64,000 nucleotides of DNA from a virus. The stretch is taken from IMG/VR virus record IMGVR_UViG_3300045994_000055, positions 1-64,000 of that record. One strand, written 5' to 3'. Positions 1-64,000 of this stretch are shown here, one piece after another. The notes beneath the pieces were generated by a model that did not search any database, was not told where the DNA came from, and saw only the letters and a list, made by a program, of their open reading frames with translations. Every line of letters begins with the position of its first letter. Position 1 is the first letter of the stretch. Both the position numbers and the translations under genes were made by a program.

Positions 1-329
1 CAAACCCTGATTTCCGTGAAGCATACGATGCAGAAACAAAGGCACGCAATGCAATGCATTATGACGAGTTTGAGGACTACAAGATTACTGACCTTGAAGT
101 GCAAGACGATTGGGAATCCAAGGCGTTTAGTATCTGCAACTACGCAGACTACGATGAAGGCATTCTCGTGCCACTAGACTTCACTGACGAAGAATTGCTA
201 CCTATCTTCAAACTTGCGCACGAAGCAAACATGTCTTTCAATGACTATGTATGCATGGCTCTACGCAGGCTCATTGACGAACGCAAATTGACAGAATGTG
301 ACAAGACCTGCGAAGGTTGCAAATGTTAA
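1..329 (+). CDS. Hypothetical protein, 5' end cut by window edge
   Basis: The reading frame is open from the first bases of the window (codons from position 3 read N-P-D-F-R-E-A-Y) through the ATG at 54, so the true start probably lies outside the window and the ATG at 54 is likely internal. The visible part is acidic and ends in a cysteine-rich tail (C-x4-C-x2-C-x-C) that could bind metal. I do not recognise a family. The stop overlaps the next gene's ATG at 323, typical of translationally coupled phage genes. Confidence 0.7.
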   Translation, partial: NPDFREAYDAETKARNAMHYDEFEDYKITDLEVQDDWESKAFSICNYADYDEGILVPLDFTDEELLPIFKLAHEANMSFNDYVCMALRRLIDERKLTECDKTCEGCKC

Positions 330-673
330 GCACTGTTTACAGTAACTCGCCGTACATACAGGTGTCAGCGCCTGTATTGCCTTACATAACTCCAGGGCCA
401 ATGACAGGGCAAATGCGGTGGAATACACAAAACAACTGTGTGGAAGTTAGCAATGGTTCTGGCTGGCAGCAAATTGGCGGAGTGGCAAGTCTCAATGTAA
501 GCGCAGAGTTTAAACAGATTATGGAGTGGGCTAAGGAAGAGATGGCTAGATCCATCAAGATGAAACAGTTGGCAGATCAGTCGCCCACAGTAGCCGCAGC
601 ACTTGCAGACTATGAACTAGCCGCAGAGAAGTTAGCAGTTATTATGACATTAGCAGACAAGGAACTAGCATGA
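323..673 (+). CDS. Conserved phage hypothetical protein
   Basis: The protein has 116 residues. The frame could also open at a TTG at 317, but the ATG at 323 overlaps the upstream stop and is the better start. The N-terminal half is Pro/Gly/Asn-rich and includes S-N-G-S-G-W-Q-Q-I, a phrase I recall from small proteins of T4-like aquatic phages. The C-terminal half is predicted helical and rich in Ala, Glu and Lys. The stop overlaps the next start as ATGA. Function unknown. Confidence 0.75.
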   Translation: MLSTVYSNSPYIQVSAPVLPYITPGPMTGQMRWNTQNNCVEVSNGSGWQQIGGVASLNVSAEFKQIMEWAKEEMARSIKMKQLADQSPTVAAALADYELAAEKLAVIMTLADKELA

Positions 674-999
674 AGATTTTTCGCAAGTGGCTCCTAAAGT
701 GGGTGCAAAAAGCCAAGGATGAAGCTGACCGTGAGCAAAAGGTAGCAATGGAAGAGCCGATGAAGGCAAACTACGGCGCAACTATTGGCTCTGCTAACTA
801 TGCAACGGCAAAGGAAGATGTGCCTATGCGTATGAACTTCAATGTGATGCCAGCCATGGGCGGTGTAGTAATCAGCATAAATAATTATGACCGCAAGACC
901 GGTCGACACACTGAAAATCTACACGTCATTCACGATGACGAAGACGTCGCAACTAACATCGGACAAATTGTTTCTTTGGAGTTGCTGAAGTCACAATGA
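670..999 (+). CDS. Conserved phage hypothetical protein
   Basis: This 109-residue protein has a basic amphipathic N-terminus, with K/R/W-rich first 25 residues, followed by a beta-rich region ending in an acidic D-D-E-D stretch. It overlaps both neighbours by 4 bp (ATGA), so it belongs to a coupled run from 1 to 1693. It has no signal peptide or membrane segment. Function unknown; similarity to T4-like phage proteins is recalled, not tested. Confidence 0.75.
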   Translation: MKIFRKWLLKWVQKAKDEADREQKVAMEEPMKANYGATIGSANYATAKEDVPMRMNFNVMPAMGGVVISINNYDRKTGRHTENLHVIHDDEDVATNIGQIVSLELLKSQ

Positions 1000-1478
1000 A
1001 CACATTAACTGATATGATTGCTAAACCTGTCCTGAAGAATAAATTCTGGGTCGTCGAAGACAATGGTAAAAAGATTGCAACGATACAAGCTACTGACGTT
1101 GGCTTTGTATATGTGCACAACGATGAGCGTGAAAAGTTTCCGTCCATCAAAGGATTGAGCAAGAAGTATAACATCACTTTTGAAACTGTCAAGTTCAAAC
1201 CACCAAAGGAAGATTCACATCATTGTTATGGGTACCCCACTGTCGGCAAACCATACAATCAAATCTACGACGTCCAGCGCAAGATAGCAATATACACAAA
1301 GACCGCAAAGTCTCGGAGTTTATTTTGTGCAGGATACTTCGCCATTAAGTACAATGACTCATGGGCTAGTGAGTATTGCCCAAAAAATATTACCATCAAC
1401 AGGTATGAATTTGCTGGGCCGTTTAAAACAAAGACAGAATTAAAAGTCTTTCTAGACTCCAAGAAAGCGTGGCTATAA
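996..1478 (+). CDS. Conserved T4-like phage hypothetical protein
   Basis: This 160-residue protein has an N-terminal K-F-W-V-V-E-D-N-G-K-K segment, then G-Y-P-T-V-G-K-P-Y-N-Q and D-V-Q-R-K in the middle, and C-A-G-Y-F-A-I-K followed by G-P-F-K-T-K-T near the C-terminus. I recall this series from conserved unannotated proteins of T4-like cyanophages. It starts by ATGA overlap with the preceding gene. It is soluble by composition and its function is unknown. Confidence 0.8.
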   Translation: MNTLTDMIAKPVLKNKFWVVEDNGKKIATIQATDVGFVYVHNDEREKFPSIKGLSKKYNITFETVKFKPPKEDSHHCYGYPTVGKPYNQIYDVQRKIAIYTKTAKSRSLFCAGYFAIKYNDSWASEYCPKNITINRYEFAGPFKTKTELKVFLDSKKAWL

Positions 1479-1693
1479 TGCAACTTACCATAGCAATGCA
1501 ATCCTTCAATGAGAAGGTGCGACAAATGAACCAAACGAACGGTAAACAGCTGGTTTTGAGTGCAGCAGAGGCAAGAAACCTGCATGTCGACCTTTATGCC
1601 CTACTCGCAGAAGTAACTGTCTTAGCTAGAAATGAGAAACCCGATGATGAAACAATGCAAATAAGCATGGATGGTGGCGGGTTTAAACAATAA
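1478..1693 (+). CDS. Small hypothetical protein
   Basis: The protein has 71 residues. The frame opens at a GTG at 1469, but the ATG at 1478 overlaps the upstream stop (TAATG) and is preferred. It is predicted mostly helical with a Gly-rich C-terminus. It is the last gene of the coupled run; about 44 non-coding bases with late-promoter-like motifs follow. Function unknown. Confidence 0.65.
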   Translation: MQLTIAMQSFNEKVRQMNQTNGKQLVLSAAEARNLHVDLYALLAEVTVLARNEKPDDETMQISMDGGGFKQ

Positions 1694-1716
1694 ATACATA
1701 TATAATTGCATAAATA
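1689..1716 (+). promoter_or_regulatory. Two tandem T4-type late promoter motifs
   Basis: AATAAATA at 1689-1696 and CATAAATA at 1709-1716 each match the T4 late consensus TATAAATA at 7 of 8 positions. The second would start RNA near 1722-1723, just before AAGGA at 1724-1728, leaving a leader of about 15 bases before the ATG at 1738. They lie in one of the few non-coding gaps here. No activity data. Confidence 0.45.
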
Positions 1717-1737
1717 AGAGTGCAAGGAATATAATCA

Positions 1738-2025
1738 ATGTCGAGACCCAAGCCAACTGTTATTTTAGAAAACGTAAGTAAGACCACTTATAAGAGTGAT
1801 CAAGTGCTGTCATCTGACGGCATTTGGGCAGTGTTCTACGATGGTCAACCCGTTAACCTAAAGTCATCGCATTCGCTGGTCGCTTACCCTGGTCCGAAAT
1901 ATAAAAAGTCAGCCTTCTCAAATCCAGGCCATGCTATCAACTTGGCAAAGAAGCTCAATGTTCAGTTCAAGACAGACAAGTTTACTGTCATACTGTTGAA
2001 GCAAGGTGACCAAGTCTATCCATGA
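1738..2025 (+). CDS. Conserved T4-like phage hypothetical protein
   Basis: This 95-residue protein starts at an ATG preceded by AAGGA at good spacing. Motifs K-P-T-V-I-L-E, W-A-V-F-Y-D-G, Y-P-G-P-K-Y-K-K and S-N-P-G-H-A-I-N-L-A-K-K-L resemble, from memory, a small protein conserved in T4-like cyanophages. It is basic and soluble. It is the first gene after the tandem late-type promoter motifs, so late expression is possible. Function unknown. Confidence 0.8.
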   Translation: MSRPKPTVILENVSKTTYKSDQVLSSDGIWAVFYDGQPVNLKSSHSLVAYPGPKYKKSAFSNPGHAINLAKKLNVQFKTDKFTVILLKQGDQVYP

Positions 2026-2374
2026 CCCGCAGCTAGAGTGGATTAAAACATTCATGGCATCGTTAGTGGATTGCCCCCTAACGTTACAGCAGGGCAGAGT
2101 GCATTGGTGGGTCAATCCGTCAAACCACAATAGTCTAAGGCTGGCGGGCAAGGCTTATATGTGGTTAAAGAAGTACACACAGATTCCGCATTGGCAGATT
2201 CCAATTAACGCTGACATTTCAAGCAAGCAAGTGATACAGTTAGAGCGAGTATTTAAGAGTCCGTATTACTTGCATAACTCGTTAAACATAACTTTGCTGG
2301 GTGAGGAAGATGTCGTCATGCTGCAACTACATGCAGGGGATCTGGGCACGTACCTAAACAATTTACAACAATGA
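2006..2374 (+). CDS. Conserved phage hypothetical protein
   Basis: The frame opens with GTG at 2006, overlapping the previous gene by 20 bases; the first in-frame ATG is at 2054, so the start is uncertain. The ATG at 2022 is in another frame and meets a stop at once. The protein contains Q-L-E-R-V-F-K-S-P-Y-Y-L-H and ends L-Q-L-H-A-G-D-L-x4-L, a pattern I recall from phage proteins next to similar radical SAM genes. The stop overlaps the following radical SAM start (ATGA). Function unknown. Confidence 0.7.
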   Translation: MTKSIHDPQLEWIKTFMASLVDCPLTLQQGRVHWWVNPSNHNSLRLAGKAYMWLKKYTQIPHWQIPINADISSKQVIQLERVFKSPYYLHNSLNITLLGEEDVVMLQLHAGDLGTYLNNLQQ

Positions 2375-3516
2375 CACAATTTACAAGTAGAATAATTCCT
2401 CTAGTAGACGTAAACAATCCCGCATACAAAAACAGAACTCCACTCACAAGGGCAGACGTTCCTAAAGAGCATCAATGGAATTTTGTTCAGCGTAAGATGA
2501 ATTTTGAAAAGGATCTTGGCTTACAAGGTCTCTACTGTTTTCACCCCTTCAACACGATAACGGTTGACCAACTTGGCGATGTGTATATGTGCACTTGCCA
2601 AGCAGACTTACCTATACCTGTTGGTAAGATATGGGACTTTGAATCGTTGGATGACATAGGGCGTTCGCCTATTGCACGTGAGTTGCAGGCAAGCATATTG
2701 GATGGTACATACAAGTATTGTAACGGCGACAACTGCGGTCTCATTCGTGGCAAGGTATTGAGTCCTGTAATCAGTCACAAGCCAGACACTATTAACTGGA
2801 TAAATTTTGCGCTTGATGCCAGCTGCAATTTAACTTGCCCGTCGTGTCGCAAAGAGTTTATCTTCCTTAACGAAGGACCAGAGTATGATCTACGCATACG
2901 CATGGTCAACCATCTTGTTAAACTCATTGAGAAACACAACCATTGGATTAAGTTCTCCATAAGCAATGATGGCGATCCGTTTGCATCATTAGTCTATCGC
3001 GACTTGCTGTCTAAGCTAAAAATTAAAGGCATGCCTGTTGAAATAGAGATTGTTACTAACGGCATCCTTGCCAAAGCTCACTGGCACAAGATGGAGGGTA
3101 TTCACTCTAACGTCGTTGGCTTTAAGGTCAGCATGGATGCAGGTACTCCTGAAACGTATGCAGTAACACGTCGTGGTGGTTCGTGGGACAAACTCATTGA
3201 GAGCATCAAGTTCATTGCTCAGTGGAAGAAGGATAACAACTCACAAATGGAACTCACTGCGAGCTTTGTTGTGCAGAATGCTAACTACAAGGACATGGTT
3301 GCTTACGTTGAGCTGTGCGACTCGTTGGGCTTTGACCACATCAACATGTCACGCATACAGAACTGGGGTACGTTTGACAACTTTGCGCAAGAAGCAGTGT
3401 GGGACGAAAACCATATAAACTATACAGACTTTTTAACGTGCCTCAATGACCCAGTGCTCAAAAATCCCAAAGTAAATCTAACAAATTTGATTGATTTGAC
3501 AGACAAATCCATTTAA
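2371..3516 (+). CDS. Radical SAM protein with N-terminal cysteine-rich region
   Basis: This 381-residue protein carries C-N-L-T-C-P-S-C (C152, C156, C159), the C-x3-C-x2-C signature that binds a 4Fe-4S cluster and S-adenosylmethionine. Upstream cysteines C56, C74, C76, C117 and C122, around a G-D-V-Y-M-C-T-C element, resemble a SPASM/twitch auxiliary-cluster region placed before rather than after the catalytic domain. The usual GGE SAM-binding motif appears degenerate (N-D-G-D-P near residue 195). It likely modifies a peptide or glycan; the substrate is unknown. A phage promoter overlaps its last codons. Confidence 0.88.
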   Translation: MTQFTSRIIPLVDVNNPAYKNRTPLTRADVPKEHQWNFVQRKMNFEKDLGLQGLYCFHPFNTITVDQLGDVYMCTCQADLPIPVGKIWDFESLDDIGRSPIARELQASILDGTYKYCNGDNCGLIRGKVLSPVISHKPDTINWINFALDASCNLTCPSCRKEFIFLNEGPEYDLRIRMVNHLVKLIEKHNHWIKFSISNDGDPFASLVYRDLLSKLKIKGMPVEIEIVTNGILAKAHWHKMEGIHSNVVGFKVSMDAGTPETYAVTRRGGSWDKLIESIKFIAQWKKDNNSQMELTASFVVQNANYKDMVAYVELCDSLGFDHINMSRIQNWGTFDNFAQEAVWDENHINYTDFLTCLNDPVLKNPKVNLTNLIDLTDKSI

Positions 3517-3524
3517 TATACAAT
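3496..3524 (+). promoter_or_regulatory. Sigma70-like promoter P1
   Basis: TTGACA (3496-3501) and TACAAT (3519-3524) are separated by 17 bases. The spacer carries the AAATCC-x-TTTAAT pattern shared with other promoters in the window. The -35 and spacer encode the last residues of the upstream radical SAM protein. Transcription would start near 3531 and serve the ParB-like gene. Confidence 0.85.
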
Positions 3525-3551
3525 GGTTGTATTAAATGATTAAGGATGTTT

Positions 3552-4766
3552 ATGCCTGCGCAAGCGTTAAGTTTGGTTCCCGCAAATTCCCTCAAGAAAA
3601 AGCTCACTGTGCTTACGTATGCGCAGACGCAAAACAAGAAATACGAATCCGTAATTGACGATTACGTCAATGTCCCAGAGCGTATCAATGCGCTCAGCGC
3701 AAAGCGCCCTGACTTGCTCGCAATCTTCAAAGAGTTTGCGCAGGAGTTCTTGGAGCGTTTCCCCTTTAAAACGTACGAAGAGATGACTAAGTCCATGGTT
3801 GGGCTTGGCAAGCAAGGGTACGAGAACATCCTGGATCTTGATATCAACGTTACGATGCAACGGGATCTGGACGGCGATTGGCTTGTCACATTGATGGGCA
3901 CGTTTGATCCCATCCTTGTTAATGCTGTCCGTGCATACCGTGATCCAGACCGCACTGACGGTGGCAAAGCTCGTCTTATTGCATGGGACGGCCAACATAC
4001 CACCATGCTGCTTTACCTAATTGCAGTGTACGGTTTTGGTTACGAACCCAAGGACGTCAAGGTTCCCGTAAGCGAATACCCAGGGCACGATCGTGCCTCC
4101 ATCCGCCGTCAATTCGTGTATTACAATAGCGGCGCAGGTTCTAAGAAGCTTGACGCAATTGATTTGTTCATGCAATACGTGTATGGCTACAACCACGACG
4201 GCGACCGCGGCGAGATGCACATTCGCTGCCACGAGATTCAAGCCCTTGCTGAAAAGTATGGCATGTTTTTGACTGACGAGAAGTTTGGCGATCAAAACGA
4301 AGATGGCGCTGTGTCCCGCTTGTCAGAAATCATGAACAAGAACTACAGCGTCGCAGTGATTGACAAGGTGTTTTATTACCACACTGTGTCCAAGAAGAAA
4401 GAAAGCAAGTCCCGCCCAATGTATGCATTGGAGATTGACAACCTTGCTCACTACTTCAAGGCCTGCGAAGATCAGTCCATTATGATTGATTATGCTTACA
4501 TTGACGGCATGGTTGCAGTACTCAGCAAAGTCACTGACAATACGTGGCACGTGGGCAGCAAGAAACACAAAATGGTTATCACTGCATACGGCAACTGGTT
4601 CAAGGCTGCACAATCCAAAGGCACCATCCTAAGTAGCGAGAAGCCACGGTGCAACCAAACAGAAGTTGCTCCTGTGTGGCTTAGCCAAGTCTTGGTGCGT
4701 CACGCTAAAGCATCAGTACCGACGTTTACGCAAAGCTTCAAATTTGCAGCAAAGGACTTGGGTTAA
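3552..4766 (+). CDS. ParB/DGQH-like domain protein
   Basis: The frame has ATGs at 3546 and 3552. AAGG at 3542-3545 is well spaced only for 3552, giving 404 residues. Around residues 140-150 it has W-D-G-Q-H-T-T-M-L-L, resembling the D-G-Q-H-R element of ParB-like/DGQHR domains, followed by R-R-Q-F-V-Y-Y-N-S-G. Such domains bind or cut nucleic acid or hydrolyse nucleotides; the activity here is unproven. It is soluble. It is the first gene of the P1 unit, followed 1 bp later by an HNH nuclease. Confidence 0.65.
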   Translation: MPAQALSLVPANSLKKKLTVLTYAQTQNKKYESVIDDYVNVPERINALSAKRPDLLAIFKEFAQEFLERFPFKTYEEMTKSMVGLGKQGYENILDLDINVTMQRDLDGDWLVTLMGTFDPILVNAVRAYRDPDRTDGGKARLIAWDGQHTTMLLYLIAVYGFGYEPKDVKVPVSEYPGHDRASIRRQFVYYNSGAGSKKLDAIDLFMQYVYGYNHDGDRGEMHIRCHEIQALAEKYGMFLTDEKFGDQNEDGAVSRLSEIMNKNYSVAVIDKVFYYHTVSKKKESKSRPMYALEIDNLAHYFKACEDQSIMIDYAYIDGMVAVLSKVTDNTWHVGSKKHKMVITAYGNWFKAAQSKGTILSSEKPRCNQTEVAPVWLSQVLVRHAKASVPTFTQSFKFAAKDLG

Positions 4767-4767
4767 T

Positions 4768-5232
4768 ATGTTCCGCGATTTTAAAAAAGACGAACTCAAA
4801 AGTTCAGCTGAAATCTTCAAGGCTGCGAAAATGAAATGTGTCAACTGCGGCGACCCTGTTACTAAGTACAAGGGCCCAGGTGATTCCACACTTTGCCGCA
4901 AGCACCAGAAAAACCTCGTTGAGTATGGCGGCACTGGCAAAGTTGGTGTTGATCACTCCCACTCACGTGGCAAGGTGTGTGTATGCTGCGGCTATGACCC
5001 GCAAGCAGATCAGGCAATCATTGATGCTGCAAACGGCGACGCAGTCGTGCTAAATCAAATTTTGCGGAAGCTCATTCACGTTGACCACATTGATGGCGAT
5101 CACGAGAATAACGATCCGTCCAATCACCAAACACTGTGCTATAAGTGCCACGCAATCAAAACGATTATCAACAAAGATTACTTGCCCAAATCTCTGCGTC
5201 CAAGATTCTTGGCAGAGGAATTTGACGAGTAA
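4768..5232 (+). CDS. HNH endonuclease with zinc-binding cysteines
   Basis: The ATG at 4768 sits 1 base after the upstream stop; a longer open frame to 4666 only overlaps that gene. The product has 154 residues. An N-terminal C-x2-C pair (C24, C27) and a V-C-V-C-C segment (71-74) precede the HNH core D-H-I-D-G-D-H (106-112), N-N-D-P-S-N and the C-x2-C-H at 124-128. This matches ββα-metal endonucleases, either homing or DNA-processing. The D-H-I-D-G-D-H core is shared with the next gene. Confidence 0.85.
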   Translation: MFRDFKKDELKSSAEIFKAAKMKCVNCGDPVTKYKGPGDSTLCRKHQKNLVEYGGTGKVGVDHSHSRGKVCVCCGYDPQADQAIIDAANGDAVVLNQILRKLIHVDHIDGDHENNDPSNHQTLCYKCHAIKTIINKDYLPKSLRPRFLAEEFDE

Positions 5233-5250
5233 ATCCACTTAATGTACAAT
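5222..5250 (+). promoter_or_regulatory. Sigma70-like promoter P2
   Basis: TTGACG (5222-5227), a 17-base spacer containing TAAATCCACTTAAT, and TACAAT (5245-5250). The -35 box overlaps the last codons of the upstream HNH gene. Transcription would start near 5257, about 19 bases before the second HNH gene. Confidence 0.87.
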
Positions 5251-5275
5251 GATAGCTTATTAATTAGGGGTGATT

Positions 5276-5656
5276 ATGAGCTTGTTCCGTCCAACCTGTA
5301 TCAACCACGGCTGTAACGAGCCAGTCACATTCCAACGAACTAACGCTGACGGATCAAAACGGTGGCGTGTCCATTGTGGACATTGTCAAAAGGCAAGCTA
5401 TGGTAAAGTAGAGCATCGTGACGGTGTTACGCCCTATAAAACTGGAAAATGCGCAAACCAAAATGGGCACCTTAAATTCAAGTGCCCAACAAGTTACAGG
5501 CGTGGCAGCGTGGCATTTGGCATCACTGAAGTTGACCACATTGATGGTGACCATTGCAATAATGCACATTCTAATTTGGATGAACTGTGCCCAATTTGTC
5601 ACAAAGAAAAAGGCAAGCGTGAGGGAGACCACAATAACCAAAAGCACTTTGCGTAA
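5276..5656 (+). CDS. HNH endonuclease
   Basis: AGGGG at 5266-5270 points to the ATG at 5276 rather than the GTG at 5270; the product has 126 residues. Two C-x2-C-like pairs near the N-terminus (including C34/C37) suggest a zinc ribbon. The HNH core D-H-I-D-G-D-H (87-93), N-N-A-H-S-N and C-P-I-C-H (105-109) follow. It has its own promoter (P2) and resembles the preceding nuclease in its core, suggesting related mobile or DNA-processing nucleases. Confidence 0.85.
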   Translation: MSLFRPTCINHGCNEPVTFQRTNADGSKRWRVHCGHCQKASYGKVEHRDGVTPYKTGKCANQNGHLKFKCPTSYRRGSVAFGITEVDHIDGDHCNNAHSNLDELCPICHKEKGKREGDHNNQKHFA

Positions 5657-5657
5657 T

Positions 5658-5686
5658 TTGACGCTTAATTGATCTTAATATACAAT
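5658..5686 (+). promoter_or_regulatory. Sigma70-like promoter P3, apparently leaderless
   Basis: TTGACG (5658-5663), 17 bases, TACAAT (5681-5686). Only 6 bases separate the -10 box from the ATG at 5693, so the expected transcription start falls on the start codon and the mRNA would have no leader. Confidence 0.8.
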
Positions 5687-5692
5687 GACAGC

Positions 5693-5884
5693 ATGAACAC
5701 TAAAATCCGTACTGTACTCAGCGACATTGCTCGCAAAGAAATGGGCATTGAAACGCTGGAAACCCAACGCTCTGACCGCTTGGATTTTCATGAAGTTGCA
5801 GTGTGGACCATACTAAATGCTCTTGAAGCCGCATACTTGCAAGGCTTGAAGGACGCAAAGGATTTGACGATTAAATCCACTTAA
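5693..5884 (+). CDS. DUF6900-like small protein
   Basis: This 63-residue protein has the pattern I-x6-A-R-K-E-M-G-I-E-T-L-E-T-x2-S-D-R-L-D-F-H-E-V-A-V-W and A-L-E-A-A-Y-x2-G. I recognise this as the DUF6900 family of small proteins found on plasmids and phages, with no known function. The ATG at 5693 is chosen because it completes the conserved N-terminus; the frame has no ATG upstream. No Shine-Dalgarno sequence is visible and promoter P3 would start at this ATG. Its last codons contain promoter P4. Confidence 0.75.
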   Translation: MNTKIRTVLSDIARKEMGIETLETQRSDRLDFHEVAVWTILNALEAAYLQGLKDAKDLTIKST

Positions 5885-5892
5885 TGTACAAT
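5864..5892 (+). promoter_or_regulatory. Sigma70-like promoter P4
   Basis: TTGACG (5864-5869), a 17-base spacer with TTAAATCCACTTAAT, TACAAT (5887-5892). The promoter lies mostly inside the 3' end of the DUF6900-like gene. It would drive the AAA+ ATPase with a leader of about 38 bases containing AAAGGAG. Confidence 0.87.
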
Positions 5893-5936
5893 AGTGGCTT
5901 AGTAAGTTAGTTAACAGATTTTAAAGGAGTTAGTAA

Positions 5937-7055
5937 ATGGCTACACAAGGAACCGGCGCTTTGACAGACACCATCACCGTCACGCCCAATGAGGCTCGCA
6001 GTCGCGTCCTCCGTGCATTCAAGGCAAAGCGCCCTGTTTTCCTCTGGGGCCCTCCCGGAGTTGGTAAGTCCGAAGTCATTACAGACCTCGGTGCAGAACT
6101 TGGTGGCTACGTGGTTGACCTGCGTCTGTCCCAAATGGAACCCACTGACCTGCGTGGTATCCCGTTTTACAACAAAGAAATTGGCAAAATGGATTGGGCT
6201 CCCCCAATTGACTTGCCTGACGAAGAACTGTGCTCGCAGTATCCTATCGTTATCCTGTTCCTGGATGAAATGAACTCTGCCGCTCCTTCCGTGCAAGCCG
6301 CAGCATACCAGCTGACACTGGGACGCCGTATTGGTAAGTACCGCCTGCCAGACAACGTCGTGATTGTTGCTGCTGGTAACCGCGAAAGCGACAAGGGTGT
6401 GACATATCGTATGCCCACTCCGCTGGCAAACCGTTTCGTCCACTTGGAAGTGCGCCCTGACTTTGAGTCCTGGTTTACTTGGGCTGTCAACAAAGGCGTG
6501 CACAAGGACGTCGTGGGTTACTTGAGCTTTGCCAAGAACGACATGTTTGGCTTTGACCCCCGCTCTGCTTCCCGTGCATTCAACACACCGCGTACCTGGG
6601 TTTTCACTTCGGACTTCCTGTTTGACGAAGACGCTACTGACGCTGAACTGCGCGACTTGATCGCTGGTACTATCGGCGACGGCTTGTCCAAGAAGTTTAT
6701 GGCTCACCGTAAGGTGTCCGCAGACATGCCAAAGCCTGAAGATGTGCTGGCTGGCCGCGTGAAGGAACTGAAGGTCAAGGAAATCAGCGCCATGTACTCG
6801 CTGACAATTTCCATGTGCTACGAGTTGCAAGATAACTTCAAGAAGCTGGGCAAGGAAAAGATTAGCGACTGGCATGCCCAGGCAGACAACTTCCTGCGTT
6901 TCATGATGGACAATTTCACAACGGAACTGGTTGTGATGGGTACACGGGTTGCGCTGACCACTTACAACCTGCCAATGATCCCAGGCAAGATGAAGAACTT
7001 TAACGAGTTCCACCAACGCTTCGGCAAGTACATTGTCGCAGCATCCGGCAAGTAA
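5937..7055 (+). CDS. MoxR-type AAA+ ATPase
   Basis: This 372-residue protein has Walker A G-P-P-G-V-G-K-S (38-45), Walker B I-L-F-L-D-E (106-111), sensor-1 A-G-N-R and a P-L-A-N-R-F arginine-finger segment. MoxR AAA+ proteins act as chaperone-like ATPases with VWA-domain partners; such a partner is encoded at 7594-8910, suggesting a two-part machine. Start: AAAGGAG lies 6-7 bases before the ATG. An intrinsic terminator follows 12 bases after the stop, so ATPase and partner are separately transcribed. Cytoplasmic. Confidence 0.93.
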   Translation: MATQGTGALTDTITVTPNEARSRVLRAFKAKRPVFLWGPPGVGKSEVITDLGAELGGYVVDLRLSQMEPTDLRGIPFYNKEIGKMDWAPPIDLPDEELCSQYPIVILFLDEMNSAAPSVQAAAYQLTLGRRIGKYRLPDNVVIVAAGNRESDKGVTYRMPTPLANRFVHLEVRPDFESWFTWAVNKGVHKDVVGYLSFAKNDMFGFDPRSASRAFNTPRTWVFTSDFLFDEDATDAELRDLIAGTIGDGLSKKFMAHRKVSADMPKPEDVLAGRVKELKVKEISAMYSLTISMCYELQDNFKKLGKEKISDWHAQADNFLRFMMDNFTTELVVMGTRVALTTYNLPMIPGKMKNFNEFHQRFGKYIVAASGK

Positions 7056-7067
7056 CCTAAAATAGGT

Positions 7068-7089
7068 AACGGGGCTTCGGCCCCGTTTT
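7068..7089 (+). terminator. Intrinsic terminator with TTCG loop
   Basis: The 8-bp stem AACGGGGC/GCCCCGTT (7068-7075 and 7080-7087) closes a TTCG tetraloop and runs into a T tract at 7086-7089. It lies 12 bases after the AAA+ ATPase stop. Confidence 0.95.
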
Positions 7090-7094
7090 GCATT

Positions 7095-7304
7095 ATGGAC
7101 TACGATTACGATTACGAAATGCGGATTACTGATCCTGCTTATGTGGTTGAAGTAGGCATGGAACGCGATACAATGCGTGTCGCTCAAGAAATGATGGACA
7201 CGTTGGGCGTTAGAGGAATTGCGATCGTAGGCAGACTGTGCTTTTTCAATATGCAGGACATGCGCCAATTTATGTTTTACTGGAAAGCAAATGGACCAAT
7301 TTGA
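7095..7304 (+). CDS. Small hypothetical protein
   Basis: A 69-residue protein beginning with an acidic D-Y-D-Y-D-Y-E stretch and ending with an aromatic F-M-F-Y-W segment. The ATG lies 5 bases past the terminator and has no clear Shine-Dalgarno sequence, so expression may depend on read-through. It overlaps the next gene by 14 bases. Not recognised. Confidence 0.5.
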   Translation: MDYDYDYEMRITDPAYVVEVGMERDTMRVAQEMMDTLGVRGIAIVGRLCFFNMQDMRQFMFYWKANGPI

Positions 7305-7551
7305 TGAGGTGTGGCAGACGGAGAACCAAGGTCCAATCCAGGTGCGGGACATGAAGCGTTCGCACGTTCGTAATTCTCTCCAGTGGGTATTGCGCAGACA
7401 GGACCGCACTGTGCTTGGTACTGAGTTTGATAATTTTGATGATGTTGATGCCGGCGGACCGTACAATCAAAAGGACAAGGACGGACTGTATTACAGGGAC
7501 TGGATCGCGATTTTCACTGCACGCCTGCTTGACCCGTCGCTTGACGAATAA
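7291..7551 (+). CDS. Small hypothetical protein
   Basis: An acidic 86-residue protein with no recognised domain. It starts inside the end of the preceding small gene, and its last codons carry the -35 box of promoter P5. It lies between the AAA+ ATPase and its likely VWA partner and could belong to the same system, but only position suggests this. Confidence 0.6.
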   Translation: MDQFDEVWQTENQGPIQVRDMKRSHVRNSLQWVLRRQDRTVLGTEFDNFDDVDAGGPYNQKDKDGLYYRDWIAIFTARLLDPSLDE

Positions 7552-7569
7552 ATCATCTTAATATATAAT
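7541..7569 (+). promoter_or_regulatory. Sigma70-like promoter P5
   Basis: TTGACG (7541-7546), a 17-base spacer containing TAAATCATCTTAAT, and a perfect TATAAT (7564-7569). It would give a leader of about 18 bases ending in AAGGAAAG before the metallopeptidase/VWA gene. Confidence 0.88.
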
Positions 7570-7593
7570 AGTGATAACAAATAAGGAAAGCTA

Positions 7594-8910
7594 ATGAAGC
7601 AACTCTCCCAACCCTACTTTTTGCGCACGATGAGTGATGCAGAAGTGCTTGAATACGAGAACGTATTGCGCATGGCCACCGCCGCAGTGGCAACCGCTAC
7701 AGGCAAAGAAAAGGTCGAGATTGACCCCAAGATTGACGGTCCCGCACGTGAACGTCTTATCACTTCACGCATTGGCCTTTTGCTCAAGGCCCCGTTTTTT
7801 GGCAACATTGCAACCCGTTTGGAACTGCTAAACGGCAACGACTGGTGCCCCACTGCCGCAACTGACGGTCGTCGCTTTTACTACAATGACAAGTTCGTGA
7901 TGTCACTGCCCCTTAAGCAGTGCGAGTTCCTTATGGGCCACGAAGTGCTTCACGCTGTCTACGATCACAGTGCACGCCGCAACGGTCGCGATCCTAAGAT
8001 CTGGAACTTTGCTTGCGACTTTGCAGTTAACCAAGACCTGATGGACCAACGCATCGGCGAGAAGATCACAGTGGTTAAGATTCTGCAGAACGACAAGTAC
8101 AAGAACATGTCTGCTGAAGAAATTTACGAAGACTTGGTGCAAAATGCATCCAAGATGGACTTGGAGCAATATGCCAAGATGCTGCTCGACGAGCACTTGG
8201 ACGCAGAGTCCGGCAATGGTCCTCAAATTTCCGACGAAGAACGCCGCGCTATCCGCGACGAATTGCAAGAAGCTGTACTGAGTGCCGCAGAAGCTGCTGG
8301 CGCTTCCAACTTGCCTGGCGGCGTGAAGCGTTTGTTGTCCCACTTGACTGCCCCAGTTATTAGCTGGAAGGAATTGTTGGAACAGCAAATCCAAAGCACC
8401 GTGAAGTGTGATTTTTCCTTCTCCCGCCCGTCGCGTCGTAGCTGGCACATGGATGCTATCCTGCCAGGTATGATTGTTGGTGACGCAATTGAAGTTGACA
8501 TTGCAATTGACCAAAGCGGATCAATTGGACAAGAAGACGCCCGTGCGTTTTTGTCAGAAATCAAAGGCATTATGGAGTCTTACGAACAGTACAAGATTCG
8601 CGTATGGTGCTTTGACACTGAAGTTTACAATTGCCAAGAGTTCAACTCGGACAATATGGACTCCATTGAAAGCTACGAGCCAATGGGTTGCGGCGGCACT
8701 GACTTTATGTGCAACTGGCGTTTCATGCGTGAAAACGATATCCAGCCAAAGAAGTTCATCATGTTTACTGACGGTGTGCCGTTTGGTGAATGGGGTGAAG
8801 AAGAATACTGCGACACTGTGTGGATCATCAAGGGTAACGAGAATTGCATTCCTCCTTGGGGCACCTGGGCTATTTACGAACAGAATGCTAAAGCAGCAAA
8901 GACTAACTAA
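7594..8910 (+). CDS. Metallopeptidase-like/VWA protein (DUF2201-type), AAA+ partner
   Basis: This 438-residue protein has two parts. The N-terminal half contains H-E-V-L-H (116-120), a zinc-metallopeptidase-like motif. The C-terminal half is a VWA fold with the metal-ion site D-Q-S-G-S (D306, S308, S310) and later C-G-G-T-D-F and F-T-D-G-V-P. This is the architecture of the DUF2201 family, usually encoded beside a MoxR AAA+ ATPase, as here. The pair probably remodels or inactivates a target; whether the peptidase site is active is unknown. Start: AAGGAAAG before the ATG. Confidence 0.9.
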   Translation: MKQLSQPYFLRTMSDAEVLEYENVLRMATAAVATATGKEKVEIDPKIDGPARERLITSRIGLLLKAPFFGNIATRLELLNGNDWCPTAATDGRRFYYNDKFVMSLPLKQCEFLMGHEVLHAVYDHSARRNGRDPKIWNFACDFAVNQDLMDQRIGEKITVVKILQNDKYKNMSAEEIYEDLVQNASKMDLEQYAKMLLDEHLDAESGNGPQISDEERRAIRDELQEAVLSAAEAAGASNLPGGVKRLLSHLTAPVISWKELLEQQIQSTVKCDFSFSRPSRRSWHMDAILPGMIVGDAIEVDIAIDQSGSIGQEDARAFLSEIKGIMESYEQYKIRVWCFDTEVYNCQEFNSDNMDSIESYEPMGCGGTDFMCNWRFMRENDIQPKKFIMFTDGVPFGEWGEEEYCDTVWIIKGNENCIPPWGTWAIYEQNAKAAKTN

Positions 8911-8918
8911 GGAATATT

Positions 8919-9302
8919 ATGTTTGAAGATACCCATGCAGCCGTTACTGAAGCTTGTGTCCCGTTGATGGACAAGGAAATGCGCGAGGATTATGCACAGC
9001 ATATGGCCCGTGCACCCGAAGGCACAACAGTAGTTGATCCCAACAAGCTGCCAAATCAAAACATTTTTGACTTTGGTGACAAGTTGCTCAATTTGCCCGA
9101 GACACTGGAAGCAGCAATCGAGCGCATTCGTGCGCTGGAAACTGCACTGGACGATTTGAATCGTGCTTCCGAGATCGCACAGTACAGTGGACAGTTTGAA
9201 GTGCTTACTTCTTTCCGTGCAGTGGCAGACGAGATTCTAGTGAACAAGATTACAGTGGACCACAGTGCGCCCACTGAAATGAACATTACGATCATCGGTT
9301 AA
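8919..9302 (+). CDS. Hypothetical protein with central coiled coil
   Basis: This 127-residue acidic protein starts at an ATG preceded by AAGGA. A stretch near residues 60-90 with regular hydrophobic spacing (L-E-A-A-I-E-R-I-R-A-L-E-T-A-L) suggests a short coiled coil. It follows the VWA gene by 8 bases and precedes the next gene by 1 base, so it is probably in the P5 unit. Function unknown. Confidence 0.75.
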   Translation: MFEDTHAAVTEACVPLMDKEMREDYAQHMARAPEGTTVVDPNKLPNQNIFDFGDKLLNLPETLEAAIERIRALETALDDLNRASEIAQYSGQFEVLTSFRAVADEILVNKITVDHSAPTEMNITIIG

Positions 9303-9303
9303 T

Positions 9304-9603
9304 ATGCCCCTAAAGTACGGCGAAGTTAATCCGCTTGTCGTGTTTGGACTGCGGCGCATGACACACATGCCGCCGCATTTCGAACCTATCTTCTTTGATA
9401 ACAAGGGCAACGACAAAGTAATCACAGACTGGGTTTGGGAAAACCTCGACGGTCGCTTCTTCTACGGTGACCATTACAGTGTTGGCAGCAATGGCGCTGT
9501 CGTACTACAAAAAGTAATCGCATTTGAGGAAAAGAGCGAAGCAAGCTACTTTGGCCTTATGCTATCCACAATCAACAATTCTACTGGTCTTCAGTTTATT
9601 TGA
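9304..9603 (+). CDS. Hypothetical protein
   Basis: A 99-residue protein rich in aromatic residues, with no recognised domain, signal peptide or membrane segment. Its ATG lies 1 base after the previous stop, which supports translational coupling. It is the last gene before a 74-base non-coding gap that carries an inverted repeat. Function unknown. Confidence 0.65.
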   Translation: MPLKYGEVNPLVVFGLRRMTHMPPHFEPIFFDNKGNDKVITDWVWENLDGRFFYGDHYSVGSNGAVVLQKVIAFEEKSEASYFGLMLSTINNSTGLQFI

Positions 9604-9623
9604 AATAAAAATATTTCGATGTG

Positions 9624-9675
9624 ATTCTTCCTTGTTAAATAAATGTAGTTAAACATTACTTTAATAAGGAAGAAT
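9624..9675 (+). promoter_or_regulatory. Inverted repeat that would sequester the Shine-Dalgarno of the 9678 gene
   Basis: ATTCTTCCTT (9624-9633) is perfectly complementary to AAGGAAGAAT (9666-9675), which contains the Shine-Dalgarno sequence of the gene at 9678; the loop is 32 bases. Just after the upstream arm, GTTAAATA (9634-9641) is a weak (6 of 8) match to the T4 late motif. RNA started from it would lack the upstream arm. This resembles the known control of T4 genes such as e and soc; function here is inferred. Confidence 0.6.
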
Positions 9676-9677
9676 AC

Positions 9678-9911
9678 ATGACTGAAGTTCAACAAGAAAC
9701 ACAACCAGCTGAAGCAGCGCCAAGCTTGTCTATCAGCGATTTGATTGTACTCACTAACCTAACGCAAGCTGCCGCACAACGTGGCGCAATTCGCGCAGAT
9801 GAAATGCAATTGGTTGGTGCAGTGTATGACAAACTAATCGCATTTTTAACTGCCGCTGGTGCACTTACTCCAGCTGAAGCAGCAACAGAAACACCTGCTG
9901 AAGCAGTATAA
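9678..9911 (+). CDS. Conserved T4-like phage hypothetical protein
   Basis: This 77-residue protein has the core S-I-S-D-L-I-V-L-T-N-L-T-Q-A-A-A-Q-R-G-A-I-R-A, which I recall from a small protein conserved in T4-like cyanophages and related phages. Flanking tails are Ala/Glu/Thr-rich and probably disordered. Start: AAGGAAG precedes the ATG, but that ribosome site lies in an inverted-repeat arm. Function unknown. Confidence 0.85.
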   Translation: MTEVQQETQPAEAAPSLSISDLIVLTNLTQAAAQRGAIRADEMQLVGAVYDKLIAFLTAAGALTPAEAATETPAEAV

Positions 9912-9920
9912 GGAGCAAAT

Positions 9921-10628
9921 ATGAAACACGTCGGTAAACACGGAGACAAGAAAATTGTTCTCCTTTATAGGGAAGTTCCAGACGAAGGCCACATGTGCCT
10001 TTTGATTTACAGTGATGTCTTGCCCCGCATGATTCACGATGAAGTAATGAAAGTCGTGGAGAGCGATCTCGGACAAAATGCTAAGGAAATTTCCGAAGTG
10101 TTGCACCGTTCGTTTATGCCAGACGGTCGTAAGATTCTTGAAGTCTTGCACCGTGAAGGAATGATCAAGAAGGTCCCAACTAATCAAGTGCTCATTACTC
10201 CTAACAACAAGTCAAGCGTTCGCTTAGACGAGTTGAACAAGATTCTCAATGAGATGGCACAAGGCGAACATGCAATTGCTCGCTTGGCAGAGTTGGATAA
10301 GAATGCAGGTATGACAGGCAAGCGTGGTCGCCCAGCTGACCCACGTGAAGTTGGCATGCCAGCAAATAGTCGTGCTAACGCACCAGTGGAAGGCAATACA
10401 GCGCCTGAAGCATTGGTTGCCGGCGTATTGAGTGACGCAGACTTAGCAAATCAAAGAGCAGCACAAGCAGCGACAATGCGAAAAAATGCAGAGTCTATGT
10501 TAGCAGAAGCTGCACGTTTGGAAGCAGAAGCGCAATCACTAAACCCTACACCGGTAAAAGCAAATGGCACAAGAAAAACCACAAAAACCACAACCAAAGC
10601 CAAAGCGACCAAAAAGCAAGAAGCTTAA
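9921..10628 (+). CDS. Conserved T4-like phage protein with basic tail
   Basis: This 235-residue protein has an N-terminal domain (about residues 1-115) with I-V-L-L-Y-R-E-V-P-D-E, I-Y-S-D-V-L-P-R-M and V-L-H-R-E-G-M-I-K-K-V-P-T, patterns I recall from conserved unannotated proteins of T4-like cyanophages. The C-terminus is Ala-rich and then a Lys/Thr-rich tail, probably disordered. Start: AAGGAG 6 bases before the ATG. The last 65 bases also encode the start of the next gene in another frame. Confidence 0.85.
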   Translation: MKHVGKHGDKKIVLLYREVPDEGHMCLLIYSDVLPRMIHDEVMKVVESDLGQNAKEISEVLHRSFMPDGRKILEVLHREGMIKKVPTNQVLITPNNKSSVRLDELNKILNEMAQGEHAIARLAELDKNAGMTGKRGRPADPREVGMPANSRANAPVEGNTAPEALVAGVLSDADLANQRAAQAATMRKNAESMLAEAARLEAEAQSLNPTPVKANGTRKTTKTTTKAKATKKQEA

Positions 10629-10929
10629 TGTAGACAAGAGTGGCGTGAAGAAAGAATGGGAACGAATCCTACGTGAAGTAGACAAAGAGGACATTCCCAT
10701 TGAAATGCTTGACGCCATAATGGTTACATTACAAGACGGCACACAAGTTAACATCAATATCAAAGAGCTATTGGCAGATGGAGCAGATCCTGACTCGCTA
10801 AGAGATCACATTGATGAGCGCTTGAATGCACTAGACCATATCATTGACGACGTTGACTTTTATATCAGCGTTGACTCTGTAAAGGACACTGTGCAAAGTG
10901 CAACTGACTTGCTTCTAAAAGATTTATGA
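10564..10929 (+). CDS. Conserved T4-like phage hypothetical protein
   Basis: This 121-residue protein begins with a basic Lys/Pro-rich tail (first 22 residues) encoded over the basic tail of the upstream gene. Its core D-I-P-I-E-M-L-D-A-I-M-V-T-L-Q-D-G-T, D-H-I-I-D-D-V-D-F-Y-I and S-V-D-S-V-K-D-T-V is, from memory, strongly conserved among T4-like cyanophages. The stop overlaps the dihydrofolate reductase start (ATGA). Function unknown. The 65-base overlap leaves some doubt about the start. Confidence 0.82.
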   Translation: MAQEKPQKPQPKPKRPKSKKLNVDKSGVKKEWERILREVDKEDIPIEMLDAIMVTLQDGTQVNINIKELLADGADPDSLRDHIDERLNALDHIIDDVDFYISVDSVKDTVQSATDLLLKDL

Positions 10930-11444
10930 TCCACGCAATATTCGCAGTAGACAAGTTTGGCGGAATGGGGCTCAATGGCACATTGCCTTGGCCCCACCAT
11001 GCTGAAGACTTATCCTACTTTCAACACCAAACCGCGGGTCACATTGTCGTCATGGGACGCAATACGTGGGATGACCCAAAGATGCCAAAGCCTCTACCTG
11101 GTAGAGAAGTTTATGTGGCAACTAATAAACCCATTCAACATCCTAACACCATTAAAGGTGACCTCAAATCAGCATTGCTAGAGTTGGAACGTGCTAACCC
11201 AAACAAGATTATTTGGGTTGTAGGCGGTCCTGCCATTTTAGAGCAATGCGCCGATGTATTGGACAAGATACATTTGACTCACCATAAGAGCAGTTACAAG
11301 GTAGATAGCAAGATAGACTTGAAGTCGTTCTTGTCGGGATGGATGCCACACACTGCGACATCTGCTCCTACCACTAACTGTTCATTCGTAACTTATGTCC
11401 CTATGTTTAAGAGGAAATCCTCTTCTGATATGGACCACGTTTAA
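10926..11444 (+). CDS. frd: Dihydrofolate reductase
   Basis: This 172-residue enzyme reduces dihydrofolate with NADPH, regenerating the folate consumed by thymidylate synthase. It shows the N-terminal strand I-F-A-V-D, L-P-W-P-H-H-A-E-D-L with the catalytic acid, the NADPH-binding V-M-G-R-N-T-W, and V-V-G-G-P-A. Length is typical. It is translationally coupled to the upstream gene. Its last residues are antisense to the end of the GIY-YIG gene, suggesting that insertion altered the C-terminus. T4 also has frd next to td. Confidence 0.95.
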   Translation: MIHAIFAVDKFGGMGLNGTLPWPHHAEDLSYFQHQTAGHIVVMGRNTWDDPKMPKPLPGREVYVATNKPIQHPNTIKGDLKSALLELERANPNKIIWVVGGPAILEQCADVLDKIHLTHHKSSYKVDSKIDLKSFLSGWMPHTATSAPTTNCSFVTYVPMFKRKSSSDMDHV

Positions 11445-12018
11445 CACCTGTTCGCATTGCGCTCATCTTAGCTCGTGCAGCAACGGTATGAACCTTTCCA
11501 TACATACCGTTGTTTTCACCTTTATTTGCTAACCCTATTTTCTCTTTAGTGGCATCTGCTACCTTAAGTCCCTTACGTGCGGCTGCTGATTTACATTTTT
11601 GCTCATCAGTTAGTGCTTTGCCCAATTTTGCGACAGACATCTTTTTACGAGTTTCCTCTGACCTTGGGCCGCGACGTCTATTAGCTTCACTGATTTTTGC
11701 ACGATGACTTTCGGAAAACTTTATCCCAGCTGACCCTTCCCCACCATCTGTCTTGTTAAGTAAAATTCCAGTATTCAAATCTTTTCTTCCGAACCATCTT
11801 ATAAGGCGTCGTTCAATTGCAAGAGATCCAATGTTGCTTAAATTGGTTTCTAATAGAACAATAAGTGATTTATCTTTTGGTAAAGTGACACCAGGGTGTG
11901 GCGAGAATGCTCTTAGGTCTTTACCTTTTCCGATATAATACGGTGTTCCTGCTTTGGCAGTGATTGAATCTTTGCTGCGTAGGTATGCATAGACGTAATA
12001 AATATTAGTGTTGGACAT
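11407..12018 (-). CDS. Free-standing GIY-YIG homing endonuclease (SegA/I-TevI-like)
   Basis: This 203-residue protein has the GIY-YIG nuclease core at the N-terminus: Y-V-Y-A-Y-L (8-13), Y-I-G (28-30) and a catalytic-type E69. Then come repeated NUMOD3-like DNA-binding segments at about 98-115, 118-135 and 166-188 (G-I-K-F-S-E-S-H-R-A-K-I-S; E-N-N-G-M-Y-G-K). It lies antisense between frd and td; T4 carries the GIY-YIG enzyme I-TevI in a td intron. An exact late promoter motif (TATAAATA) lies about 60 bases upstream, and AAAGG precedes the ATG. It probably spreads into td-like loci. Confidence 0.92.
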   Translation of the reverse strand: MSNTNIYYVYAYLRSKDSITAKAGTPYYIGKGKDLRAFSPHPGVTLPKDKSLIVLLETNLSNIGSLAIERRLIRWFGRKDLNTGILLNKTDGGEGSAGIKFSESHRAKISEANRRRGPRSEETRKKMSVAKLGKALTDEQKCKSAAARKGLKVADATKEKIGLANKGENNGMYGKVHTVAARAKMSAMRTGVKRGPYQKRISS

Positions 12019-12084
12019 ATAGCCTTTCTGGGTTGTCTAAAGTAGTTGGGAACGCCACATTCCGCGAGCTACACTAATATTTAT
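11998..12084. repeat. 14-bp perfect inverted repeat around the GIY-YIG start
   Basis: ATAAATATTAGTGT (11998-12011) and ACACTAATATTTAT (12071-12084) are exact reverse complements, 59 bases apart. One arm covers codons 3-7 of the endonuclease gene; the other overlaps its late promoter motif. A minus-strand RNA starting upstream would fold the start region into a hairpin, whereas one starting at the late promoter would lack the upstream arm. Each arm also carries an outward-in ATAAATA motif. Confidence 0.8.
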
Positions 12085-12085
12085 A
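12078..12085 (-). promoter_or_regulatory. T4-type late promoter for GIY-YIG gene
   Basis: Reads exactly TATAAATA on the minus strand, 8 of 8 to the T4 late consensus. Transcription would start near 12071-12072, giving a leader of about 54 bases to the ATG at 12018. In T4, the I-TevI gene is also driven by late promoters. Confidence 0.7.
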
Positions 12086-12094
12086 CCGAATCTA

Positions 12095-12123
12095 TTTACA
12101 ATCAAATTTGATTCCTGTATAAT
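12095..12123 (+). promoter_or_regulatory. Sigma70-like td promoter with internal palindrome, apparently leaderless
   Basis: TTTACA (12095-12100), a 17-base spacer and a perfect TATAAT (12118-12123). The ATG of thymidylate synthase begins 6 bases after the -10 box, at the expected transcription start. A perfect 14-bp palindrome, AATCAAATTTGATT (12100-12113), lies between the boxes and could be an operator. Confidence 0.8.
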
Positions 12124-12129
12124 TTACTA

Positions 12130-12981
12130 ATGAAACAATACCTCGACGCACTTCAATTAATTCTCGACAGCGGAAAAGTTAAAATGGACCGCACATCAAC
12201 AGGCACTATCAGTTACTTTGGGATGATGCAACGCTATATCTTAGCAGACGGCTTCCCGCTAGTAACAACAAAACGAGTCCCCTTCAAATCAGTCCTCACA
12301 GAACTACTATGGTTCCTGGAAGGATCTGGTAACGAGCGGCGTTTAGCAGAGCTGCTATACGGCGAAGGGAACACTGAAGGTAAGAAAACAATATGGACAA
12401 AGAATGCAGAAGCACCATATTGGATTGACAAGGCACAGTACGAAGGCGATCTTGGTCGCGTATACGGTGTGCAATGGCGCAACTGGACTAACCAGTTTGG
12501 CGAAGTAACAGATCAACTCTTGGAGTTAGTCAAGGGAATTAAGCAAGACCCGCACGGACGTCGACATATTATTACTGCATGGAATCCAGGAGAGCTATCT
12601 AAAATGGCACTCCCACCGTGTCATTGTTTTGCTCAATTTAACGTCGTTGATAATAAACTAGACTGTCTCATGTATCAACGATCCAACGACTTCTTCTTGG
12701 GTTGCCCTTTCAACATCGCATCGTATGCACTGCTGACGCACATGGTTGCTCAAGTGTGCGGATTGCGAGTTGGCGAGCTAATTCACACCACAGGCGATGC
12801 TCACATCTACTCCAATCACATGGAGCAAGTTAAAGAGCAGCTATCACGCACACCACACCCATTGCCTAAGCTGCACATGAGGATGAGACCAGATGCCGAC
12901 ATTACAAAGTTCACTATGGACGACTTTATATTGGCAGACTACGTGCACCACGAAGAGATCAAAGGCGCAATGGCGGTATAA
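12130..12981 (+). CDS. td: Thymidylate synthase (ThyA type)
   Basis: This 283-residue enzyme methylates dUMP to dTMP using methylene-tetrahydrofolate, providing thymidine for phage DNA and producing dihydrofolate for the adjacent Frd. Catalytic C164 lies in L-P-P-C-H-C-F; the dUMP-binding Q-R-S-N-D and the folate-site G-C-P-F-N-I-A are intact, as is H-T-T-G-D-A-H-I-Y. The gene is continuous, with no intron, unlike T4 td. No Shine-Dalgarno sequence is visible and the promoter would start at the ATG. Confidence 0.97.
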   Translation: MKQYLDALQLILDSGKVKMDRTSTGTISYFGMMQRYILADGFPLVTTKRVPFKSVLTELLWFLEGSGNERRLAELLYGEGNTEGKKTIWTKNAEAPYWIDKAQYEGDLGRVYGVQWRNWTNQFGEVTDQLLELVKGIKQDPHGRRHIITAWNPGELSKMALPPCHCFAQFNVVDNKLDCLMYQRSNDFFLGCPFNIASYALLTHMVAQVCGLRVGELIHTTGDAHIYSNHMEQVKEQLSRTPHPLPKLHMRMRPDADITKFTMDDFILADYVHHEEIKGAMAV

Positions 12982-12984
12982 ACA

Positions 12985-13953
12985 ATGAAATTTTTAGTAA
13001 CAGGCGGTGCCGGCTTTATCGGGCACAATGTAGTAAGACAACTAGAAGAGATGGGACACGATTGTGCAATCATTGACTCGTGTACAAACTATAACTTCGT
13101 TCCGCAAGCGGAAATGGATTACTTGGTCGAGGCACGTTGCAAACGCATTAGTGCAGGGGTTGACTATGTTGACCTCCGCGAATATGATTCAGTAGCAGAG
13201 AGTCTTAGGCTTGCGCAACCAGAGACAGTCATTCACCTTGCATCCTTTCCTCGACAAAAGGTAGTAGGCGAACAGCCTGTATGGGCGTCTGAAGTAATGT
13301 GCTGTGCCCTTGTCAACTTGCTGGAAGAGTGCACCAAGAACAACGTCAAGCGTTTTGTGTACATTAGCTCAAGCATGGTATACGGCGACTTTGCAAATGA
13401 CGTCACCGAGGCTGCGGATTGCAACCCCCAAGGCTTGTACGGCATCATGAAGTACATGGGCGAACATATCGTTAAGGATTATGCAAAGCGTACTGGGATG
13501 GAATATGTAATCATTCGTCCAAGTGCAGTGTACGGTGAATGGGACGTAGAAGATCGTGTCGTCTCTAAGTTCATGCTTAACGCTATGCGTGGTGGCATTC
13601 TTAAGGTAAACGGACCAGACGAGGTATTAGACTTCTCTTACGTAGAAGAAACTGCGATGGGCATTGTGCTTGCTGCTACTCAACAATCTGCATCCAATAA
13701 CATCTTTAACATCACACGCTCTGACACTAAGCTGTACACGTTGCTGGATGCAGCGAGTATTGCTATCAAAATTGCAGGCAAGGGAACTGGCATTGCAGGT
13801 GCCCGTGACCTCAACTTCCCTAAGCGTGGACGGTTGAACATTGACAAGGCACGTACACTGCTTGGTTACAATCCAAGGATCAGTGTAGAGGAAGGGTTCC
13901 AACGCTATCACGATTGGTTCAAGAACGATCCATATTGGAGCAAGACCATATAA
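12985..13953 (+). CDS. NAD-dependent epimerase/dehydratase (extended SDR)
   Basis: This 322-residue nucleotide-sugar enzyme has the NAD-binding G-G-A-G-F-I-G (7-13), a Ser cluster at 128-130 (I-S-S-S-M-V-Y-G) and the catalytic Y152-x3-K156. It belongs to the GalE/RmlB/GDP-mannose-like group; the sugar cannot be assigned. It sits 3 bases after td and its stop overlaps the next radical SAM start, so the sugar cassette is cotranscribed with td. Downstream aminotransferase and dehydrogenase genes suggest synthesis of an unusual amino sugar. Confidence 0.9.
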   Translation: MKFLVTGGAGFIGHNVVRQLEEMGHDCAIIDSCTNYNFVPQAEMDYLVEARCKRISAGVDYVDLREYDSVAESLRLAQPETVIHLASFPRQKVVGEQPVWASEVMCCALVNLLEECTKNNVKRFVYISSSMVYGDFANDVTEAADCNPQGLYGIMKYMGEHIVKDYAKRTGMEYVIIRPSAVYGEWDVEDRVVSKFMLNAMRGGILKVNGPDEVLDFSYVEETAMGIVLAATQQSASNNIFNITRSDTKLYTLLDAASIAIKIAGKGTGIAGARDLNFPKRGRLNIDKARTLLGYNPRISVEEGFQRYHDWFKNDPYWSKTI

Positions 13954-14852
13954 TGTCGTTCGCAAAAGAGAACACCAAAGTATTGCACTTAGAGTTAACT
14001 ACTCGATGCAATGCTTCTTGCCCACAGTGTTCTCGCATGGACCCATCAACTAAATACACTGAAGACTATGACCTCACTTTAGACAGAATTAAAGAACTGT
14101 TTTCTGAGGACTTCGTGCGACAGTTAGACAAGGTGTTTGCATGTGGTGACTTTGGTGATCCCGCTGCTGCAAAAAACTGTTTACCTATACTCGAGTGGTT
14201 CAGGGAAGTAAATCCTGATATAACGTTAGGCATGAACACTAACGGCGGAATACGTAACACTGTATTTTGGACTGCGCTGGGACAGCTACTAAACAAGCCA
14301 TCAGACTACGTTGTATTCAGCATTGACGGGCTTGAGGACACCAATCACATCTACCGGGTCAACGTGCAGTGGAAACAAGTTATGTCCGCCGCTAAAGCGT
14401 TTATAAGTGCCGGCGGCTCTGCGCATTGGGATATGCTAGTATACGAGCATAACGAGCACCAAGTAGAAGAGTGCAAGAAGCTGGCAAAAGACATGGGGTT
14501 TACATGGTTTAGATGCAAGGTTAGCTCTAGATTTGCTACAAAACCCGTGCAATTCCTGAACCCACCCAAGAGCTACGCACCAGTGCACAGCGACGGCCCG
14601 GTTAAATGTCATGCACTGGAAGAGAAAAGTTTGTATGTTGCGGCAACAGGCAAACTCATGCCTTGCTGCTTTATGGGGCACAAGGTGTTTACTCTTACTG
14701 AGCCATTGAAAGGATTCCTTGACGATCCTGATTTTAAATCCATTTCAGAAGCATTAGCGACCACACCGCTTACAGTATGTAAAGAGTACTGTAGCACCAA
14801 CAACAATGTTAATCGGTTAAACAATCAATTTAGAGAGAATACACGACTATGA
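13953..14852 (+). CDS. Radical SAM protein with C-terminal SPASM-like region
   Basis: The ATG at 13953 overlaps the epimerase stop (TAATG); the frame extends upstream to 13914 only inside that gene. The 299-residue product has C-N-A-S-C-P-Q-C (C19, C23, C26), the radical SAM cluster motif, right at the N-terminus. A C-terminal cysteine region (V-K-C-H-A-L, L-M-P-C-C-F-M, V-C-K-E-Y-C) resembles a SPASM/twitch auxiliary-cluster domain in the usual order, unlike the other radical SAM proteins here. It lies in the sugar cassette; the substrate is unknown. Confidence 0.88.
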   Translation: MSFAKENTKVLHLELTTRCNASCPQCSRMDPSTKYTEDYDLTLDRIKELFSEDFVRQLDKVFACGDFGDPAAAKNCLPILEWFREVNPDITLGMNTNGGIRNTVFWTALGQLLNKPSDYVVFSIDGLEDTNHIYRVNVQWKQVMSAAKAFISAGGSAHWDMLVYEHNEHQVEECKKLAKDMGFTWFRCKVSSRFATKPVQFLNPPKSYAPVHSDGPVKCHALEEKSLYVAATGKLMPCCFMGHKVFTLTEPLKGFLDDPDFKSISEALATTPLTVCKEYCSTNNNVNRLNNQFRENTRL

Positions 14853-15940
14853 TACAATTTACAGACTTACACGCACAATACGCAGAAGCAAAGACAGAGA
14901 TTGATGCTGCTATAGCAAACGTCATTGCCAAGTCAAGCTTTATCACTGGCCCGTTAGTAGAACAGTTTGAAGCAGACTTTGCATCGTACGTTGGGTCAGA
15001 TGCTTGCTGCGCGACTGGATCAGGAACCAATGCTCTAATGTGCGCAATGATGGCAATAGGCATAGAAGCAGGTGATGAAGTTATTACAACACCGCATACA
15101 TTTATCTCTACATCAGAAGCAATCATCTGGCAAAATGCACGGCCTGTATTTGTGGACATTGACGAGCAGTATCAGATTGATGTAAACAAAATTGAAGCTG
15201 CCATTACTGATAAGACAAAGGCCATCTTGTTTGTTGACATGTATGGACAAACACCTGACATTGACAGATTAAAGGAAATTGCTGACAAGCATGACCTATG
15301 GTTAATCGAGGATGCTGCTCATGCAATTGGGTCATCGTACAAAGGTCAGTTGGTTGGCAGTCTAGTAGACTTGACTTGCTTCAGTTTTAATCCAGTGAAG
15401 AATCTTGGTGCAATGGGCGATGCTGGTGCATTAACTGGTGACCCAGAACTTATTAAGAAAGCTAAGATGTACCGCGACCACGGTCGCGTGATTAAGTGGG
15501 ACTTTGACCTTCGCGGCATTAACGCACGAATTGACAATTTTCAATCGCAAATTGTACGTGCCAAGTTACCTTACTTAAAGGGATGGTTGGATACTAAGCG
15601 TGATATTTGCCACAAGTACACACGTGAACTAAAGAACTACGTTGTTACCCCAGTTGAAGCAGAATACTCGCATCATACGTATTACGTCTATGTCATTCAA
15701 GTTAACAACCGCGACGCATACGTAGAGTATATGAAAGAGAAAGGTGTGGTGGTTAACATCCATTACATTAAGAGCTTAACTGAGCAACCTATCTTTAGAC
15801 AGTATGGCGGCAATTGCCCTATTACAGAAGATATGTGCACTAAGATTGTCAGCTTGCCTTGCTACCACACATTGTCAGACGACGATCAAAATTACATTAT
15901 ACGTTTAACGCAGGAATGGGCAGACCAAAATGGGAATTAA
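14849..15940 (+). CDS. DegT/DnrJ/EryC1 sugar aminotransferase
   Basis: This 363-residue PLP enzyme converts a keto-sugar nucleotide to an amino sugar. It shows G-S-G-T-N-A-L (cofactor phosphate region), E-D-A-A-H-A-I-G (154-161) and the PLP lysine K184 in F-S-F-N-P-V-K-N-L-G. Length is typical. ATGA overlap with the radical SAM gene and overlap with the dehydrogenase gene show a tight operon. With the epimerase and dehydrogenase it could make a UDP- or GDP-linked amino sugar; the exact product is unknown. Confidence 0.93.
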   Translation: MIQFTDLHAQYAEAKTEIDAAIANVIAKSSFITGPLVEQFEADFASYVGSDACCATGSGTNALMCAMMAIGIEAGDEVITTPHTFISTSEAIIWQNARPVFVDIDEQYQIDVNKIEAAITDKTKAILFVDMYGQTPDIDRLKEIADKHDLWLIEDAAHAIGSSYKGQLVGSLVDLTCFSFNPVKNLGAMGDAGALTGDPELIKKAKMYRDHGRVIKWDFDLRGINARIDNFQSQIVRAKLPYLKGWLDTKRDICHKYTRELKNYVVTPVEAEYSHHTYYVYVIQVNNRDAYVEYMKEKGVVVNIHYIKSLTEQPIFRQYGGNCPITEDMCTKIVSLPCYHTLSDDDQNYIIRLTQEWADQNGN

Positions 15941-16817
15941 ATTAGCAGTTGTGGGCTCTGGTTACTGGGGCTCTAAGGTGGTGGCGGCACTTGAGAAAAA
16001 TCGAAGTGTGGGAAAGTTGCAGGTTATTGATATCCGCAATGGACAAACTATTGACGACATTGACTCTGACGTTACCGCAGCTATTATTGCAACACCACTG
16101 TGGGATCACTTTGACACTGCAACTAAGCTATTAGAGCGTGGACTTGATTGCTACATTGAAAAGCCAATGGCAGAAACTGCTGAACAATGCAAGACACTTA
16201 GTGGCTACGCTAGAGATCGTATCGTAATGGTGGGCCACATCTTTTTGTATCATCCTGCATTGCAAGTTGTCAAAGATGCTATGTCACAGATTGGTAATGT
16301 TACACTAGTTAAAAGCGAGCGTTTGAATTGGGGCATTTACCAAACCAAAACAACGCCGTTATTAAGCCTTTTACCGCATGACATCTCTATTGTGCAAGAA
16401 CTGTTAAAGGGAAGCATAGTAGTGCAGTCTGCGAAACAGATGACGTTTACCAACAATATTGTGCCTGATTACATTAATTTTAGCGGTAGAGTAGGCAATA
16501 TCAGCGTTGATATTACGGGTTCGTGGTACTGGCCCGAGCGTGTGCGTAAGCTTACAGTGATAGGCGATAAAGGGCACATCGTGTGGGATGATAACCAAAA
16601 CAAGGTGTACGTGTATTCTGGTGAGGTTAAGGAACGCAGATTGACTGAATTGAATATGGCCACCGTGCAGCCAGACGAATCTCTTACTCCGTTGGAGCAC
16701 GAGTTGAATCACTTCATTGATTGTGTTGTTACTAGAGCAACACCGCATAGCGATTGTAATAACGCTATTGATGTTGCTTTAACTATTGACGAGGTTAACT
16801 CATTGCTCGCTGTGTAA
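15930..16817 (+). CDS. Gfo/Idh/MocA-family oxidoreductase
   Basis: This 295-residue NAD(P)-dependent sugar dehydrogenase has an N-terminal dinucleotide fold (A-V-V-G-S-G-Y-W-G-S) and the family signature E-K-P-M-A with K78, usually catalytic. It overlaps the aminotransferase gene by 11 bases. Enzymes of this family make 3-keto or uronic sugar intermediates for DegT aminotransferases, fitting its neighbours. It is the last rightward gene; its stop overlaps the convergent gene by 18 bases and an intrinsic terminator follows. Confidence 0.9.
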   Translation: MGIKLAVVGSGYWGSKVVAALEKNRSVGKLQVIDIRNGQTIDDIDSDVTAAIIATPLWDHFDTATKLLERGLDCYIEKPMAETAEQCKTLSGYARDRIVMVGHIFLYHPALQVVKDAMSQIGNVTLVKSERLNWGIYQTKTTPLLSLLPHDISIVQELLKGSIVVQSAKQMTFTNNIVPDYINFSGRVGNISVDITGSWYWPERVRKLTVIGDKGHIVWDDNQNKVYVYSGEVKERRLTELNMATVQPDESLTPLEHELNHFIDCVVTRATPHSDCNNAIDVALTIDEVNSLLAV

Positions 16818-19619
16818 GCTAACAAAATACTGCTTCAACCAAACCCAGTCAAACGCTTGTTTGAGCTGGGTTTTATCATGACTGTTGGCAGCATAAAATG
16901 CCACAGCATCCTTAGCACCTTGCAAGCACCATTCGGCATATTCACCTTCTGCTTTGGTTGTCCAAGTTTTAAGCCTATAGCTATTCTCAATAGTAGGAGT
17001 CTCGTCATTGAATTGCGATAGCTTTGCTACTTCACGGAATGCTGTGCGCCAGGTTTGATAAGGTGTAGTATTGAACGCTGCGATAGCAGACACAATAGGT
17101 ACAACTTCATGTGCTGCACTCATTGTATAGTCAATACCAAAGTTTGTCATGTTCTTAACAATGTTGCAGTTATACATAACAATGCCCATGTGCCCGTACT
17201 CCAATCCGTTCATAGGATTGTGTGCATGGAAAATGTAGTGCTTGGGTTGCTGGAACAAGTCAGGTTGGAAAGTAAAGTCAAACAATGGCTCTACGATTGT
17301 TTTTGCAAACACTGCATAGTACCAATGCGTCTTGCTCATCTCTGCTGCCTTCTTAAGCGCATTGTCCATACCTTCCACGCCGTGTAAACGTTGTGCACTT
17401 GGATACTGTGCTTTAAGTATTTCCCAATTTTCATCTGCATCTGTTTCGTCGTACGATATAAAGATAACGTCCATTGGAATACATTCCACTGACTTATTGT
17501 GCGACTTATCAATAAATGGATAATCGTATACTTGAGTCTTTAGGTATTGCTTAATATCACGTGGGATTGCCACACACCCGTTGTCAGCAGTTGCAGAGGT
17601 GGCAGTGCGATCTTTCTGCGTCCACATGCATGGTTCGAATCCTAACCCGCCTGCACGGTTCATAAACATAGCATACGGTCCTTTGAACTCGTGCTTCATA
17701 ATCTCTGCAACTAAGTTATCTGAGTTGTAATGTACGTGCTCGGGATCGTAACGTAATAGCAAGTTGTCTTGGTGGTAGCATATAACGTTGAACCAGTCTA
17801 ATAGCTCTAGCTCTGCCATCTGTGTCTTAACCGACTCTACGTGTATATAGAATGTATCACCACGCTTTTGGAACTCAGAGCCAAAGCAGTGGATCATCTC
17901 TGCTTGCCAAGGCTCTGGCGTCCATGTAAAGTCAAACGCCGTGTACTCGCAGAGTGACGAAGTAACCCAAACGTATTCAGACGTAGTTACGTTCATAATG
18001 CGGCGCAGTGCATCTAGTTGGTTGTCAACAAATCTTGTTACTTTAATACGCGGGTAACGTGACTTTAAAGACATCAGCGATTCATCAGGATTGCCGTGAT
18101 CAACATAATACATGTCAAAGTTGTCATTGCCAGTTTTAACATACTGATCTTTGACAAAGTTCAGGTTAGGAAACTCAGCTAACGTTTTAGCCCATTTGGT
18201 ATGGCGTTCAAATTCCCATTTGTTAATGAGGAATGTGTCACTCCATTTTTCCCATTGTGAGCCAAACACATGGGTCATGTAGCTTTGCCACGGTTGAGCG
18301 TGCCATTCAAAGTTAAAGTCGTCGTATACGTTTTCAGAGCTAATGACCCAAAACTTGCTTGTCTTGGCTTTTGCTATGCAACGCTGTATGGTTTCAAGAT
18401 TGCTATTAACATAGCGGATTTTCTGCGCATTAGGGTACTTTTCAAGCAGTTTCCTGTATCTTTCTGCACTGGAAAAGTTGCTTTTGTCCATGAAGAAGAT
18501 ATCAAGTACTTGCACAGCTTTGCGCTCTTTAGCGAGCAAAGGAGGCTCACCTTCAAACTTAGGCTCGGTTGCACCTGGCACTGTGTACGTTAGTCCCATG
18601 GACATTTGGAACTCTGAACCAAAGTGGTGCACGTATGGCTCGTCTTTTGGGTGTGGTACCCAAGAGAAGTCAATCGCAGTTTGGTCTACTTCTTCTGGTA
18701 TGCTCCAGCGTTCTTTATTGGGCAGTAATTTAGCAACAACTTCATCTACATACTTTAATTCGGTTGCGCCGGGCATCCTATATTCTGCTGTAGGCATGAC
18801 TTGTGACGCATAGTGCTGATTACCAAATACATAAATGTAAGGAGGATCGTAAGGATTAGGTGCCCAAGAGTCGAGTTCGGACGTATCTAACTCAGCATAG
18901 TTGTAATTCCAATACTCATTGATTGCACGTTTGGTGACTATTACTTCTTCGCAATATTTGTAGTCTACTGCACCAGGTACTCTATACTCTACCGTTGGCA
19001 TTGCGACAGACGAATACCATGCGTTACCAAATACATAAATGTAAAGAGGATCGTGTGGGTTAGGCACCCAGGACTTGTCAATTTCCCAATCTATTTCATC
19101 TTTGAGCACAACCCAATTTGCATTGTTTTGTGCAAGCTTGGCAACAATGTCGTCTACGTACTTTGTCTCTGTCGCACCAGTTACCTTGTATGCAATAGTA
19201 GGTTGGATGACACCAGGGTGCCACTGGTTGCCAAACACATAGTTCATAGGAGGATCAAACGGGTTAGGTTCCCAAGAGTAATCAAACTCCTCTATGCTAA
19301 AGTTTACATACCATTGGTTGCCATAGTTAGGCAGACGTCTAAGCACTTGCTGCATGAACTTATATTCTTTTGCACCTTCGGCGACGAAGGTAACGCATGG
19401 CCTATACTCTGCAGGTACCCATTGGTTCCCCCAGGCGTGTATGTAGGCTGGCCCCGGATCTGGACGCCATTCAAAATCGAAGTCAGTATAGTCGCAGCAT
19501 CCGTCTAGTAGCCAAAAGCTGCCAGTGCGGCATTGTGCTTTAGCATCAGCTAAGTCCTTAGCTGGCTTTTCAAACGGAAATAGATATGGTTTTTGGTTTG
19601 TGTAAAATACGTCGAACAT
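16800..19619 (-). CDS. Large repeat protein with degenerate glycosyltransferase-like modules
   Basis: This 939-residue protein contains eight cores of the type [FW]-x-P-x-P-...-[HYV]-x-[FW]-G-[NS]-x-[WFH], at about 48-67, 114-133, 182-201, 249-268, 318-337, 436-456, 562-583 and 780-805. The first five are spaced about 67 residues apart, the next about 120. Later modules begin with D-x-F/Y-x-D and the last (715-870) aligns by eye with the glycosyltransferase-like protein at 32314-33207 (F-I-S-Y-D-E; N-P-M-N-G-L-E-Y-G; T-P-Y-Q-T-W-R-T-A-F-R-E). The usual D-x-D is not evident. Possibly a glycan-binding or enzymatic repeat protein; function unknown. Last gene of the leftward operon. Confidence 0.8.
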   Translation of the reverse strand: MFDVFYTNQKPYLFPFEKPAKDLADAKAQCRTGSFWLLDGCCDYTDFDFEWRPDPGPAYIHAWGNQWVPAEYRPCVTFVAEGAKEYKFMQQVLRRLPNYGNQWYVNFSIEEFDYSWEPNPFDPPMNYVFGNQWHPGVIQPTIAYKVTGATETKYVDDIVAKLAQNNANWVVLKDEIDWEIDKSWVPNPHDPLYIYVFGNAWYSSVAMPTVEYRVPGAVDYKYCEEVIVTKRAINEYWNYNYAELDTSELDSWAPNPYDPPYIYVFGNQHYASQVMPTAEYRMPGATELKYVDEVVAKLLPNKERWSIPEEVDQTAIDFSWVPHPKDEPYVHHFGSEFQMSMGLTYTVPGATEPKFEGEPPLLAKERKAVQVLDIFFMDKSNFSSAERYRKLLEKYPNAQKIRYVNSNLETIQRCIAKAKTSKFWVISSENVYDDFNFEWHAQPWQSYMTHVFGSQWEKWSDTFLINKWEFERHTKWAKTLAEFPNLNFVKDQYVKTGNDNFDMYYVDHGNPDESLMSLKSRYPRIKVTRFVDNQLDALRRIMNVTTSEYVWVTSSLCEYTAFDFTWTPEPWQAEMIHCFGSEFQKRGDTFYIHVESVKTQMAELELLDWFNVICYHQDNLLLRYDPEHVHYNSDNLVAEIMKHEFKGPYAMFMNRAGGLGFEPCMWTQKDRTATSATADNGCVAIPRDIKQYLKTQVYDYPFIDKSHNKSVECIPMDVIFISYDETDADENWEILKAQYPSAQRLHGVEGMDNALKKAAEMSKTHWYYAVFAKTIVEPLFDFTFQPDLFQQPKHYIFHAHNPMNGLEYGHMGIVMYNCNIVKNMTNFGIDYTMSAAHEVVPIVSAIAAFNTTPYQTWRTAFREVAKLSQFNDETPTIENSYRLKTWTTKAEGEYAEWCLQGAKDAVAFYAANSHDKTQLKQAFDWVWLKQYFVSLHSEQ
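16841..16875 (+). terminator. Intrinsic terminator inside convergent gene
   Basis: AAACCCAGTCAAAC (16841-16854) pairs with GTTTGA-g-CTGGGTTT (16859-16873) with a single bulged base and a GCTT loop, followed by TTTTA. It ends the rightward sugar-cassette transcript while lying in the last codons of the leftward gene. No T tract follows on the minus strand. Confidence 0.85.
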
Positions 19620-19634
19620 TTAGACATTGTAGCA

Positions 19635-19838
19635 TTAATCTCTGCCCCAGTCAACCCTGTCCCACAACCGTTCATGTATCCAGTATAGCACGGTGTTAAA
19701 TGATAGTTGAATGAGTGCAATAGTACTCGAGGTAGACAGGTTGCCTAATATGGCATATGATATAGCAAAGGTTGCACCACTGCCGCATATACGCCAGCTT
19801 ATCGTTTTGATAAGTGACCGTTGATTAGACTCATGCAT
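19635..19838 (-). CDS. DUF2061-type small membrane protein
   Basis: The ATG at 19838 gives 67 residues, the usual size of this family; a longer frame would need a TTG at 19862 and overlaps the kinase gene more. The pattern E-S-N-Q-R-S-L-I-K-T-I-S-W-R-I, two hydrophobic segments (A-T-F-A-I-S-Y-A-I-L; I-A-L-I-Q-L-S-F) and a final Y-W-I-H-E-R-L-W match DUF2061 predicted inner-membrane proteins. In bacteria these often accompany APS-kinase or sulfation genes; here it directly follows an APS-kinase-like gene. Function unknown. Confidence 0.85.
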   Translation of the reverse strand: MHESNQRSLIKTISWRICGSGATFAISYAILGNLSTSSTIALIQLSFNTVLYWIHERLWDRVDWGRD

Positions 19839-20256
19839 ACATTTTTGCAGATATGCGGTCAACTATTATCTCGCTCCACCATTTACAATCTTGTGTAGTT
19901 ACCCGAAGATCATATTTTGAAGGAGGAACAAAGACTTTGTTTGTATCTTCATATCGACCTTCTTTGATTGTGTCTACATAGATTACAATATCAGGATCGA
20001 TGTTGGTGCGCATAATAGGCAGCGGACACACCATGTCAATTACGATAATGGACTTGCCTGATGCATCTGCTAAGTCACGCATACGTGTGCTTTGGCGTAT
20101 GCGTCCTTCTTCACTGAAGTCCCAATCTTCATTCTCTTTACGTACTTTGTCGGCATTGAGCCACAGTACACCAGTCCTAAAAAACAGGCCCGAGATCACA
20201 GCTTGCGCTAGTGTAGTTTTACCTGATCCCGGCAGGCCCATTATTAGAACTATCAT
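19831..20256 (-). CDS. APS-kinase-like P-loop kinase (CysC-like)
   Basis: This 141-residue kinase has Walker A G-L-P-G-S-G-K-T (7-14), L-N-A-D-K-V-R, D-W-D-F-S-E-E-G-R-I-R-Q and V-C-P-L-P-x2-R, followed by E-G-R-Y-E-D-T-N-K. This resembles adenylylsulfate kinases, which phosphorylate APS to PAPS, the sulfate donor, but it is shorter than typical CysC (about 200 residues), so a different small substrate is possible. Its start overlaps the carbamoyltransferase stop (ATGA) and its end overlaps the DUF2061 gene. Confidence 0.85.
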   Translation of the reverse strand: MIVLIMGLPGSGKTTLAQAVISGLFFRTGVLWLNADKVRKENEDWDFSEEGRIRQSTRMRDLADASGKSIIVIDMVCPLPIMRTNIDPDIVIYVDTIKEGRYEDTNKVFVPPSKYDLRVTTQDCKWWSEIIVDRISAKMYA

Positions 20257-21740
20257 GAATAAACTTTAACTCCATATTCTTTTTCGAAACGTTGTGCATC
20301 CTTAACGTCATTGACAATAGGTTCGCCGCGAATGTTTAAACTCGTGTTTAGCAGCATAGGACAGCCTGTTATAGCGTACCACGCTTCTAGTAGACCACGA
20401 ACACCAGAGACACAGTCTTTAGGCACTGTTTGTACTCGGCTCGTTCCGTCTTTATGCACTATAGCAGGATACTTTTGCGGCTCACGACATTGTGCAACCA
20501 CTTGCATATAAGGACTAAGTGGCATGTTTTTGGGCATGTCAAAAAATCGATCAACATGCTCTTCCAATATAATAGGAGCAAACGGGCGGAACTTTTGACG
20601 TTGCTTGATTTCGTTTACTTTGTCTTTAATCTCTTTACCACGCGGATCAGCAAGCAAGCTTCTGTTGCCTAGTGCACGTGGCCCAAACTCTGCTTGTCCA
20701 GATGCAACACCAACGATTTGATTTGATAGCAGCTCATTGAGCAGCTTGTCAACTGGGTATGGTCCGGGAATAAAATTGCCCAGGTACGGGTGCTTCCAGT
20801 CTAGCTTCTTTCCGTATGCTAGTGCGGCGGCTCCTAAACTAGAGCCTGCGTCACCTGGGTTAGGCATGATCCAAATATTCTTGAAATATTTCCCAAGGTT
20901 GTTATTGGCGAGACAATTAAGTGCAACACCGCCCATGTATACCAAGTTTTCAGAGTCACCAAGTGCTTGCGCCTTCTTCATTACAGTATAGATTAGTTTT
21001 TCAGCAAGGTGTTGCCCTGCTGCGGCAATATCGTATTTGTTCCATTGTGCAATGTAGTCCCCACATAATCCCATATGCAAATTTCTAGTAAACGTCAACG
21101 TTGCAGGGTCAGAAACTAAGTCTTGCGCAAATGTACCAGCAAGTGAGCTATTACCGTAAGCAGCCATTCCCATCAATATGTATTCTTCGTCCATTGGGCG
21201 CAAGCCTACTTCTTGAGTCAAAGCTGAATACATCAAGCCAATGCTGTGTGGGTATTTTTGCCCCCAAAGTTTTTTGTACTTTGCTTTGCCTTTGTCGTCA
21301 TAGTGTGCGGCATAGATACTAATTGTGTCAAATTCACCAACTGCGTCAATGACTACCACAGTAGCTTTGTCGTACGGACTTGTTTGGAAACCTGCGGCAG
21401 CGTGAGAAAGATGATGGTTCCAGCAAGATGTAGATCCTTTGAAGCTTGTGAAATGTGGTCCGAGTTGTTTGTGCAGGACTTGACTTAGTGTTATCTTACC
21501 CCATTCAATACCTTGACCCGAGTACAATTGACGCAACTGTTTTACTAATGGACGTTCGTAATACGCAATGTGCTCTACATTGTAGTATCCCAAAATATTT
21601 GCTAGGCCAGGGCAAATATTAGGATCGCTTTTCTCTTTTGAATAGCGCTCACTGTGTGACGCATATAAAATTTTACCGTCAGCCCCAATAACGCTTAAGC
21701 CTGCGTCATGAAATCCAGCTGATATTCCTACTATTGGCAT
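20253..21740 (-). CDS. NodU/CmcH-family carbamoyltransferase
   Basis: This 495-residue enzyme would transfer a carbamoyl group from carbamoyl phosphate, via carbamoyl-adenylate, to a hydroxyl. The Kae1/YrdC-like N-terminal part shows G-I-S-A-G-F-H-D-A-G, N-H-H-L-S-H-A-A-A, V-I-D-A-V-G-E and G-G-V-A-L-N-C. The C-terminal part shows E-F-G-P-R-A-L-G-N-R-S, F-R-P-F-A-P and L-N-T-S-L-N-I-R-G-E-P-I-V. It starts 1 base after the SGNH hydrolase and is coupled to the kinase. Relatives decorate antibiotics, Nod factors or sugars; the acceptor here is unknown, possibly a glycan or modified nucleotide. Confidence 0.93.
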   Translation of the reverse strand: MPIVGISAGFHDAGLSVIGADGKILYASHSERYSKEKSDPNICPGLANILGYYNVEHIAYYERPLVKQLRQLYSGQGIEWGKITLSQVLHKQLGPHFTSFKGSTSCWNHHLSHAAAGFQTSPYDKATVVVIDAVGEFDTISIYAAHYDDKGKAKYKKLWGQKYPHSIGLMYSALTQEVGLRPMDEEYILMGMAAYGNSSLAGTFAQDLVSDPATLTFTRNLHMGLCGDYIAQWNKYDIAAAGQHLAEKLIYTVMKKAQALGDSENLVYMGGVALNCLANNNLGKYFKNIWIMPNPGDAGSSLGAAALAYGKKLDWKHPYLGNFIPGPYPVDKLLNELLSNQIVGVASGQAEFGPRALGNRSLLADPRGKEIKDKVNEIKQRQKFRPFAPIILEEHVDRFFDMPKNMPLSPYMQVVAQCREPQKYPAIVHKDGTSRVQTVPKDCVSGVRGLLEAWYAITGCPMLLNTSLNIRGEPIVNDVKDAQRFEKEYGVKVYS

Positions 21741-21741
21741 A

Positions 21742-22383
21742 TTAAGACCATCCTAATTCTTTGATTTTATCTAGCACTTTATTTGCCACGACACGGTGAC
21801 CGTCATCTAAAAAGTGACCGTTTGGCCCTTGGGGAAGCCCGTAAGTCCATTCCGCCATACCTGTCCCTAATATCTCGTCAACAAAATATGTAGCATCCAC
21901 TTGTTTTCGCAACTCAGTGAATTTATGCTTGAATTTATTTTTATAGTATTCGTTACTAACGACCGGCATCATTATATAACGGATGTTGTTTAACTTTAAA
22001 AATGATTGCGCTAAAATAACATTCACTAAGTATTGCTTATAAATGTGTTCGTCATTGTAGTGTTTATTGATGTAGTCAACTAACTCTTTTCGTCCATGTC
22101 GCACCCATTTTCCAGTGTATCCTGGCCATATATCGTATACACCTTCTTCGTCTGCAAACTCCATCCTACCTGGTGACGTCCAACCTATTAGGACTACATC
22201 ATCAGGCGTTGCATGTTCTACTATATTTCGTACTACTTGTGTATTGCCACCGGAAGGTATACCACGGTTATCAACAGTGGCATTCAATTCTGCCGCAACT
22301 AGGCAAGGCCACGCATTGGTGCGGTCCTCTAGTTCTTCACCATATGTAAAGCTATCACCTACGGCTAATATGTTTTTAATCAT
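21742..22383 (-). CDS. SGNH/GDSL-type hydrolase
   Basis: This 213-residue protein has block I G-D-S-F-T-Y-G with nucleophile S11, a G-G-N-T segment (block III-like) and a C-terminal D-D-G-H (D193, H196), the catalytic dyad of SGNH esterases and O-acetyl-transfer or deacetylation enzymes. It has no signal peptide, so it probably acts in the cytoplasm. Its ATG overlaps the stop of a 33-residue gene (ATGA), and it precedes the carbamoyltransferase, suggesting it edits an acyl group on the same unknown product. Confidence 0.9.
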   Translation of the reverse strand: MIKNILAVGDSFTYGEELEDRTNAWPCLVAAELNATVDNRGIPSGGNTQVVRNIVEHATPDDVVLIGWTSPGRMEFADEEGVYDIWPGYTGKWVRHGRKELVDYINKHYNDEHIYKQYLVNVILAQSFLKLNNIRYIMMPVVSNEYYKNKFKHKFTELRKQVDATYFVDEILGTGMAEWTYGLPQGPNGHFLDDGHRVVANKVLDKIKELGWS

Positions 22384-22481
22384 TTATAGATAAATGGATC
22401 TCGCTTGCGTAGCTCTTTAAGCTTTTTACGATAACGGATCTCTAATTTGATTCTGTTGTAAAGAGTTTTTAACCAGTTCAT
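22380..22481 (-). CDS. 33-residue basic protein
   Basis: A small frame on the minus strand begins M-N-W-L-K-T and ends R-D-P-F-I-Y-K, with a strongly basic helix between. It fills the only gap in the operon: the stop TGA overlaps the SGNH hydrolase ATG (ATGA), and its ATG lies 4 bases from the upstream gene. I recall a similar small protein ending in R-K-K-L-K-E-L-R-K-R-D-P-F-I-Y in T4-like cyanophages. It probably binds nucleic acid or an acidic partner; function unknown. Confidence 0.75.
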   Translation of the reverse strand: MNWLKTLYNRIKLEIRYRKKLKELRKRDPFIYK

Positions 22482-22484
22482 ATT

Positions 22485-23564
22485 TTATTTAAGCAATTTA
22501 ATTTGCTGCTCCATGTAATCTTTGTCAGACCATTTGTAGTCGAATCCACAGTATGCTTGGTTTGTTTCTATGCTGCGAACGTTTAAGTGCCTGCTTAACT
22601 TTTTCCATACACGACGATGGCGGTCTGTTTCAAATGTTCGGCGTAAATCTACTTGTCCTACTTGTGGGTGTCCAATTGTTAATGACTTATCGTTGGGATC
22701 AAAGTTATTTGCAATAAGCCATTGTTTGAATTTCTCAAGTTCTTGTTGCATATACAAGTACGATCCTGGATTCTTCGCCCATTCAATGTCAAAGTCTCCC
22801 GCTGCTTCTGTTTGTGATCGCATTGCCACAGTTATTAACTCAGATACGTTTCTTCCTTCGTCTTGGAATACTTCCCAGTGATGTTTTCCCACTGCTTTGT
22901 TAACCCCCACATAAACTGCACCTTGTGAACGGCAAATGGTATCTACGCCAAATAATTCGTAATCCTCTTCTTCCAATGCAAACCGTGGTGCATTAAGGAA
23001 GCACATTAGTTGGGATGGTCTACGCCACTCTGGTGCATGAATATTTTTCCGCATACTCAACACTAATGACTCATATTCATGACACAACAAATTCAATTGT
23101 CTAATATGCCAACGTGTTGCATGGTCTGCTTTATTGTAGTATTGCGACATTGCGCCGCTTACGCCCTGTAAGTCCTCAAAGTACCTATGCAACCAGTTCA
23201 TTTTGTCGTGAACTATTTTGCACCCTGGCAAATTAGGTTCACCCACTGGCCCAGTAGTAATTGTATTCGCTACTGTGAATGTATCATTGATCTGGTAACC
23301 CAAGTCAGCTGCATTTATTGCTGCGATAGACTCATTCATTCGATTGCACAAAAATTCTGCATTACGCTTAGATTCCGTAAACCCAACAAAGCAGTAATTT
23401 TTTTCTAAATGGTAGTTATTATCCAACAAATGATTTAGTGCTTTAAGCCATTTACGACTTAATGAAGTATCAAAAACATCTACGTAAACTTTTAGCTCGT
23501 GCCCATCATCGGCTGTGAGCACCATTTCGATTTCATCTAACTTCGATTGATTCCCACCACTCAT
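22485..23564 (-). CDS. Conserved phage protein of radical SAM cluster
   Basis: This 359-residue soluble protein starts at an ATG with AAGGAAG well placed before it, although it overlaps the upstream radical SAM gene by 32 bases. Features include H-L-E-K-N-Y-C-F-V-G-F, N-W-L-H-R-Y-F-E-D-L-Q-G near the middle and R-R-T-F-E-T-D-R-H-R-R-V-W near the C-terminus. I recall similar unannotated proteins in aquatic T4-like phages. No catalytic motif is visible. Its position right after six radical SAM genes suggests a partner or substrate-handling role. Confidence 0.8.
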   Translation of the reverse strand: MSGGNQSKLDEIEMVLTADDGHELKVYVDVFDTSLSRKWLKALNHLLDNNYHLEKNYCFVGFTESKRNAEFLCNRMNESIAAINAADLGYQINDTFTVANTITTGPVGEPNLPGCKIVHDKMNWLHRYFEDLQGVSGAMSQYYNKADHATRWHIRQLNLLCHEYESLVLSMRKNIHAPEWRRPSQLMCFLNAPRFALEEEDYELFGVDTICRSQGAVYVGVNKAVGKHHWEVFQDEGRNVSELITVAMRSQTEAAGDFDIEWAKNPGSYLYMQQELEKFKQWLIANNFDPNDKSLTIGHPQVGQVDLRRTFETDRHRRVWKKLSRHLNVRSIETNQAYCGFDYKWSDKDYMEQQIKLLK

Positions 23565-24834
23565 ATGCTTCCTTGCGTTGTTTTAGAATATCACCCATCG
23601 TGTACTTATCGTCGCGAATACGCTCTAATTGTAAAATGCGCCGTTTTCCTGCTTGCTGCGCCAGCTTGTAGGAATCAGGCCATTGTTCATCAAAGGTGGG
23701 ACGATTTTTAAGTTGCACTAAAATATCGTGCATTTCACCCGGCGGGCAGTCTGCGATAATTTCGTCTATCCACGGATGTAATATAGCCCTGGGCATTGCC
23801 AGGGGACTCATCATTATGTCTGGTCCGAAGCTGAAGACGACTTTTGCGAGGACATCAACTCCTTCGCTTCTAGCGAGTTCAAGAATGTTTCTACATTCTG
23901 TGAGTCCCGGGAGGGTAAGAGTAAAATCGATTCGAACTTGTCTGCAGTCACGTCTGAGTCCCTCCGACCCCCTAAAGTTCTCAAGCCATTGATCATAGCG
24001 GAGGCCCGTTCTAATGTACTCCCCAGTTTTTCCCGTTCCGTCAAGGCTTGCACATATTTGCCAATCCCGAAGATGAGCCAAGATATCTGTATAAAGATTA
24101 TCACCTTTAAACTGAATTCGAGATAGGTTAGTATTGTATCGTGCATAAACTTTTGGACCGTCACCAAGCTCAATTATCCTTTTCATATACCGCCAATGTT
24201 GCTCATACATTAGAGGTTCGCCGCCCACCCAATAGACTTCTTCAACTCTATGCTCTTCAACCGCATCACTGAACTCCTGCTCAATCTGCGTATCTTGGAA
24301 CTTACTAATCTCTGCTCGCACACTAGGAATCATCCAGTTGTTCTTAGTGTTTGATAAATCTATCATGTTATGTTGGCGCTGCTCGCTTTCCCACGAACTG
24401 CTCAACATATCCCCGCACATCCTGCATTTAAAGTTACAGAGGTTGGAGAAACGGTAGTCCCAACTAACAGGCTTTACTGTGGTATAGCCCGTTGCGTCAG
24501 TGTTTTCCATTACACTCTCGTACTTATGCCCAAAGAGCTGATTAAAGTAACTGCGGTAAACTGAGGTGTTTAGCATCTTGGAATTGCATACTTCGCACTC
24601 AGGGAGTGTTTCGCCAGCCATCATTCTGCGGCGAACGTCCTTCATGTGCTCACTGTTCCAATGCTGTTCTAGCGTTACGGGGATGTATTTGCCTGTACCT
24701 GCAGAAACATCTATATATTGCTCAAAGTTTTGTGCTGGTTCCCGTGACGCACAGCACATTCTACGCTCAGTTTGCGGGCTAAGATATGTGTGCGTCCAAG
24801 GTGCTAGGCAAAATGTTTCTGGTTTATTGTGCAT
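23533..24834 (-). CDS. Radical SAM/twitch protein (sixth of tandem array)
   Basis: This 433-residue protein has C-N-F-K-C-R-M-C (C133, C137, C140) and G-G-E-P-L near residue 217, the radical SAM cluster- and SAM-binding motifs. Before them lie F-C-L-A-P-W (C9), a C-C pair (27-28) and C-E-V-C (80-83), which look like an auxiliary iron-sulfur ligand set placed N-terminally. It is one of six adjacent paralogues sharing this layout. It probably modifies a peptide or sugar by radical chemistry; the substrate is unknown. Confidence 0.92.
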   Translation of the reverse strand: MHNKPETFCLAPWTHTYLSPQTERRMCCASREPAQNFEQYIDVSAGTGKYIPVTLEQHWNSEHMKDVRRRMMAGETLPECEVCNSKMLNTSVYRSYFNQLFGHKYESVMENTDATGYTTVKPVSWDYRFSNLCNFKCRMCGDMLSSSWESEQRQHNMIDLSNTKNNWMIPSVRAEISKFQDTQIEQEFSDAVEEHRVEEVYWVGGEPLMYEQHWRYMKRIIELGDGPKVYARYNTNLSRIQFKGDNLYTDILAHLRDWQICASLDGTGKTGEYIRTGLRYDQWLENFRGSEGLRRDCRQVRIDFTLTLPGLTECRNILELARSEGVDVLAKVVFSFGPDIMMSPLAMPRAILHPWIDEIIADCPPGEMHDILVQLKNRPTFDEQWPDSYKLAQQAGKRRILQLERIRDDKYTMGDILKQRKEAYEWWESIEVR

Positions 24835-26092
24835 CTAATTTTTGCGCTAATTCAGGGAATGTTTCTTTGAAATGCGTTTTTCGTATTAAATCTAGTTGAT
24901 TCGTTATGTTCTTAAAAATTTCTGCGTTTGTTTCGTCTGTCTGCACATCGCCAAATGCTTTAACTAACTGCACTTGTAAGTAAGCAGGCAGGGTTGCCTC
25001 GTAGCGTTTATGTAATTCGTCCCTGTATTCTTTTGGCAGAATGGCAGGACTATAATAAGCAGGGTCCGTTACAAAATTGTAATGAATGTAACCTTCGTGG
25101 AAAAATTTAGAAAACTCGTCTAGCGAGTCGTAGTTGAGTGCAGAGATAGTCTGCGTAATAGAAACCTCTACACCTGACGCTTTGAGGTTGAGATAGTTTT
25201 CCACAACTGTTTCCCAATCTGTGGGGTAACGTATGTAAGTGTTTTTATCACCCAATGCATCAATGCTGCAAGAGATACGTACCTTCTTAAATGCTGCCCA
25301 CAATGCGTATGCATAAGGAGGTATGTTAGTCATATTGATCGAGTAGTTAAGCTCAATGTTCTTAGCACGGTCAGATATAACTAGGCTCTGCAAAAACTCC
25401 CAATGCTTTTTAATCAGCGTTGGTTCACCGCCATTGATGTAGATGACTTTCAAGTCGCTTGATAGCTGCTCAAGGTCGTGCCAAAATACTGCTGACTCAG
25501 GCCAGTCTAATTCAAACACATTAGAGTTAGCGTAACCAATTGGCCATGTCGTAAAGCGATCACGGTCCATCATCTGGTACTTGTCTTTGAGGAAGTCAAA
25601 TTTCTCTGCAAGCTTTAGATAGTCAGAACGCCATTGCGACGAGCTCAGTGGGTTGCACGTAACGCAACGTAGATTACAGATGTTACCTAGTCGCAGTTCC
25701 ACAAACTCAATACGTGGCGTAATTGATCCGTCTTCTTGTGTAATGCTACGTGCAAGTTCTTCCGTCATGGTAGGGAAGTTACGTGTTTCTCTGACACGCT
25801 TGCTTTCTAATCCCTTTTCCTCTTTGCGGTAGCATCCGCTACACGGTGCAGGTTCTTCACCTGCGAGCATCTGCTTACGCACATTGCAGAAGGAATGGCT
25901 GTTCATCACATCCTGCAAGTGGTTATATTTCAAATTATAAAACGAAGGCTGCCCGTCAAATATAGTAGGATCAGTAATGTCGTAAGAAGCAGAGCGAAGG
26001 CCCGTATGATCAGCCTCGCAGCATAAAGTCACATACCCTGCAGGGTGCGAGGCAATGTGATTCCAAGGTAGTGGACAGAATTTACTTGTCAT
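24824..26092 (-). CDS. Radical SAM/twitch protein (fifth of tandem array)
   Basis: This 422-residue paralogue has the radical SAM motif C-N-L-R-C-V-T-C (C139, C143, C146) and N-G-G-E-P-T. N-terminal cysteines are C6 in F-C-P-L-P-W, C24-C25 and C84-x2-C87. It overlaps both neighbouring radical SAM genes by about 11 bases. The spacing of the N-terminal cysteines matches the neighbours, so duplication followed by divergence is likely. Substrate unknown. Confidence 0.92.
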   Translation of the reverse strand: MTSKFCPLPWNHIASHPAGYVTLCCEADHTGLRSASYDITDPTIFDGQPSFYNLKYNHLQDVMNSHSFCNVRKQMLAGEEPAPCSGCYRKEEKGLESKRVRETRNFPTMTEELARSITQEDGSITPRIEFVELRLGNICNLRCVTCNPLSSSQWRSDYLKLAEKFDFLKDKYQMMDRDRFTTWPIGYANSNVFELDWPESAVFWHDLEQLSSDLKVIYINGGEPTLIKKHWEFLQSLVISDRAKNIELNYSINMTNIPPYAYALWAAFKKVRISCSIDALGDKNTYIRYPTDWETVVENYLNLKASGVEVSITQTISALNYDSLDEFSKFFHEGYIHYNFVTDPAYYSPAILPKEYRDELHKRYEATLPAYLQVQLVKAFGDVQTDETNAEIFKNITNQLDLIRKTHFKETFPELAQKLDAQ

Positions 26093-27293
26093 TGTATCCC
26101 ATTAGTATAGCTAACTCTTCGTGAGTATCAACTAAGCTTTGCTTGCGGTATTCATCTGTGCGTTTCACTTTCGCAATGAATGCTTTACCATCAGAGCCAG
26201 GGCCTGCTTCGATAAACGATACAAGCCTATCAATCTCAATGCGGTGTGCAGGTGTGAACGACGCAGCTCTTAACTTGTCTATAGTTGCACGTTTTGCATC
26301 TGGTGTCAACATGTCAATTCTAAATTCGCGTTCGCCGTGCAACATGTTAAAGTAGTCGTAATCAAAGCCTTGCCTGCTCACCCACTCGCACAGTTCATCC
26401 ATATAGAAGATGTTGAATGCGTTAGCGGTTAAGCATACTTGTGTTTTAATGTTTGGCATCTCTTTACGTAGTGCGTTAGCTTTAGATACAATTTGCTCTG
26501 CAATGTCCCAGTCTGCGCCATAACGTTCATATTCGAAACGTTTACCTACGTTGTCAATACTAAATGCCAACTCAACTGTTTTGAAGTGCTTCCAAATATC
26601 AAATGCTTCTTTAGGAAACACTGTCGCATTTGTATTGTAATGGATCTCAATGTTTTTAGCAAACCCTTCGGTAACTGCAAATTGCAACAAATCAAAGTGC
26701 TCTTGTATAAGCAATGGTTCACCGCCTGTAAACTCAAAGTAGACAATCTGCGGTAGCAAGGAGCGCAGGTCTTCCCAAAAGTCTTCGCTCTCACGTGGCC
26801 ATTGTCCTTGTTTAAGGAACGTGTACGCAAGATGGTTCTTTTTGTTTACATGCGGTGTGTACGCAAGTTCTTCTTGCGCCCACTTAGAAGACGACCAGCT
26901 ACCGCAAATACGACACTTAAGGTTGCAAATATTGCCTAGCTTAAGGTCAATGAACTTGAGTTGGTCAGGTGTATCGTTTTCCCAATCCACTTCCTTCGCT
27001 AACTCAGGTAACCGCATAAATGTAGACATACGTTTGCTTTGCCTGCCTACTGCTTCTTCGTCCCAGCATGTTGCACAGCTCTTAGGCTGCTCGCCATTAC
27101 GGAACGAGCGGCGTAAGTCTTGCATGTACTCGCTCTTGTATATTGTGCTAAGTGGTGTTTCAGTTAGATTAAAGCGAGCACCAGATTCATCTGTAATCTC
27201 TTCTTTGAACATACAGCATGGTCGTGCACCACCTGTTGGGCTTGTTTCGATGCTAACCCAAGGTAGCATACATAGTGTTTTAGGAATTGTCAT
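26082..27293 (-). CDS. Radical SAM/twitch protein (fourth of tandem array)
   Basis: This 403-residue paralogue, the shortest of the array, has C-N-L-K-C-R-I-C (C123, C127, C130), T-G-G-E-P-L and N-terminal cysteines C8 (L-C-M-L-P-W), C26-C27 and C73-x2-C76. These fit a 4Fe-4S radical SAM core plus an N-terminal auxiliary cluster. It overlaps its neighbours by 11-14 bases. It resembles the fifth member most by eye (F-I-D-L-K-L-G-N-I-C-N versus F-V-E-L-R-L-G-N-I-C-N). Confidence 0.92.
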   Translation of the reverse strand: MTIPKTLCMLPWVSIETSPTGGARPCCMFKEEITDESGARFNLTETPLSTIYKSEYMQDLRRSFRNGEQPKSCATCWDEEAVGRQSKRMSTFMRLPELAKEVDWENDTPDQLKFIDLKLGNICNLKCRICGSWSSSKWAQEELAYTPHVNKKNHLAYTFLKQGQWPRESEDFWEDLRSLLPQIVYFEFTGGEPLLIQEHFDLLQFAVTEGFAKNIEIHYNTNATVFPKEAFDIWKHFKTVELAFSIDNVGKRFEYERYGADWDIAEQIVSKANALRKEMPNIKTQVCLTANAFNIFYMDELCEWVSRQGFDYDYFNMLHGEREFRIDMLTPDAKRATIDKLRAASFTPAHRIEIDRLVSFIEAGPGSDGKAFIAKVKRTDEYRKQSLVDTHEELAILMGYNDK

Positions 27294-28611
27294 AGTTTTC
27301 TAATGTTTTTAGTTCAGTAAAGACGTTCCAGAAGTCTTCTTGGCGTACACCGTCAAGCAAGGTAGTTTCTTTCTTAAAACGCTCCCAATGCTGCGAGCCA
27401 TCGCTACCATTGATGAAGCTCAACATGCTACGGAAGCCGTTTGTTGCACGTTTAAGATCGTCTTGTGGCTCAAGCCATTTGATGTGTTCTTCGTATGCAG
27501 GCGTGATGACTTCGTCTTTGAACTTCTGCGGGAAGATGTCAGCACGGTACCAGTCTGGGCTTTGGCAAATGTTTACATTCCAATCCCTGGCGTTAATAAG
27601 CCCCGCGTCAACCCATTCTTTGTGGAAGTCTAATACATGTAATACGTTCATGCTGCTAACTGTGCTGCTAACATAGAAGTCAACGTGAGGCACTTCCTCC
27701 ATCATGCGGTGGCGGTTCTCTAGAGTCTGTGCCCAGTCTGTTCCTTTGCGCATGAGTTCGGCACGGGCACCAGAAGCATCCAAGCTTGCGCCGACGCCAA
27801 CGTGTTTAAAATGTTTCCAATATTCAAATACATGCTTATCCTTAAAGCGCATTTCGCTAAAGTTTGTGTTATAGAGAATCCGTACATCTGTTTTTCCTGC
27901 CTCAATTAGCTTCTCAAGCAATGCGTAATGTTCCTTCATGATTAAAGGTTCGCCGCCTGCAAAGTATACCTGCTCCAGATACGGTACATGTTCTAGCATC
28001 TGTTCTTCAATCCCACCATCCGTGCCTGTCGTGTACTCTACGCGAGCCATCTCACGGCCTAGTACGTCTGGTTTCCGTCCATACAGCTTAACGTGATCGT
28101 TATACCACTGCGAGGAAAAGATAGGGCCGCATGAGCGGCACTTCATGTTACATAAGTTAGAGAAGCGAACGTCCCAATAGCGGATCTTAAACTCTGGATG
28201 GAACCCATCTTCATGTGTCTGCGCTACTTCCTTAACCATGTGTCCATAGTTGCGGTTAGCATCGTTACGCATAGAGAAGGCACCGTGCTGTTCTTGTTCG
28301 TAGCACTTGGTGCATTCAACACACGGCTTGTCTGCAAGCATGTTGGTGCGCATTGTCTTGTACTTGTCTTGATTCCACACCTCGCGCATCGTATGCTGGC
28401 GCAGGTCTCCTACTGGATGGAAGTACTCTGACAGGCAACATGGGTAAGCACGACCATCAGGGAAGGCATGCATGTGGGTCCATGGTAACATACAGAATGT
28501 TTTACTCTCTGTCAGCTTGCTCCATTCGCCGTCTGTTAACTCTTCCTTCTTGATGAAGAATGGCGCTTTGCCATTGTAGTCGTAACTACCGTCGTATACT
28601 TTTTCGCTCAT
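27280..28611 (-). CDS. Radical SAM/twitch protein (third of tandem array)
   Basis: This 443-residue paralogue has a 30-residue N-terminal extension, then F-C-M-L-P-W (C40), C58-C59 and C97/C100/C103. The radical SAM motif is C-N-M-K-C-R-S-C (C154, C158, C161), followed by A-G-G-E-P-L. It starts by ATGA overlap with the second member. The D-V-R-F-S-N-L-C-N phrase is shared with the sixth member (D-Y-R-F-S-N-L-C-N), suggesting those two are close. Confidence 0.92.
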   Translation of the reverse strand: MSEKVYDGSYDYNGKAPFFIKKEELTDGEWSKLTESKTFCMLPWTHMHAFPDGRAYPCCLSEYFHPVGDLRQHTMREVWNQDKYKTMRTNMLADKPCVECTKCYEQEQHGAFSMRNDANRNYGHMVKEVAQTHEDGFHPEFKIRYWDVRFSNLCNMKCRSCGPIFSSQWYNDHVKLYGRKPDVLGREMARVEYTTGTDGGIEEQMLEHVPYLEQVYFAGGEPLIMKEHYALLEKLIEAGKTDVRILYNTNFSEMRFKDKHVFEYWKHFKHVGVGASLDASGARAELMRKGTDWAQTLENRHRMMEEVPHVDFYVSSTVSSMNVLHVLDFHKEWVDAGLINARDWNVNICQSPDWYRADIFPQKFKDEVITPAYEEHIKWLEPQDDLKRATNGFRSMLSFINGSDGSQHWERFKKETTLLDGVRQEDFWNVFTELKTLENYDNS

Positions 28612-29954
28612 ATGTTATTGTACCATACTCCCAGGCCCGGGAATGTCTTTCTAAAATCTTTGTTTCGACGTACGTCGTATTGTTCGTGAAATTTCTTAAA
28701 GTCTTGCTCAAGCACATCGCGCTCTGCTGCACCTAAGTGAGGAGTCTTTACTACGTCTAGGTAATCAATGAGGCGTTGAACTTGATTGAGTTCCATTTCG
28801 CCTAAGTGGGTGTTAGTATGGTTGTCATCATACCAATCTTGAAGCTTTACTTTGTACATCCTGCGTATGTTGTCAGGCAGGACTAATGCACTTTGGAAGC
28901 TGGGGAATCGCATAATATTTAGCGAGAAATCAATTGCGTCTTTTCCAAACTCTTGCTTCCATTGCACAATAATGTCTAGGAATTGTGGCAGCGATTCCAA
29001 GCACAGTGCATTGATTGTGTTCATCACATGCAGTCCACGTAGTTTACCAGAGCTCAATAGCTTCTCTACGTTGTTGGCCCATGCGTCCCAAACTAAGCCA
29101 TCACGGATATACTCTGCGTGTTTACCCACGGACTCATTGCTAGTGTACAGGTCAATTTGTACATCGTCCAATGCTTCCATTAGCTTGTCAAGGTCTACCT
29201 TCTCACCTAAGTTAGAGTTAATAGCAAGGCGTGTCTTGCTTGCACCTTTGTTTTCTTTGAACCACTCAATCAGCTTCCAAGTGTCGCCTGACATTAAGGG
29301 CTCGCCGCCTGTAATGCGCAGTTCGTCTAAGGTTGCGTGGAGGTCGCTTTCCCACCACTTATGGAACGCTTCCACATAAGGATTACTTGCACCGAACTTA
29401 TACAGTTGAGCACTATCGTGAGCATGAGTAAAGTGATTACGGCCGTCGCTAACCAGTCCTGTGTAGGCACCGTTTTTCCGTATATCAGAAACCCAAGTGC
29501 TACTGAAAGCGGGATTACAGTAAGAACAAGCAAACTGACAAGTGCGGTCAAATGCGATCTCCAAGGTTTTGAGGTTGACGTCGTCTGAGGCAGGTCGGCT
29601 GTACGCATTTTCTAAGTCCTTATCTTCATAAATTATTGTTTTGTATACACGGTCAGAAATGTTATCGCGACCAATGTCCTCTATCTTCCAGCAATATTCA
29701 CAACCAGAAGGGCGCTCTCCTTTTTGCATCATCTCACGTTCCATTTTCTTCTTGGGTGTGTTATGTAGTGCAGCTGGATTGGCGATCACATCTTCAACTT
29801 CTACCTTGTGTGGCAATGGGTGATGGCATGATGTTGTCATACCACTACCGAGCCATATTGTTGCGTTGTACCACTTTGCGCCGCAAAAGCTTTCGCTCTT
29901 GATGTCAATTACACGGCGTTTGAATTCTAGATCTGTTTCGTTATTTTTGCGCAT
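28608..29954 (-). CDS. Radical SAM/twitch protein (second of tandem array)
   Basis: This 448-residue protein has C-Q-F-A-C-S-Y-C (C139, C143, C146) and T-G-G-E-P-L. Its N-terminal cysteine set differs from members three to six: C24 in F-C-G-A-K-W, T-S-C-H-H-P (C43) and C85-x2-C88, with a conserved P-A-A-L-H-N-T-P-K-K-K segment between. The first member has the same pattern, so these two form a subgroup. It overlaps both neighbours. Confidence 0.92.
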   Translation of the reverse strand: MRKNNETDLEFKRRVIDIKSESFCGAKWYNATIWLGSGMTTSCHHPLPHKVEVEDVIANPAALHNTPKKKMEREMMQKGERPSGCEYCWKIEDIGRDNISDRVYKTIIYEDKDLENAYSRPASDDVNLKTLEIAFDRTCQFACSYCNPAFSSTWVSDIRKNGAYTGLVSDGRNHFTHAHDSAQLYKFGASNPYVEAFHKWWESDLHATLDELRITGGEPLMSGDTWKLIEWFKENKGASKTRLAINSNLGEKVDLDKLMEALDDVQIDLYTSNESVGKHAEYIRDGLVWDAWANNVEKLLSSGKLRGLHVMNTINALCLESLPQFLDIIVQWKQEFGKDAIDFSLNIMRFPSFQSALVLPDNIRRMYKVKLQDWYDDNHTNTHLGEMELNQVQRLIDYLDVVKTPHLGAAERDVLEQDFKKFHEQYDVRRNKDFRKTFPGLGVWYNNI

Positions 29955-31329
29955 GGTATCTACATTCGTTCCAAAATTCTTTCATCTGCGGGAATGTCTC
30001 TTCAAAGTTAGTTCCGCGGCGTTTATCGTGCTCGTTAAAGAAACGATAAAAGTCTGCTCTTTGTAGTGTAACATAGTCCTTGGGTAAATTGCTACCTTCT
30101 TTCATCCAGTCTATGTCCCTTCTGAGCCTTTGCACTTCATAGTCTTTAAAACCTTTGAATGGGAACTCAGGTGTTTCCAAATTCAATTCCATCCAGTCGG
30201 CTACTTGCTCTAGAATGCCTACATAAGCGGGCGGCAGGATCTGTAGCGATTGCCACTTAGGCTGACGCAGCAATGGGGTGTCAAACCAGACACGTTGGTA
30301 TGTTGTGCTGTGTGCTTTACGTAGATCAAGAATCCATTCTAGCTGTCGTTGCAAACCAATAACGGAAAGGTTGTTCATAGTAATAATGAACGTTAGACTG
30401 TTACGGTATGGAATGTCTGCTAAGAACCTATCTACGTTGTGCGACACACGATTAAAGTTCATGCCATTTCGTATATACTCTGCATGTTCAGGAATGCCAG
30501 AATCAAGCGATACAAACTGCATGAAGTGTTCAATCTGTGTATTACACAATGCTTTCACATAACTGTGGTACTTCTCATATAGTGCAGTTTCTACGCTAAA
30601 GTTGCTTGTTACGTTTAAGTGCAAGTCTGGCTTAGGGAACGCCAACACATAGTCAAACACCTTGTACGTATTCTTGTCCATTAGCGGCTCGCCGCCAGTC
30701 ATGCGAAAGTGTCTAAGATGTGGGTACAGTGTTGGCCACCATTCCCAAAATGCATCTACATATGGGTTGTCCTGAGAGGCGGGAATAGGACGATTACGGC
30801 CAGTGAAGTGAGAGGGATCGTTGTGCACAGTAGAAGTAGGATAACCTCCCCAACGGTCCACTTCTTGTCCCCAGGATGAGCTAAACTGTGGAGAACAATA
30901 GCTACACTTGAGATTGCAAGCGTGATTAAAATTAACTTCCACATAAGAAGGAATAACGTCATCTTCTGTCCCTAAACTATTACTTATTACGTCATAGTCA
31001 ATTGCAGCCCACGGCTCGCCGGAACGGTAATGCCTATCGCTTAACTGCCCGTGTTTCTCTACGTTCCAGCAGTACGAGCACTCATCTGGCTTCTCATTCT
31101 TAAGCATAATGACACGTTGAGCTTTCTTGTGCTCAGTGTTATGCAATGCCCCGGGATTGTCCTTAAGCTTTGATGCGTCAATCTCGTGCAGCGGTGGGTG
31201 GTAGCAAGAGTTGTTAAGTCCTGTAGGAAGGTGCAGGCTTACTTGCTTCCACTTTGCTAGACAGAGTGCAGGACCTAGTTTGTCCTTCATCTCGTCCGCT
31301 GCTGACATAAAATCTGATTTATTTGACAT
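29941..31329 (-). CDS. Radical SAM/twitch protein (first of tandem array)
   Basis: This 462-residue protein has C-N-L-K-C-S-Y-C (C138, C142, C145), T-G-G-E-P-L, and N-terminal C23, N-S-C-Y-H-P (C42) and C84-x2-C87, with P-G-A-L-H-N-T-E-H-K-K. The S-C-x-H-P variant groups it with the second member. It overlaps the upstream glycosyltransferase-like gene by 11 bases, so sugar transfer and radical chemistry are in one transcript. Substrate unknown. Confidence 0.92.
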   Translation of the reverse strand: MSNKSDFMSAADEMKDKLGPALCLAKWKQVSLHLPTGLNNSCYHPPLHEIDASKLKDNPGALHNTEHKKAQRVIMLKNEKPDECSYCWNVEKHGQLSDRHYRSGEPWAAIDYDVISNSLGTEDDVIPSYVEVNFNHACNLKCSYCSPQFSSSWGQEVDRWGGYPTSTVHNDPSHFTGRNRPIPASQDNPYVDAFWEWWPTLYPHLRHFRMTGGEPLMDKNTYKVFDYVLAFPKPDLHLNVTSNFSVETALYEKYHSYVKALCNTQIEHFMQFVSLDSGIPEHAEYIRNGMNFNRVSHNVDRFLADIPYRNSLTFIITMNNLSVIGLQRQLEWILDLRKAHSTTYQRVWFDTPLLRQPKWQSLQILPPAYVGILEQVADWMELNLETPEFPFKGFKDYEVQRLRRDIDWMKEGSNLPKDYVTLQRADFYRFFNEHDKRRGTNFEETFPQMKEFWNECRYHAQK

Positions 31330-32317
31330 AAGTTGCTGCTAACATTTGCTCAGGGGTTAAATGCATTAGCACATTATAATTGTGCTCTAGAGTGGGCATC
31401 ATTTCATTATACATGATCGCCAACTCTTTTTCACTCTTTAAGGCAAGCATGTCAATCACTTTAGTAATCTCTTCTATTTTGGTTTTCCCAGGTTGGTAAT
31501 CATAGCTTTCATCCCACCATGCACTAAACGTCTTAATGCCCAATGCTCTTATGTTGGCCAAAAAGTTTTGTGGACCTTGTATGATAAAAGGTGTTTTACA
31601 CATGATAGGCCTCCATGTTTTTTCAGTTGGGAAAAACGTTTTACCGTTAGTATAAGTTTCACATACTACTTCCACAAAAAATTCCTTGTATCTTGGCGCT
31701 AAGTCAATTGACGGAACAGTTTCTTTTCGACCATCAATTGGATACCCGACGATAGTGTCATATAACATTGGGGCGTCGATCAATAAATTAGTGGCCTGCG
31801 TGAGTATTGATGTACCCACTTCACTTATTAACATATCTAACCCAAGGTTTGCCCTATGATAATCATCAGAGTAATTGTAATGGTATGTTAACAAAGTTGA
31901 CAGTTTGTGGTTGGAATATAAATGTGAGGCTAACCACAAACGTTGCCAATTTGACCGACCAATAAAAATACCGAATCGTTTACTAAACCCTTCTTTAGTG
32001 TAATCTAGTTGTTTGCTATATTCTTGACAGCAGTATGCAAATGTGATTGGTGGGTTTACCTTAATGTTATATGCGTCGTTGTACTCTAGTAGATTTCGTG
32101 TGTAAATATTGATTTTACTTTTGGGAAAATTGAATAAGGTGCATAGGCTGTCGAGTAACTTGTACAAGCCTAACATTTCTATGTCTGGGCCCTCACTATT
32201 CAGCATGATAGATACTTCTCTGCCAAGTAACATTTGCTGTACTATGTTACCCACCTTTGATTCCAACCCACTAAACCCTAGGTCAGTATTTGGTAAATTT
32301 ATTGCAGAATAAATCAT
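31319..32317 (-). CDS. Glycosyltransferase-like protein (GT10-like C-terminal motif)
   Basis: This 332-residue protein has near residue 230 the segment F-F-P-T-E-K-T-W-R-P-I-M-C-K-T-P-F-I-I, similar to the donor-site [VF]-T-E-K motif of fucosyltransferase-type GT-B enzymes, followed by G-I-K-T-F-S-A-W-W-D-E-S-Y-D. I recall the same series in unannotated aquatic phage proteins. The family assignment is tentative. It overlaps the adjacent glycosyltransferase-like gene by ATGA and lies first after the sugar-transfer genes and before the radical SAM array. Confidence 0.65.
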   Translation of the reverse strand: MIYSAINLPNTDLGFSGLESKVGNIVQQMLLGREVSIMLNSEGPDIEMLGLYKLLDSLCTLFNFPKSKINIYTRNLLEYNDAYNIKVNPPITFAYCCQEYSKQLDYTKEGFSKRFGIFIGRSNWQRLWLASHLYSNHKLSTLLTYHYNYSDDYHRANLGLDMLISEVGTSILTQATNLLIDAPMLYDTIVGYPIDGRKETVPSIDLAPRYKEFFVEVVCETYTNGKTFFPTEKTWRPIMCKTPFIIQGPQNFLANIRALGIKTFSAWWDESYDYQPGKTKIEEITKVIDMLALKSEKELAIMYNEMMPTLEHNYNVLMHLTPEQMLAATYVK

Positions 32318-33207
32318 TCTCTTGTCATGATCCCTGGGTCTTTGTACCCTGCTCTGTAGTGGTGCTTGAAGAATTTGCTTTGCTGTGCATCCATATCTAG
32401 AATAGGTAGACCAAGCCTAGTACGTACTGCTTCACTAAACTCAATGCCAGCAAAGTCTCTATTTTGATATTGATCCCACAGTTCCTTTAACTTTGTAAAG
32501 TCTTGTACGTCTTTGTAGTTCCAGTCTGTTAGCATTGTCATGTACGTACCAAGGCGTGCGCCATAAATTGCGTATATACCATTCTCTGCATCGCAACCGA
32601 CATTATGCCAAATAGTTAAGTTGTCCATGTTACGCTGTACTACCGCAGTCTTGAACTCTTCTAGTGTAGGTTTTTTGCCACGATTAAGAGACATCTTAAC
32701 ACCTTCCCTAAACCCGGCGCGCCAGGCTTGAAACGGTGTACCGTTAGGGTACGTTGTAGAATAACAACCGCCCATGGCCCAGTACTTCGGGTCAAAGCAG
32801 AATTCGACATCAGTTTCATCGCTCCCAGTTGATGCTTCGTGTGTCTGCATATTCATGACAAAATCTTTAGTCCAGCAAGAGATGCCTCCGTTGCCGTACA
32901 TTAGTCCGTTTACTTCGTTACGTGCTTTCCAGCGGAAAACACTCTCGCGATTAGAATCGTCTATTGTTAGTTGCTTGTTAAAGAAAGCAGGGTCAGGTAT
33001 ATTATCGCCGTCAATAAGTATAAAACGTTCAGTATCAGAAGCCATCGCAGCGCCTTTATGAGCTGCGTCTGATCCCACAATCCCATCCACCCTCTTAGCC
33101 CATGGTACCATGTTTTGAAGCTTGATCCAAAACTCTTCTTTTTTAGGTTCGTCATATGTTAGGAAAATGCAGTCTAAGTCTGCAACGTCAATTAACTCTG
33201 TACTCAT
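32314..33207 (-). CDS. Glycosyltransferase-like (GT-A, DxD) protein
   Basis: The longer frame begins with TTG at 33243; the ATG at 33207 is preferred and gives 297 residues. F-L-T-Y-D-E near the start, then F-I-L-I-D-G-D-N with the D-x-D-like D-G-D at about 66-68, and W-x-A-R-N-E-V-N-G-L-M-Y-G-N-G fit a GT-A nucleotide-sugar transferase. Its C-terminal F-Q-A-W-R-A-G-F-R-E recurs in the last module of the 939-residue repeat protein. It overlaps the upstream gene by 20 bases. Confidence 0.75.
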   Translation of the reverse strand: MSTELIDVADLDCIFLTYDEPKKEEFWIKLQNMVPWAKRVDGIVGSDAAHKGAAMASDTERFILIDGDNIPDPAFFNKQLTIDDSNRESVFRWKARNEVNGLMYGNGGISCWTKDFVMNMQTHEASTGSDETDVEFCFDPKYWAMGGCYSTTYPNGTPFQAWRAGFREGVKMSLNRGKKPTLEEFKTAVVQRNMDNLTIWHNVGCDAENGIYAIYGARLGTYMTMLTDWNYKDVQDFTKLKELWDQYQNRDFAGIEFSEAVRTRLGLPILDMDAQQSKFFKHHYRAGYKDPGIMTRE

Positions 33208-33562
33208 AGTATTCGATATCTGTGTATGTTTCGTCTTGCTCAATAATTAAATTGGCATGGTTCTTTACTGTAGGGAATCCACTAGTAGACTTGCTTAATT
33301 GTACACGAAAGCCAGGGTCACTTTCAATCTTTTTGAGCTTACGGTTGACTACGGTGTATCTAAAGTAGTTCTCGTAGTCGTGTTGTGATACAACAATGTA
33401 GGTGCCAGGTTCATGCGATTGCATGGAGCAACTTGTAATGTTGCCATCTACATTGTAGTAAATTCTGTATTCTAGTGGTTCTATGTATAGCGGCTGAGTG
33501 GCAGCTATTGCTTTGAGAAATTCTGATTCTGCATCAGTCATTGTATTTATAGCTTTTGTCAT
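33188..33562 (-). CDS. Hypothetical protein
   Basis: This 124-residue protein starts at 33562; an alternative ATG at 33541 would give 117 residues, and neither start has a clear Shine-Dalgarno sequence. It is acidic and beta-rich by composition (Y-R-I-Y-Y-N-V-D-G-N near residue 33). It overlaps both neighbouring sugar-transfer genes. Not recognised; its role in the cluster is suggested only by position. Confidence 0.65.
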   Translation of the reverse strand: MTKAINTMTDAESEFLKAIAATQPLYIEPLEYRIYYNVDGNITSCSMQSHEPGTYIVVSQHDYENYFRYTVVNRKLKKIESDPGFRVQLSKSTSGFPTVKNHANLIIEQDETYTDIEYYEYRVN

Positions 33563-34340
33563 AATAATGGACTGGATGGTATTGATTTAAATTGTTGATA
33601 CGGATCATGTTTCCATCAGTCTCGGTCATTACTGTATCAAATACTGTACGTGCATCTGACCAGGCCTGTATACCTGATTTAAGGTGCACGAAGTTAATGA
33701 AGTCCATGCTTGGCATTGTGCATTGCTCCATGCCTACAGCGTGAGCAGTTAATGCGTATAGCACATCAGTGGAGGGGTAGTCTTCATCGCAACCAATCAG
33801 GCTGGTCTTGACTGCTTCCCAATTAGAGATGATGCTGAATGCTGCACCAAAGAACTCTGCTGCGGGCCTACTGTACCTAAAGTACATTAAGCCATTGTAC
33901 ACGTCAGGCAAGTGGTTGTCATCAAACATCTTGCGATACTTGCGCACGGCAGAAGCGTTGCCTCTGTAGTTTTTACAACCCGTAGATAGTACAACGTCCC
34001 TAAGCCTAAATGCATGTAACCAATGATCAATACTGCGAGTAAACAGGAGATCGCTTTCGAGTTTAATTGTTTCCTTAAACGGGGTTAACGAAAATGCATA
34101 CGGCTCGAGTGACATTGCAGGCATGTCAGTCTCAGGCAGTTCAACTACGTAATCAAACACCTTTTCCATTGCGGGTGTAATTTCTTTGGACGTAGCTTTA
34201 TCTACAAAAACAGCGTACCGATTATTTTTTTGCGTTGCTTTAATGTTCTTTGCTTGCATATACGCAAGGCGCAGGTAGTCAGTCTCCGCGGAGTTAATAG
34301 CAAACGTGGCAAAGCCTAATTGTTCTTTGTGGTTAAACAC
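33534..34340 (-). CDS. Glycosyltransferase-like protein, GTG start
   Basis: The frame extends to 34406, but GAGGAG lies just upstream of a GTG at 34340 (overlapping the previous stop by 8 bases), and the protein from there begins F-N-H-K-E-Q-L-G-F-A-T-F-A-I-N-S, matching the start of the neighbouring transferase in layout. It has 268 residues, with Y-A-V-F-V-D-K and E-T-I-K-L-E-S-D-L-L where the neighbour has E-T-I-L-L-D-T-D-Y. Likely a nucleotide-sugar transferase, possibly with an altered metal site. Confidence 0.7.
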   Translation of the reverse strand: MFNHKEQLGFATFAINSAETDYLRLAYMQAKNIKATQKNNRYAVFVDKATSKEITPAMEKVFDYVVELPETDMPAMSLEPYAFSLTPFKETIKLESDLLFTRSIDHWLHAFRLRDVVLSTGCKNYRGNASAVRKYRKMFDDNHLPDVYNGLMYFRYSRPAAEFFGAAFSIISNWEAVKTSLIGCDEDYPSTDVLYALTAHAVGMEQCTMPSMDFINFVHLKSGIQAWSDARTVFDTVMTETDGNMIRINNLNQYHPVHYYDKSYKYND

Positions 34341-35154
34341 ACATCTCCTCGATGAATCGTGCAAAATTTGCACTTTGCAAATAGTCCTTATCCATAACGT
34401 GCACACATTGCTTTGGTATCATTACTGCTTTGTCTTTCATACGCACAGCAAGTAGACTGCCTTTTGTCTGTATGCTTTCTACTTGCTGTTCTAACGTAAG
34501 CATTACCCACGGGATGCCTTGATCTTCGTTCAAGTTGTAACCAGATATGATATTGTTAGCAATAGCAAAAGCGTAGTCATTTCGGTAGCTTCTACCGCCG
34601 ACATTGTATAGTTTGCAGTAATAAGGGTAGTTACGTTGGACGCGGCCCACCATATCAAAGAGCATTTCAGCTTTATCAGTTTTCCTAAATAGTACAACTG
34701 TAGCCCAAACGAATGGTAGTGAAGTAGTACCCATTTCTTCATTAGAAGGCCCATTTGTGTCCCTGTTATGATGCATTATTTTGTAGTCAAAATCCGTCTC
34801 AAACAATTTGAGTAAGCTGTCATCTAGCACCAAGTAATCAGTGTCTAGCAGTATCGTTTCTTCGTATGGTGAGAAAGCGTAGGCTGTATAGCGATCAAAA
34901 TTCTTCCACTGTACTTGTACATCGCTCAGGTCAGAACGAAAGTTGCCGTTTTTGGCATCTACTCTGTGCACGACATGGAAATCAAATTTGGGATCACCTG
35001 CCATATCAGTCACTAGCGTAACTGGCAGCTTCAGGTATTTTTCAATTAGTCTGGCGGCGTTATCTGCAATTCCAACGTAGTTTACAGTGGGCGAGTTGAA
35101 TGCAAATAGTATTACACCGCGCTTAGACTTTGCGGATTTGTTTGAGTTCGGCAT
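34333..35154 (-). CDS. Glycosyltransferase-like (GT-A) protein
   Basis: This 273-residue protein begins with a polar tail, then G-V-I-L-F-A-F-N-S, L-P-V-T-L-V-T-D and Y-E-E-T-I-L-L-D-T-D-Y-L-V-L, where D-T-D is a D-x-D-type metal and nucleotide-sugar site. It fits GT-A transferases broadly similar to family 8. It overlaps the gene before it by 32 bases and the gene after it by 8 bases. The acceptor could be a tail protein or host glycan. Confidence 0.75.
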   Translation of the reverse strand: MPNSNKSAKSKRGVILFAFNSPTVNYVGIADNAARLIEKYLKLPVTLVTDMAGDPKFDFHVVHRVDAKNGNFRSDLSDVQVQWKNFDRYTAYAFSPYEETILLDTDYLVLDDSLLKLFETDFDYKIMHHNRDTNGPSNEEMGTTSLPFVWATVVLFRKTDKAEMLFDMVGRVQRNYPYYCKLYNVGGRSYRNDYAFAIANNIISGYNLNEDQGIPWVMLTLEQQVESIQTKGSLLAVRMKDKAVMIPKQCVHVMDKDYLQSANFARFIEEMCV

Positions 35155-35434
35155 GTTGCTGGGACCAACGGTTCATCACCTTTTGGTAATGTTGCTGTGC
35201 TGTGACTAGAAAGACTTGCTTGTCTACTTCAATTGGGTTTTGGTACGAGTCTTCCAAAAACAGTTCGTCAATGGGCCAAGTTGCCACAAACGCTAGAAGC
35301 TCTGGTGTAATTTTGAATAGCCCACCATTGTGTGCAAAATGGAGATCAGTTTGAATCTGTTCCCGTAGAATGGTTTTGTTGACTTGATAGTCGGTAGATT
35401 TTTTGATTTGATCTACGATTGGTTGAATGGTCAT
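35123..35434 (-). CDS. Conserved T4-like phage hypothetical protein
   Basis: This 103-residue protein contains S-T-D-Y-Q-V-N-K-T-I-L-R-E, L-F-K-I-T-P-E-L-L-A-F-V-A-T-W-P-I-D-E and Q-H-Y-Q-K-V-M-N-R-W, a series I recall from a small protein next to tail-fibre genes of T4-like cyanophages. It starts 8 bases past the terminator that closes the tail module and is first in the long leftward operon. Function unknown. Confidence 0.82.
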   Translation of the reverse strand: MTIQPIVDQIKKSTDYQVNKTILREQIQTDLHFAHNGGLFKITPELLAFVATWPIDELFLEDSYQNPIEVDKQVFLVTAQQHYQKVMNRWSQQHAELKQIRKV

Positions 35435-35439
35435 AAATG

Positions 35440-35474
35440 AAAAAGCTAGTATGCCCTTACAGTATACTAGCTTT
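35440..35474 (-). terminator. Intrinsic terminator closing the tail module
   Basis: On the minus strand an 11-bp perfect stem (35464-35474 with 35442-35452, loop 35453-35463) is followed by a T run at 35444-35440. It lies between the last fibre-type gene and the 35434 gene. The stem could also work weakly on the plus strand. Confidence 0.85.
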
Positions 35475-35498
35475 CTCTTATGAAGTCAACGTGTTTGA

Positions 35499-36359
35499 TT
35501 ACGCTACGGTAACTGTACCCCAGCTATTAGCCAAATATGTTGTTTCTGGTGGAGTTACGTCAACGCGGTGATTGATAGTAACGTTCAAGCTATCGTTAAT
35601 ACCTTGCTGTGCGGCAGAAACAACAACCAATGATAATGTAACAACGTTACCGGAAACAGAAGCACCAAGACTAACTGTGTCGCTAGTGTAAGCTGCTGTA
35701 GTGCCAGTTACAACCACAAAGTTTTGGTTAGATGCTGTTAAGTTAGCGTAGCCAAAAGCTGTGTTATTAGTATTCAACGTACCGCCAGTACCAGTGCGGC
35801 CACCGTTTGTTGCACGACGGAAAGCTGTCACACTGCCGAAGTTAGTACCAACTAAAGTTACAATAGCGCCAGAACGAGCCGATGCATCACCGTTAGTAAC
35901 GCCAGAAACTACAAAGTTTAATTGTCCGCCGCATTGGAAGAACTTTGCGGCACTTGTACTAAATGTAACTGTTCTGTTAATCGTTGTTGTTAATGCGCCT
36001 GCTGTATTTGCACTCGACCATACAGGACTAAACGTTGCGCCAGTCACCAAAGTACCTTGAGTGGCAAATGCATTAACGTTTGTTACTGCTGTGGAAACGC
36101 CAGTATTAACTGACGCCAAATATGTTACCGTTGTACCTGCCGTAGGCAATGTAATTGCTGCTGTGCCGCTTTGGTGTGCAAGGCAGTTGTTCAATGAACC
36201 GATTAATGTTGACCATTGTGCCGCTGTGACGGTATTACCAGTTGCCAAATTGGTGGGAACTGCGGTTTGGCCGTATGCTGTACTCCAAGTACCGTTTAAT
36301 GTTGTTGCTAACGAGTTGTAATCTGTTGCAGCAATTACGCCGCCTGATGAGTATGCCAT
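35499..36359 (-). CDS. Tail-fibre-associated structural protein
   Basis: This 286-residue protein is rich in Thr, Val, Asn, Ala and Gly, with beta-strand-like repeats, typical of phage fibre or decoration proteins. It begins M-A-Y-S-S-G-G-V-I and has D-Y-N-S-L near residue 14, an N-terminal layout I recall from short T4-like phage structural proteins. It starts with AGGA before the ATG and a late-type motif AATAAATA about 20 bases upstream. It is the last tail gene before the terminator. Confidence 0.7.
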   Translation of the reverse strand: MAYSSGGVIAATDYNSLATTLNGTWSTAYGQTAVPTNLATGNTVTAAQWSTLIGSLNNCLAHQSGTAAITLPTAGTTVTYLASVNTGVSTAVTNVNAFATQGTLVTGATFSPVWSSANTAGALTTTINRTVTFSTSAAKFFQCGGQLNFVVSGVTNGDASARSGAIVTLVGTNFGSVTAFRRATNGGRTGTGGTLNTNNTAFGYANLTASNQNFVVVTGTTAAYTSDTVSLGASVSGNVVTLSLVVVSAAQQGINDSLNVTINHRVDVTPPETTYLANSWGTVTVA

Positions 36360-36374
36360 GGTTAATCCTGTATT

Positions 36375-37946
36375 TTAGTTATTTATTTTCACGATGGCTT
36401 CTATGAAAGAAATTCCATCCGTATATTTGTCCTGTAAGGCCCGTCCAATTACGTTCCAAGGGGTAATTTCATCTTTGGTTCCTGCCCTGGCAACACCGTT
36501 TCCGGCGCTAACTAAACGATCACCTTTTCGAATAATCCCGACTACTTTGACAGGGACTCTACCACTTAGTGCAACGGGAGGATGAGTGATGTCATCCCCG
36601 CTGTCTGCGTTCATTAAATAAGCTGCTTTCGTACTTATCACTCCGAACACTTTTTCACTGAGTTCAGCTTTAACAGAGGTGATTTCTGCACTTCCGCCTA
36701 GTTCAACTACTGTCCCTGCATCGTACTCTGCGTCTGACGCAAATCTTTCGGCCAAGTCAGCGTATTTTGCTTGCATACTTGTGCCATATATACTAGAGAA
36801 CCAATGTGTACTATCACCCAAATTCACCGCACCGTTAACTGCGGGAACTAATGATCCTGTGATAGAGTTAGATCCATCACGGGCCAATGCTGCATTGTCT
36901 ACATAAAATTTATTAGCAATGTCATTCGAATTTAATGGTGCCGACGATACCTCAGCATGTCCAGAAACTGCATTTGCAGTAAACACAGGCACAGTTACAC
37001 CAGTTTGGTTTACACAAATAGTAATGTTTTTACCGGTGACACCATGGCGTAATCTACCAGTACCAGTACCCGCTTCTACATCAAGAATAACTTCGCTGTT
37101 TGGTCCGATGCGCAATCCATCATTGCTGCTGATTGTCATTGGGACAGTGGACGGAACTGTAATGTCTGTTCTGGCAAAGTTATTGGCTGAAATTGCTACA
37201 CCGTTAACTATTAAATTTTCAGCAGTAGTGGCAATACCGTTATATTTGTATCCAAATGCACCATCAGTACTAAGGTTAAACCCTGGCTTGATTGTTGTAA
37301 ACCCTGGGACTGACGATGAAAATTGTGTCCCGCCATTGAGAATACCAACCAATGCATTGCTTACATAAAATTTAATTACGATGTGCTGGAGATTGTCCGT
37401 ACCAAGAATTGTGTCAGGGGTGGCACCAGTTTGACCGGTCGTAGTATTGTTTACTGGTCCGATTGTTAACCAGCCACCGTTACTTACTGCATTAGCGCCA
37501 GTGACAGCGCCAGTGAACAATTTTAGTTGTCTGTTTGCAGTATCCCACCACAAGTCACCGATAATAGGATCGTATGCCAAATACTTAGGAGTACCTACTG
37601 TAGGACCACCAGGCGAAGTTTCAGTTACTGGTTCGGACGAATAAATCGTCGACAGTGATTTCCAAATTGCTGGATTGCCGGCTGCTGTGGCCGCATTAAC
37701 TTTTAATACCTTGTTTGCAGTATCCCACCAAATTTGACCAGGTAGTGCTGCTGTGGGACTCTTAGTGTTTGCAAAATTTTCTAGTAGATAAACAAAGTTC
37801 TCGTTTAACAACTTACCATAGCCTGGGTAATTTTTACCAATCAATGAAAGGCTAGTAGATCCAGTGTTAACTGTACCGTCTTGTAGTCCTGCATCGCCCA
37901 TTCCTGGGATTGTACTTCCGTTTGCTAGTGATATTGAATAAGCCAT
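36375..37946 (-). CDS. Tail fibre protein with conserved C-terminal domain
   Basis: This 523-residue protein has an N-terminal domain with S-L-I-G-K-N-Y-P-G-Y-G and L-N-E-N-F-V-Y-L-L-E-N-F, shared with the 37979-38395 protein, then P-G-Q-I-W-W-D-T repeats. The C-terminal domain (about residues 400-523; K-Y-A-D-L-A-E-R-F, G-R-V-P-V-K-V-V-G-I-I-R-K-G-D, I-G-R-A-L-Q) is shared with the 39044-40171 protein and resembles the peptidase-G2/IMC-type C-terminal domain of phage fibres. Late motif CATAAATA lies 4 bases before the ATG and there is no Shine-Dalgarno sequence. Confidence 0.85.
   Translation of the reverse strand: MAYSISLANGSTIPGMGDAGLQDGTVNTGSTSLSLIGKNYPGYGKLLNENFVYLLENFANTKSPTAALPGQIWWDTANKVLKVNAATAAGNPAIWKSLSTIYSSEPVTETSPGGPTVGTPKYLAYDPIIGDLWWDTANRQLKLFTGAVTGANAVSNGGWLTIGPVNNTTTGQTGATPDTILGTDNLQHIVIKFYVSNALVGILNGGTQFSSSVPGFTTIKPGFNLSTDGAFGYKYNGIATTAENLIVNGVAISANNFARTDITVPSTVPMTISSNDGLRIGPNSEVILDVEAGTGTGRLRHGVTGKNITICVNQTGVTVPVFTANAVSGHAEVSSAPLNSNDIANKFYVDNAALARDGSNSITGSLVPAVNGAVNLGDSTHWFSSIYGTSMQAKYADLAERFASDAEYDAGTVVELGGSAEITSVKAELSEKVFGVISTKAAYLMNADSGDDITHPPVALSGRVPVKVVGIIRKGDRLVSAGNGVARAGTKDEITPWNVIGRALQDKYTDGISFIEAIVKINN
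36380..36387 (-). promoter_or_regulatory. T4-type late promoter motif
   Basis: AATAAATA on the minus strand, 7 of 8 to TATAAATA, about 20 bases before the gene starting at 36359; the transcript leader would include AGGA. It overlaps the last codons of the upstream gene. Confidence 0.5.
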
Positions 37947-37950
37947 GCTG

Positions 37951-37958
37951 TATTTATG
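37951..37958 (-). promoter_or_regulatory. T4-type late motif abutting the start codon
   Basis: CATAAATA on the minus strand, 7 of 8 to the late consensus, ending only 4 bases before the ATG of the 37946 fibre gene. If used, transcription would begin about at the start codon. Confidence 0.4.
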
Positions 37959-37978
37959 CTAGAAATTATGTGCGTGTA

Positions 37979-38395
37979 TTACCACGTTTGACTCAGTGCA
38001 GTCCGAGTCCAAATGTTTGTTGTTCCGTTATAACTTCCAGTACACATATACAAGTACGCAGAGTCTACTGCCATCATACCTGCTTTGTCTCCAACTGCAC
38101 CTGTTGCACTAGTAGGAGCATTGTGCCACAATCCAAGTTTTACCCAATTGCCACCAGTAAACACATTGAGCGAGCCAACAGTGCTATCCCACCATTGCTG
38201 TCCACTTAGTGGATTGGCAGGAGAAGCAGGGCTAGAAAAATTTTCAGTGATACGGACAAAATTTTCATTTTGCAACGCACCGTAGTTTGTAACTTTTCTA
38301 CCAATTAAGGAAATACCTGCATGGGAACGGTCAACTGCTCCGTCTACTACTGTAGCCAGCAAGGTACCGTTTGTCTGTTTAACTAAGTAGGCCAT
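37979..38395 (-). CDS. Short fibre-type protein (N-terminal fibre domain only)
   Basis: This 138-residue protein carries S-L-I-G-R-K-V-T-N-Y-G-A-L-Q-N-E-N-F-V-R and G-Q-Q-W-W-D-S, the N-terminal domain of the adjacent 523-residue fibre, and ends I-W-T-R-T-A-L-S-Q-T-W. It may be a separate adaptor or collar protein, or a stand-alone remnant of a fibre N-terminus. It lies 2 bases after the next structural gene in transcription order. Confidence 0.75.
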   Translation of the reverse strand: MAYLVKQTNGTLLATVVDGAVDRSHAGISLIGRKVTNYGALQNENFVRITENFSSPASPANPLSGQQWWDSTVGSLNVFTGGNWVKLGLWHNAPTSATGAVGDKAGMMAVDSAYLYMCTGSYNGTTNIWTRTALSQTW

Positions 38396-38397
38396 AA

Positions 38398-39042
38398 TTA
38401 CCCAATATAAGATAAGTTGGTCAATGCTTGTATACGGATCGTGTAATCGATCTTAATTTTGCGGTTTAAGGACTTTTGCACAGGGTGGAAAACCACGTGT
38501 GTAAGCATTTTACCTGACGTACTAAAGAGACCTAGTTCATCAAATACGTATTGTTCGTTTAAGTTTTGGCTATTGTCAAAAGCCGCTTGGCCTTGTGGTT
38601 CACCGTAGTCTAGCAACATAGTTACTAGGATGTCAGTATACACTTTACCGGGGATGTGACGAATTTCCATCTTATTGTTAAGTGGATCTAAATTCTCTGC
38701 ACTTGTACCGTCAATAACTTTAGTGAATGTCTGATTGTACAATGCAGCATTCTGGTTATTAGTGTTGGTTGGCAAGTAGTTGATAACACCCGTAGGGTCA
38801 ACGGATGTTCCACCGTTGCCTAAGTTAATGGTCTTAATAAAGTTACCAGAAAGATCAGCCAAGCTATATGCGATAGCTTCAGACATGTTCTCGTAGTGGA
38901 TCGCGTTTGGTTTATCGTGAAATACTTCGTTCGTTTCCGGATCATAGATCTTGATGTGTCCGCGAATATTCAACCCGCCTTGTTCGTCGGGTTGTTTTTC
39001 TTCTTGAATAGGCATAGGTTGGACCTCCTTAGGCTCATCCAT
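38398..39042 (-). CDS. Conserved phage structural protein
   Basis: This 214-residue protein has a charged Glu/Gln/Pro tail in the first 25 residues, then H-I-K-I-Y-D-P-E-T-N-E, H-Y-E-N-M-S-E-A-I-A, and a C-terminal K-I-D-Y-T-I-R-I-Q segment. I recall comparable proteins beside fibre genes in T4-like cyanophages, annotated as structural. An AGGAGG-like ribosome site precedes the start. Function likely tail-fibre attachment or baseplate; not certain. Confidence 0.7.
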   Translation of the reverse strand: MDEPKEVQPMPIQEEKQPDEQGGLNIRGHIKIYDPETNEVFHDKPNAIHYENMSEAIAYSLADLSGNFIKTINLGNGGTSVDPTGVINYLPTNTNNQNAALYNQTFTKVIDGTSAENLDPLNNKMEIRHIPGKVYTDILVTMLLDYGEPQGQAAFDNSQNLNEQYVFDELGLFSTSGKMLTHVVFHPVQKSLNRKIKIDYTIRIQALTNLSYIG

Positions 39043-39043
39043 T

Positions 39044-40171
39044 TTATAGACGACCTACTACGATTTCAATTACGCCAACTGCGGCGCTACTGTAGTTTTC
39101 CAATGCCTTACCAATGATAGAGCCTAGCACAGGATTAGTTGCTACAGTAGCAACACCTGGGATATCGCTAGTTGTTAGCATATCACCACGGGAGATAGAG
39201 CCAACAACTTTACAAGGCACACGACCTTGCAACCCAACTGCCGCAACATAATCAGCAGTTAATCCTGCATTCATCAGATGAGCAGGTTGCGTGGACACAA
39301 CACCAGCCACTTTAGTATTGCTTGCACCAACTGCAATTGTTACTTCACTTGTAGTACCAAAGCACAAAACAGTGCCTGGCTCGTAGGTAGCATCAGCTAC
39401 ATACATTTCAGCCAAGTCAGCGTAACGTGCAGTTGTCGCTTGACCATAAATTGTAGCAAAGTAGTTGCTTGGTCCGCCTAAGTTCAACGTACCGTTGGAG
39501 GTAGGGAGGAACGTGCTAGACATTGTGTAATTTGTTGCGTTAACCGTGGTTGCAGACAATGTAGTAGGGCTTAACGTCGCTACACTTACTGTTCCAGCGT
39601 TCAATGTAGTAACTGTGGCTGTACCGTTGACTGTTAAACCAGTTAGCGAACCAACGGATGTAATATTTGTTTGGGCTGCGCCAGTTACGGTTGCTGCTGA
39701 CCCAGTAACACTACCAGCAATAGGGCTAGTTACTGTCAAATTAGTAAGAGTACCAATTGTTGTAATCGCTGGCTGGGACGGGGTAGCAATCGCACCGTAT
39801 AACGAAACGGCATGGACAGTAGCCGATGCATTAAAGTTTGGAGCATCAACATTACCGCTAAACGATGAAGCGCCAGTTACTGCTAAATTATTAACTGTCA
39901 AGTTACCAGTAATAGAACCAGTAGTTGCTGTAATACTTGTCGCAGCTAAGACACCGTTAATGGTACCTGCTCCATTAACCGTTAATGAACCAGCAGTCAG
40001 TGCACCTGCGATAGTTGCACTGTTTGCGCTCAATGCTGGCAAAGCTGCCAAATAGCTCTTTAGATTTGCACCGGTGATGCGCTGGGTAATACCAACCGTT
40101 TCTACCGGAATATTTGTATAGTCCAGAATTGTGTTGATTTCTGGTAAACCGCTGATTGTAATCGTTGCCAT
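39044..40171 (-). CDS. Tail fibre protein with C-terminal domain shared with 36375-37946
   Basis: This 375-residue protein has a Thr/Ala/Gly/Val-rich repetitive middle with T-G-S-x-T-G-type strands, typical of a fibre shaft. The C-terminal domain (about residues 245-375) has R-Y-A-D-L-A-E-M-Y, V-A-G-V-V-S-T-Q-P-A-H-L-M-N, G-R-V-P-C-K-V-V-G-S-I-S-R-G-D and I-G-K-A-L-E, matching the domain in the neighbouring fibre. Two late-type motifs lie upstream at 40195-40210. Confidence 0.85.
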   Translation of the reverse strand: MATITISGLPEINTILDYTNIPVETVGITQRITGANLKSYLAALPALSANSATIAGALTAGSLTVNGAGTINGVLAATSITATTGSITGNLTVNNLAVTGASSFSGNVDAPNFNASATVHAVSLYGAIATPSQPAITTIGTLTNLTVTSPIAGSVTGSAATVTGAAQTNITSVGSLTGLTVNGTATVTTLNAGTVSVATLSPTTLSATTVNATNYTMSSTFLPTSNGTLNLGGPSNYFATIYGQATTARYADLAEMYVADATYEPGTVLCFGTTSEVTIAVGASNTKVAGVVSTQPAHLMNAGLTADYVAAVGLQGRVPCKVVGSISRGDMLTTSDIPGVATVATNPVLGSIIGKALENYSSAAVGVIEIVVGRL

Positions 40172-40194
40172 GTTAAAAACGCCTTAATATGTTA

Positions 40195-40210
40195 TATTTA
40201 TGTATTTATT
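40195..40210 (-). promoter_or_regulatory. Two adjacent T4-type late promoter motifs
   Basis: On the minus strand AATAAATA (40210-40203) and CATAAATA (40202-40195), each 7 of 8 to the late consensus, lie side by side in the short gap between the giant structural gene and the fibre gene starting at 40171. Confidence 0.55.
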
Positions 40211-40216
40211 CACCAT

Positions 40217-43200
40217 TTAAATCTCACCGCGAATAAATCGCGACTGAATGGTCGTCGAAAGCATCATACCGCCCCCGTCTGTTATCGCTCCCACTGATGC
40301 AGGAACTGTTCCTAAGTAATCACCGCTTAATCCACCGCTATTCCACGAGAATCCCATTGCAGTTAGCACTGGATCTGTTTGAATAGTAACCCCATCCATA
40401 ATTTGTGTACCTAAATCCCACGTTGTTGGCGGAATACCTTGTGTTAAAACGTCCCACCCAACAGGTACAAACCCAGCTTCAGTGGTAAGTGTAAATGCCC
40501 CGAAGTCAGAAGCCAATACATTTTCCCAAATTCCCTCGACTGCTGCTGAAATAATGATCTCAGCACCAAGCGCAGGGGCAGCTGGTATAAATCCAGGAGT
40601 ATAAGGGTTAGAACCAATGCGTACAAACTTAATTTTTACTGGATGAGTTTGAATTACTTCAAAATTTGTAACTTTCTTGCCCGCAACTGTAACCTTTACC
40701 GTTTCTGGGTAAATGGTGTTGATGAAATGTGTCTCAAACACTGTAGTAACGTTATCACCGTGACGAATCTCAGGGCCGCCTTGGACAGTAACGTCTGGGA
40801 CATACGAAGTACCTGGAATAATTTGATCACCACCAGCATCAACTACAAATGACCCAGCGGCATGCAATGCAGCACCGCCAGTACCTTCAGCAGCTCTACG
40901 AATCTGTGTTAATGTGCTATTCGCTTCGTCCACACCATAGAAGGTAATCAACTCACCGTTAATGAACACACGACCTGGCGCATCTAAGTCTACACTTGGG
41001 TAAGATAGTATATAAATGTTGTCAACATGCACTACTGTATCAGTGATATGTAGGTCTTGTGTTAACGATGTTGTATACTTAGGAAGAATACGTGTGTACG
41101 ATACTTTTCCGTTCATATCGTAGAAATCTCTCCAACCAATTAGCTCGTATTGTGACTGTGACAAGATTGCAGTGGCATGAGCCGGCGCAATGTTAGTACC
41201 TGTGATAACAATCGCTGGATTAGAATTGATAGTTAACCCTGCGCCACTGCTGACAATAGTGAACGAAGTTATCGCTCCATTAGCAGCAAGCACTGGCACA
41301 AGGTTAGCGTTATTGATACCATTAACAGTTACATGAACTGGAATAATTCCAGTTACATCTACACCCTTGGACGCTTTGTCAACAATAGAGGCAGCATCGT
41401 CGTAACCATAGCCAACGTCCTGTACTGTAATACTGCTGATAGTGAACACATTCGTGTCAAAACCATTGGTGTTAGCTTGCAAGACTTGGATGTCTAGTGT
41501 TTCGTATACACGACCTGGCATCATTTCTTCAGGTGCATGAGAACTAAATGTATCGTAGTATTGGCCACCGTCTATTAGAATGTCCTCTGGGCGTTCGCCT
41601 AAGCCTAACGACTTCACGTCTCCATTACCATAAAACTTACGCACATCCTTGTATGCTGAAGCAATAGTAGAATCAATTTGGTTACCAGCTATAACAAGCG
41701 CAGACAAAGGCATCGCAGTAGCAAATTCAATCTTACTCACTTTGCTACTATCTAAGTATGGTTCAGTGTTATCTATAATCCACTTACCAGTAAGCCAATT
41801 GATACGGATATCACCGTCACCAGCAGTAGGCGACGATGGCATTACGATGTTGTTTGTTAATTGGAAGAATTGGCCAACTGTTGGGTCTGTTAAGTCAGTT
41901 GACGACAAGTTAGCAGTTTGGCTAGCTACATTACCCCATACATCCAACGTTATTGCACTAGCTTGCGCAATGTAATATTCAAAATTAACTGACGCATTTA
42001 CAATATACGACTCTGGGGGTCCCGAGATCACACCGCCAACTATGCCGTCAATCCACATCCCTGTAGGTTTTGTGTCTCCTATGTTATATCCTGGTGGAAG
42101 CACATCTCCAGTCTGGAATGTCTCTAGTGTCCAAGAGCCAGTCTTGAAGAAGAAGCCTGTGACGTCTGGCGTCACAGAGTGCTGTAGTATGTCACTGCTG
42201 ACAGCAAACGTGCCAATCACTGTATCTTCAGAATACTTGCTGCCAGTAATGGTGACACCAGGGTATTCAATACCATTAACTAGCTGTGTTAACGAATTAC
42301 CAGGCATTCCTTCACCAGGTGCATAGTAACCAGTAATTCTATCGTTGTTAGTAATTAGAACGTTGCCTTGATCAAGCTTAACAAACTTGCTGTAGTCAAA
42401 CAAATCATGCAATGCACTAACTGGAATAGAAAACTCAAGTACACTTTGTATACCTTGCGCATCTTGCGCCACAAAGGTGAATCCAGCAACTTGTGGTGGC
42501 GGAACAGGGCTAGGGTTGTGACTACTATCCAATGGGCGTGTGTCATTAGTAGGACCAGCATGCCATACATGTTTAATGGTCGCTGACTGCGCTGATTCTG
42601 TTGGTATAACTGGTAAGTAAATGTCACCACCATAAGCAACTAGCACACCACTTTCCAACCATACTGTTGGTTCCGCGGCATTTGAAGTATTAAACAATAC
42701 TTGCGCAGTTCCTCCAGTAATCGTGCCGGCCATCAATATTCCACTAAAGTCAACAATGCCAATATTGCTTTCAAAATGTCCGGCATCGCCAGCCCACAAA
42801 TATTGTTGACTGGAGGATGAATCTGACGATCCCAATGTCGCAAAATATTCTGTGTTAGGTTCCCACTGTACTACTTGCGTATCGTAAGTAATACGGTCAA
42901 ACTTAAGTTCTGTGGTTACACTGCGCACAGTGTTATAACTATGCCCAACATCAACCTTAAATTCATTGCGCAACAAAGGTACTAGAACTAGTCCTTCACC
43001 GTTGCCATTAACAGTCACAGTAGGTATGCTTGTATAACCGCTACCTGGATTAGTGATAGTAACTGTCAATACTTTGCCACCAACTGGTTGCGATGCTTTA
43101 GCTGTCGCGCCAGTACCACCGCCACCAGAAATAGTTATGATTGGGGCAGTTGTATAGTTGTCTCCAGACGCTGATACTGCAATTTCAACTACTTTGTATG

Positions 43201-46200
43201 TGTGGTGATTGTTCCAATCTGCATAGTTAACGTCTGTTGCCAAACGTTCTGCATCGTAATACTGCTCCCCAGACGGTGAGCGGTAGGTATTAGAGATCGT
43301 GTCGTAATACGATGGCAAGTCAAAGTCAGTTACGCCAGTGTGCAAGAAATCTGTGGTACTTTGCGTTGGCAAGTATTCACGGATGATAGTGCGGTATGGC
43401 TTAACTTCGTTGATGTAGTCTTCGTAGTAAGTCTGATTGTCCTTGATGTAGCTTGGGTATTGTGCTAACTCGCGGATGTTGTGAACAACGGACAAGAACG
43501 ATGTCTTAAAGATCCAATCAGGTGCAGACTGCTCTGTGTAAATGTAGTTAACCAAGCTAAAGAATAGTTTGTTGAACTCAATTTGCAAGTCAGCGATAAA
43601 GATGTCATCAGACACTGCACTGAAAACGTCGCGTGTTTCAAGTATAGGATTCTGGTCGAATCGAATCGTATCAAAGTTATCATTACCAAAGCCCATGTTA
43701 CCGGCTTCTAAGTCGTACAGTGTAGGCAAGATTTGAATCGTGCCTTCCTCTGATGCAACCTTGTCCAAGGTTAATGTAGCAGTAGCCCGGTAAATGGCAA
43801 ACTTACCATTGCCGTCGTCTAGCACCTTGACAACATCGCCATTAACCAACGTTAGTTTACTGATCAATGGGTATGCTGCGATTGTATATGATGGGATCGT
43901 TGTTTTACTATAAGATGCATCATACCAATCTGCATACTTAAAATACAAACTAGTCAAATAGCTTTGGATACGACTCAATGTCCACTCAGCTTTACTTGCT
44001 GACCACACGTATATGGTCCATAGCCCATCGTAATCAGTGTCGTTGTTTACTAATACTTTGTATCCATCAGTTAGGTTAGTCTTTAAGATGTATCCTAACT
44101 CGTTCTTAGTAACTAAAATCTTGTCATACTCGCCTGTACCAGCAGCTGGTTTTGCTTCACCGTTGAGCAACTTATTCAGATTCCGCAAGTTAGCAATAGG
44201 GTACTGTGCGAATACATTATTGATGTACTTGACAAAATTAGCCAATGCTGTTTGCCTGTCAACAAACATTGTTTGACGGGGGCGAATGTCAATACCGTAA
44301 CGAGCAGCTACACTGAGCGCCGGGGCAGGCACTGCATGTCCAGCAAAATTGATACCAGACAAGCTGTCTTGAAGCTTATCTATAATACGATGCGGAATTT
44401 CCGAATTCGTATTCTCTTTAACTAGCTCATACTCAGTGTGAATAATATTCGTATTTTGTATTGGCGTGTGGTCAATGTGTAATGCAATTGCCTGCCCAAC
44501 CAAATAATTATTAATATTGAACAAGCTAACTGCGGTTGGCGCAATAGCAGCGATGTACGGAATACCTTGGTCTCGTGGATTAGATAAAATCTGCTGTATC
44601 GTGTAACCGCTATTAGTGCGATTGGTTAAGTTAGTGTCAACTGTAGTCTTGTCGCCCACCCAATAGTAATACTTGCTCTTAATAACATTTGTAGACTTAT
44701 CTACGTACATGTGCGTAACAAAATAACTATCATCTAAGTATTTAGGTACACCGTTACCACCATTGGCTACATATTGAGACGGGATATACTCGCTCGCTGT
44801 CCATTCGTATACCTTAAATTTACTGCCAGGGAAGGTGTTGCCCCAATGTGTATTTTTGTAATCTAACGAACCTTGTTCGTAGTTAACAAAACGTACTTGG
44901 CTCAAGTCCCACCATGTTTTGCCTAGCTGCAAGTCACTCCAATGGAAATCTAAACTAAATCCATCAATGCCATTATTGTACGATGCGGGATCTTGTTCTG
45001 TTTTGAAGTCTAAGTCTTGGTCAGCAATGCCTAATATTTTTCCCTTAGCTGGATCATATATATCAAGACGGGCAAGAATGCTTTGCGTGTTCTTGTTATA
45101 TACAAACGCTTTAGAAATACTTGAGTAATCAACTTGTGGTGTTTCAGTTCTAACTAGCTGCCATCCTTTGTAGTTTACAGCATTAAAGAATTCAAATACT
45201 GATCCACCAGCAATGTCATACATTTTGTCACCAGCGGAACCAACAAAGATCGACTTACCCATTATTTCAACAGCCGCACCAAACATCATACCAGTACTCA
45301 TCGCACCAGGCTTCAATACTTGAGTGTATTCAAACACTGATGGGCTATCTACTGTAGCATGTGGATTGTTGATCAAGTCAAATACATACACTGCGCCACT
45401 ATCAACAGTTGCATGTGTGAATACTGTACTACCAGAGTCAAAGTCTGTAGTATTAGTGTCAAACACCATCCCAACAATAGTAGTTGCACCGCTGGACGAT
45501 ATTGCCAATGTGTTCTCGTCTTCAGAAATACTCATTGCAATGCCAAAGACCTCACTCACGTTGGATAACGGATGATTAATAATTTGTGATGCAGGATAAG
45601 TGCTTAGCCCCAATGCGTCAAATGCTAATCTAGAAATCCCAGGTAATACATTAAACGTGTTAACACCAATTGTAGCCGACGCTATTCTCAATTTACCTTC
45701 ATAATTACTTGCAGTAATACCAGGTATACCTGAACTATTGATAGAATCAATGACTGATGCCAGCGTAGTCCCACCTAGTAGGACATCTACGTTATTAATT
45801 CTAATTTCGCCCCCAGCAGTAATTACTGGATTAACTACAGTGCCTGTAATTACACCATACAATTTTGCCGGATTGGTAAACTTGTGAACACCACCGTCAT
45901 ATGCTGGCGCAGAAACGTACATGGACGACGCATCATCACACATTATCACATTGGACCCAAATTGTTGGCCAGGAATACCAGTCAGTTTAGTGATTAGCGT
46001 AAAGTGGTTATTTTCAATTGATACAATTGTTCCGGCTGCTGGAGCCACAAAGAATTGCACTACTTGCCCGTACTGTATGTATTCTGTGTTTAGTTTTTGT
46101 TCTGCCCCATCCAATAATACTTTAAAACTGCTATCAATTGAGCGCTTTGTAGTTACTGTATTCGATGTGCCAACCATTATAAAGTTTTCAACGCTTCGAT

Positions 46201-49200
46201 CAAATACATATGCTGCATTGCTTGCACCAACAATGATAGTACGGCCATATAAGTCGCAATTGATACTTACACCAAAATTGTCACCAGGTGCCGTATCAGC
46301 AGCTGGTAATGCACCACGATACTTGTAATTGGTGGAGTAATCTATAGATATTTTTTCAGTAACAGGTAACGTAAATGTTAGAGTACTACCAGCTATAGTC
46401 GTGGATACTGTATAGTCTATATTTAAAATATACGCTGCACTGCCTTGCACTATGACGTCAGGTGAGTCAATTGCCACTGGTCCAACATATCCGATATCTA
46501 AATTAATCGTTGGATATGGGTTAGCAAGAGTACTATCAACCCACTCATATATATGAACTAATCCGCCGTTAGATGCGCCGGGCTCAGAAATATACAACCA
46601 ATTCCCATCATTGGATGAGCATATTGATGCACCGTAATATGCGTTTGTCGCAGGAAGTGGTGACACTAATACTTGTTGTAATGCAATGCCTGTTCCATTT
46701 TCTATCTTATAAATGTAAACGTGGCCTTGGTGTAAATCGTTGACACCTGCACCTTTGCTCTTGCTTGCACCAACAACCATGACACGGTCGTTCAAGTCTA
46801 GCGAATCACCAAAACCTAATGTGCCGCTTGCGCCGCTTGTGTAGCTGCTATGTTGGACCCAGCTTGCGTTTTCTATATACTCACCAGTGGCTTGGCGCAC
46901 AAAGCTTGATACGCGACCATTGCCACTGTCAGGCGACCCTACATACAAGAACTGCTTGCTCTTACTTGCTTTAACTGTTTTACCAAAACTATTTCCAGCG
47001 TAATATTCGCTGATATTAGGAATGGTTTTTGTTGCGTATGCCCATGGCTCATTGCGACGGTAAACACCCCAACCATTAGATGATGCGTTATCAACCCATA
47101 AGTTGTCATTGGCTGTCCATCCATATAGAGGGCTAGCCGTTTGAATATCTGCAACTGTTTTTAACCTGCTTGAAGATAGTTTAAACAACATAGCAGAGTC
47201 GTATATCACCTTGGCTTTTTGCAATGTGGTATACCCAGTAACTATAGCAATAGTGAAATTCAAACTATCTATTACATCGTATACTTGATAAAAGCCGTCA
47301 AACGACGTAAGTGTATCGTTTACGGTGTAGCTGAATCCCTTAAGCGCAATAATATCACCGATTGCCATTTGGTGTGGGCCGTTGGTTGTAACTGTGCCTA
47401 AGTTGTCCATGTTGTAAGTCAATGATACAACGTGAACACCTGTCTCGGACACACGATACACATTCCAGCTACCACTGAAGTCTTTTGCAGTCCAAATAGT
47501 ATAACCAGTACCGATGTTAGCAATGGATGATGACAAATTACGATAATCAGCAAAATCAAATATTGTTGCATCGACATCGTCTATTCGTGGGTAACCCGCG
47601 ACTGGTAATGTAATCTTGTCAGCTGATGTTTGATGTGTATCAAACATCTCTGGTGAGTTGTTTTTAGATGCGCGGTATATATCCATTGGATAATATGCTG
47701 TCGCACCAAATACAGGTGTCTCGCCATCGTGTAAAAACTGCAATGCTGCTGGATTTGCGGTAACTGCCAAATCACTAAGTATTACCTCAGCGTAATGATT
47801 GCTTTCCGTTGCACCGTATTCACCTACACGTAATGCCCACTCTTCATATACATTGATAGAGGTAGGGGAGCCATTGATCTCAGCTGATGACAACGCAGTC
47901 ACCGCATCAAGCGTGCCTTTTTGTTTTATGTAACCTTGATAGAACTTAACTTGGGTTTCTGCATCTATCAACAAATCAGTTAAGTAATTACGTTCCCTGA
48001 ATCCTGTCAAGCCATTGCTATAGAAGTTGACCGACTCATTGAACGGCTGATTATCAACATCATATACAGACTCAAACATCTTAGCATTGTTTGCAAAGTT
48101 AGGCATCAACCCGATTTTAAGTTGTGCCTGATCAATTTGCTTCCAATCTGCGGTAACAAAATCCACTGATGCTACTACATCAGTCAATGCAGTGTAATAC
48201 AAATCCTTAAACGTTACTAGCTGGCCCTTGCGGTAATCCACACCAGATTGCCAGATGTCATACTTTGCATCATTGTAAATAAAACCTGGTGGGTTCAATA
48301 CACCAGACCAATTTGCAGTTTTGTATCCCACAAACTTCAAACGATATTGGCGATTGCCAGTGTCTGCAGAATAAATGATATCATTGAATACTGTCGTGTT
48401 ATCAAAAATAATGACGTGCTCGTATTGCACTAAGCTTAACTCAGCTAACGCTATTGACTGCCCTGAAAAACTAGTTACCGTAAAATCATTATCGGACCGA
48501 ACTACGGTGAAGTTGGTGTTCTTAATAGTACCAAAATTTGGATCTAATAGCTTAGAGCCTGTTGGGGTGTTAACAATCTCATCAACTACTGAATTGGTTG
48601 CTGCCACTCGTAATTTGCTGTGCACTGGGCTCAATACTATTATGTTGCCAGGAGCCCATCCTTGTTGCGCCCAAGTTAAAAATTCCTTAGCAGACAAGAC
48701 CCAATCTTTTTTCTCGCCTAAGTCTAGGTCAGAGTCAATGAATATGAATCCTTGGCTTTGCAATGAACGTTGGTAGCTTACTAAGAAATCCACGACTTCT
48801 TGTGTAGACGTAAATTCGTAACCGTATGCAATTTTTTGCAATAAAGAATAGTAATCTTTAAAAATAGTACCAGTAAGTGCACCAACTTTAATAGAATAAG
48901 CATTATTGGAGGCTTGTGATGGGATGATAGTGAAGTAGGGGTTGCTTAAGTCGTAACCAGACACAGTGTAACCACCAGCACTCTTCTCAACAATAACCGC
49001 AGAGTAAACTATCTTCTCAACAGGGACAGATTTGTTTAGGATGATACTGTAGTTTTCGTCAGGGATAACAATACTGTTATTGGTAGACGATGGGCTACCT
49101 TGTTCAGCTAAAATCTTCAAGAACTTCTTATCAGTATAACCAGCTACCTTGTAGTTAAGCTGTACAGACACGTTCTTCAACGCTGTCTTAATTTTTGCTT

Positions 49201-52200
49201 GTGGGTCTCCAATTCCTAAGTTCTTTAAGTAGTCAGCAATCCAATTTACGTAACCCGCAGTGCGGATAACGCCACCACTAGATGTATCACCGTTGACTTC
49301 AATTGATGTAGGAGTTAAGTGCTGGTGTGTAGTCTTGTTGACGTATTGCATTAACCCGGCATCCATGCTGTAACGCTCCACATTGGCATATAAGCCAAAA
49401 TACATCGCTGGTTTAGTTAAAGCCATTGCAATTTGCACTGCGTAAGCATAGTCAGAACTCTTACGCCATGCTGCTTCCGCAGGACCAACATCACCAATTG
49501 CAAAACTTGTATTGGCTTTGGAGCCGTCAAAATCAAGCACTGCATACTTTTCGGGGCTTAACAAATTGCCTGCATCGTCTACCGGGATAAGACTTAGTAA
49601 GCCAGGACGTGCGTAAGTCGTGTCAATACCCGCACGTTCGCCTGCGTGGATGTAGCCCAAACTTAGGTCAGTCCATAGCGTTAAGTTACCACCAGTGTAA
49701 GGCGCTGGACCGTAACGGTCTTGCCACCACGTAGGTTTGTCGCTGAAGCCTAGCATTTCCCAAGGGTGGGTATGTGGGCGCATTGTATCATAGTAATACA
49801 TGAAAATCGCACGCCAGCTTCCCGGTAAGAACTCTCCATCAACCGTGTCACGGAAGTTTTTGTAGTTCCATGTCCATGGGTTACTGCCTTGGAAAAACTT
49901 GTTGGCCGTAAAATCTAAGCGATTTGCGCCCGCCCACACTAGGAAACTGTTAGACAAGATTTGGTTATATTCCGCTAAGTTGTAATCGGTATTACGGAAC
50001 TTGCCAGGTGTATGATCGGCATGCATCGATACATCATATACTGCTTTGATATTATTAAAGATCCGCATCTCTAATTCTAATAGCAAGTCATCTCTATAAT
50101 CATTGAACGCTGGAGTCAAACTACCATCGTGGCCTTGTATTACGTAATTAGGTGTTACATACGTATTATCTAAATACTTGGTTGGTGTGAATTTTGGGTA
50201 AAGGCCTAACTTAGACGGTGTCTCAGGAACAAAATTACCGTCAGTATTAGAGTACTCAACGATAGATAAAATATCATTGTAGTTTAAGTTATATGTATCC
50301 GCAATCGTAATAGACGGAGCATCCGCATTAAAGGAATAATCTCTGCCTTTTGCTAACAATGTTTTAGTTGTATTGTTGCCCACTGATCTACTAATGTAAA
50401 CCAATACTGCTTTATTGCTTAACACTGTATCATCAAATATAGATGTTAACTGGTACGACTTAACTCGAGGGTCCAGAATTGCGTAGTCAGGTAGCACAGT
50501 CTTAGCATCGCCGTGTGGAAGCATATCGCTGTAGTACCACGGGAACGAACTATTTTTAATACTATTGATTTGCTTGATAATTGCATCCGCAGTTGCTGGT
50601 ATATCAGTCAAGCTTACGTTAGTTGTTGTAGCTAATTCTAAGAAACGATTCTTGAATTTAGTGTATTCGCGTTGAGCTAACTTCACAGAGTCAACAAAAT
50701 TCATTTGTTGATCTACTAAGAATAACTCGCTGTACAGAACTGGCGCTGAGTGTTTAAGTATACTGCCGCCCTGTAACTTTATGTTAAGGTCGCGCAAGTT
50801 ACTTGTGCCTGGTACAGTTCCGGTGACGTCCATACTGTTACGATACAATGTAACCAAATGGTTACGCATTTGGCCAAGTGTTAGTGTCGCAAAGTTTGCA
50901 TTTTCCGCATTGTTGTCAAGGTTGGAAGGAACTTGGTAGAACCCCAATGCACTAGCGGTTTTACTGTAGATTAGAATATCAACAGAATCATTAGCTGCTA
51001 ACAATGTAGAGTCAATGACTACTACTGGACGGATGCCAACTTGAGTTAGACCAAATTTTGCAGTGTCAACAAATTTACTATTAACTAATACCTTTATGCT
51101 AGGGACGGTGTCCGGTGCTTCAGGTAGTATGTCCACTTCAAATACATTGTTTACACCGTCTGCGATGTAGGAAATTAATTGGTACTGCTTTGTAAATTCG
51201 TTAGTAAGTGTCCACCCATTAGCAACACTAAACGTAGAAATATCACTCGTGATATGTAACAAACCAGTGTTGACAGGTACAGTGTAAGTAACTGGCCCAA
51301 TTAAGTAGGAAAAAGTATCAGTGTCAAAATTATTAGAAAATTGGATATCACCAACATTGTTGAATGACCTGTAACTAAGTGGGAATCCCAATACTGTGTC
51401 ATTTGCTCCTGCCCCTGTCTTGTACGAGAAAATAGGAGTACCTGTGAAGTTAGTATTTGTATAGAATGATGTATCACCAAAACTAATACCATTCTTATCA
51501 AAAGCATCAAACAATGGAGCCTGGTTCGCTGCTAATTTGGATTGACTTGCAAGCCATTCAGAACCGTTAAACCAAAACTCAGTGGTTGTATTATTTTTAA
51601 CTACAACAGAGTTACCAGTAGCAATGATCGAATCAGTTGCTTCAATCAAGCTACCAATGTACTCCGCAGAGAAAGGATCGTTACTAACATTAACGATGGT
51701 GAATGTGTAAATTTTGTTACGAACAATAGTGCTAGTATCCTTGCTGAATACGACTCTATCGCCGTGGCGTAAAATAACCGTCGCACCTGCCACAGTTGTA
51801 ACAAACAATGTTGCACTGATTGCTGGGACAGCTTCGATTTGTGTATACGCATTTGTTATCACAGAGTCCAAAATATCAATTGGTGCTTTCGCCACTGTAC
51901 CGTGATTAAACAATTTTGTATTGCGCTGAATTTCAATGATAGGACGTTTTGCTGACGCATTTTGGTCAAGAAGTAACTCAGTACCATTGAACTCCGCTAC
52001 GTACTTAATGACGTCTACGTGTGTCCAACGATTGCTACGCGACCATGCATTCAAATCAGCCGACGCCCTGTTGACTGTCAAGTAATCATGCGTTACTGGT
52101 TGTAGTGCCAAATTAAGTTTAAGGCCAGTTCCAGAACCACCAATGACAGTCACGGGGTTTACTGGTAACGTACTATACAGACCGCTTGAGAGTATTTTAA

Positions 52201-53833
52201 AAGTTGTCACAGTGCCAGTTGCACTAACCCCTGTAATTAATATCGTCGCAGGCTGTGTGTATACTCCACCAGTGGCGGTTAACAAATCATTGACTTTGTA
52301 TCCTACGCCTTGTGCAATTTCTGAAACTGTGCTGGTCGCCCAATCCTCAATTGATAGCAAATGGTCAGCAGGTACTAATTTAATCGATTCACCAACACCA
52401 GATACATAGTAAGTGCGATTTGCAAATTCAGGAGTTACTGAGTGATCAAATGTAATCTGCAATCCACTTGTAAATGTCACACCATTAGGACTAACATAAT
52501 ATTGTTTGCCTTCTATGTCAACTAATGGATTTAGTATATCATTGACTGGTTGCACTAATTTAATGGTTCCTACTGCGCTTGCAGTTGAACCAGATTGGTA
52601 GTACAATGTGTCAAGTGCAGCGGTTGTTGAAGGTACTAGTGTAAAACGATCGTAGTAATCAACATAGAAATCTTTGGTTGCATTAGCGGAACCTGATTTA
52701 ACGTACACTTTTTCGTTTACTGCGACTGCTTGCTGTGGCGACAGATTAATGTACCCATCACTGTCAACTGTAATCAACCATGTTGAGCTACGTGCAGATT
52801 CGACCACAGTGGCGCCCATCGGTACATTCATTGTCCATGGTAATTGATCCACGCCAATGGCGCTCAGCATAAATGCAGCATCAGTGTTAGTTAGTGCCGC
52901 AGTGCGGGTAGTGGAAGCTGTCCAATCTAAATCGTCGTAAACACCACCAACAAAAATAAGAGTCTTGTTATGGATATTTCCTGTCGTGCCGTCTAATCCA
53001 CTAATAGTATTGAACGTTGCAAGACTTACGGCCTGAATATCTTTGTACGATAACTTTGTGGCGTAATCTACACTGGCCGCAGTGTTCATTGACATGAATC
53101 TAAGCTGTGTGTCTATTTGTGGCACGTTAAATGTTACGGAACCAGTGGATGCCCCATTATTGAGCACACCAAATACATCGCGTGTGCTTACGTTTGGCCT
53201 GTTAGCATCAAGACCAGTCATTCCGGGTTGTGTTTGAATCCAGAATGGATTGGTGCCGTCTACGTTGAACGTATACGAGCCACCGTATGCAAGCGTGATG
53301 TCAGCGTTGTTCACCATGCCAGTACCAAAGTAATAGGTATTGGTACCAGTGTTAAAATGTACGTCCCACGAATAATTTAGTGGTACCCCGTTTGCAGAAA
53401 CCACGACAGAGTCTGGTCCATTAGGCAACCAGTAGTATTGCGAGAAGTTAACAAACTTGTCTAAGTCTAGTAATCCAGAATAGCTATATGCTTGGTTACT
53501 GAATAATCTTGAATGATTATCTACATTGCCACCATAGTATGCAATCTTGTTAATTAAGTCAGGATACGATGCATAAAAATCTGTCGTACCAGCTTGGGGA
53601 TTGTTAACTATTACCCCTGGTTCAACTTGATAGTGTTGACGGGAGTCTGATGGCTCAGCTACATAGCCATCGCCAACTTTATACGTAGGGGCAAATTTTC
53701 TACCTATATAACCAGAGACCTTTTTAAAGTTTGGTTCGCTTGTTAACTGGTCTAATGTAGCATTGAGGAACTTTTGGTTCGTGTCTGTACGGAAGACTTC
53801 TGGTAGAAAATTATGTGTCTTAAATGCGGCCAT
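40217..53833 (-). CDS. Giant 4538-residue virion structural protein
   Basis: At 4538 residues this is the largest gene in the window. The N-terminus (F-L-P-E-V-F-R-T-D-T-N-Q-K-F-L-N-A-T-L-D-Q-L) resembles, from memory, large structural proteins of T4-like cyanophages encoded after gp6, where T4 has gp7. Around residues 2270-2900 there are FG-GAP-like repeats (F-L-Y-V-G-S-P-D-S-G-N-G). Between about 3550 and 4200 there are G-T-G-A-T-A and G-S-G-Y-type beta domains. It is probably a baseplate or fibre-network component. No frameshift is seen. T4 gp7 is about 1030 residues. Confidence 0.85.
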   Translation of the reverse strand: MAAFKTHNFLPEVFRTDTNQKFLNATLDQLTSEPNFKKVSGYIGRKFAPTYKVGDGYVAEPSDSRQHYQVEPGVIVNNPQAGTTDFYASYPDLINKIAYYGGNVDNHSRLFSNQAYSYSGLLDLDKFVNFSQYYWLPNGPDSVVVSANGVPLNYSWDVHFNTGTNTYYFGTGMVNNADITLAYGGSYTFNVDGTNPFWIQTQPGMTGLDANRPNVSTRDVFGVLNNGASTGSVTFNVPQIDTQLRFMSMNTAASVDYATKLSYKDIQAVSLATFNTISGLDGTTGNIHNKTLIFVGGVYDDLDWTASTTRTAALTNTDAAFMLSAIGVDQLPWTMNVPMGATVVESARSSTWLITVDSDGYINLSPQQAVAVNEKVYVKSGSANATKDFYVDYYDRFTLVPSTTAALDTLYYQSGSTASAVGTIKLVQPVNDILNPLVDIEGKQYYVSPNGVTFTSGLQITFDHSVTPEFANRTYYVSGVGESIKLVPADHLLSIEDWATSTVSEIAQGVGYKVNDLLTATGGVYTQPATILITGVSATGTVTTFKILSSGLYSTLPVNPVTVIGGSGTGLKLNLALQPVTHDYLTVNRASADLNAWSRSNRWTHVDVIKYVAEFNGTELLLDQNASAKRPIIEIQRNTKLFNHGTVAKAPIDILDSVITNAYTQIEAVPAISATLFVTTVAGATVILRHGDRVVFSKDTSTIVRNKIYTFTIVNVSNDPFSAEYIGSLIEATDSIIATGNSVVVKNNTTTEFWFNGSEWLASQSKLAANQAPLFDAFDKNGISFGDTSFYTNTNFTGTPIFSYKTGAGANDTVLGFPLSYRSFNNVGDIQFSNNFDTDTFSYLIGPVTYTVPVNTGLLHITSDISTFSVANGWTLTNEFTKQYQLISYIADGVNNVFEVDILPEAPDTVPSIKVLVNSKFVDTAKFGLTQVGIRPVVVIDSTLLAANDSVDILIYSKTASALGFYQVPSNLDNNAENANFATLTLGQMRNHLVTLYRNSMDVTGTVPGTSNLRDLNIKLQGGSILKHSAPVLYSELFLVDQQMNFVDSVKLAQREYTKFKNRFLELATTTNVSLTDIPATADAIIKQINSIKNSSFPWYYSDMLPHGDAKTVLPDYAILDPRVKSYQLTSIFDDTVLSNKAVLVYISRSVGNNTTKTLLAKGRDYSFNADAPSITIADTYNLNYNDILSIVEYSNTDGNFVPETPSKLGLYPKFTPTKYLDNTYVTPNYVIQGHDGSLTPAFNDYRDDLLLELEMRIFNNIKAVYDVSMHADHTPGKFRNTDYNLAEYNQILSNSFLVWAGANRLDFTANKFFQGSNPWTWNYKNFRDTVDGEFLPGSWRAIFMYYYDTMRPHTHPWEMLGFSDKPTWWQDRYGPAPYTGGNLTLWTDLSLGYIHAGERAGIDTTYARPGLLSLIPVDDAGNLLSPEKYAVLDFDGSKANTSFAIGDVGPAEAAWRKSSDYAYAVQIAMALTKPAMYFGLYANVERYSMDAGLMQYVNKTTHQHLTPTSIEVNGDTSSGGVIRTAGYVNWIADYLKNLGIGDPQAKIKTALKNVSVQLNYKVAGYTDKKFLKILAEQGSPSSTNNSIVIPDENYSIILNKSVPVEKIVYSAVIVEKSAGGYTVSGYDLSNPYFTIIPSQASNNAYSIKVGALTGTIFKDYYSLLQKIAYGYEFTSTQEVVDFLVSYQRSLQSQGFIFIDSDLDLGEKKDWVLSAKEFLTWAQQGWAPGNIIVLSPVHSKLRVAATNSVVDEIVNTPTGSKLLDPNFGTIKNTNFTVVRSDNDFTVTSFSGQSIALAELSLVQYEHVIIFDNTTVFNDIIYSADTGNRQYRLKFVGYKTANWSGVLNPPGFIYNDAKYDIWQSGVDYRKGQLVTFKDLYYTALTDVVASVDFVTADWKQIDQAQLKIGLMPNFANNAKMFESVYDVDNQPFNESVNFYSNGLTGFRERNYLTDLLIDAETQVKFYQGYIKQKGTLDAVTALSSAEINGSPTSINVYEEWALRVGEYGATESNHYAEVILSDLAVTANPAALQFLHDGETPVFGATAYYPMDIYRASKNNSPEMFDTHQTSADKITLPVAGYPRIDDVDATIFDFADYRNLSSSIANIGTGYTIWTAKDFSGSWNVYRVSETGVHVVSLTYNMDNLGTVTTNGPHQMAIGDIIALKGFSYTVNDTLTSFDGFYQVYDVIDSLNFTIAIVTGYTTLQKAKVIYDSAMLFKLSSSRLKTVADIQTASPLYGWTANDNLWVDNASSNGWGVYRRNEPWAYATKTIPNISEYYAGNSFGKTVKASKSKQFLYVGSPDSGNGRVSSFVRQATGEYIENASWVQHSSYTSGASGTLGFGDSLDLNDRVMVVGASKSKGAGVNDLHQGHVYIYKIENGTGIALQQVLVSPLPATNAYYGASICSSNDGNWLYISEPGASNGGLVHIYEWVDSTLANPYPTINLDIGYVGPVAIDSPDVIVQGSAAYILNIDYTVSTTIAGSTLTFTLPVTEKISIDYSTNYKYRGALPAADTAPGDNFGVSINCDLYGRTIIVGASNAAYVFDRSVENFIMVGTSNTVTTKRSIDSSFKVLLDGAEQKLNTEYIQYGQVVQFFVAPAAGTIVSIENNHFTLITKLTGIPGQQFGSNVIMCDDASSMYVSAPAYDGGVHKFTNPAKLYGVITGTVVNPVITAGGEIRINNVDVLLGGTTLASVIDSINSSGIPGITASNYEGKLRIASATIGVNTFNVLPGISRLAFDALGLSTYPASQIINHPLSNVSEVFGIAMSISEDENTLAISSSGATTIVGMVFDTNTTDFDSGSTVFTHATVDSGAVYVFDLINNPHATVDSPSVFEYTQVLKPGAMSTGMMFGAAVEIMGKSIFVGSAGDKMYDIAGGSVFEFFNAVNYKGWQLVRTETPQVDYSSISKAFVYNKNTQSILARLDIYDPAKGKILGIADQDLDFKTEQDPASYNNGIDGFSLDFHWSDLQLGKTWWDLSQVRFVNYEQGSLDYKNTHWGNTFPGSKFKVYEWTASEYIPSQYVANGGNGVPKYLDDSYFVTHMYVDKSTNVIKSKYYYWVGDKTTVDTNLTNRTNSGYTIQQILSNPRDQGIPYIAAIAPTAVSLFNINNYLVGQAIALHIDHTPIQNTNIIHTEYELVKENTNSEIPHRIIDKLQDSLSGINFAGHAVPAPALSVAARYGIDIRPRQTMFVDRQTALANFVKYINNVFAQYPIANLRNLNKLLNGEAKPAAGTGEYDKILVTKNELGYILKTNLTDGYKVLVNNDTDYDGLWTIYVWSASKAEWTLSRIQSYLTSLYFKYADWYDASYSKTTIPSYTIAAYPLISKLTLVNGDVVKVLDDGNGKFAIYRATATLTLDKVASEEGTIQILPTLYDLEAGNMGFGNDNFDTIRFDQNPILETRDVFSAVSDDIFIADLQIEFNKLFFSLVNYIYTEQSAPDWIFKTSFLSVVHNIRELAQYPSYIKDNQTYYEDYINEVKPYRTIIREYLPTQSTTDFLHTGVTDFDLPSYYDTISNTYRSPSGEQYYDAERLATDVNYADWNNHHTYKVVEIAVSASGDNYTTAPIITISGGGGTGATAKASQPVGGKVLTVTITNPGSGYTSIPTVTVNGNGEGLVLVPLLRNEFKVDVGHSYNTVRSVTTELKFDRITYDTQVVQWEPNTEYFATLGSSDSSSSQQYLWAGDAGHFESNIGIVDFSGILMAGTITGGTAQVLFNTSNAAEPTVWLESGVLVAYGGDIYLPVIPTESAQSATIKHVWHAGPTNDTRPLDSSHNPSPVPPPQVAGFTFVAQDAQGIQSVLEFSIPVSALHDLFDYSKFVKLDQGNVLITNNDRITGYYAPGEGMPGNSLTQLVNGIEYPGVTITGSKYSEDTVIGTFAVSSDILQHSVTPDVTGFFFKTGSWTLETFQTGDVLPPGYNIGDTKPTGMWIDGIVGGVISGPPESYIVNASVNFEYYIAQASAITLDVWGNVASQTANLSSTDLTDPTVGQFFQLTNNIVMPSSPTAGDGDIRINWLTGKWIIDNTEPYLDSSKVSKIEFATAMPLSALVIAGNQIDSTIASAYKDVRKFYGNGDVKSLGLGERPEDILIDGGQYYDTFSSHAPEEMMPGRVYETLDIQVLQANTNGFDTNVFTISSITVQDVGYGYDDAASIVDKASKGVDVTGIIPVHVTVNGINNANLVPVLAANGAITSFTIVSSGAGLTINSNPAIVITGTNIAPAHATAILSQSQYELIGWRDFYDMNGKVSYTRILPKYTTSLTQDLHITDTVVHVDNIYILSYPSVDLDAPGRVFINGELITFYGVDEANSTLTQIRRAAEGTGGAALHAAGSFVVDAGGDQIIPGTSYVPDVTVQGGPEIRHGDNVTTVFETHFINTIYPETVKVTVAGKKVTNFEVIQTHPVKIKFVRIGSNPYTPGFIPAAPALGAEIIISAAVEGIWENVLASDFGAFTLTTEAGFVPVGWDVLTQGIPPTTWDLGTQIMDGVTIQTDPVLTAMGFSWNSGGLSGDYLGTVPASVGAITDGGGMMLSTTIQSRFIRGEI

Positions 53834-53846
53834 TGTAATTTAGATG

Positions 53847-56800
53847 TTATAGTGTATTTAACCCAGCTAAAGACTGGTTAATTTGAGATGCAGTAATAGC
53901 ACTGATAATCTCAACGTTGTCAACTGTAGCGGCGCTGACCACAATTTCGTTTGCTTCTGCATTAATTTGGTACAACCCGCCAAACGACGCAGTGCTGTCG
54001 CTTGGTACGATAATGATAGAAGAGATATTAGGAACCAACTCAGTGTGCAAGTATGCGCTGAGTTCTGAGAAGTAGAATGTTTCACCAAAGTCCCAATTGT
54101 TGATGTCAAAGTATTTGTTGATAGTTGAAATAACACGGCTCTTGATATCATTGTCAGAAATTGTTACATTGCTATTCTTAACTACTTTAAATGTCGCACG
54201 TAGTACACTGGCAGCTTTATTACCAAATATAGGTTTAAATTTTACGGGATTGTAAATGATCGTGTCAGACAGTGCCTTCAAGTTTTCCAAGGTAGAGAAC
54301 TCTGTGCGCAATTCTTCTGTCGTTGGCGCCACTGGCTGTGCTACTTTACCACTGCTATCTTTGATCCAAGCCGCGTAAGCAGTATTGTATTCCTTAGTAA
54401 GGATGTACAAGTCCATGATGTTGTTAGGGCTTGGATCAATACGACGGTTACCAGGGCTATTGTGGCGGTACTGGAAGTACAAGTTTTGACGGCCAGTTTT
54501 TGCAACATAGTTATTTGTGATGGATACTGCACCACCAGTCACTGAGTAAAACTTATTTTCCGCAGTTGCATAAAATACTTGTCCATCACTATACGATGCA
54601 CTGTACAATGCAATCTGTGATTTTGTTAGATAAGAGTCTACCACTGCACCAAGTGATACAACTGCATATTTTACAAAATTATCGTAATCAGTGACTTGCT
54701 TAAAGAATATGTTTGTATTGCTATCTGGAGCAACTAACGTGTTAAACAATGTAGGATCGTCAGGGATACCATCATTGTTTGCATCTGGGAACGTAACTAA
54801 TATTTTTTGTGTGTCTAAATAGCCATCAAGCTGAACCACATTGTTATAAACATACCAAATTTGGTCTGTGGAAAGTGGCTGTTGTGTGACAGGATCATTA
54901 TTAACTTTCAAAATCTTAATTTGATCACGCACTGCGGTACCAGTAGAACTGTCGTACACCTTAACTTTAGGGTCAAAGTAAAAACGTGTTTCCAATTCGC
55001 TTTCCATGTAGTAATACAGGTTACGTTGAGTAATTGTATATTGTCCACTGAAGTAAGTGAATGCTAAAATCCAAGACGAGTCTGATGCACTTTGCGTAGA
55101 ACCAGCAGTAGTAATGTCAAATTGATTCAAGTTAAGGTTGGCTTCGTCAATTGTCACCCATTCCATTGTTGCTGCATCATAGCGAACACCAAAGTTTTTC
55201 TTACCAAGTATCAAAGTGGTAAATGTTTCAATCAAACTAGTTGGCCAATCATTCTTATATGGCGGAGTAATTTCACTTACTACAGCGTACACTGGACCAG
55301 ACGCTGTATTCAACGTCGTTGGTAAAATTTGGCTAAATGTTACTGTCGTAGAAGTATTAGAAACTACCGCAGCATAAAGATACGTTTTATCAGTAGGCAA
55401 TGTTGCTGCCCCAGCTACTATTTGATTATCCTTGTTAAAGTGGTAATCTTGTGGTGGCAAGAATTTAACCAATGCACCTGGCTGTATATATTTTGCTGCA
55501 CCACTTGCACCAACACCTAATGTTGTCAATGTTGTAGCATGAGTCAAGGTATTAACTGTGTTAATGTAGCCAGATGTCGTATTAGTAGTCGATGATGTCG
55601 CAACAAACGTAGGAGATGCCCCAATTAAATATGTGGGCGCACTGTAGTGATACAAGTGCATTATTTCCTTAGCGGATATCATTGGTAACGCTACATTGTA
55701 GATTGCTTTAAGCACTTCTGACGTAGTAGTGTAAGTAAACGTTGTTGCAGTATTTGCTATATTTCTATAGATTACACCGTCTTGTGCAAATATATTAGTA
55801 GACGAATACTTACCAGAGACGTCTGTCACGTCAAGGTAGCGAGACACGCCAGAGCTAGTGCGGTTAACTGCTTTAACTTTGATGATGTTAGAGAATGTCG
55901 TATAAGGGAGAATGTTGTAATCCTCACCTGTAATCATACGGTTCTGCGTGTAGTATTGCTGCGGTGCTTTTGTGCGGATATCATCTAATGCCTCTGCCGC
56001 AGAGCTATTAGCTACTGTGTAATGTAGGCTGCAAGACAAAGTTAATGTTTCTACGCGGTTATTGCGAGATACGTAGTTCATTGAAATAACAACGTTTTGC
56101 ATTTCGTCAGGTGTAATTTTATAGTTTTGTCCGTTGCTTTGACGATAGAACAACTTGTAGTCACCCTGTGGAATACTCGCAAACGCACCGTCACCAAAAA
56201 CTAAGTCAACTTGATCATTTGCTCGGGAATTGACTTGGTACAAGTTACGCTCGTTTGTTTGATTGTAAACAATGTTAACCCCACCAATTGCAGGTACTTT
56301 AGTCCACTTAGTTCCTAATGTGCCTTGAGCTGTTAAAGGATACAACCAAACATCATTGTTATTGATATCACTAAAATTGATACTAACTACACGGTTGGGT
56401 AATTTTTCGGCAATGTTGAATGGCAATGCATTTAAGTCGCCTTGTTTGAAATATACAAAGAATCCAGTATTATTTGATCCATTGCCTTGATTGTCGTTCT
56501 TGTACAATAAGTTAAACTTACCACTTGGTGTAGGGTCGACTTCGTAGACATAGCTTTGCCCGGCCGCAGAAGCAGAAACTACTTCAAAATTCATCGAGCT
56601 ATTTTCTACCTTAGCAGTAAACTTATAGATAGGGGTAGCGCCAGCTATAACATTGACACTATATTCATCAGTTTGAATCCCGTTAATTATATTTGCTGCA
56701 CCTGGTTTACCCACTACTTGTGTGTTGACCATAGACGCATTCAAAATTGCAGTGTATTGCTCTAACCAGTTTTCATTGGATGTATCGTTCCATGACACAA

Positions 56801-57221
56801 GCAAGTTGGACAAATTTATACCATTGGAATCAGTCACTGACTCTGTAGTTGATACACTGCCAATTTTTAAAAAGCCACTTGCCGCAGTGTTACGCTTAGG
56901 ATTATAGCTGATTAAACGTGCAAGCTTAAGCACAGAGTCACGGCGTTCTGCTGTGTCGATGAAGTTTTCGCGAGCGTTTAAGTCTGTGCGGAATGCTAAA
57001 CTTTGGCCCAAAAACGCTATCAAGTCGATTAGCGCAATGTACTCGCTAGATTCCGTAAAGTCATTGAAATCTTCAGGGTAATACGTGCGTAAGTAGTCGA
57101 TCATTGACTTACGAAGCGTCTCGTAATCGTAGCTTTGGAAGTCAGCGTCACGGAACGTCTGGTAGACTTTAGTCCAGTCTTGCTGAACTAAAAGATTTGA
57201 TTGTCGTGTTGTTAATGCCAT
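53847..57221 (-). CDS. Baseplate wedge protein gp6-like
   Basis: This 1124-residue protein begins with a gp6-type N-terminus: D-W-T-K-V-Y, Y-D-Y-E-T-L-R, Y-P-E-D-F-N-D-F, E-Y-I-A-L-I-D-L-I-A-F-L-G-Q-S-L-A-F-R-T-D-L-N and E-R-R-D-S-V-L-K-L-A. It is longer than T4 gp6 (660), with insertions in its middle third. In T4, gp6 forms the inner ring that joins the baseplate wedges. An exact late promoter motif lies 17 bases upstream. Confidence 0.92.
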   Translation of the reverse strand: MALTTRQSNLLVQQDWTKVYQTFRDADFQSYDYETLRKSMIDYLRTYYPEDFNDFTESSEYIALIDLIAFLGQSLAFRTDLNARENFIDTAERRDSVLKLARLISYNPKRNTAASGFLKIGSVSTTESVTDSNGINLSNLLVSWNDTSNENWLEQYTAILNASMVNTQVVGKPGAANIINGIQTDEYSVNVIAGATPIYKFTAKVENSSMNFEVVSASAAGQSYVYEVDPTPSGKFNLLYKNDNQGNGSNNTGFFVYFKQGDLNALPFNIAEKLPNRVVSINFSDINNNDVWLYPLTAQGTLGTKWTKVPAIGGVNIVYNQTNERNLYQVNSRANDQVDLVFGDGAFASIPQGDYKLFYRQSNGQNYKITPDEMQNVVISMNYVSRNNRVETLTLSCSLHYTVANSSAAEALDDIRTKAPQQYYTQNRMITGEDYNILPYTTFSNIIKVKAVNRTSSGVSRYLDVTDVSGKYSSTNIFAQDGVIYRNIANTATTFTYTTTSEVLKAIYNVALPMISAKEIMHLYHYSAPTYLIGASPTFVATSSTTNTTSGYINTVNTLTHATTLTTLGVGASGAAKYIQPGALVKFLPPQDYHFNKDNQIVAGAATLPTDKTYLYAAVVSNTSTTVTFSQILPTTLNTASGPVYAVVSEITPPYKNDWPTSLIETFTTLILGKKNFGVRYDAATMEWVTIDEANLNLNQFDITTAGSTQSASDSSWILAFTYFSGQYTITQRNLYYYMESELETRFYFDPKVKVYDSSTGTAVRDQIKILKVNNDPVTQQPLSTDQIWYVYNNVVQLDGYLDTQKILVTFPDANNDGIPDDPTLFNTLVAPDSNTNIFFKQVTDYDNFVKYAVVSLGAVVDSYLTKSQIALYSASYSDGQVFYATAENKFYSVTGGAVSITNNYVAKTGRQNLYFQYRHNSPGNRRIDPSPNNIMDLYILTKEYNTAYAAWIKDSSGKVAQPVAPTTEELRTEFSTLENLKALSDTIIYNPVKFKPIFGNKAASVLRATFKVVKNSNVTISDNDIKSRVISTINKYFDINNWDFGETFYFSELSAYLHTELVPNISSIIIVPSDSTASFGGLYQINAEANEIVVSAATVDNVEIISAITASQINQSLAGLNTL

Positions 57222-57238
57222 AATATACCTGTATTAGG

Positions 57239-57246
57239 TATTTATA
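57239..57246 (-). promoter_or_regulatory. T4-type late promoter for gp6-like gene
   Basis: Exact TATAAATA on the minus strand (8 of 8) in the 45-base gap between the gp25-like and gp6-like genes, 17 bases from the gp6-like ATG. The leader would be about 11 bases, with AGG near the ATG. Confidence 0.72.
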
Positions 57247-57266
57247 GCTTTCTAAAAGTGCTAGTA

Positions 57267-57635
57267 TTAACGCACTGTTCCCGAGTCTCGGTCAAATGTA
57301 AACGACATGGCTGATGTTTGATTAGTTGGAATGTATGTCAATACAATTTGAATTTGCAAGCCACTTTGGTGCTCTGTCATGACTACATCGTTGATACTTA
57401 ACCTAGGATCGTAACTTACTACTGAGTTAACGTCATCCAGTATTACTTTCTTAGTTTCAGGGGTCAACGGTTCAAAAAGCATGTTCCAAATGATGCTACC
57501 AAAATTTGGATTCATTAACTTTTCGCCTTTGCGAATCTGAAAGTGATTCAACAAATCGCGCTTAACTAGCTCAATGTCAGTTAGCCTGAATTTCTTGTTT
57601 TGCCCTAGAGTAGATAGTCCGCGATATGTTGTCAT
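57267..57635 (-). CDS. Baseplate wedge protein gp25-like
   Basis: This 122-residue protein has the gp25/phage-W family features: D-I-E-L-V-K-R-D-L-L-N-H-F-Q-I-R-K-G-E, N-P-N-F-G-S-I-I-W, and L-F-E-P-L-T-P. Members form the sheath-initiating part of contractile tail baseplates. Length is close to T4 gp25 (132). It sits between the gp5-like and gp6-like genes, which fits a baseplate role. Confidence 0.93.
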   Translation of the reverse strand: MTTYRGLSTLGQNKKFRLTDIELVKRDLLNHFQIRKGEKLMNPNFGSIIWNMLFEPLTPETKKVILDDVNSVVSYDPRLSINDVVMTEHQSGLQIQIVLTYIPTNQTSAMSFTFDRDSGTVR

Positions 57636-57642
57636 CTAGTAT

Positions 57643-60129
57643 TTAACCCTTATATTGGATGTGCACGACGTCGTATGCCAATGGGAAGTTAAACCCATAC
57701 TTGTCTAGTAATCCAGTGCTCAGTAAGTATTGCAAGTCTGCACGAGCAATGTCAAAAGCAATACCACGTATGTGCGGGGCATTCGGGCTTGGTTTAGCTG
57801 GTTTTAATACGTGACTGTTACCAGCCAGCCACGCATTGTATAGTGCTGTTTGTTCCTCCAATGTACGCTTTGCGCTGCTCAAGGTAAGCTTACGGCTAGT
57901 TTTTGCTTTAAATTCTTTTGCCATATTCTCAAATGCAGCCTTCATTGGTCCAGCGAGCATTTCATAATGTGCTTTATCACCTGAGTTTGCAGTAAAGTTA
58001 ATCACTGATTCTGGCCCTATTCCGCTGTCAGATGGGCCAGATGGTACTGCTGGGGTAGCGTCAGCGACAACCTGCATTGCAAGTACATCAATTGCATAAC
58101 GCCCCCAATTATATGCTGCCGCACCAGCGCCACCTTCTTTACGCCACGCCAATGCCTTACGGACAGGCTCGTCTTCATCCCTATAGTAATACGCAACTGA
58201 TATCATACCAGCAACTGTGCAAATATCGTCATTTGCTACTATTGCATTTTGATTTAATAGTTCAATATAGTAATCATTGATAATTTGGGCCATCACTACA
58301 TCTTGGGTGCCAGTGTGCGTTGTCCAATCAGTTACACTCTTAATACCCTCTGTCCCAGCCCAGGACAAAGTAGAATTGATATTTGTTGCATCAGTGACAT
58401 ATCCATAATGCTTCAGTAACTTCCCGTTAATTTGATACTTACCGACCCTAGTAGATGTAGTTTTGGTAAAGTTTGAACCACTTTCTGCGTACCCAATTTG
58501 CACCATTAGTGCTTTAGCTTGAAGGGCAGCCAACCTACCTAGTGATTGTACATGCGGTGCTGCGGCCGCTGACATTTCACTTAACGGTGCTGCTGGAGAA
58601 ACTTGCTGGCCTTTAGCAGACACTGGTCCCGGATCAGTTAGTTTAGCATCGTTTGCGCAGGTACTTGATTGTTTTACCACTGGCGTTGGCACAGTAAACA
58701 AACTTGATCCCGCTGCCTTACTGGTCGCTGCTGATTGTCGTGGCCATGGCTCGTGGCTAGGTGCCACAGTAACAATACTTTCAAACACTGCTGACTTGCT
58801 TACCCACAACCCTGACGCTTCAGCTGATGTGTCAGTATGCGAATTTGAAGCCAATGCTGACACCGCTGCTACATCCGCAGGAGTTTGTGTATTCAAATAT
58901 ATTTTGCCACCCTTTAAGACTAAGTCACTGCTAGTTTTAAAACTACCAGACGCCCCTTGAATTTTCATTTCACCGCTGCTTAAAATACCTATTGAACTTG
59001 CCTGCAGTGCAATACTTGTTGATTTGGTCGTATGCTTTGCTGTTTGCTGTGCAATGGACGATGATGCATTTATGTTTACACTAGCCCCACTGTTTAAGTT
59101 GATGTCCTTATCAGCATGTAAGTTAAACTCTCCTTCAGTACGCATATTAATACCTTGCTGCGAGTACACATTAATGTGACCTCCGCCAGTAAATTCTAAC
59201 CATGCGGTACCAGTGCTATTTGCAATGTATAACACATCTTCAGTGTCATGCATTAAGATTTGGTGCCCGCCTGCTGTGCGTAAACGCACTAGCTGACTAT
59301 TAGCATTTTGATCACCATCGTCCATAATAAACGTGTGGCCACCCTTGCGAGTCTTAACGGTAATGTCGTCAAGTGTAAGAGTACCAGCTGCCATCTTAGC
59401 TTTAAATTGCGGGTCATCAGCTGGATCATTACCTGGTCGGCCAGGTGTTGATATACCAAAAACTTGCGATGGACTTTCGCGCTGTGATGATGACGTCACA
59501 GCCCCGCGCACCGTATCCCTATCAAGTCCTTGATCCATAAGAATCGCAACCTGCGGCTCGTGTGGTGGTTTAAGATTTTTATCAAATCCTGGGCCAATAT
59601 TTGCATTAGGTGCTAGTTCATTGAACTCTGCTACTGGCCAATTACTATCTTGCGAGTATTTTGCCTTCATCGCAGCGTCTGTCATATTTGCCGTATCTAC
59701 TGGTCCAGCTGCAAGACCAGGTAGCATGTAGTGGCTTAAGTCTGTGTTGATACAAGCAAACCAATATCCGCGGTTAGGGTCACCTGCAATGAATGTACAT
59801 ATCACTTGGCAGTTAACGTCAGGCGGGACGCCCCACATACCATAACTATGTGGTACTTGCGAGAATTCGTTATTACGACCGCCACTATCAACTGGCTTGT
59901 ATGTTGTACCACCATAAGGACTTGCATAAGAAACTGTACGCCAGGATGCAGGCGCTTCTTCATCTCCGCCCAACTCAGGAATCCATACTTGCAAGCGCCC
60001 AGCTTTCAATGGATCGTAGTTATTTTTAACGTAACCAATAAATGGCCCGCTATCAATGCGTACGCCAGGTGTGTCTTCTCTACGTGCCCACTCAGGTAGT
60101 TTTTTACCAAATCGTCTATTAGTTGCCAT
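57643..60129 (-). CDS. Baseplate hub/tail lysin gp5-like with two cell-wall domains
   Basis: This 828-residue protein begins with an OB-fold-like gp5/VgrG segment (about 22-125: G-Y-V-K-N-N-Y-D-P-L-K-A-G-R). A beta-helix-like repeat region (about 290-410) follows. Residues about 535-690 look like a lysozyme or transglycosylase domain (Y-A-E-S-G with E549, V-G-K-Y-Q-I-N-G). Residues about 715-828 resemble an M15/VanY D-Ala-D-Ala peptidase with H786, D793 and H823. It would pierce and cut the host wall during infection. Confidence 0.85.
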   Translation of the reverse strand: MATNRRFGKKLPEWARREDTPGVRIDSGPFIGYVKNNYDPLKAGRLQVWIPELGGDEEAPASWRTVSYASPYGGTTYKPVDSGGRNNEFSQVPHSYGMWGVPPDVNCQVICTFIAGDPNRGYWFACINTDLSHYMLPGLAAGPVDTANMTDAAMKAKYSQDSNWPVAEFNELAPNANIGPGFDKNLKPPHEPQVAILMDQGLDRDTVRGAVTSSSQRESPSQVFGISTPGRPGNDPADDPQFKAKMAAGTLTLDDITVKTRKGGHTFIMDDGDQNANSQLVRLRTAGGHQILMHDTEDVLYIANSTGTAWLEFTGGGHINVYSQQGINMRTEGEFNLHADKDINLNSGASVNINASSSIAQQTAKHTTKSTSIALQASSIGILSSGEMKIQGASGSFKTSSDLVLKGGKIYLNTQTPADVAAVSALASNSHTDTSAEASGLWVSKSAVFESIVTVAPSHEPWPRQSAATSKAAGSSLFTVPTPVVKQSSTCANDAKLTDPGPVSAKGQQVSPAAPLSEMSAAAAPHVQSLGRLAALQAKALMVQIGYAESGSNFTKTTSTRVGKYQINGKLLKHYGYVTDATNINSTLSWAGTEGIKSVTDWTTHTGTQDVVMAQIINDYYIELLNQNAIVANDDICTVAGMISVAYYYRDEDEPVRKALAWRKEGGAGAAAYNWGRYAIDVLAMQVVADATPAVPSGPSDSGIGPESVINFTANSGDKAHYEMLAGPMKAAFENMAKEFKAKTSRKLTLSSAKRTLEEQTALYNAWLAGNSHVLKPAKPSPNAPHIRGIAFDIARADLQYLLSTGLLDKYGFNFPLAYDVVHIQYKG

Positions 60130-60130
60130 G

Positions 60131-62890
60131 TTATCTGAATCCTGCTCCGCGACGGATAGCCTTTAAGTTATTACTTTCGTCCGCTGCTATAGCCGCGGGA
60201 GTTTTTGCGGGAGTGGGCGGTTGGATAGGAAGCAGTGTTTTATTGTTAACAGAGTTTAATGTTGCCTGTGACACTACGCCTTTGTAGTCCCCTACACCAG
60301 GCACTCCTGTGGGCTTCATCATTGCTGACCCACTAACTGATGCTGCGGCCGCTTGTAATGGATCAGTTGCTGACTTGGGCGCTATATTAGCTGGGCGCAC
60401 ACCAGTGGGCGTAGCTGCATCCGCGCTTATATAATCGCTTTCTGCTCGCTCAACTTTTGATGTGCCTTTTATTGTTTTTGTTTTCATCATACGTACACCA
60501 GTAAGTGTCTGCACGAACTGCCCCTTACTAAACTCACTGTCTACCGTCAATATCTTGTAAAACCCCGTAAACTTGGAAGTAGCATATTTTGTATTCTTTG
60601 TAATACCACCTGTTGACTCGTCCATGTCAGTTGGAGTCATGAACTTAACATTACAAAAGATTTCTGAGTGGTCCATTGCAATTGACCCATTAGTGTTAAC
60701 ACCAATGCCATTGGTTGTTTTGGAGTTATATCCCGGCTGCCCTGGATTGGTGTATAAATCGTCCTGCTTGATAAAATGTGGGTCGCCAATGATTTTTAAC
60801 TTTAAGTTAATCATGTCACCACGGGCATTGGAATATATGCTTGCAAGCGCATTAGCCACAACCGCTTGCTTTTGCGTTGACACTCTACCCGTAGATTGAC
60901 TGTCACCTGAGCTAGTGACCTCTAGTGGCATTGCATTTGGATTTTCTGATTCATCTGAATCGTCCAGTACCACATAGTCAGCTTCGTCTTCGTTTCCTTT
61001 TGTGTCTTTGTTATTTCCTGCTGCTGAATTCTTAGGGAGGCCCACAGTTGCAGTAAAGTAAGCCACATCAAAATCAATCGCAAAGTCAATGATATCTATA
61101 TTTTTACCAGTGTATATGTAGTTATAATCTTTCACTGCCGCAGTAGGGTTAGCATACGGCATAGCTGGATGCTTAGAGTTATGATAACGGTGATACACGA
61201 CGTGGTATACAGTCGTGGTTGCGTAGCGTTTACGAATTGTATCGTATCGCAACTCAGTGATCTGTGGAATAATTTTGTAAAAGTCTACCCACTTATTCTC
61301 TGGGAATTTTTTACGGTTGCCGCCATCGTCAACCATTTGCTTGGCTATATAATCGCTATTGGACATTACTTGGTTAATTACATCAATGATCCGCGTGCCG
61401 GCATGGATGCCAAACGTCCTACCATTACCCGGGGCCACAACATAGTTTCCGCTATTATCTTTTGCAGCATTGCTCCGTGCACCAAACACTGCTTTGCTGT
61501 GCGGAGTTTCTGGTGGATTGATACTTGACTCTAGGATTTTTATAGGGAAGTCGTCAAAGCTAAACGAAACTTTGTCCAACTCTGCTACGTCTTTATTTTT
61601 TACTAATAGGGCAAACCATTCATTGAGTGCATTATTATAATTGGCAACTGTATACGGGGTAGTTGTGTCTACTTGCGGCTCTCCTGCTTTTGCATTGCCC
61701 CTTCGTATGCTCACGTCATCATTTTGTGTCGCTTCTTCTTGTGCGGCTTTTTCTTGACGATTTTTATCAACCCTTGATGCTTGAGTAGCGCCTACATTAG
61801 CAGGAGCCTCTCCTTTAAAGAAATTACCAATGGTAGTTGCTTCAATTTCTAAGTTGACAGGTGTAGTTACCGCGGTGTCTTTGAACGCCCCGTGATTAAA
61901 CGGCACTGCCTTAACAGAGTACTCTGCACCTTTGGATGATGCTTTGATTTTGAATTCAATAAGCTGTATAGGAAAGCGTTTGCGATGCTCAGTTAGTGGT
62001 GCGTGAATAGAACCTAAATCATCACTACCAAAGAAGTCTAGTTCTATTAAGTACGGCTGTGCAAGATAATTCTTACTGCCAATCACTGAACTCTTGCTTG
62101 CATTGATTAGTCTATCTAACAATGTCATACCGTATGGCTCAATGATCGTGAAGCTCATCTCAATCGCATTGGTGCCGCGATTTTGATTGTTGAGCCCAAT
62201 TACTGTCGTCATCCTAAAGTTTTCAAAGTAGAAGTCGTCGTGGAACTCGTAATGCCTGCCAGTGTTAACGTTATCCGCTGCCTTATTATACCTGCCAGCA
62301 GAGCTTATCAATGCAAACTTAGGTGCCCAGGAACTGACTTGATCAGCTGGTGTTTTTTGCAAAGTTTCGTATTCTTCCTTAGCCAACATAAACAAGGTTA
62401 ACCCATAGGTGTATGTTGCATACTGGTGCAACGGGTTTGCAAGTGGTTTAACGTTAGCTTGATAATTTGCCACATCTTGTGCAAATAAATTTACACCATT
62501 AGACGATGGTGCAGGCTCCGCAGCCAATACCCTTGAATCAGCTTGTGCTTGCAAGCTATTACCAGATGCAAATTGCTCATTGGCTGAAATAGCTTTATCT
62601 AGTTTGCCTTGCCCTGCGTCAGTCAATGGTGTAGTCACAACATTGCCTTCACGAACAGGGGACGTCGTCGCAGTGCTAGCCGTTGCGTCTGCTTTATCTA
62701 CCAGCGGCAGCGAATATAATTCTTCTGTTTGCGCTTGTATTTCGTCGTATGTTGCTTGCGTTTCCGCCGTGAGTTGCTTACCTTCAACACTAGAAGGTGT
62801 AACTTTATTTTTGTCCCATTGGGCTTGTATTGCTGCAAGCTTATTTTTATTCGCTTGAATTGCCGCGGTTAACTCAGCTCTAGTAGCCAT
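60131..62890 (-). CDS. Large conserved structural protein between gp5 and gp53
   Basis: This 919-residue protein has an N-terminal helical region (A-E-L-T-A-A-I-Q-A-N-K-N-K-L), then Y-A-T-Y-T-Y-G-L-T-L, D-D-F-Y-F-E-N-F-R-M-T-T-V-I-G-L and S-F-T-I-I-E-P-Y-G-M-T-L-L-D-R-L, phrases I recall from large baseplate-region proteins of T4-like cyanophages. Gln/Ala/Thr/Pro-rich ends are probably disordered. It may supply the baseplate hub, but no clear gp27 signature was identified. Confidence 0.8.
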   Translation of the reverse strand: MATRAELTAAIQANKNKLAAIQAQWDKNKVTPSSVEGKQLTAETQATYDEIQAQTEELYSLPLVDKADATASTATTSPVREGNVVTTPLTDAGQGKLDKAISANEQFASGNSLQAQADSRVLAAEPAPSSNGVNLFAQDVANYQANVKPLANPLHQYATYTYGLTLFMLAKEEYETLQKTPADQVSSWAPKFALISSAGRYNKAADNVNTGRHYEFHDDFYFENFRMTTVIGLNNQNRGTNAIEMSFTIIEPYGMTLLDRLINASKSSVIGSKNYLAQPYLIELDFFGSDDLGSIHAPLTEHRKRFPIQLIEFKIKASSKGAEYSVKAVPFNHGAFKDTAVTTPVNLEIEATTIGNFFKGEAPANVGATQASRVDKNRQEKAAQEEATQNDDVSIRRGNAKAGEPQVDTTTPYTVANYNNALNEWFALLVKNKDVAELDKVSFSFDDFPIKILESSINPPETPHSKAVFGARSNAAKDNSGNYVVAPGNGRTFGIHAGTRIIDVINQVMSNSDYIAKQMVDDGGNRKKFPENKWVDFYKIIPQITELRYDTIRKRYATTTVYHVVYHRYHNSKHPAMPYANPTAAVKDYNYIYTGKNIDIIDFAIDFDVAYFTATVGLPKNSAAGNNKDTKGNEDEADYVVLDDSDESENPNAMPLEVTSSGDSQSTGRVSTQKQAVVANALASIYSNARGDMINLKLKIIGDPHFIKQDDLYTNPGQPGYNSKTTNGIGVNTNGSIAMDHSEIFCNVKFMTPTDMDESTGGITKNTKYATSKFTGFYKILTVDSEFSKGQFVQTLTGVRMMKTKTIKGTSKVERAESDYISADAATPTGVRPANIAPKSATDPLQAAAASVSGSAMMKPTGVPGVGDYKGVVSQATLNSVNNKTLLPIQPPTPAKTPAAIAADESNNLKAIRRGAGFR

Positions 62891-62893
62891 CGC

Positions 62894-63196
62894 TTATAAC
62901 CCCAAGTCAGTGTTGAGATTAGATTTCTTAGGAATATAAATTGTCATACCAGGGTAGAAATCGAAAATAGGATCTTTGAGTGTATTTGGGTTGCGCATAG
63001 CAAATACCCACCATAGTGCAGCGTCACCGTACAAGTCATGTGCTAACAGGTCAGGGCGATATTGATAAACAGTATTGATCGTAAACTGCACATCATCAGC
63101 ATACGCTGTAACCTTGCGTACATTCATCACATCCAAGAATGGGCCAAATGTAGTTGTAGATGCGTACGGGCTTGAATTTTTATAAGTAGTTGCCAT
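62894..63196 (-). CDS. Baseplate wedge protein gp53-like
   Basis: This 100-residue protein has Y-Q-Y-R-P-D-L-L-A-H-D-L-Y-G-D-A-A-L-W-W-V-F-A and R-N-P-N-T-L-K-D-P-I-x-D-F-x2-G, the gp53 motif, with a LysM-like fold. T4 gp53 binds wedge proteins and is needed for baseplate assembly. It is much shorter than T4 gp53 (196). Its start overlaps the stop of the next structural gene in transcription order. Confidence 0.9.
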   Translation of the reverse strand: MATTYKNSSPYASTTTFGPFLDVMNVRKVTAYADDVQFTINTVYQYRPDLLAHDLYGDAALWWVFAMRNPNTLKDPIFDFYPGMTIYIPKKSNLNTDLGL

Positions 63197-64000
63197 TAGA
63201 TGAATCCCGTAGTTTTTCCGCCGTACCCACCTATCAATGTCCCCTTAGCAAAATCAGACAAGTTGAAGTTATCTGCTATATTTCTGCGAGAGTAGATAGG
63301 CTGTAATGTAACTTGTATCTGACTAGATGTAGGAATCATCGTGTGTAGCTTTGGGGTCACTGATACAGAGTCGTAAGCTGAATCAGGCACTGACAGTTTA
63401 AATGTCACTCCCGTCTCTGCTTGCACATAGTCAACGTCCTGTGGCATAGTATGGGTAAACGACGTCACCACACAAGGTACATTAGGAAAATAGCTATCAC
63501 CGTAACCTGTCAAAAACACCATTGGAGGAGGGCTACCAGTATTTGTGCTGCCACCAAACCACATTTTAGTTGCTGATCTAAAAAAGTGAATGCAAGCCAA
63601 TACATAGGCTGCTTCAGTGCCGTTTTGCGCAGTAAAATCACCAGTGATGCTAATCGCTGCGACCTCTGAACCTTCGTACGCATAGTTGGTGTAGTTGCTA
63701 TGTGTTAATGTTTGTGCACCATAGCGAGCAGTATGAGAAATTGCTATCTGTGGTGTATACGGGAATATGACCCCGTCTGTTTCCTTGAGTGGGGCTAAGA
63801 TGCCAGCATCACTTGGGTCTTTATAAAAATAATCCGCACCAGCAGCAAGCTTAATGCGTACACGCCAATCAATCAAGTCACTTGAGAACCTAGGTGCTTT
63901 TACTGCGGCAGTAGGTTTTTTAGCTGTACCGCCAGACATTAAGTTAGACACTTGTAATCTAATCCCAGATGGGTCTAAAATTTTAGCAGGGTCAATTGAT
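63196..64000 (-). CDS. Conserved structural protein, 5' end cut by window edge
   Basis: The frame has a possible start at a GTG at 63951 and an ATG at 63939, but it stays open to the window edge (reading S-I-D-P-A-K-I-L-D-P-S-G-I-R-L-Q), so the true N-terminus may lie beyond 64000. The visible part is beta-rich, with D-W-R-V-R-I-K-L, D-G-V-I-F-P-Y-T-P-Q-I and A-C-I-H-F-F-R-S-A-T-K-M, which I recall from baseplate-region proteins of T4-like cyanophages. It overlaps the gp53-like gene by 1 base. Confidence 0.75.
   Translation of the reverse strand, partial: SIDPAKILDPSGIRLQVSNLMSGGTAKKPTAAVKAPRFSSDLIDWRVRIKLAAGADYFYKDPSDAGILAPLKETDGVIFPYTPQIAISHTARYGAQTLTHSNYTNYAYEGSEVAAISITGDFTAQNGTEAAYVLACIHFFRSATKMWFGGSTNTGSPPPMVFLTGYGDSYFPNVPCVVTSFTHTMPQDVDYVQAETGVTFKLSVPDSAYDSVSVTPKLHTMIPTSSQIQVTLQPIYSRRNIADNFNLSDFAKGTLIGGYGGKTTGFI

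What the first reader, a model, noticed from the sequence alone, without database searches (positions are those of the whole stretch)
23533..31329. Six tandem radical SAM enzymes with N-terminal auxiliary-cluster cysteines
Six adjacent overlapping genes each encode a CxxxCxxC radical SAM motif followed by GGEP. Each is preceded by conserved cysteines (one C, then CC or SCxHP, then CxxC) in the order expected of an auxiliary iron-sulfur region placed before the core. They fall into two subgroups by eye: members 1-2 (SCxHP type) and 3-6 (PW...CC type). Such a dense run suggests stepwise or combinatorial radical chemistry on one product. Similar single proteins are known to me in T4-like cyanophages; their substrate is not known.
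Basis: partly seen in the sequence, partly recalled or inferred. Interest (0 to 1): 0.85.

Follow-up and report, generated by a model that had tools for sequence, protein, structure and literature searches.

The report
Phage radical-enzyme cassette beside tail fibres
A tailed virus of bacteria, known from a metagenome, carries six different radical-chemistry enzymes in a fixed order next to its tail-fibre and sugar-transfer genes, and many environmental phages keep that order, so the six probably work in sequence to build an unusual sugar-like decoration whose structure nobody knows.

Summary
Six overlapping minus-strand genes (31329 to 23533) encode radical SAM proteins, all far above the cut-off of NCBIfam NF033640 (N_Twi_rSAM). 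Their N-terminal cysteines form a twitch domain aligning with BtrN's auxiliary-cluster domain. The protein type is therefore already named.

The organisation is new to me. The six genes belong to separate old lineages (A-F); local duplication is rejected (p-AU 4e-79). Of 109 viral loci with at least three lineages, 101 keep the order A-B-C-D-F (3.5 expected); without near-duplicates 28 of 33 (1.65 expected). Loci found independently through the carbamoyltransferase give 24 of 27.

The flanks are constant: tail fibres, two GT8-like transferases and a GT-A-like protein before; a 359-aa protein whose confident model has no PDB match, then an O-carbamoyltransferase, after. Relatives add a StrB-like amidinotransferase, a DegT aminotransferase and sugar SDRs. 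Other phages fill the slot with glycosyltransferase and sugar genes instead. No flippase or polymerase was seen.

Best reading: a stepwise glycan-tailoring pathway decorating tail fibres or virions. Chemistry and acceptor are inferred; host LPS or virion protein as the target remain possible.

The parts
29941..31329 (-). N_Twi_rSAM lineage A (SCxHP type), first of the run
   Evidence: NF033640 301 bits; clade A, 63 loci
28608..29954 (-). N_Twi_rSAM lineage B (SCxHP type)
   Evidence: NF033640 294 bits; clade B, 59 loci
27280..28611 (-). N_Twi_rSAM lineage C
   Evidence: NF033640 390 bits; SPASM N-terminal; AF2 pLDDT 94
26082..27293 (-). N_Twi_rSAM lineage D
   Evidence: NF033640 351 bits; clade D, 66 loci
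24824..26092 (-). N_Twi_rSAM lineage E (rare, relative of D)
   Evidence: NF033640 345 bits; clade E, 9 loci
23533..24834 (-). N_Twi_rSAM lineage F, last of the run
   Evidence: NF033640 290 bits; clade F, 57 loci
22485..23564 (-). U359: conserved phage protein of unknown function, possible new fold
   Evidence: 63 of 64 related loci hold the rSAM; directly after F in 86 of 92; pLDDT 90, no PDB match
21742..22383 (-). SGNH/GDSL-like protein
   Evidence: Pfam DUF6071 above its cut-off, Lipase_GDSL_2 weak
20253..21740 (-). O-carbamoyltransferase (NodU/TobZ/NovN type)
   Evidence: Pfam Carbam_trans_N and _C; PDB relatives
19831..20256 (-). small APS-kinase-like P-loop protein
   Evidence: Pfam; in 15 of 141 loci
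31319..32317 (-). gtFuc family protein, probable glycosyltransferase
   Evidence: family in 111 of 141 loci; only a weak hit to a fucosyltransferase, E 0.82; assignment is inference
32314..33243 (-). gt1 family protein, GT-A-like with a DGDN motif
   Evidence: alignment; family in 117 of 141 loci; no PDB match
33188..33562 (-). small conserved protein s11
   Evidence: 43 loci
33534..34406 (-). GT8-like glycosyltransferase
   Evidence: profile matches glycogenin, E 1e-6
34333..35154 (-). second GT8-like glycosyltransferase
   Evidence: same family
35123..35434 (-). small conserved protein s9
   Evidence: 50 loci
35499..36359 (-). fib8, conserved protein between fibre genes and the transferases
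   Evidence: 45 loci, constant position
36375..37946 (-). tail-fibre-type protein with Peptidase_G2-like end
   Evidence: PHROG tail fibre and virion hits, Pfam just below cut-off
39044..40171 (-). tail-fibre-type protein
   Evidence: PHROG tail fibre hit
12985..13953 (+). NAD-dependent sugar epimerase/dehydratase (SDR)
   Evidence: Pfam Epimerase; PDB relatives
13914..14852 (+). further rSAM without the N-terminal domain, inside the sugar operon
   Evidence: Pfam Radical_SAM; NF033640 34 bits, below cut-off
14849..15940 (+). DegT/StrS sugar aminotransferase
   Evidence: Pfam; best PDB hit glutamine-scyllo-inositol transaminase
15930..16817 (+). Gfo/Idh/MocA oxidoreductase
   Evidence: Pfam
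16800..19619 (-). 939-aa repeat protein of the gt1 family
   Evidence: same family as gt1

Best explanation
The six genes are the core of a phage cassette that builds and tailors a glycan. Shown: six distinct N-terminal-twitch rSAM lineages in a conserved order, locked between tail-fibre/GT genes and a carbamoyltransferase, with the orphan-fold protein U359 tied to lineage F. Inferred: the GT8-like and GT-A-like transferases start and extend a sugar chain; the rSAM enzymes act one after another on sugar carbons (BtrN-like alcohol oxidation, epimerisation or deoxygenation), each at its own position, with the twitch cluster as electron conduit or substrate contact; U359 binds the product or does a further step; the carbamoyltransferase caps a hydroxyl. 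The neighbouring operon (SDR, DegT, Gfo/Idh; in relatives a StrB-like amidinotransferase) supplies amino- or guanidino-sugars. Because the cassette sits in the tail-fibre region and codes no visible membrane export or polymerase, the likeliest acceptor is the virion's own fibre protein in the host cytoplasm.
For: Family membership. Twitch domain aligned to BtrN, an aminocyclitol dehydrogenase. Six old lineages, local duplication rejected, with lineage-specific conserved residues. Order A-B-C-D-F in 101 of 109 loci, 28 of 33 independent groups, 24 of 27 loci found through the carbamoyltransferase. Constant fibre, GT8 and gt1 flanks. GT8 profile matches glycogenin; carbamoyltransferase matches NovN/GdmN/TobZ; amidinotransferase of relatives matches StrB with its D/H/C columns kept; DegT and SDR are sugar types. 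Loci without the rSAM run have gtFuc, sdr, degT or amidinotransferase genes in the same slot. Vibrio phage K566 independently interleaves such rSAM genes with GT8 genes. Almost no polytopic membrane proteins in the cassettes.
Against: No substrate or product is known for any member. Most SPASM/twitch enzymes known to me act on peptides. The rSAM core has no single closest solved relative. In K566 the genes lie near LpxC and PagP homologues, which speaks for the envelope. The window itself lacks the amidinotransferase. Late expression was not shown; promoter scans gave no more than chance.
Confidence: 0.5

Rival explanations
1. The cassette remodels the host's surface glycan (LPS core or O-chain) during infection and blocks superinfection. 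The rSAM enzymes tailor the sugars; the GT8 enzymes act on LPS like core glycosyltransferases, and host machinery exports the product.
For: The pelagimyophage paper PMC7029224 proposes O-chain change for GT8 genes in the same kind of region. In Vibrio phage K566 the rSAM/GT8 genes lie near PagP and LpxC homologues. Carbohydrate neighbours as in the main reading.
Against: Cassette placed within tail-fibre genes on one strand. No phage-coded flippase, polymerase or ligase visible, although LPS-core enzymes would not need them.
Confidence: 0.25
2. The rSAM enzymes modify virion protein directly (cross-links, epimerised or hydroxylated residues in fibres), as SPASM peptide maturases do; the sugar genes are a separate layer.
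For: Fibre genes are the constant neighbours. Solved relatives by fold include peptide maturases such as CteB (5why), SuiB and anSME.
Against: No room for a precursor gene inside the run, whose genes all overlap. The slot is otherwise filled with glycosyltransferase and sugar genes. The N-terminal domain aligns best with BtrN, not with a peptide maturase.
Confidence: 0.13
3. The cassette hypermodifies DNA: the carbamoyltransferase acts on 5-hydroxymethylcytosine or another hydroxylated base and rSAM enzymes elaborate it.
For: A phage carbamoyltransferase acts on 5hmC in DNA (PMC8670742) and a thymidylate-synthase gene lies at 12130-12981.
Against: The window's enzyme keeps Asn at the position equal to E. 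coli N177 (CPFNIASYA), the residue of canonical thymidylate synthase; dCMP-specific forms have Asp (PMC8670742). The same paper finds glycosyltransferases beside carbamoyltransferases in unmodified contigs. dUMP hydroxymethylation is not excluded.
Confidence: 0.04
4. The six genes are recent copies of one gene with redundant function.
For: Some loci do hold extra copies of lineage C.
Against: One-clade hypothesis rejected, p-AU 4e-79; core and twitch Cys and GGEP kept in nearly all members; order conserved.
Confidence: 0.01

Closest known systems
NCBIfam NF033640, N_Twi_rSAM (twitch domain-containing radical SAM protein)
   Same: All six proteins match over the full length far above the curated cut-off.
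   Different: The family model names single proteins. No paper in the held library describes it by those terms, and the ordered run with U359 is not part of its definition.
Pelagimyophage host-recognition cluster (PMC7029224)
   Same: Tail fibres, GT8 glycosyltransferases and radical SAM cassettes in one variable region.
   Different: That paper notes the rSAM cassettes in passing; the passages read do not report lineages, fixed order, U359 or the carbamoyltransferase boundary.
BtrN and the aminoglycoside pathways (butirosin, streptomycin)
   Same: Twitch domain alignment; StrB-like amidinotransferase in relatives; TobZ-like carbamoyltransferase; DegT aminotransferase.
   Different: Domain order is reversed (twitch N-terminal). 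A cyclitol-forming enzyme was not looked for. These enzyme types also occur in surface polysaccharide pathways.
Vibrio phages K566 and K567 (OZ196521, OZ196593)
   Same: Phage records with four N_Twi-type rSAM genes, interleaved with GT8 genes.
   Different: No U359, carbamoyltransferase, gtFuc or gt1 match in the stretch searched; about 24% identity.

Membership tests
N_Twi_rSAM (NF033640) | Full-length match above the curated cut-off | tested here: met
   290-390 bits against 170 for all six
N_Twi_rSAM (NF033640) | CxxxCxxC core followed by GGEP | tested here: met
N_Twi_rSAM (NF033640) | Twitch domain with four Cys placed before the core | tested here: met
   Pfam SPASM N-terminal, BtrN alignment, Cys conservation
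N_Twi_rSAM (NF033640) | The four Cys bind an auxiliary cluster | not testable with these tools
   model coordinates not available; needs EPR or a structure
Phage host-recognition cluster (PMC7029224) | Tail fibres with GT8 genes and rSAM genes between baseplate and fibre region | tested here: met
Phage host-recognition cluster (PMC7029224) | Bounded by VrlC and gp14 | not tested
   a baseplate wedge protein lies at 53847-57221; the borders were not checked
RiPP maturation (SPASM peptide maturases) | SPASM/twitch domain C-terminal to the core | tested here: not met
   domain is N-terminal
RiPP maturation (SPASM peptide maturases) | Short precursor gene next to the maturase | tested here: inconclusive
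   none fits inside the run; elsewhere not excluded
DNA 5hmC carbamoylation | dCMP hydroxymethylase with Asp at position 177 | tested here: not met
   Asn retained (rule from PMC8670742)
Wzx/Wzy-type O-antigen cluster | Polytopic flippase and polymerase | tested here: not met
   crude hydropathy scan of 2,126 genes found only three proteins with three or more segments
Guanidino-aminocyclitol type pathway | StrB-type amidinotransferase | tested here: inconclusive
   present in 52 of 141 related loci with D/H/C columns kept, absent from this record

The most novel reading that the evidence does not exclude
Environmental phages encode a dedicated, ordered radical-SAM production line of four to six enzymes plus a new-fold partner (U359) that makes a natural-product-like, carbamoylated and in many relatives guanidinylated sugar or cyclitol glycan and attaches it to their tail fibres, with the cassette exchanged between phages like an O-antigen locus.
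Probability: 0.3. Interest if true: 0.9.

Novelty: new variant of a known kind. Interest (0 to 1): 0.7.

Why it matters
N_Twi_rSAM proteins are a named family with no known substrate that I could find. A fixed A-B-C-D-F order, a tied orphan-fold partner and conserved carbohydrate neighbours make the question testable: remove or express one lineage at a time and read the intermediates. If the glycan reading holds, phages would carry a virion decoration pathway richer in radical enzymes than any I know of, and variable chemistry, not only variable protein, would be a way in which aquatic phages change their tail tips.

Tried and rejected
Local duplication of one gene: rejected. Peptide maturation with a precursor inside the run: no space. 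DNA carbamoylation of the 5hmC type: thymidylate synthase residue is wrong for it. Isolate-phage relatives of lineage A and U359 by tblastn: none. GT8 single-protein scan found only one very near contig and the fib8 scan five loci. TATAAATA, sigma-70 and terminator scans: no more than chance. Rfam and tRNA: nothing. Flavodoxin in the record: none, so reductant presumably comes from the host. U359 and gt1 profiles against PDB sequences: nothing. The genome-collection search with the six-sequence alignment failed for lack of a conserved stretch and was repeated with lineage C, so the bacterial set leans to C. In the mixed tree with bacteria lineage F is not resolved. Two literature searches on rSAM with cyanophage or N-terminal twitch returned nothing.
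Full report
OBSERVATION. Six ORFs on the minus strand between 31329 and 23533 overlap by 4-14 bp, and each carries CxxxCxxC and GGEP. All six are members of NCBIfam NF033640, N_Twi_rSAM, with 290-390 bits against a cut-off of 170. The source is a 134,351-base virus record. Three other, more distant rSAM genes occur in it (2371-3516, 13914-14852 and 69619-70626), all below the NF033640 cut-off.

THE N-TERMINAL REGION. Pfam SPASM matches the N-terminus of lineages C, D and E above its gathering score and F just below it. A profile of lineage C plus the other five finds the C-terminal twitch domain of BtrN (PDB 4m7t, residues 184-258), and the four Cys line up. Over 442 representatives, C40, C58, C100 and C103, the three core Cys and GGE of GGEP are kept in nearly all members of lineages A-F; the second C of the 'CC' pair is Y or H in A and B. 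The predicted structure of the 27280-28611 protein is confident (pLDDT 94), with strands and a helix at the Cys positions where a twitch hairpin and helix would lie. The core resembles many rSAM enzymes, with no single best relative. Cluster binding itself cannot be tested here.

SIX OLD LINEAGES, NOT COPIES. Two scans of viral contigs gave 144 loci; with the window and a Vibrio phage stretch they held 737 rSAM hits, 729 of at least 300 aa. In a FastTree of 442 representatives the six window genes lie in six clades: A (63 loci), B (59), C (79), D (66), E (9) and F (57). In that quick tree C and E need two changes each, so their borders are less sure. B and F carry 32 and 38 residues conserved in their lineage but not in the others, which suggests different active sites.

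FIXED ORDER. Among 109 loci with at least three of A, B, C, D and F, 101 keep that order; 3.5 are expected from random order. After merging loci that share any rSAM pair at 80% identity or more, 28 of 33 groups keep it (1.65 expected). These loci were found through lineage C or U359, so presence counts of those two are biased. A third set was found through the carbamoyltransferase: of 67 loci with enough upstream sequence 41 hold N_Twi rSAM genes, and 24 of 27 with three or more lineages are in order, 1.7 expected.

NEIGHBOURS. The common arrangement is tail-fibre genes, s9, two GT8-like genes, s11, gt1, then A (often a gtFuc) B C D F, U359, carbamoyltransferase, and beyond it, largely on the other strand, amidinotransferase, two gtFuc, gt1, DegT and SDR. 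The GT8 profile matches glycogenin. The carbamoyltransferase matches NovN-, GdmN- and TobZ-type enzymes. The amidinotransferase of relatives has StrB (inosamine-phosphate amidinotransferase) as its best PDB hit, and the aligned D, H and C are kept in 54 of 54. The window's DegT protein matches a glutamine-scyllo-inositol transaminase and QdtB, the SDR sugar epimerases and dehydratases. The window has no amidinotransferase. In carbamoyltransferase-retrieved loci without the rSAM run, gtFuc, sdr, degT or amidinotransferase genes stand in front of the carbamoyltransferase. I read this as a slot with exchangeable sugar chemistry, and it is the main reason for placing the rSAM enzymes in carbohydrate work.

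U359. The 359-aa protein (22485-23564) follows lineage F directly in 86 of 92 loci and in 27 of 28 carbamoyltransferase-retrieved loci that have it. Its alignment has 41 invariant positions, many charged or aromatic. AlphaFold2 gives pLDDT 90. Foldseek finds nothing significant in the PDB and ten uncharacterised phage proteins in BFVD. It may be a new fold; no cellular structure library was available to check.

WHERE THE PRODUCT GOES. A crude hydropathy scan finds almost no polytopic membrane proteins in the cassettes, so no phage-coded flippase or polymerase is visible. From the window's right end down to 16800 the main genes run on one strand, with baseplate, fibres, transferases and rSAM genes in line. 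This fits late expression and decoration of the virion in the cytoplasm, but it does not exclude transfer to LPS core. In Vibrio phage K566, the best named relative, four such rSAM genes are interleaved with GT8 genes and lie near LpxC and PagP homologues. Promoter scans gave no more than chance.

BACTERIAL RELATIVES. Lineage-C-like proteins occur in bacterial genomes, mostly single, sometimes several together. One Fluviicola locus has three beside a carbamoyltransferase, a WelO5-like halogenase and PhyH. Some contigs filed under bacterial MAGs carry the phage arrangement and are probably phage. In a mixed tree the clade of B contains no bacterial sequence, D one, C fifteen; F is not resolved.

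LITERATURE. PMC7029224 describes a pelagimyophage host-recognition cluster with fibres, GT8 genes and radical SAM cassettes and suggests O-chain change. No paper in the held library names the N-terminal-twitch family by the terms tried. PMC8670742 on DNA carbamoylation supplied the test by which that rival fails. Statements on BtrN, StrB and SPASM chemistry rest on my own knowledge.

SHOWN AND INFERRED. Shown: family, twitch homology, six lineages, order, flanks, orphan partner. Inferred: sequential action, sugar substrate, virion acceptor. My confidence by step: family 0.97, ordered pathway 0.85, carbohydrate product 0.65, virion acceptor 0.45.

Noticed in passing
22485-23564: 359-aa phage protein (U359) with a confident model (pLDDT 90) and no significant PDB match; conserved at 55-63% identity in most of its relatives in viral contigs.
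   Followed up: partly
2371-3516 and 13914-14852 (+ strand); L007, record 69619-70626: Three further rSAM genes below the NF033640 cut-off. The first has N-terminal cysteines too; the second sits between the SDR and DegT genes.
   Followed up: partly
16800-19619: 939-aa protein of the gt1 family with several internal repeats of a W.P.P...YVFGN type.
   Followed up: no
40217-53833: Single ORF of 4538 aa between the baseplate wedge gene and the fibre genes.
   Followed up: no
L162 (Bacteriovoracaceae MAG) and L178 (Fluviicola MAG): Bacterial loci with eight N_Twi-type rSAM genes (L162), and with three beside a carbamoyltransferase, a WelO5-like halogenase and PhyH (L178); these look like natural-product clusters.
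   Followed up: partly
L081, 536-12546: Viral contig with a run of nine rSAM genes, the longest seen.
   Followed up: no
L011 (Vibrio phage K566), 24993-26259: PagP-like and LpxC-like genes next to the rSAM/GT8 genes of this phage.
   Followed up: partly
L156, L157, L159, L160, L182, L231: Contigs filed as bacterial MAGs that carry the phage arrangement (fibre genes, two GT8, gt1, rSAM run); probably mis-binned phage.
   Followed up: no
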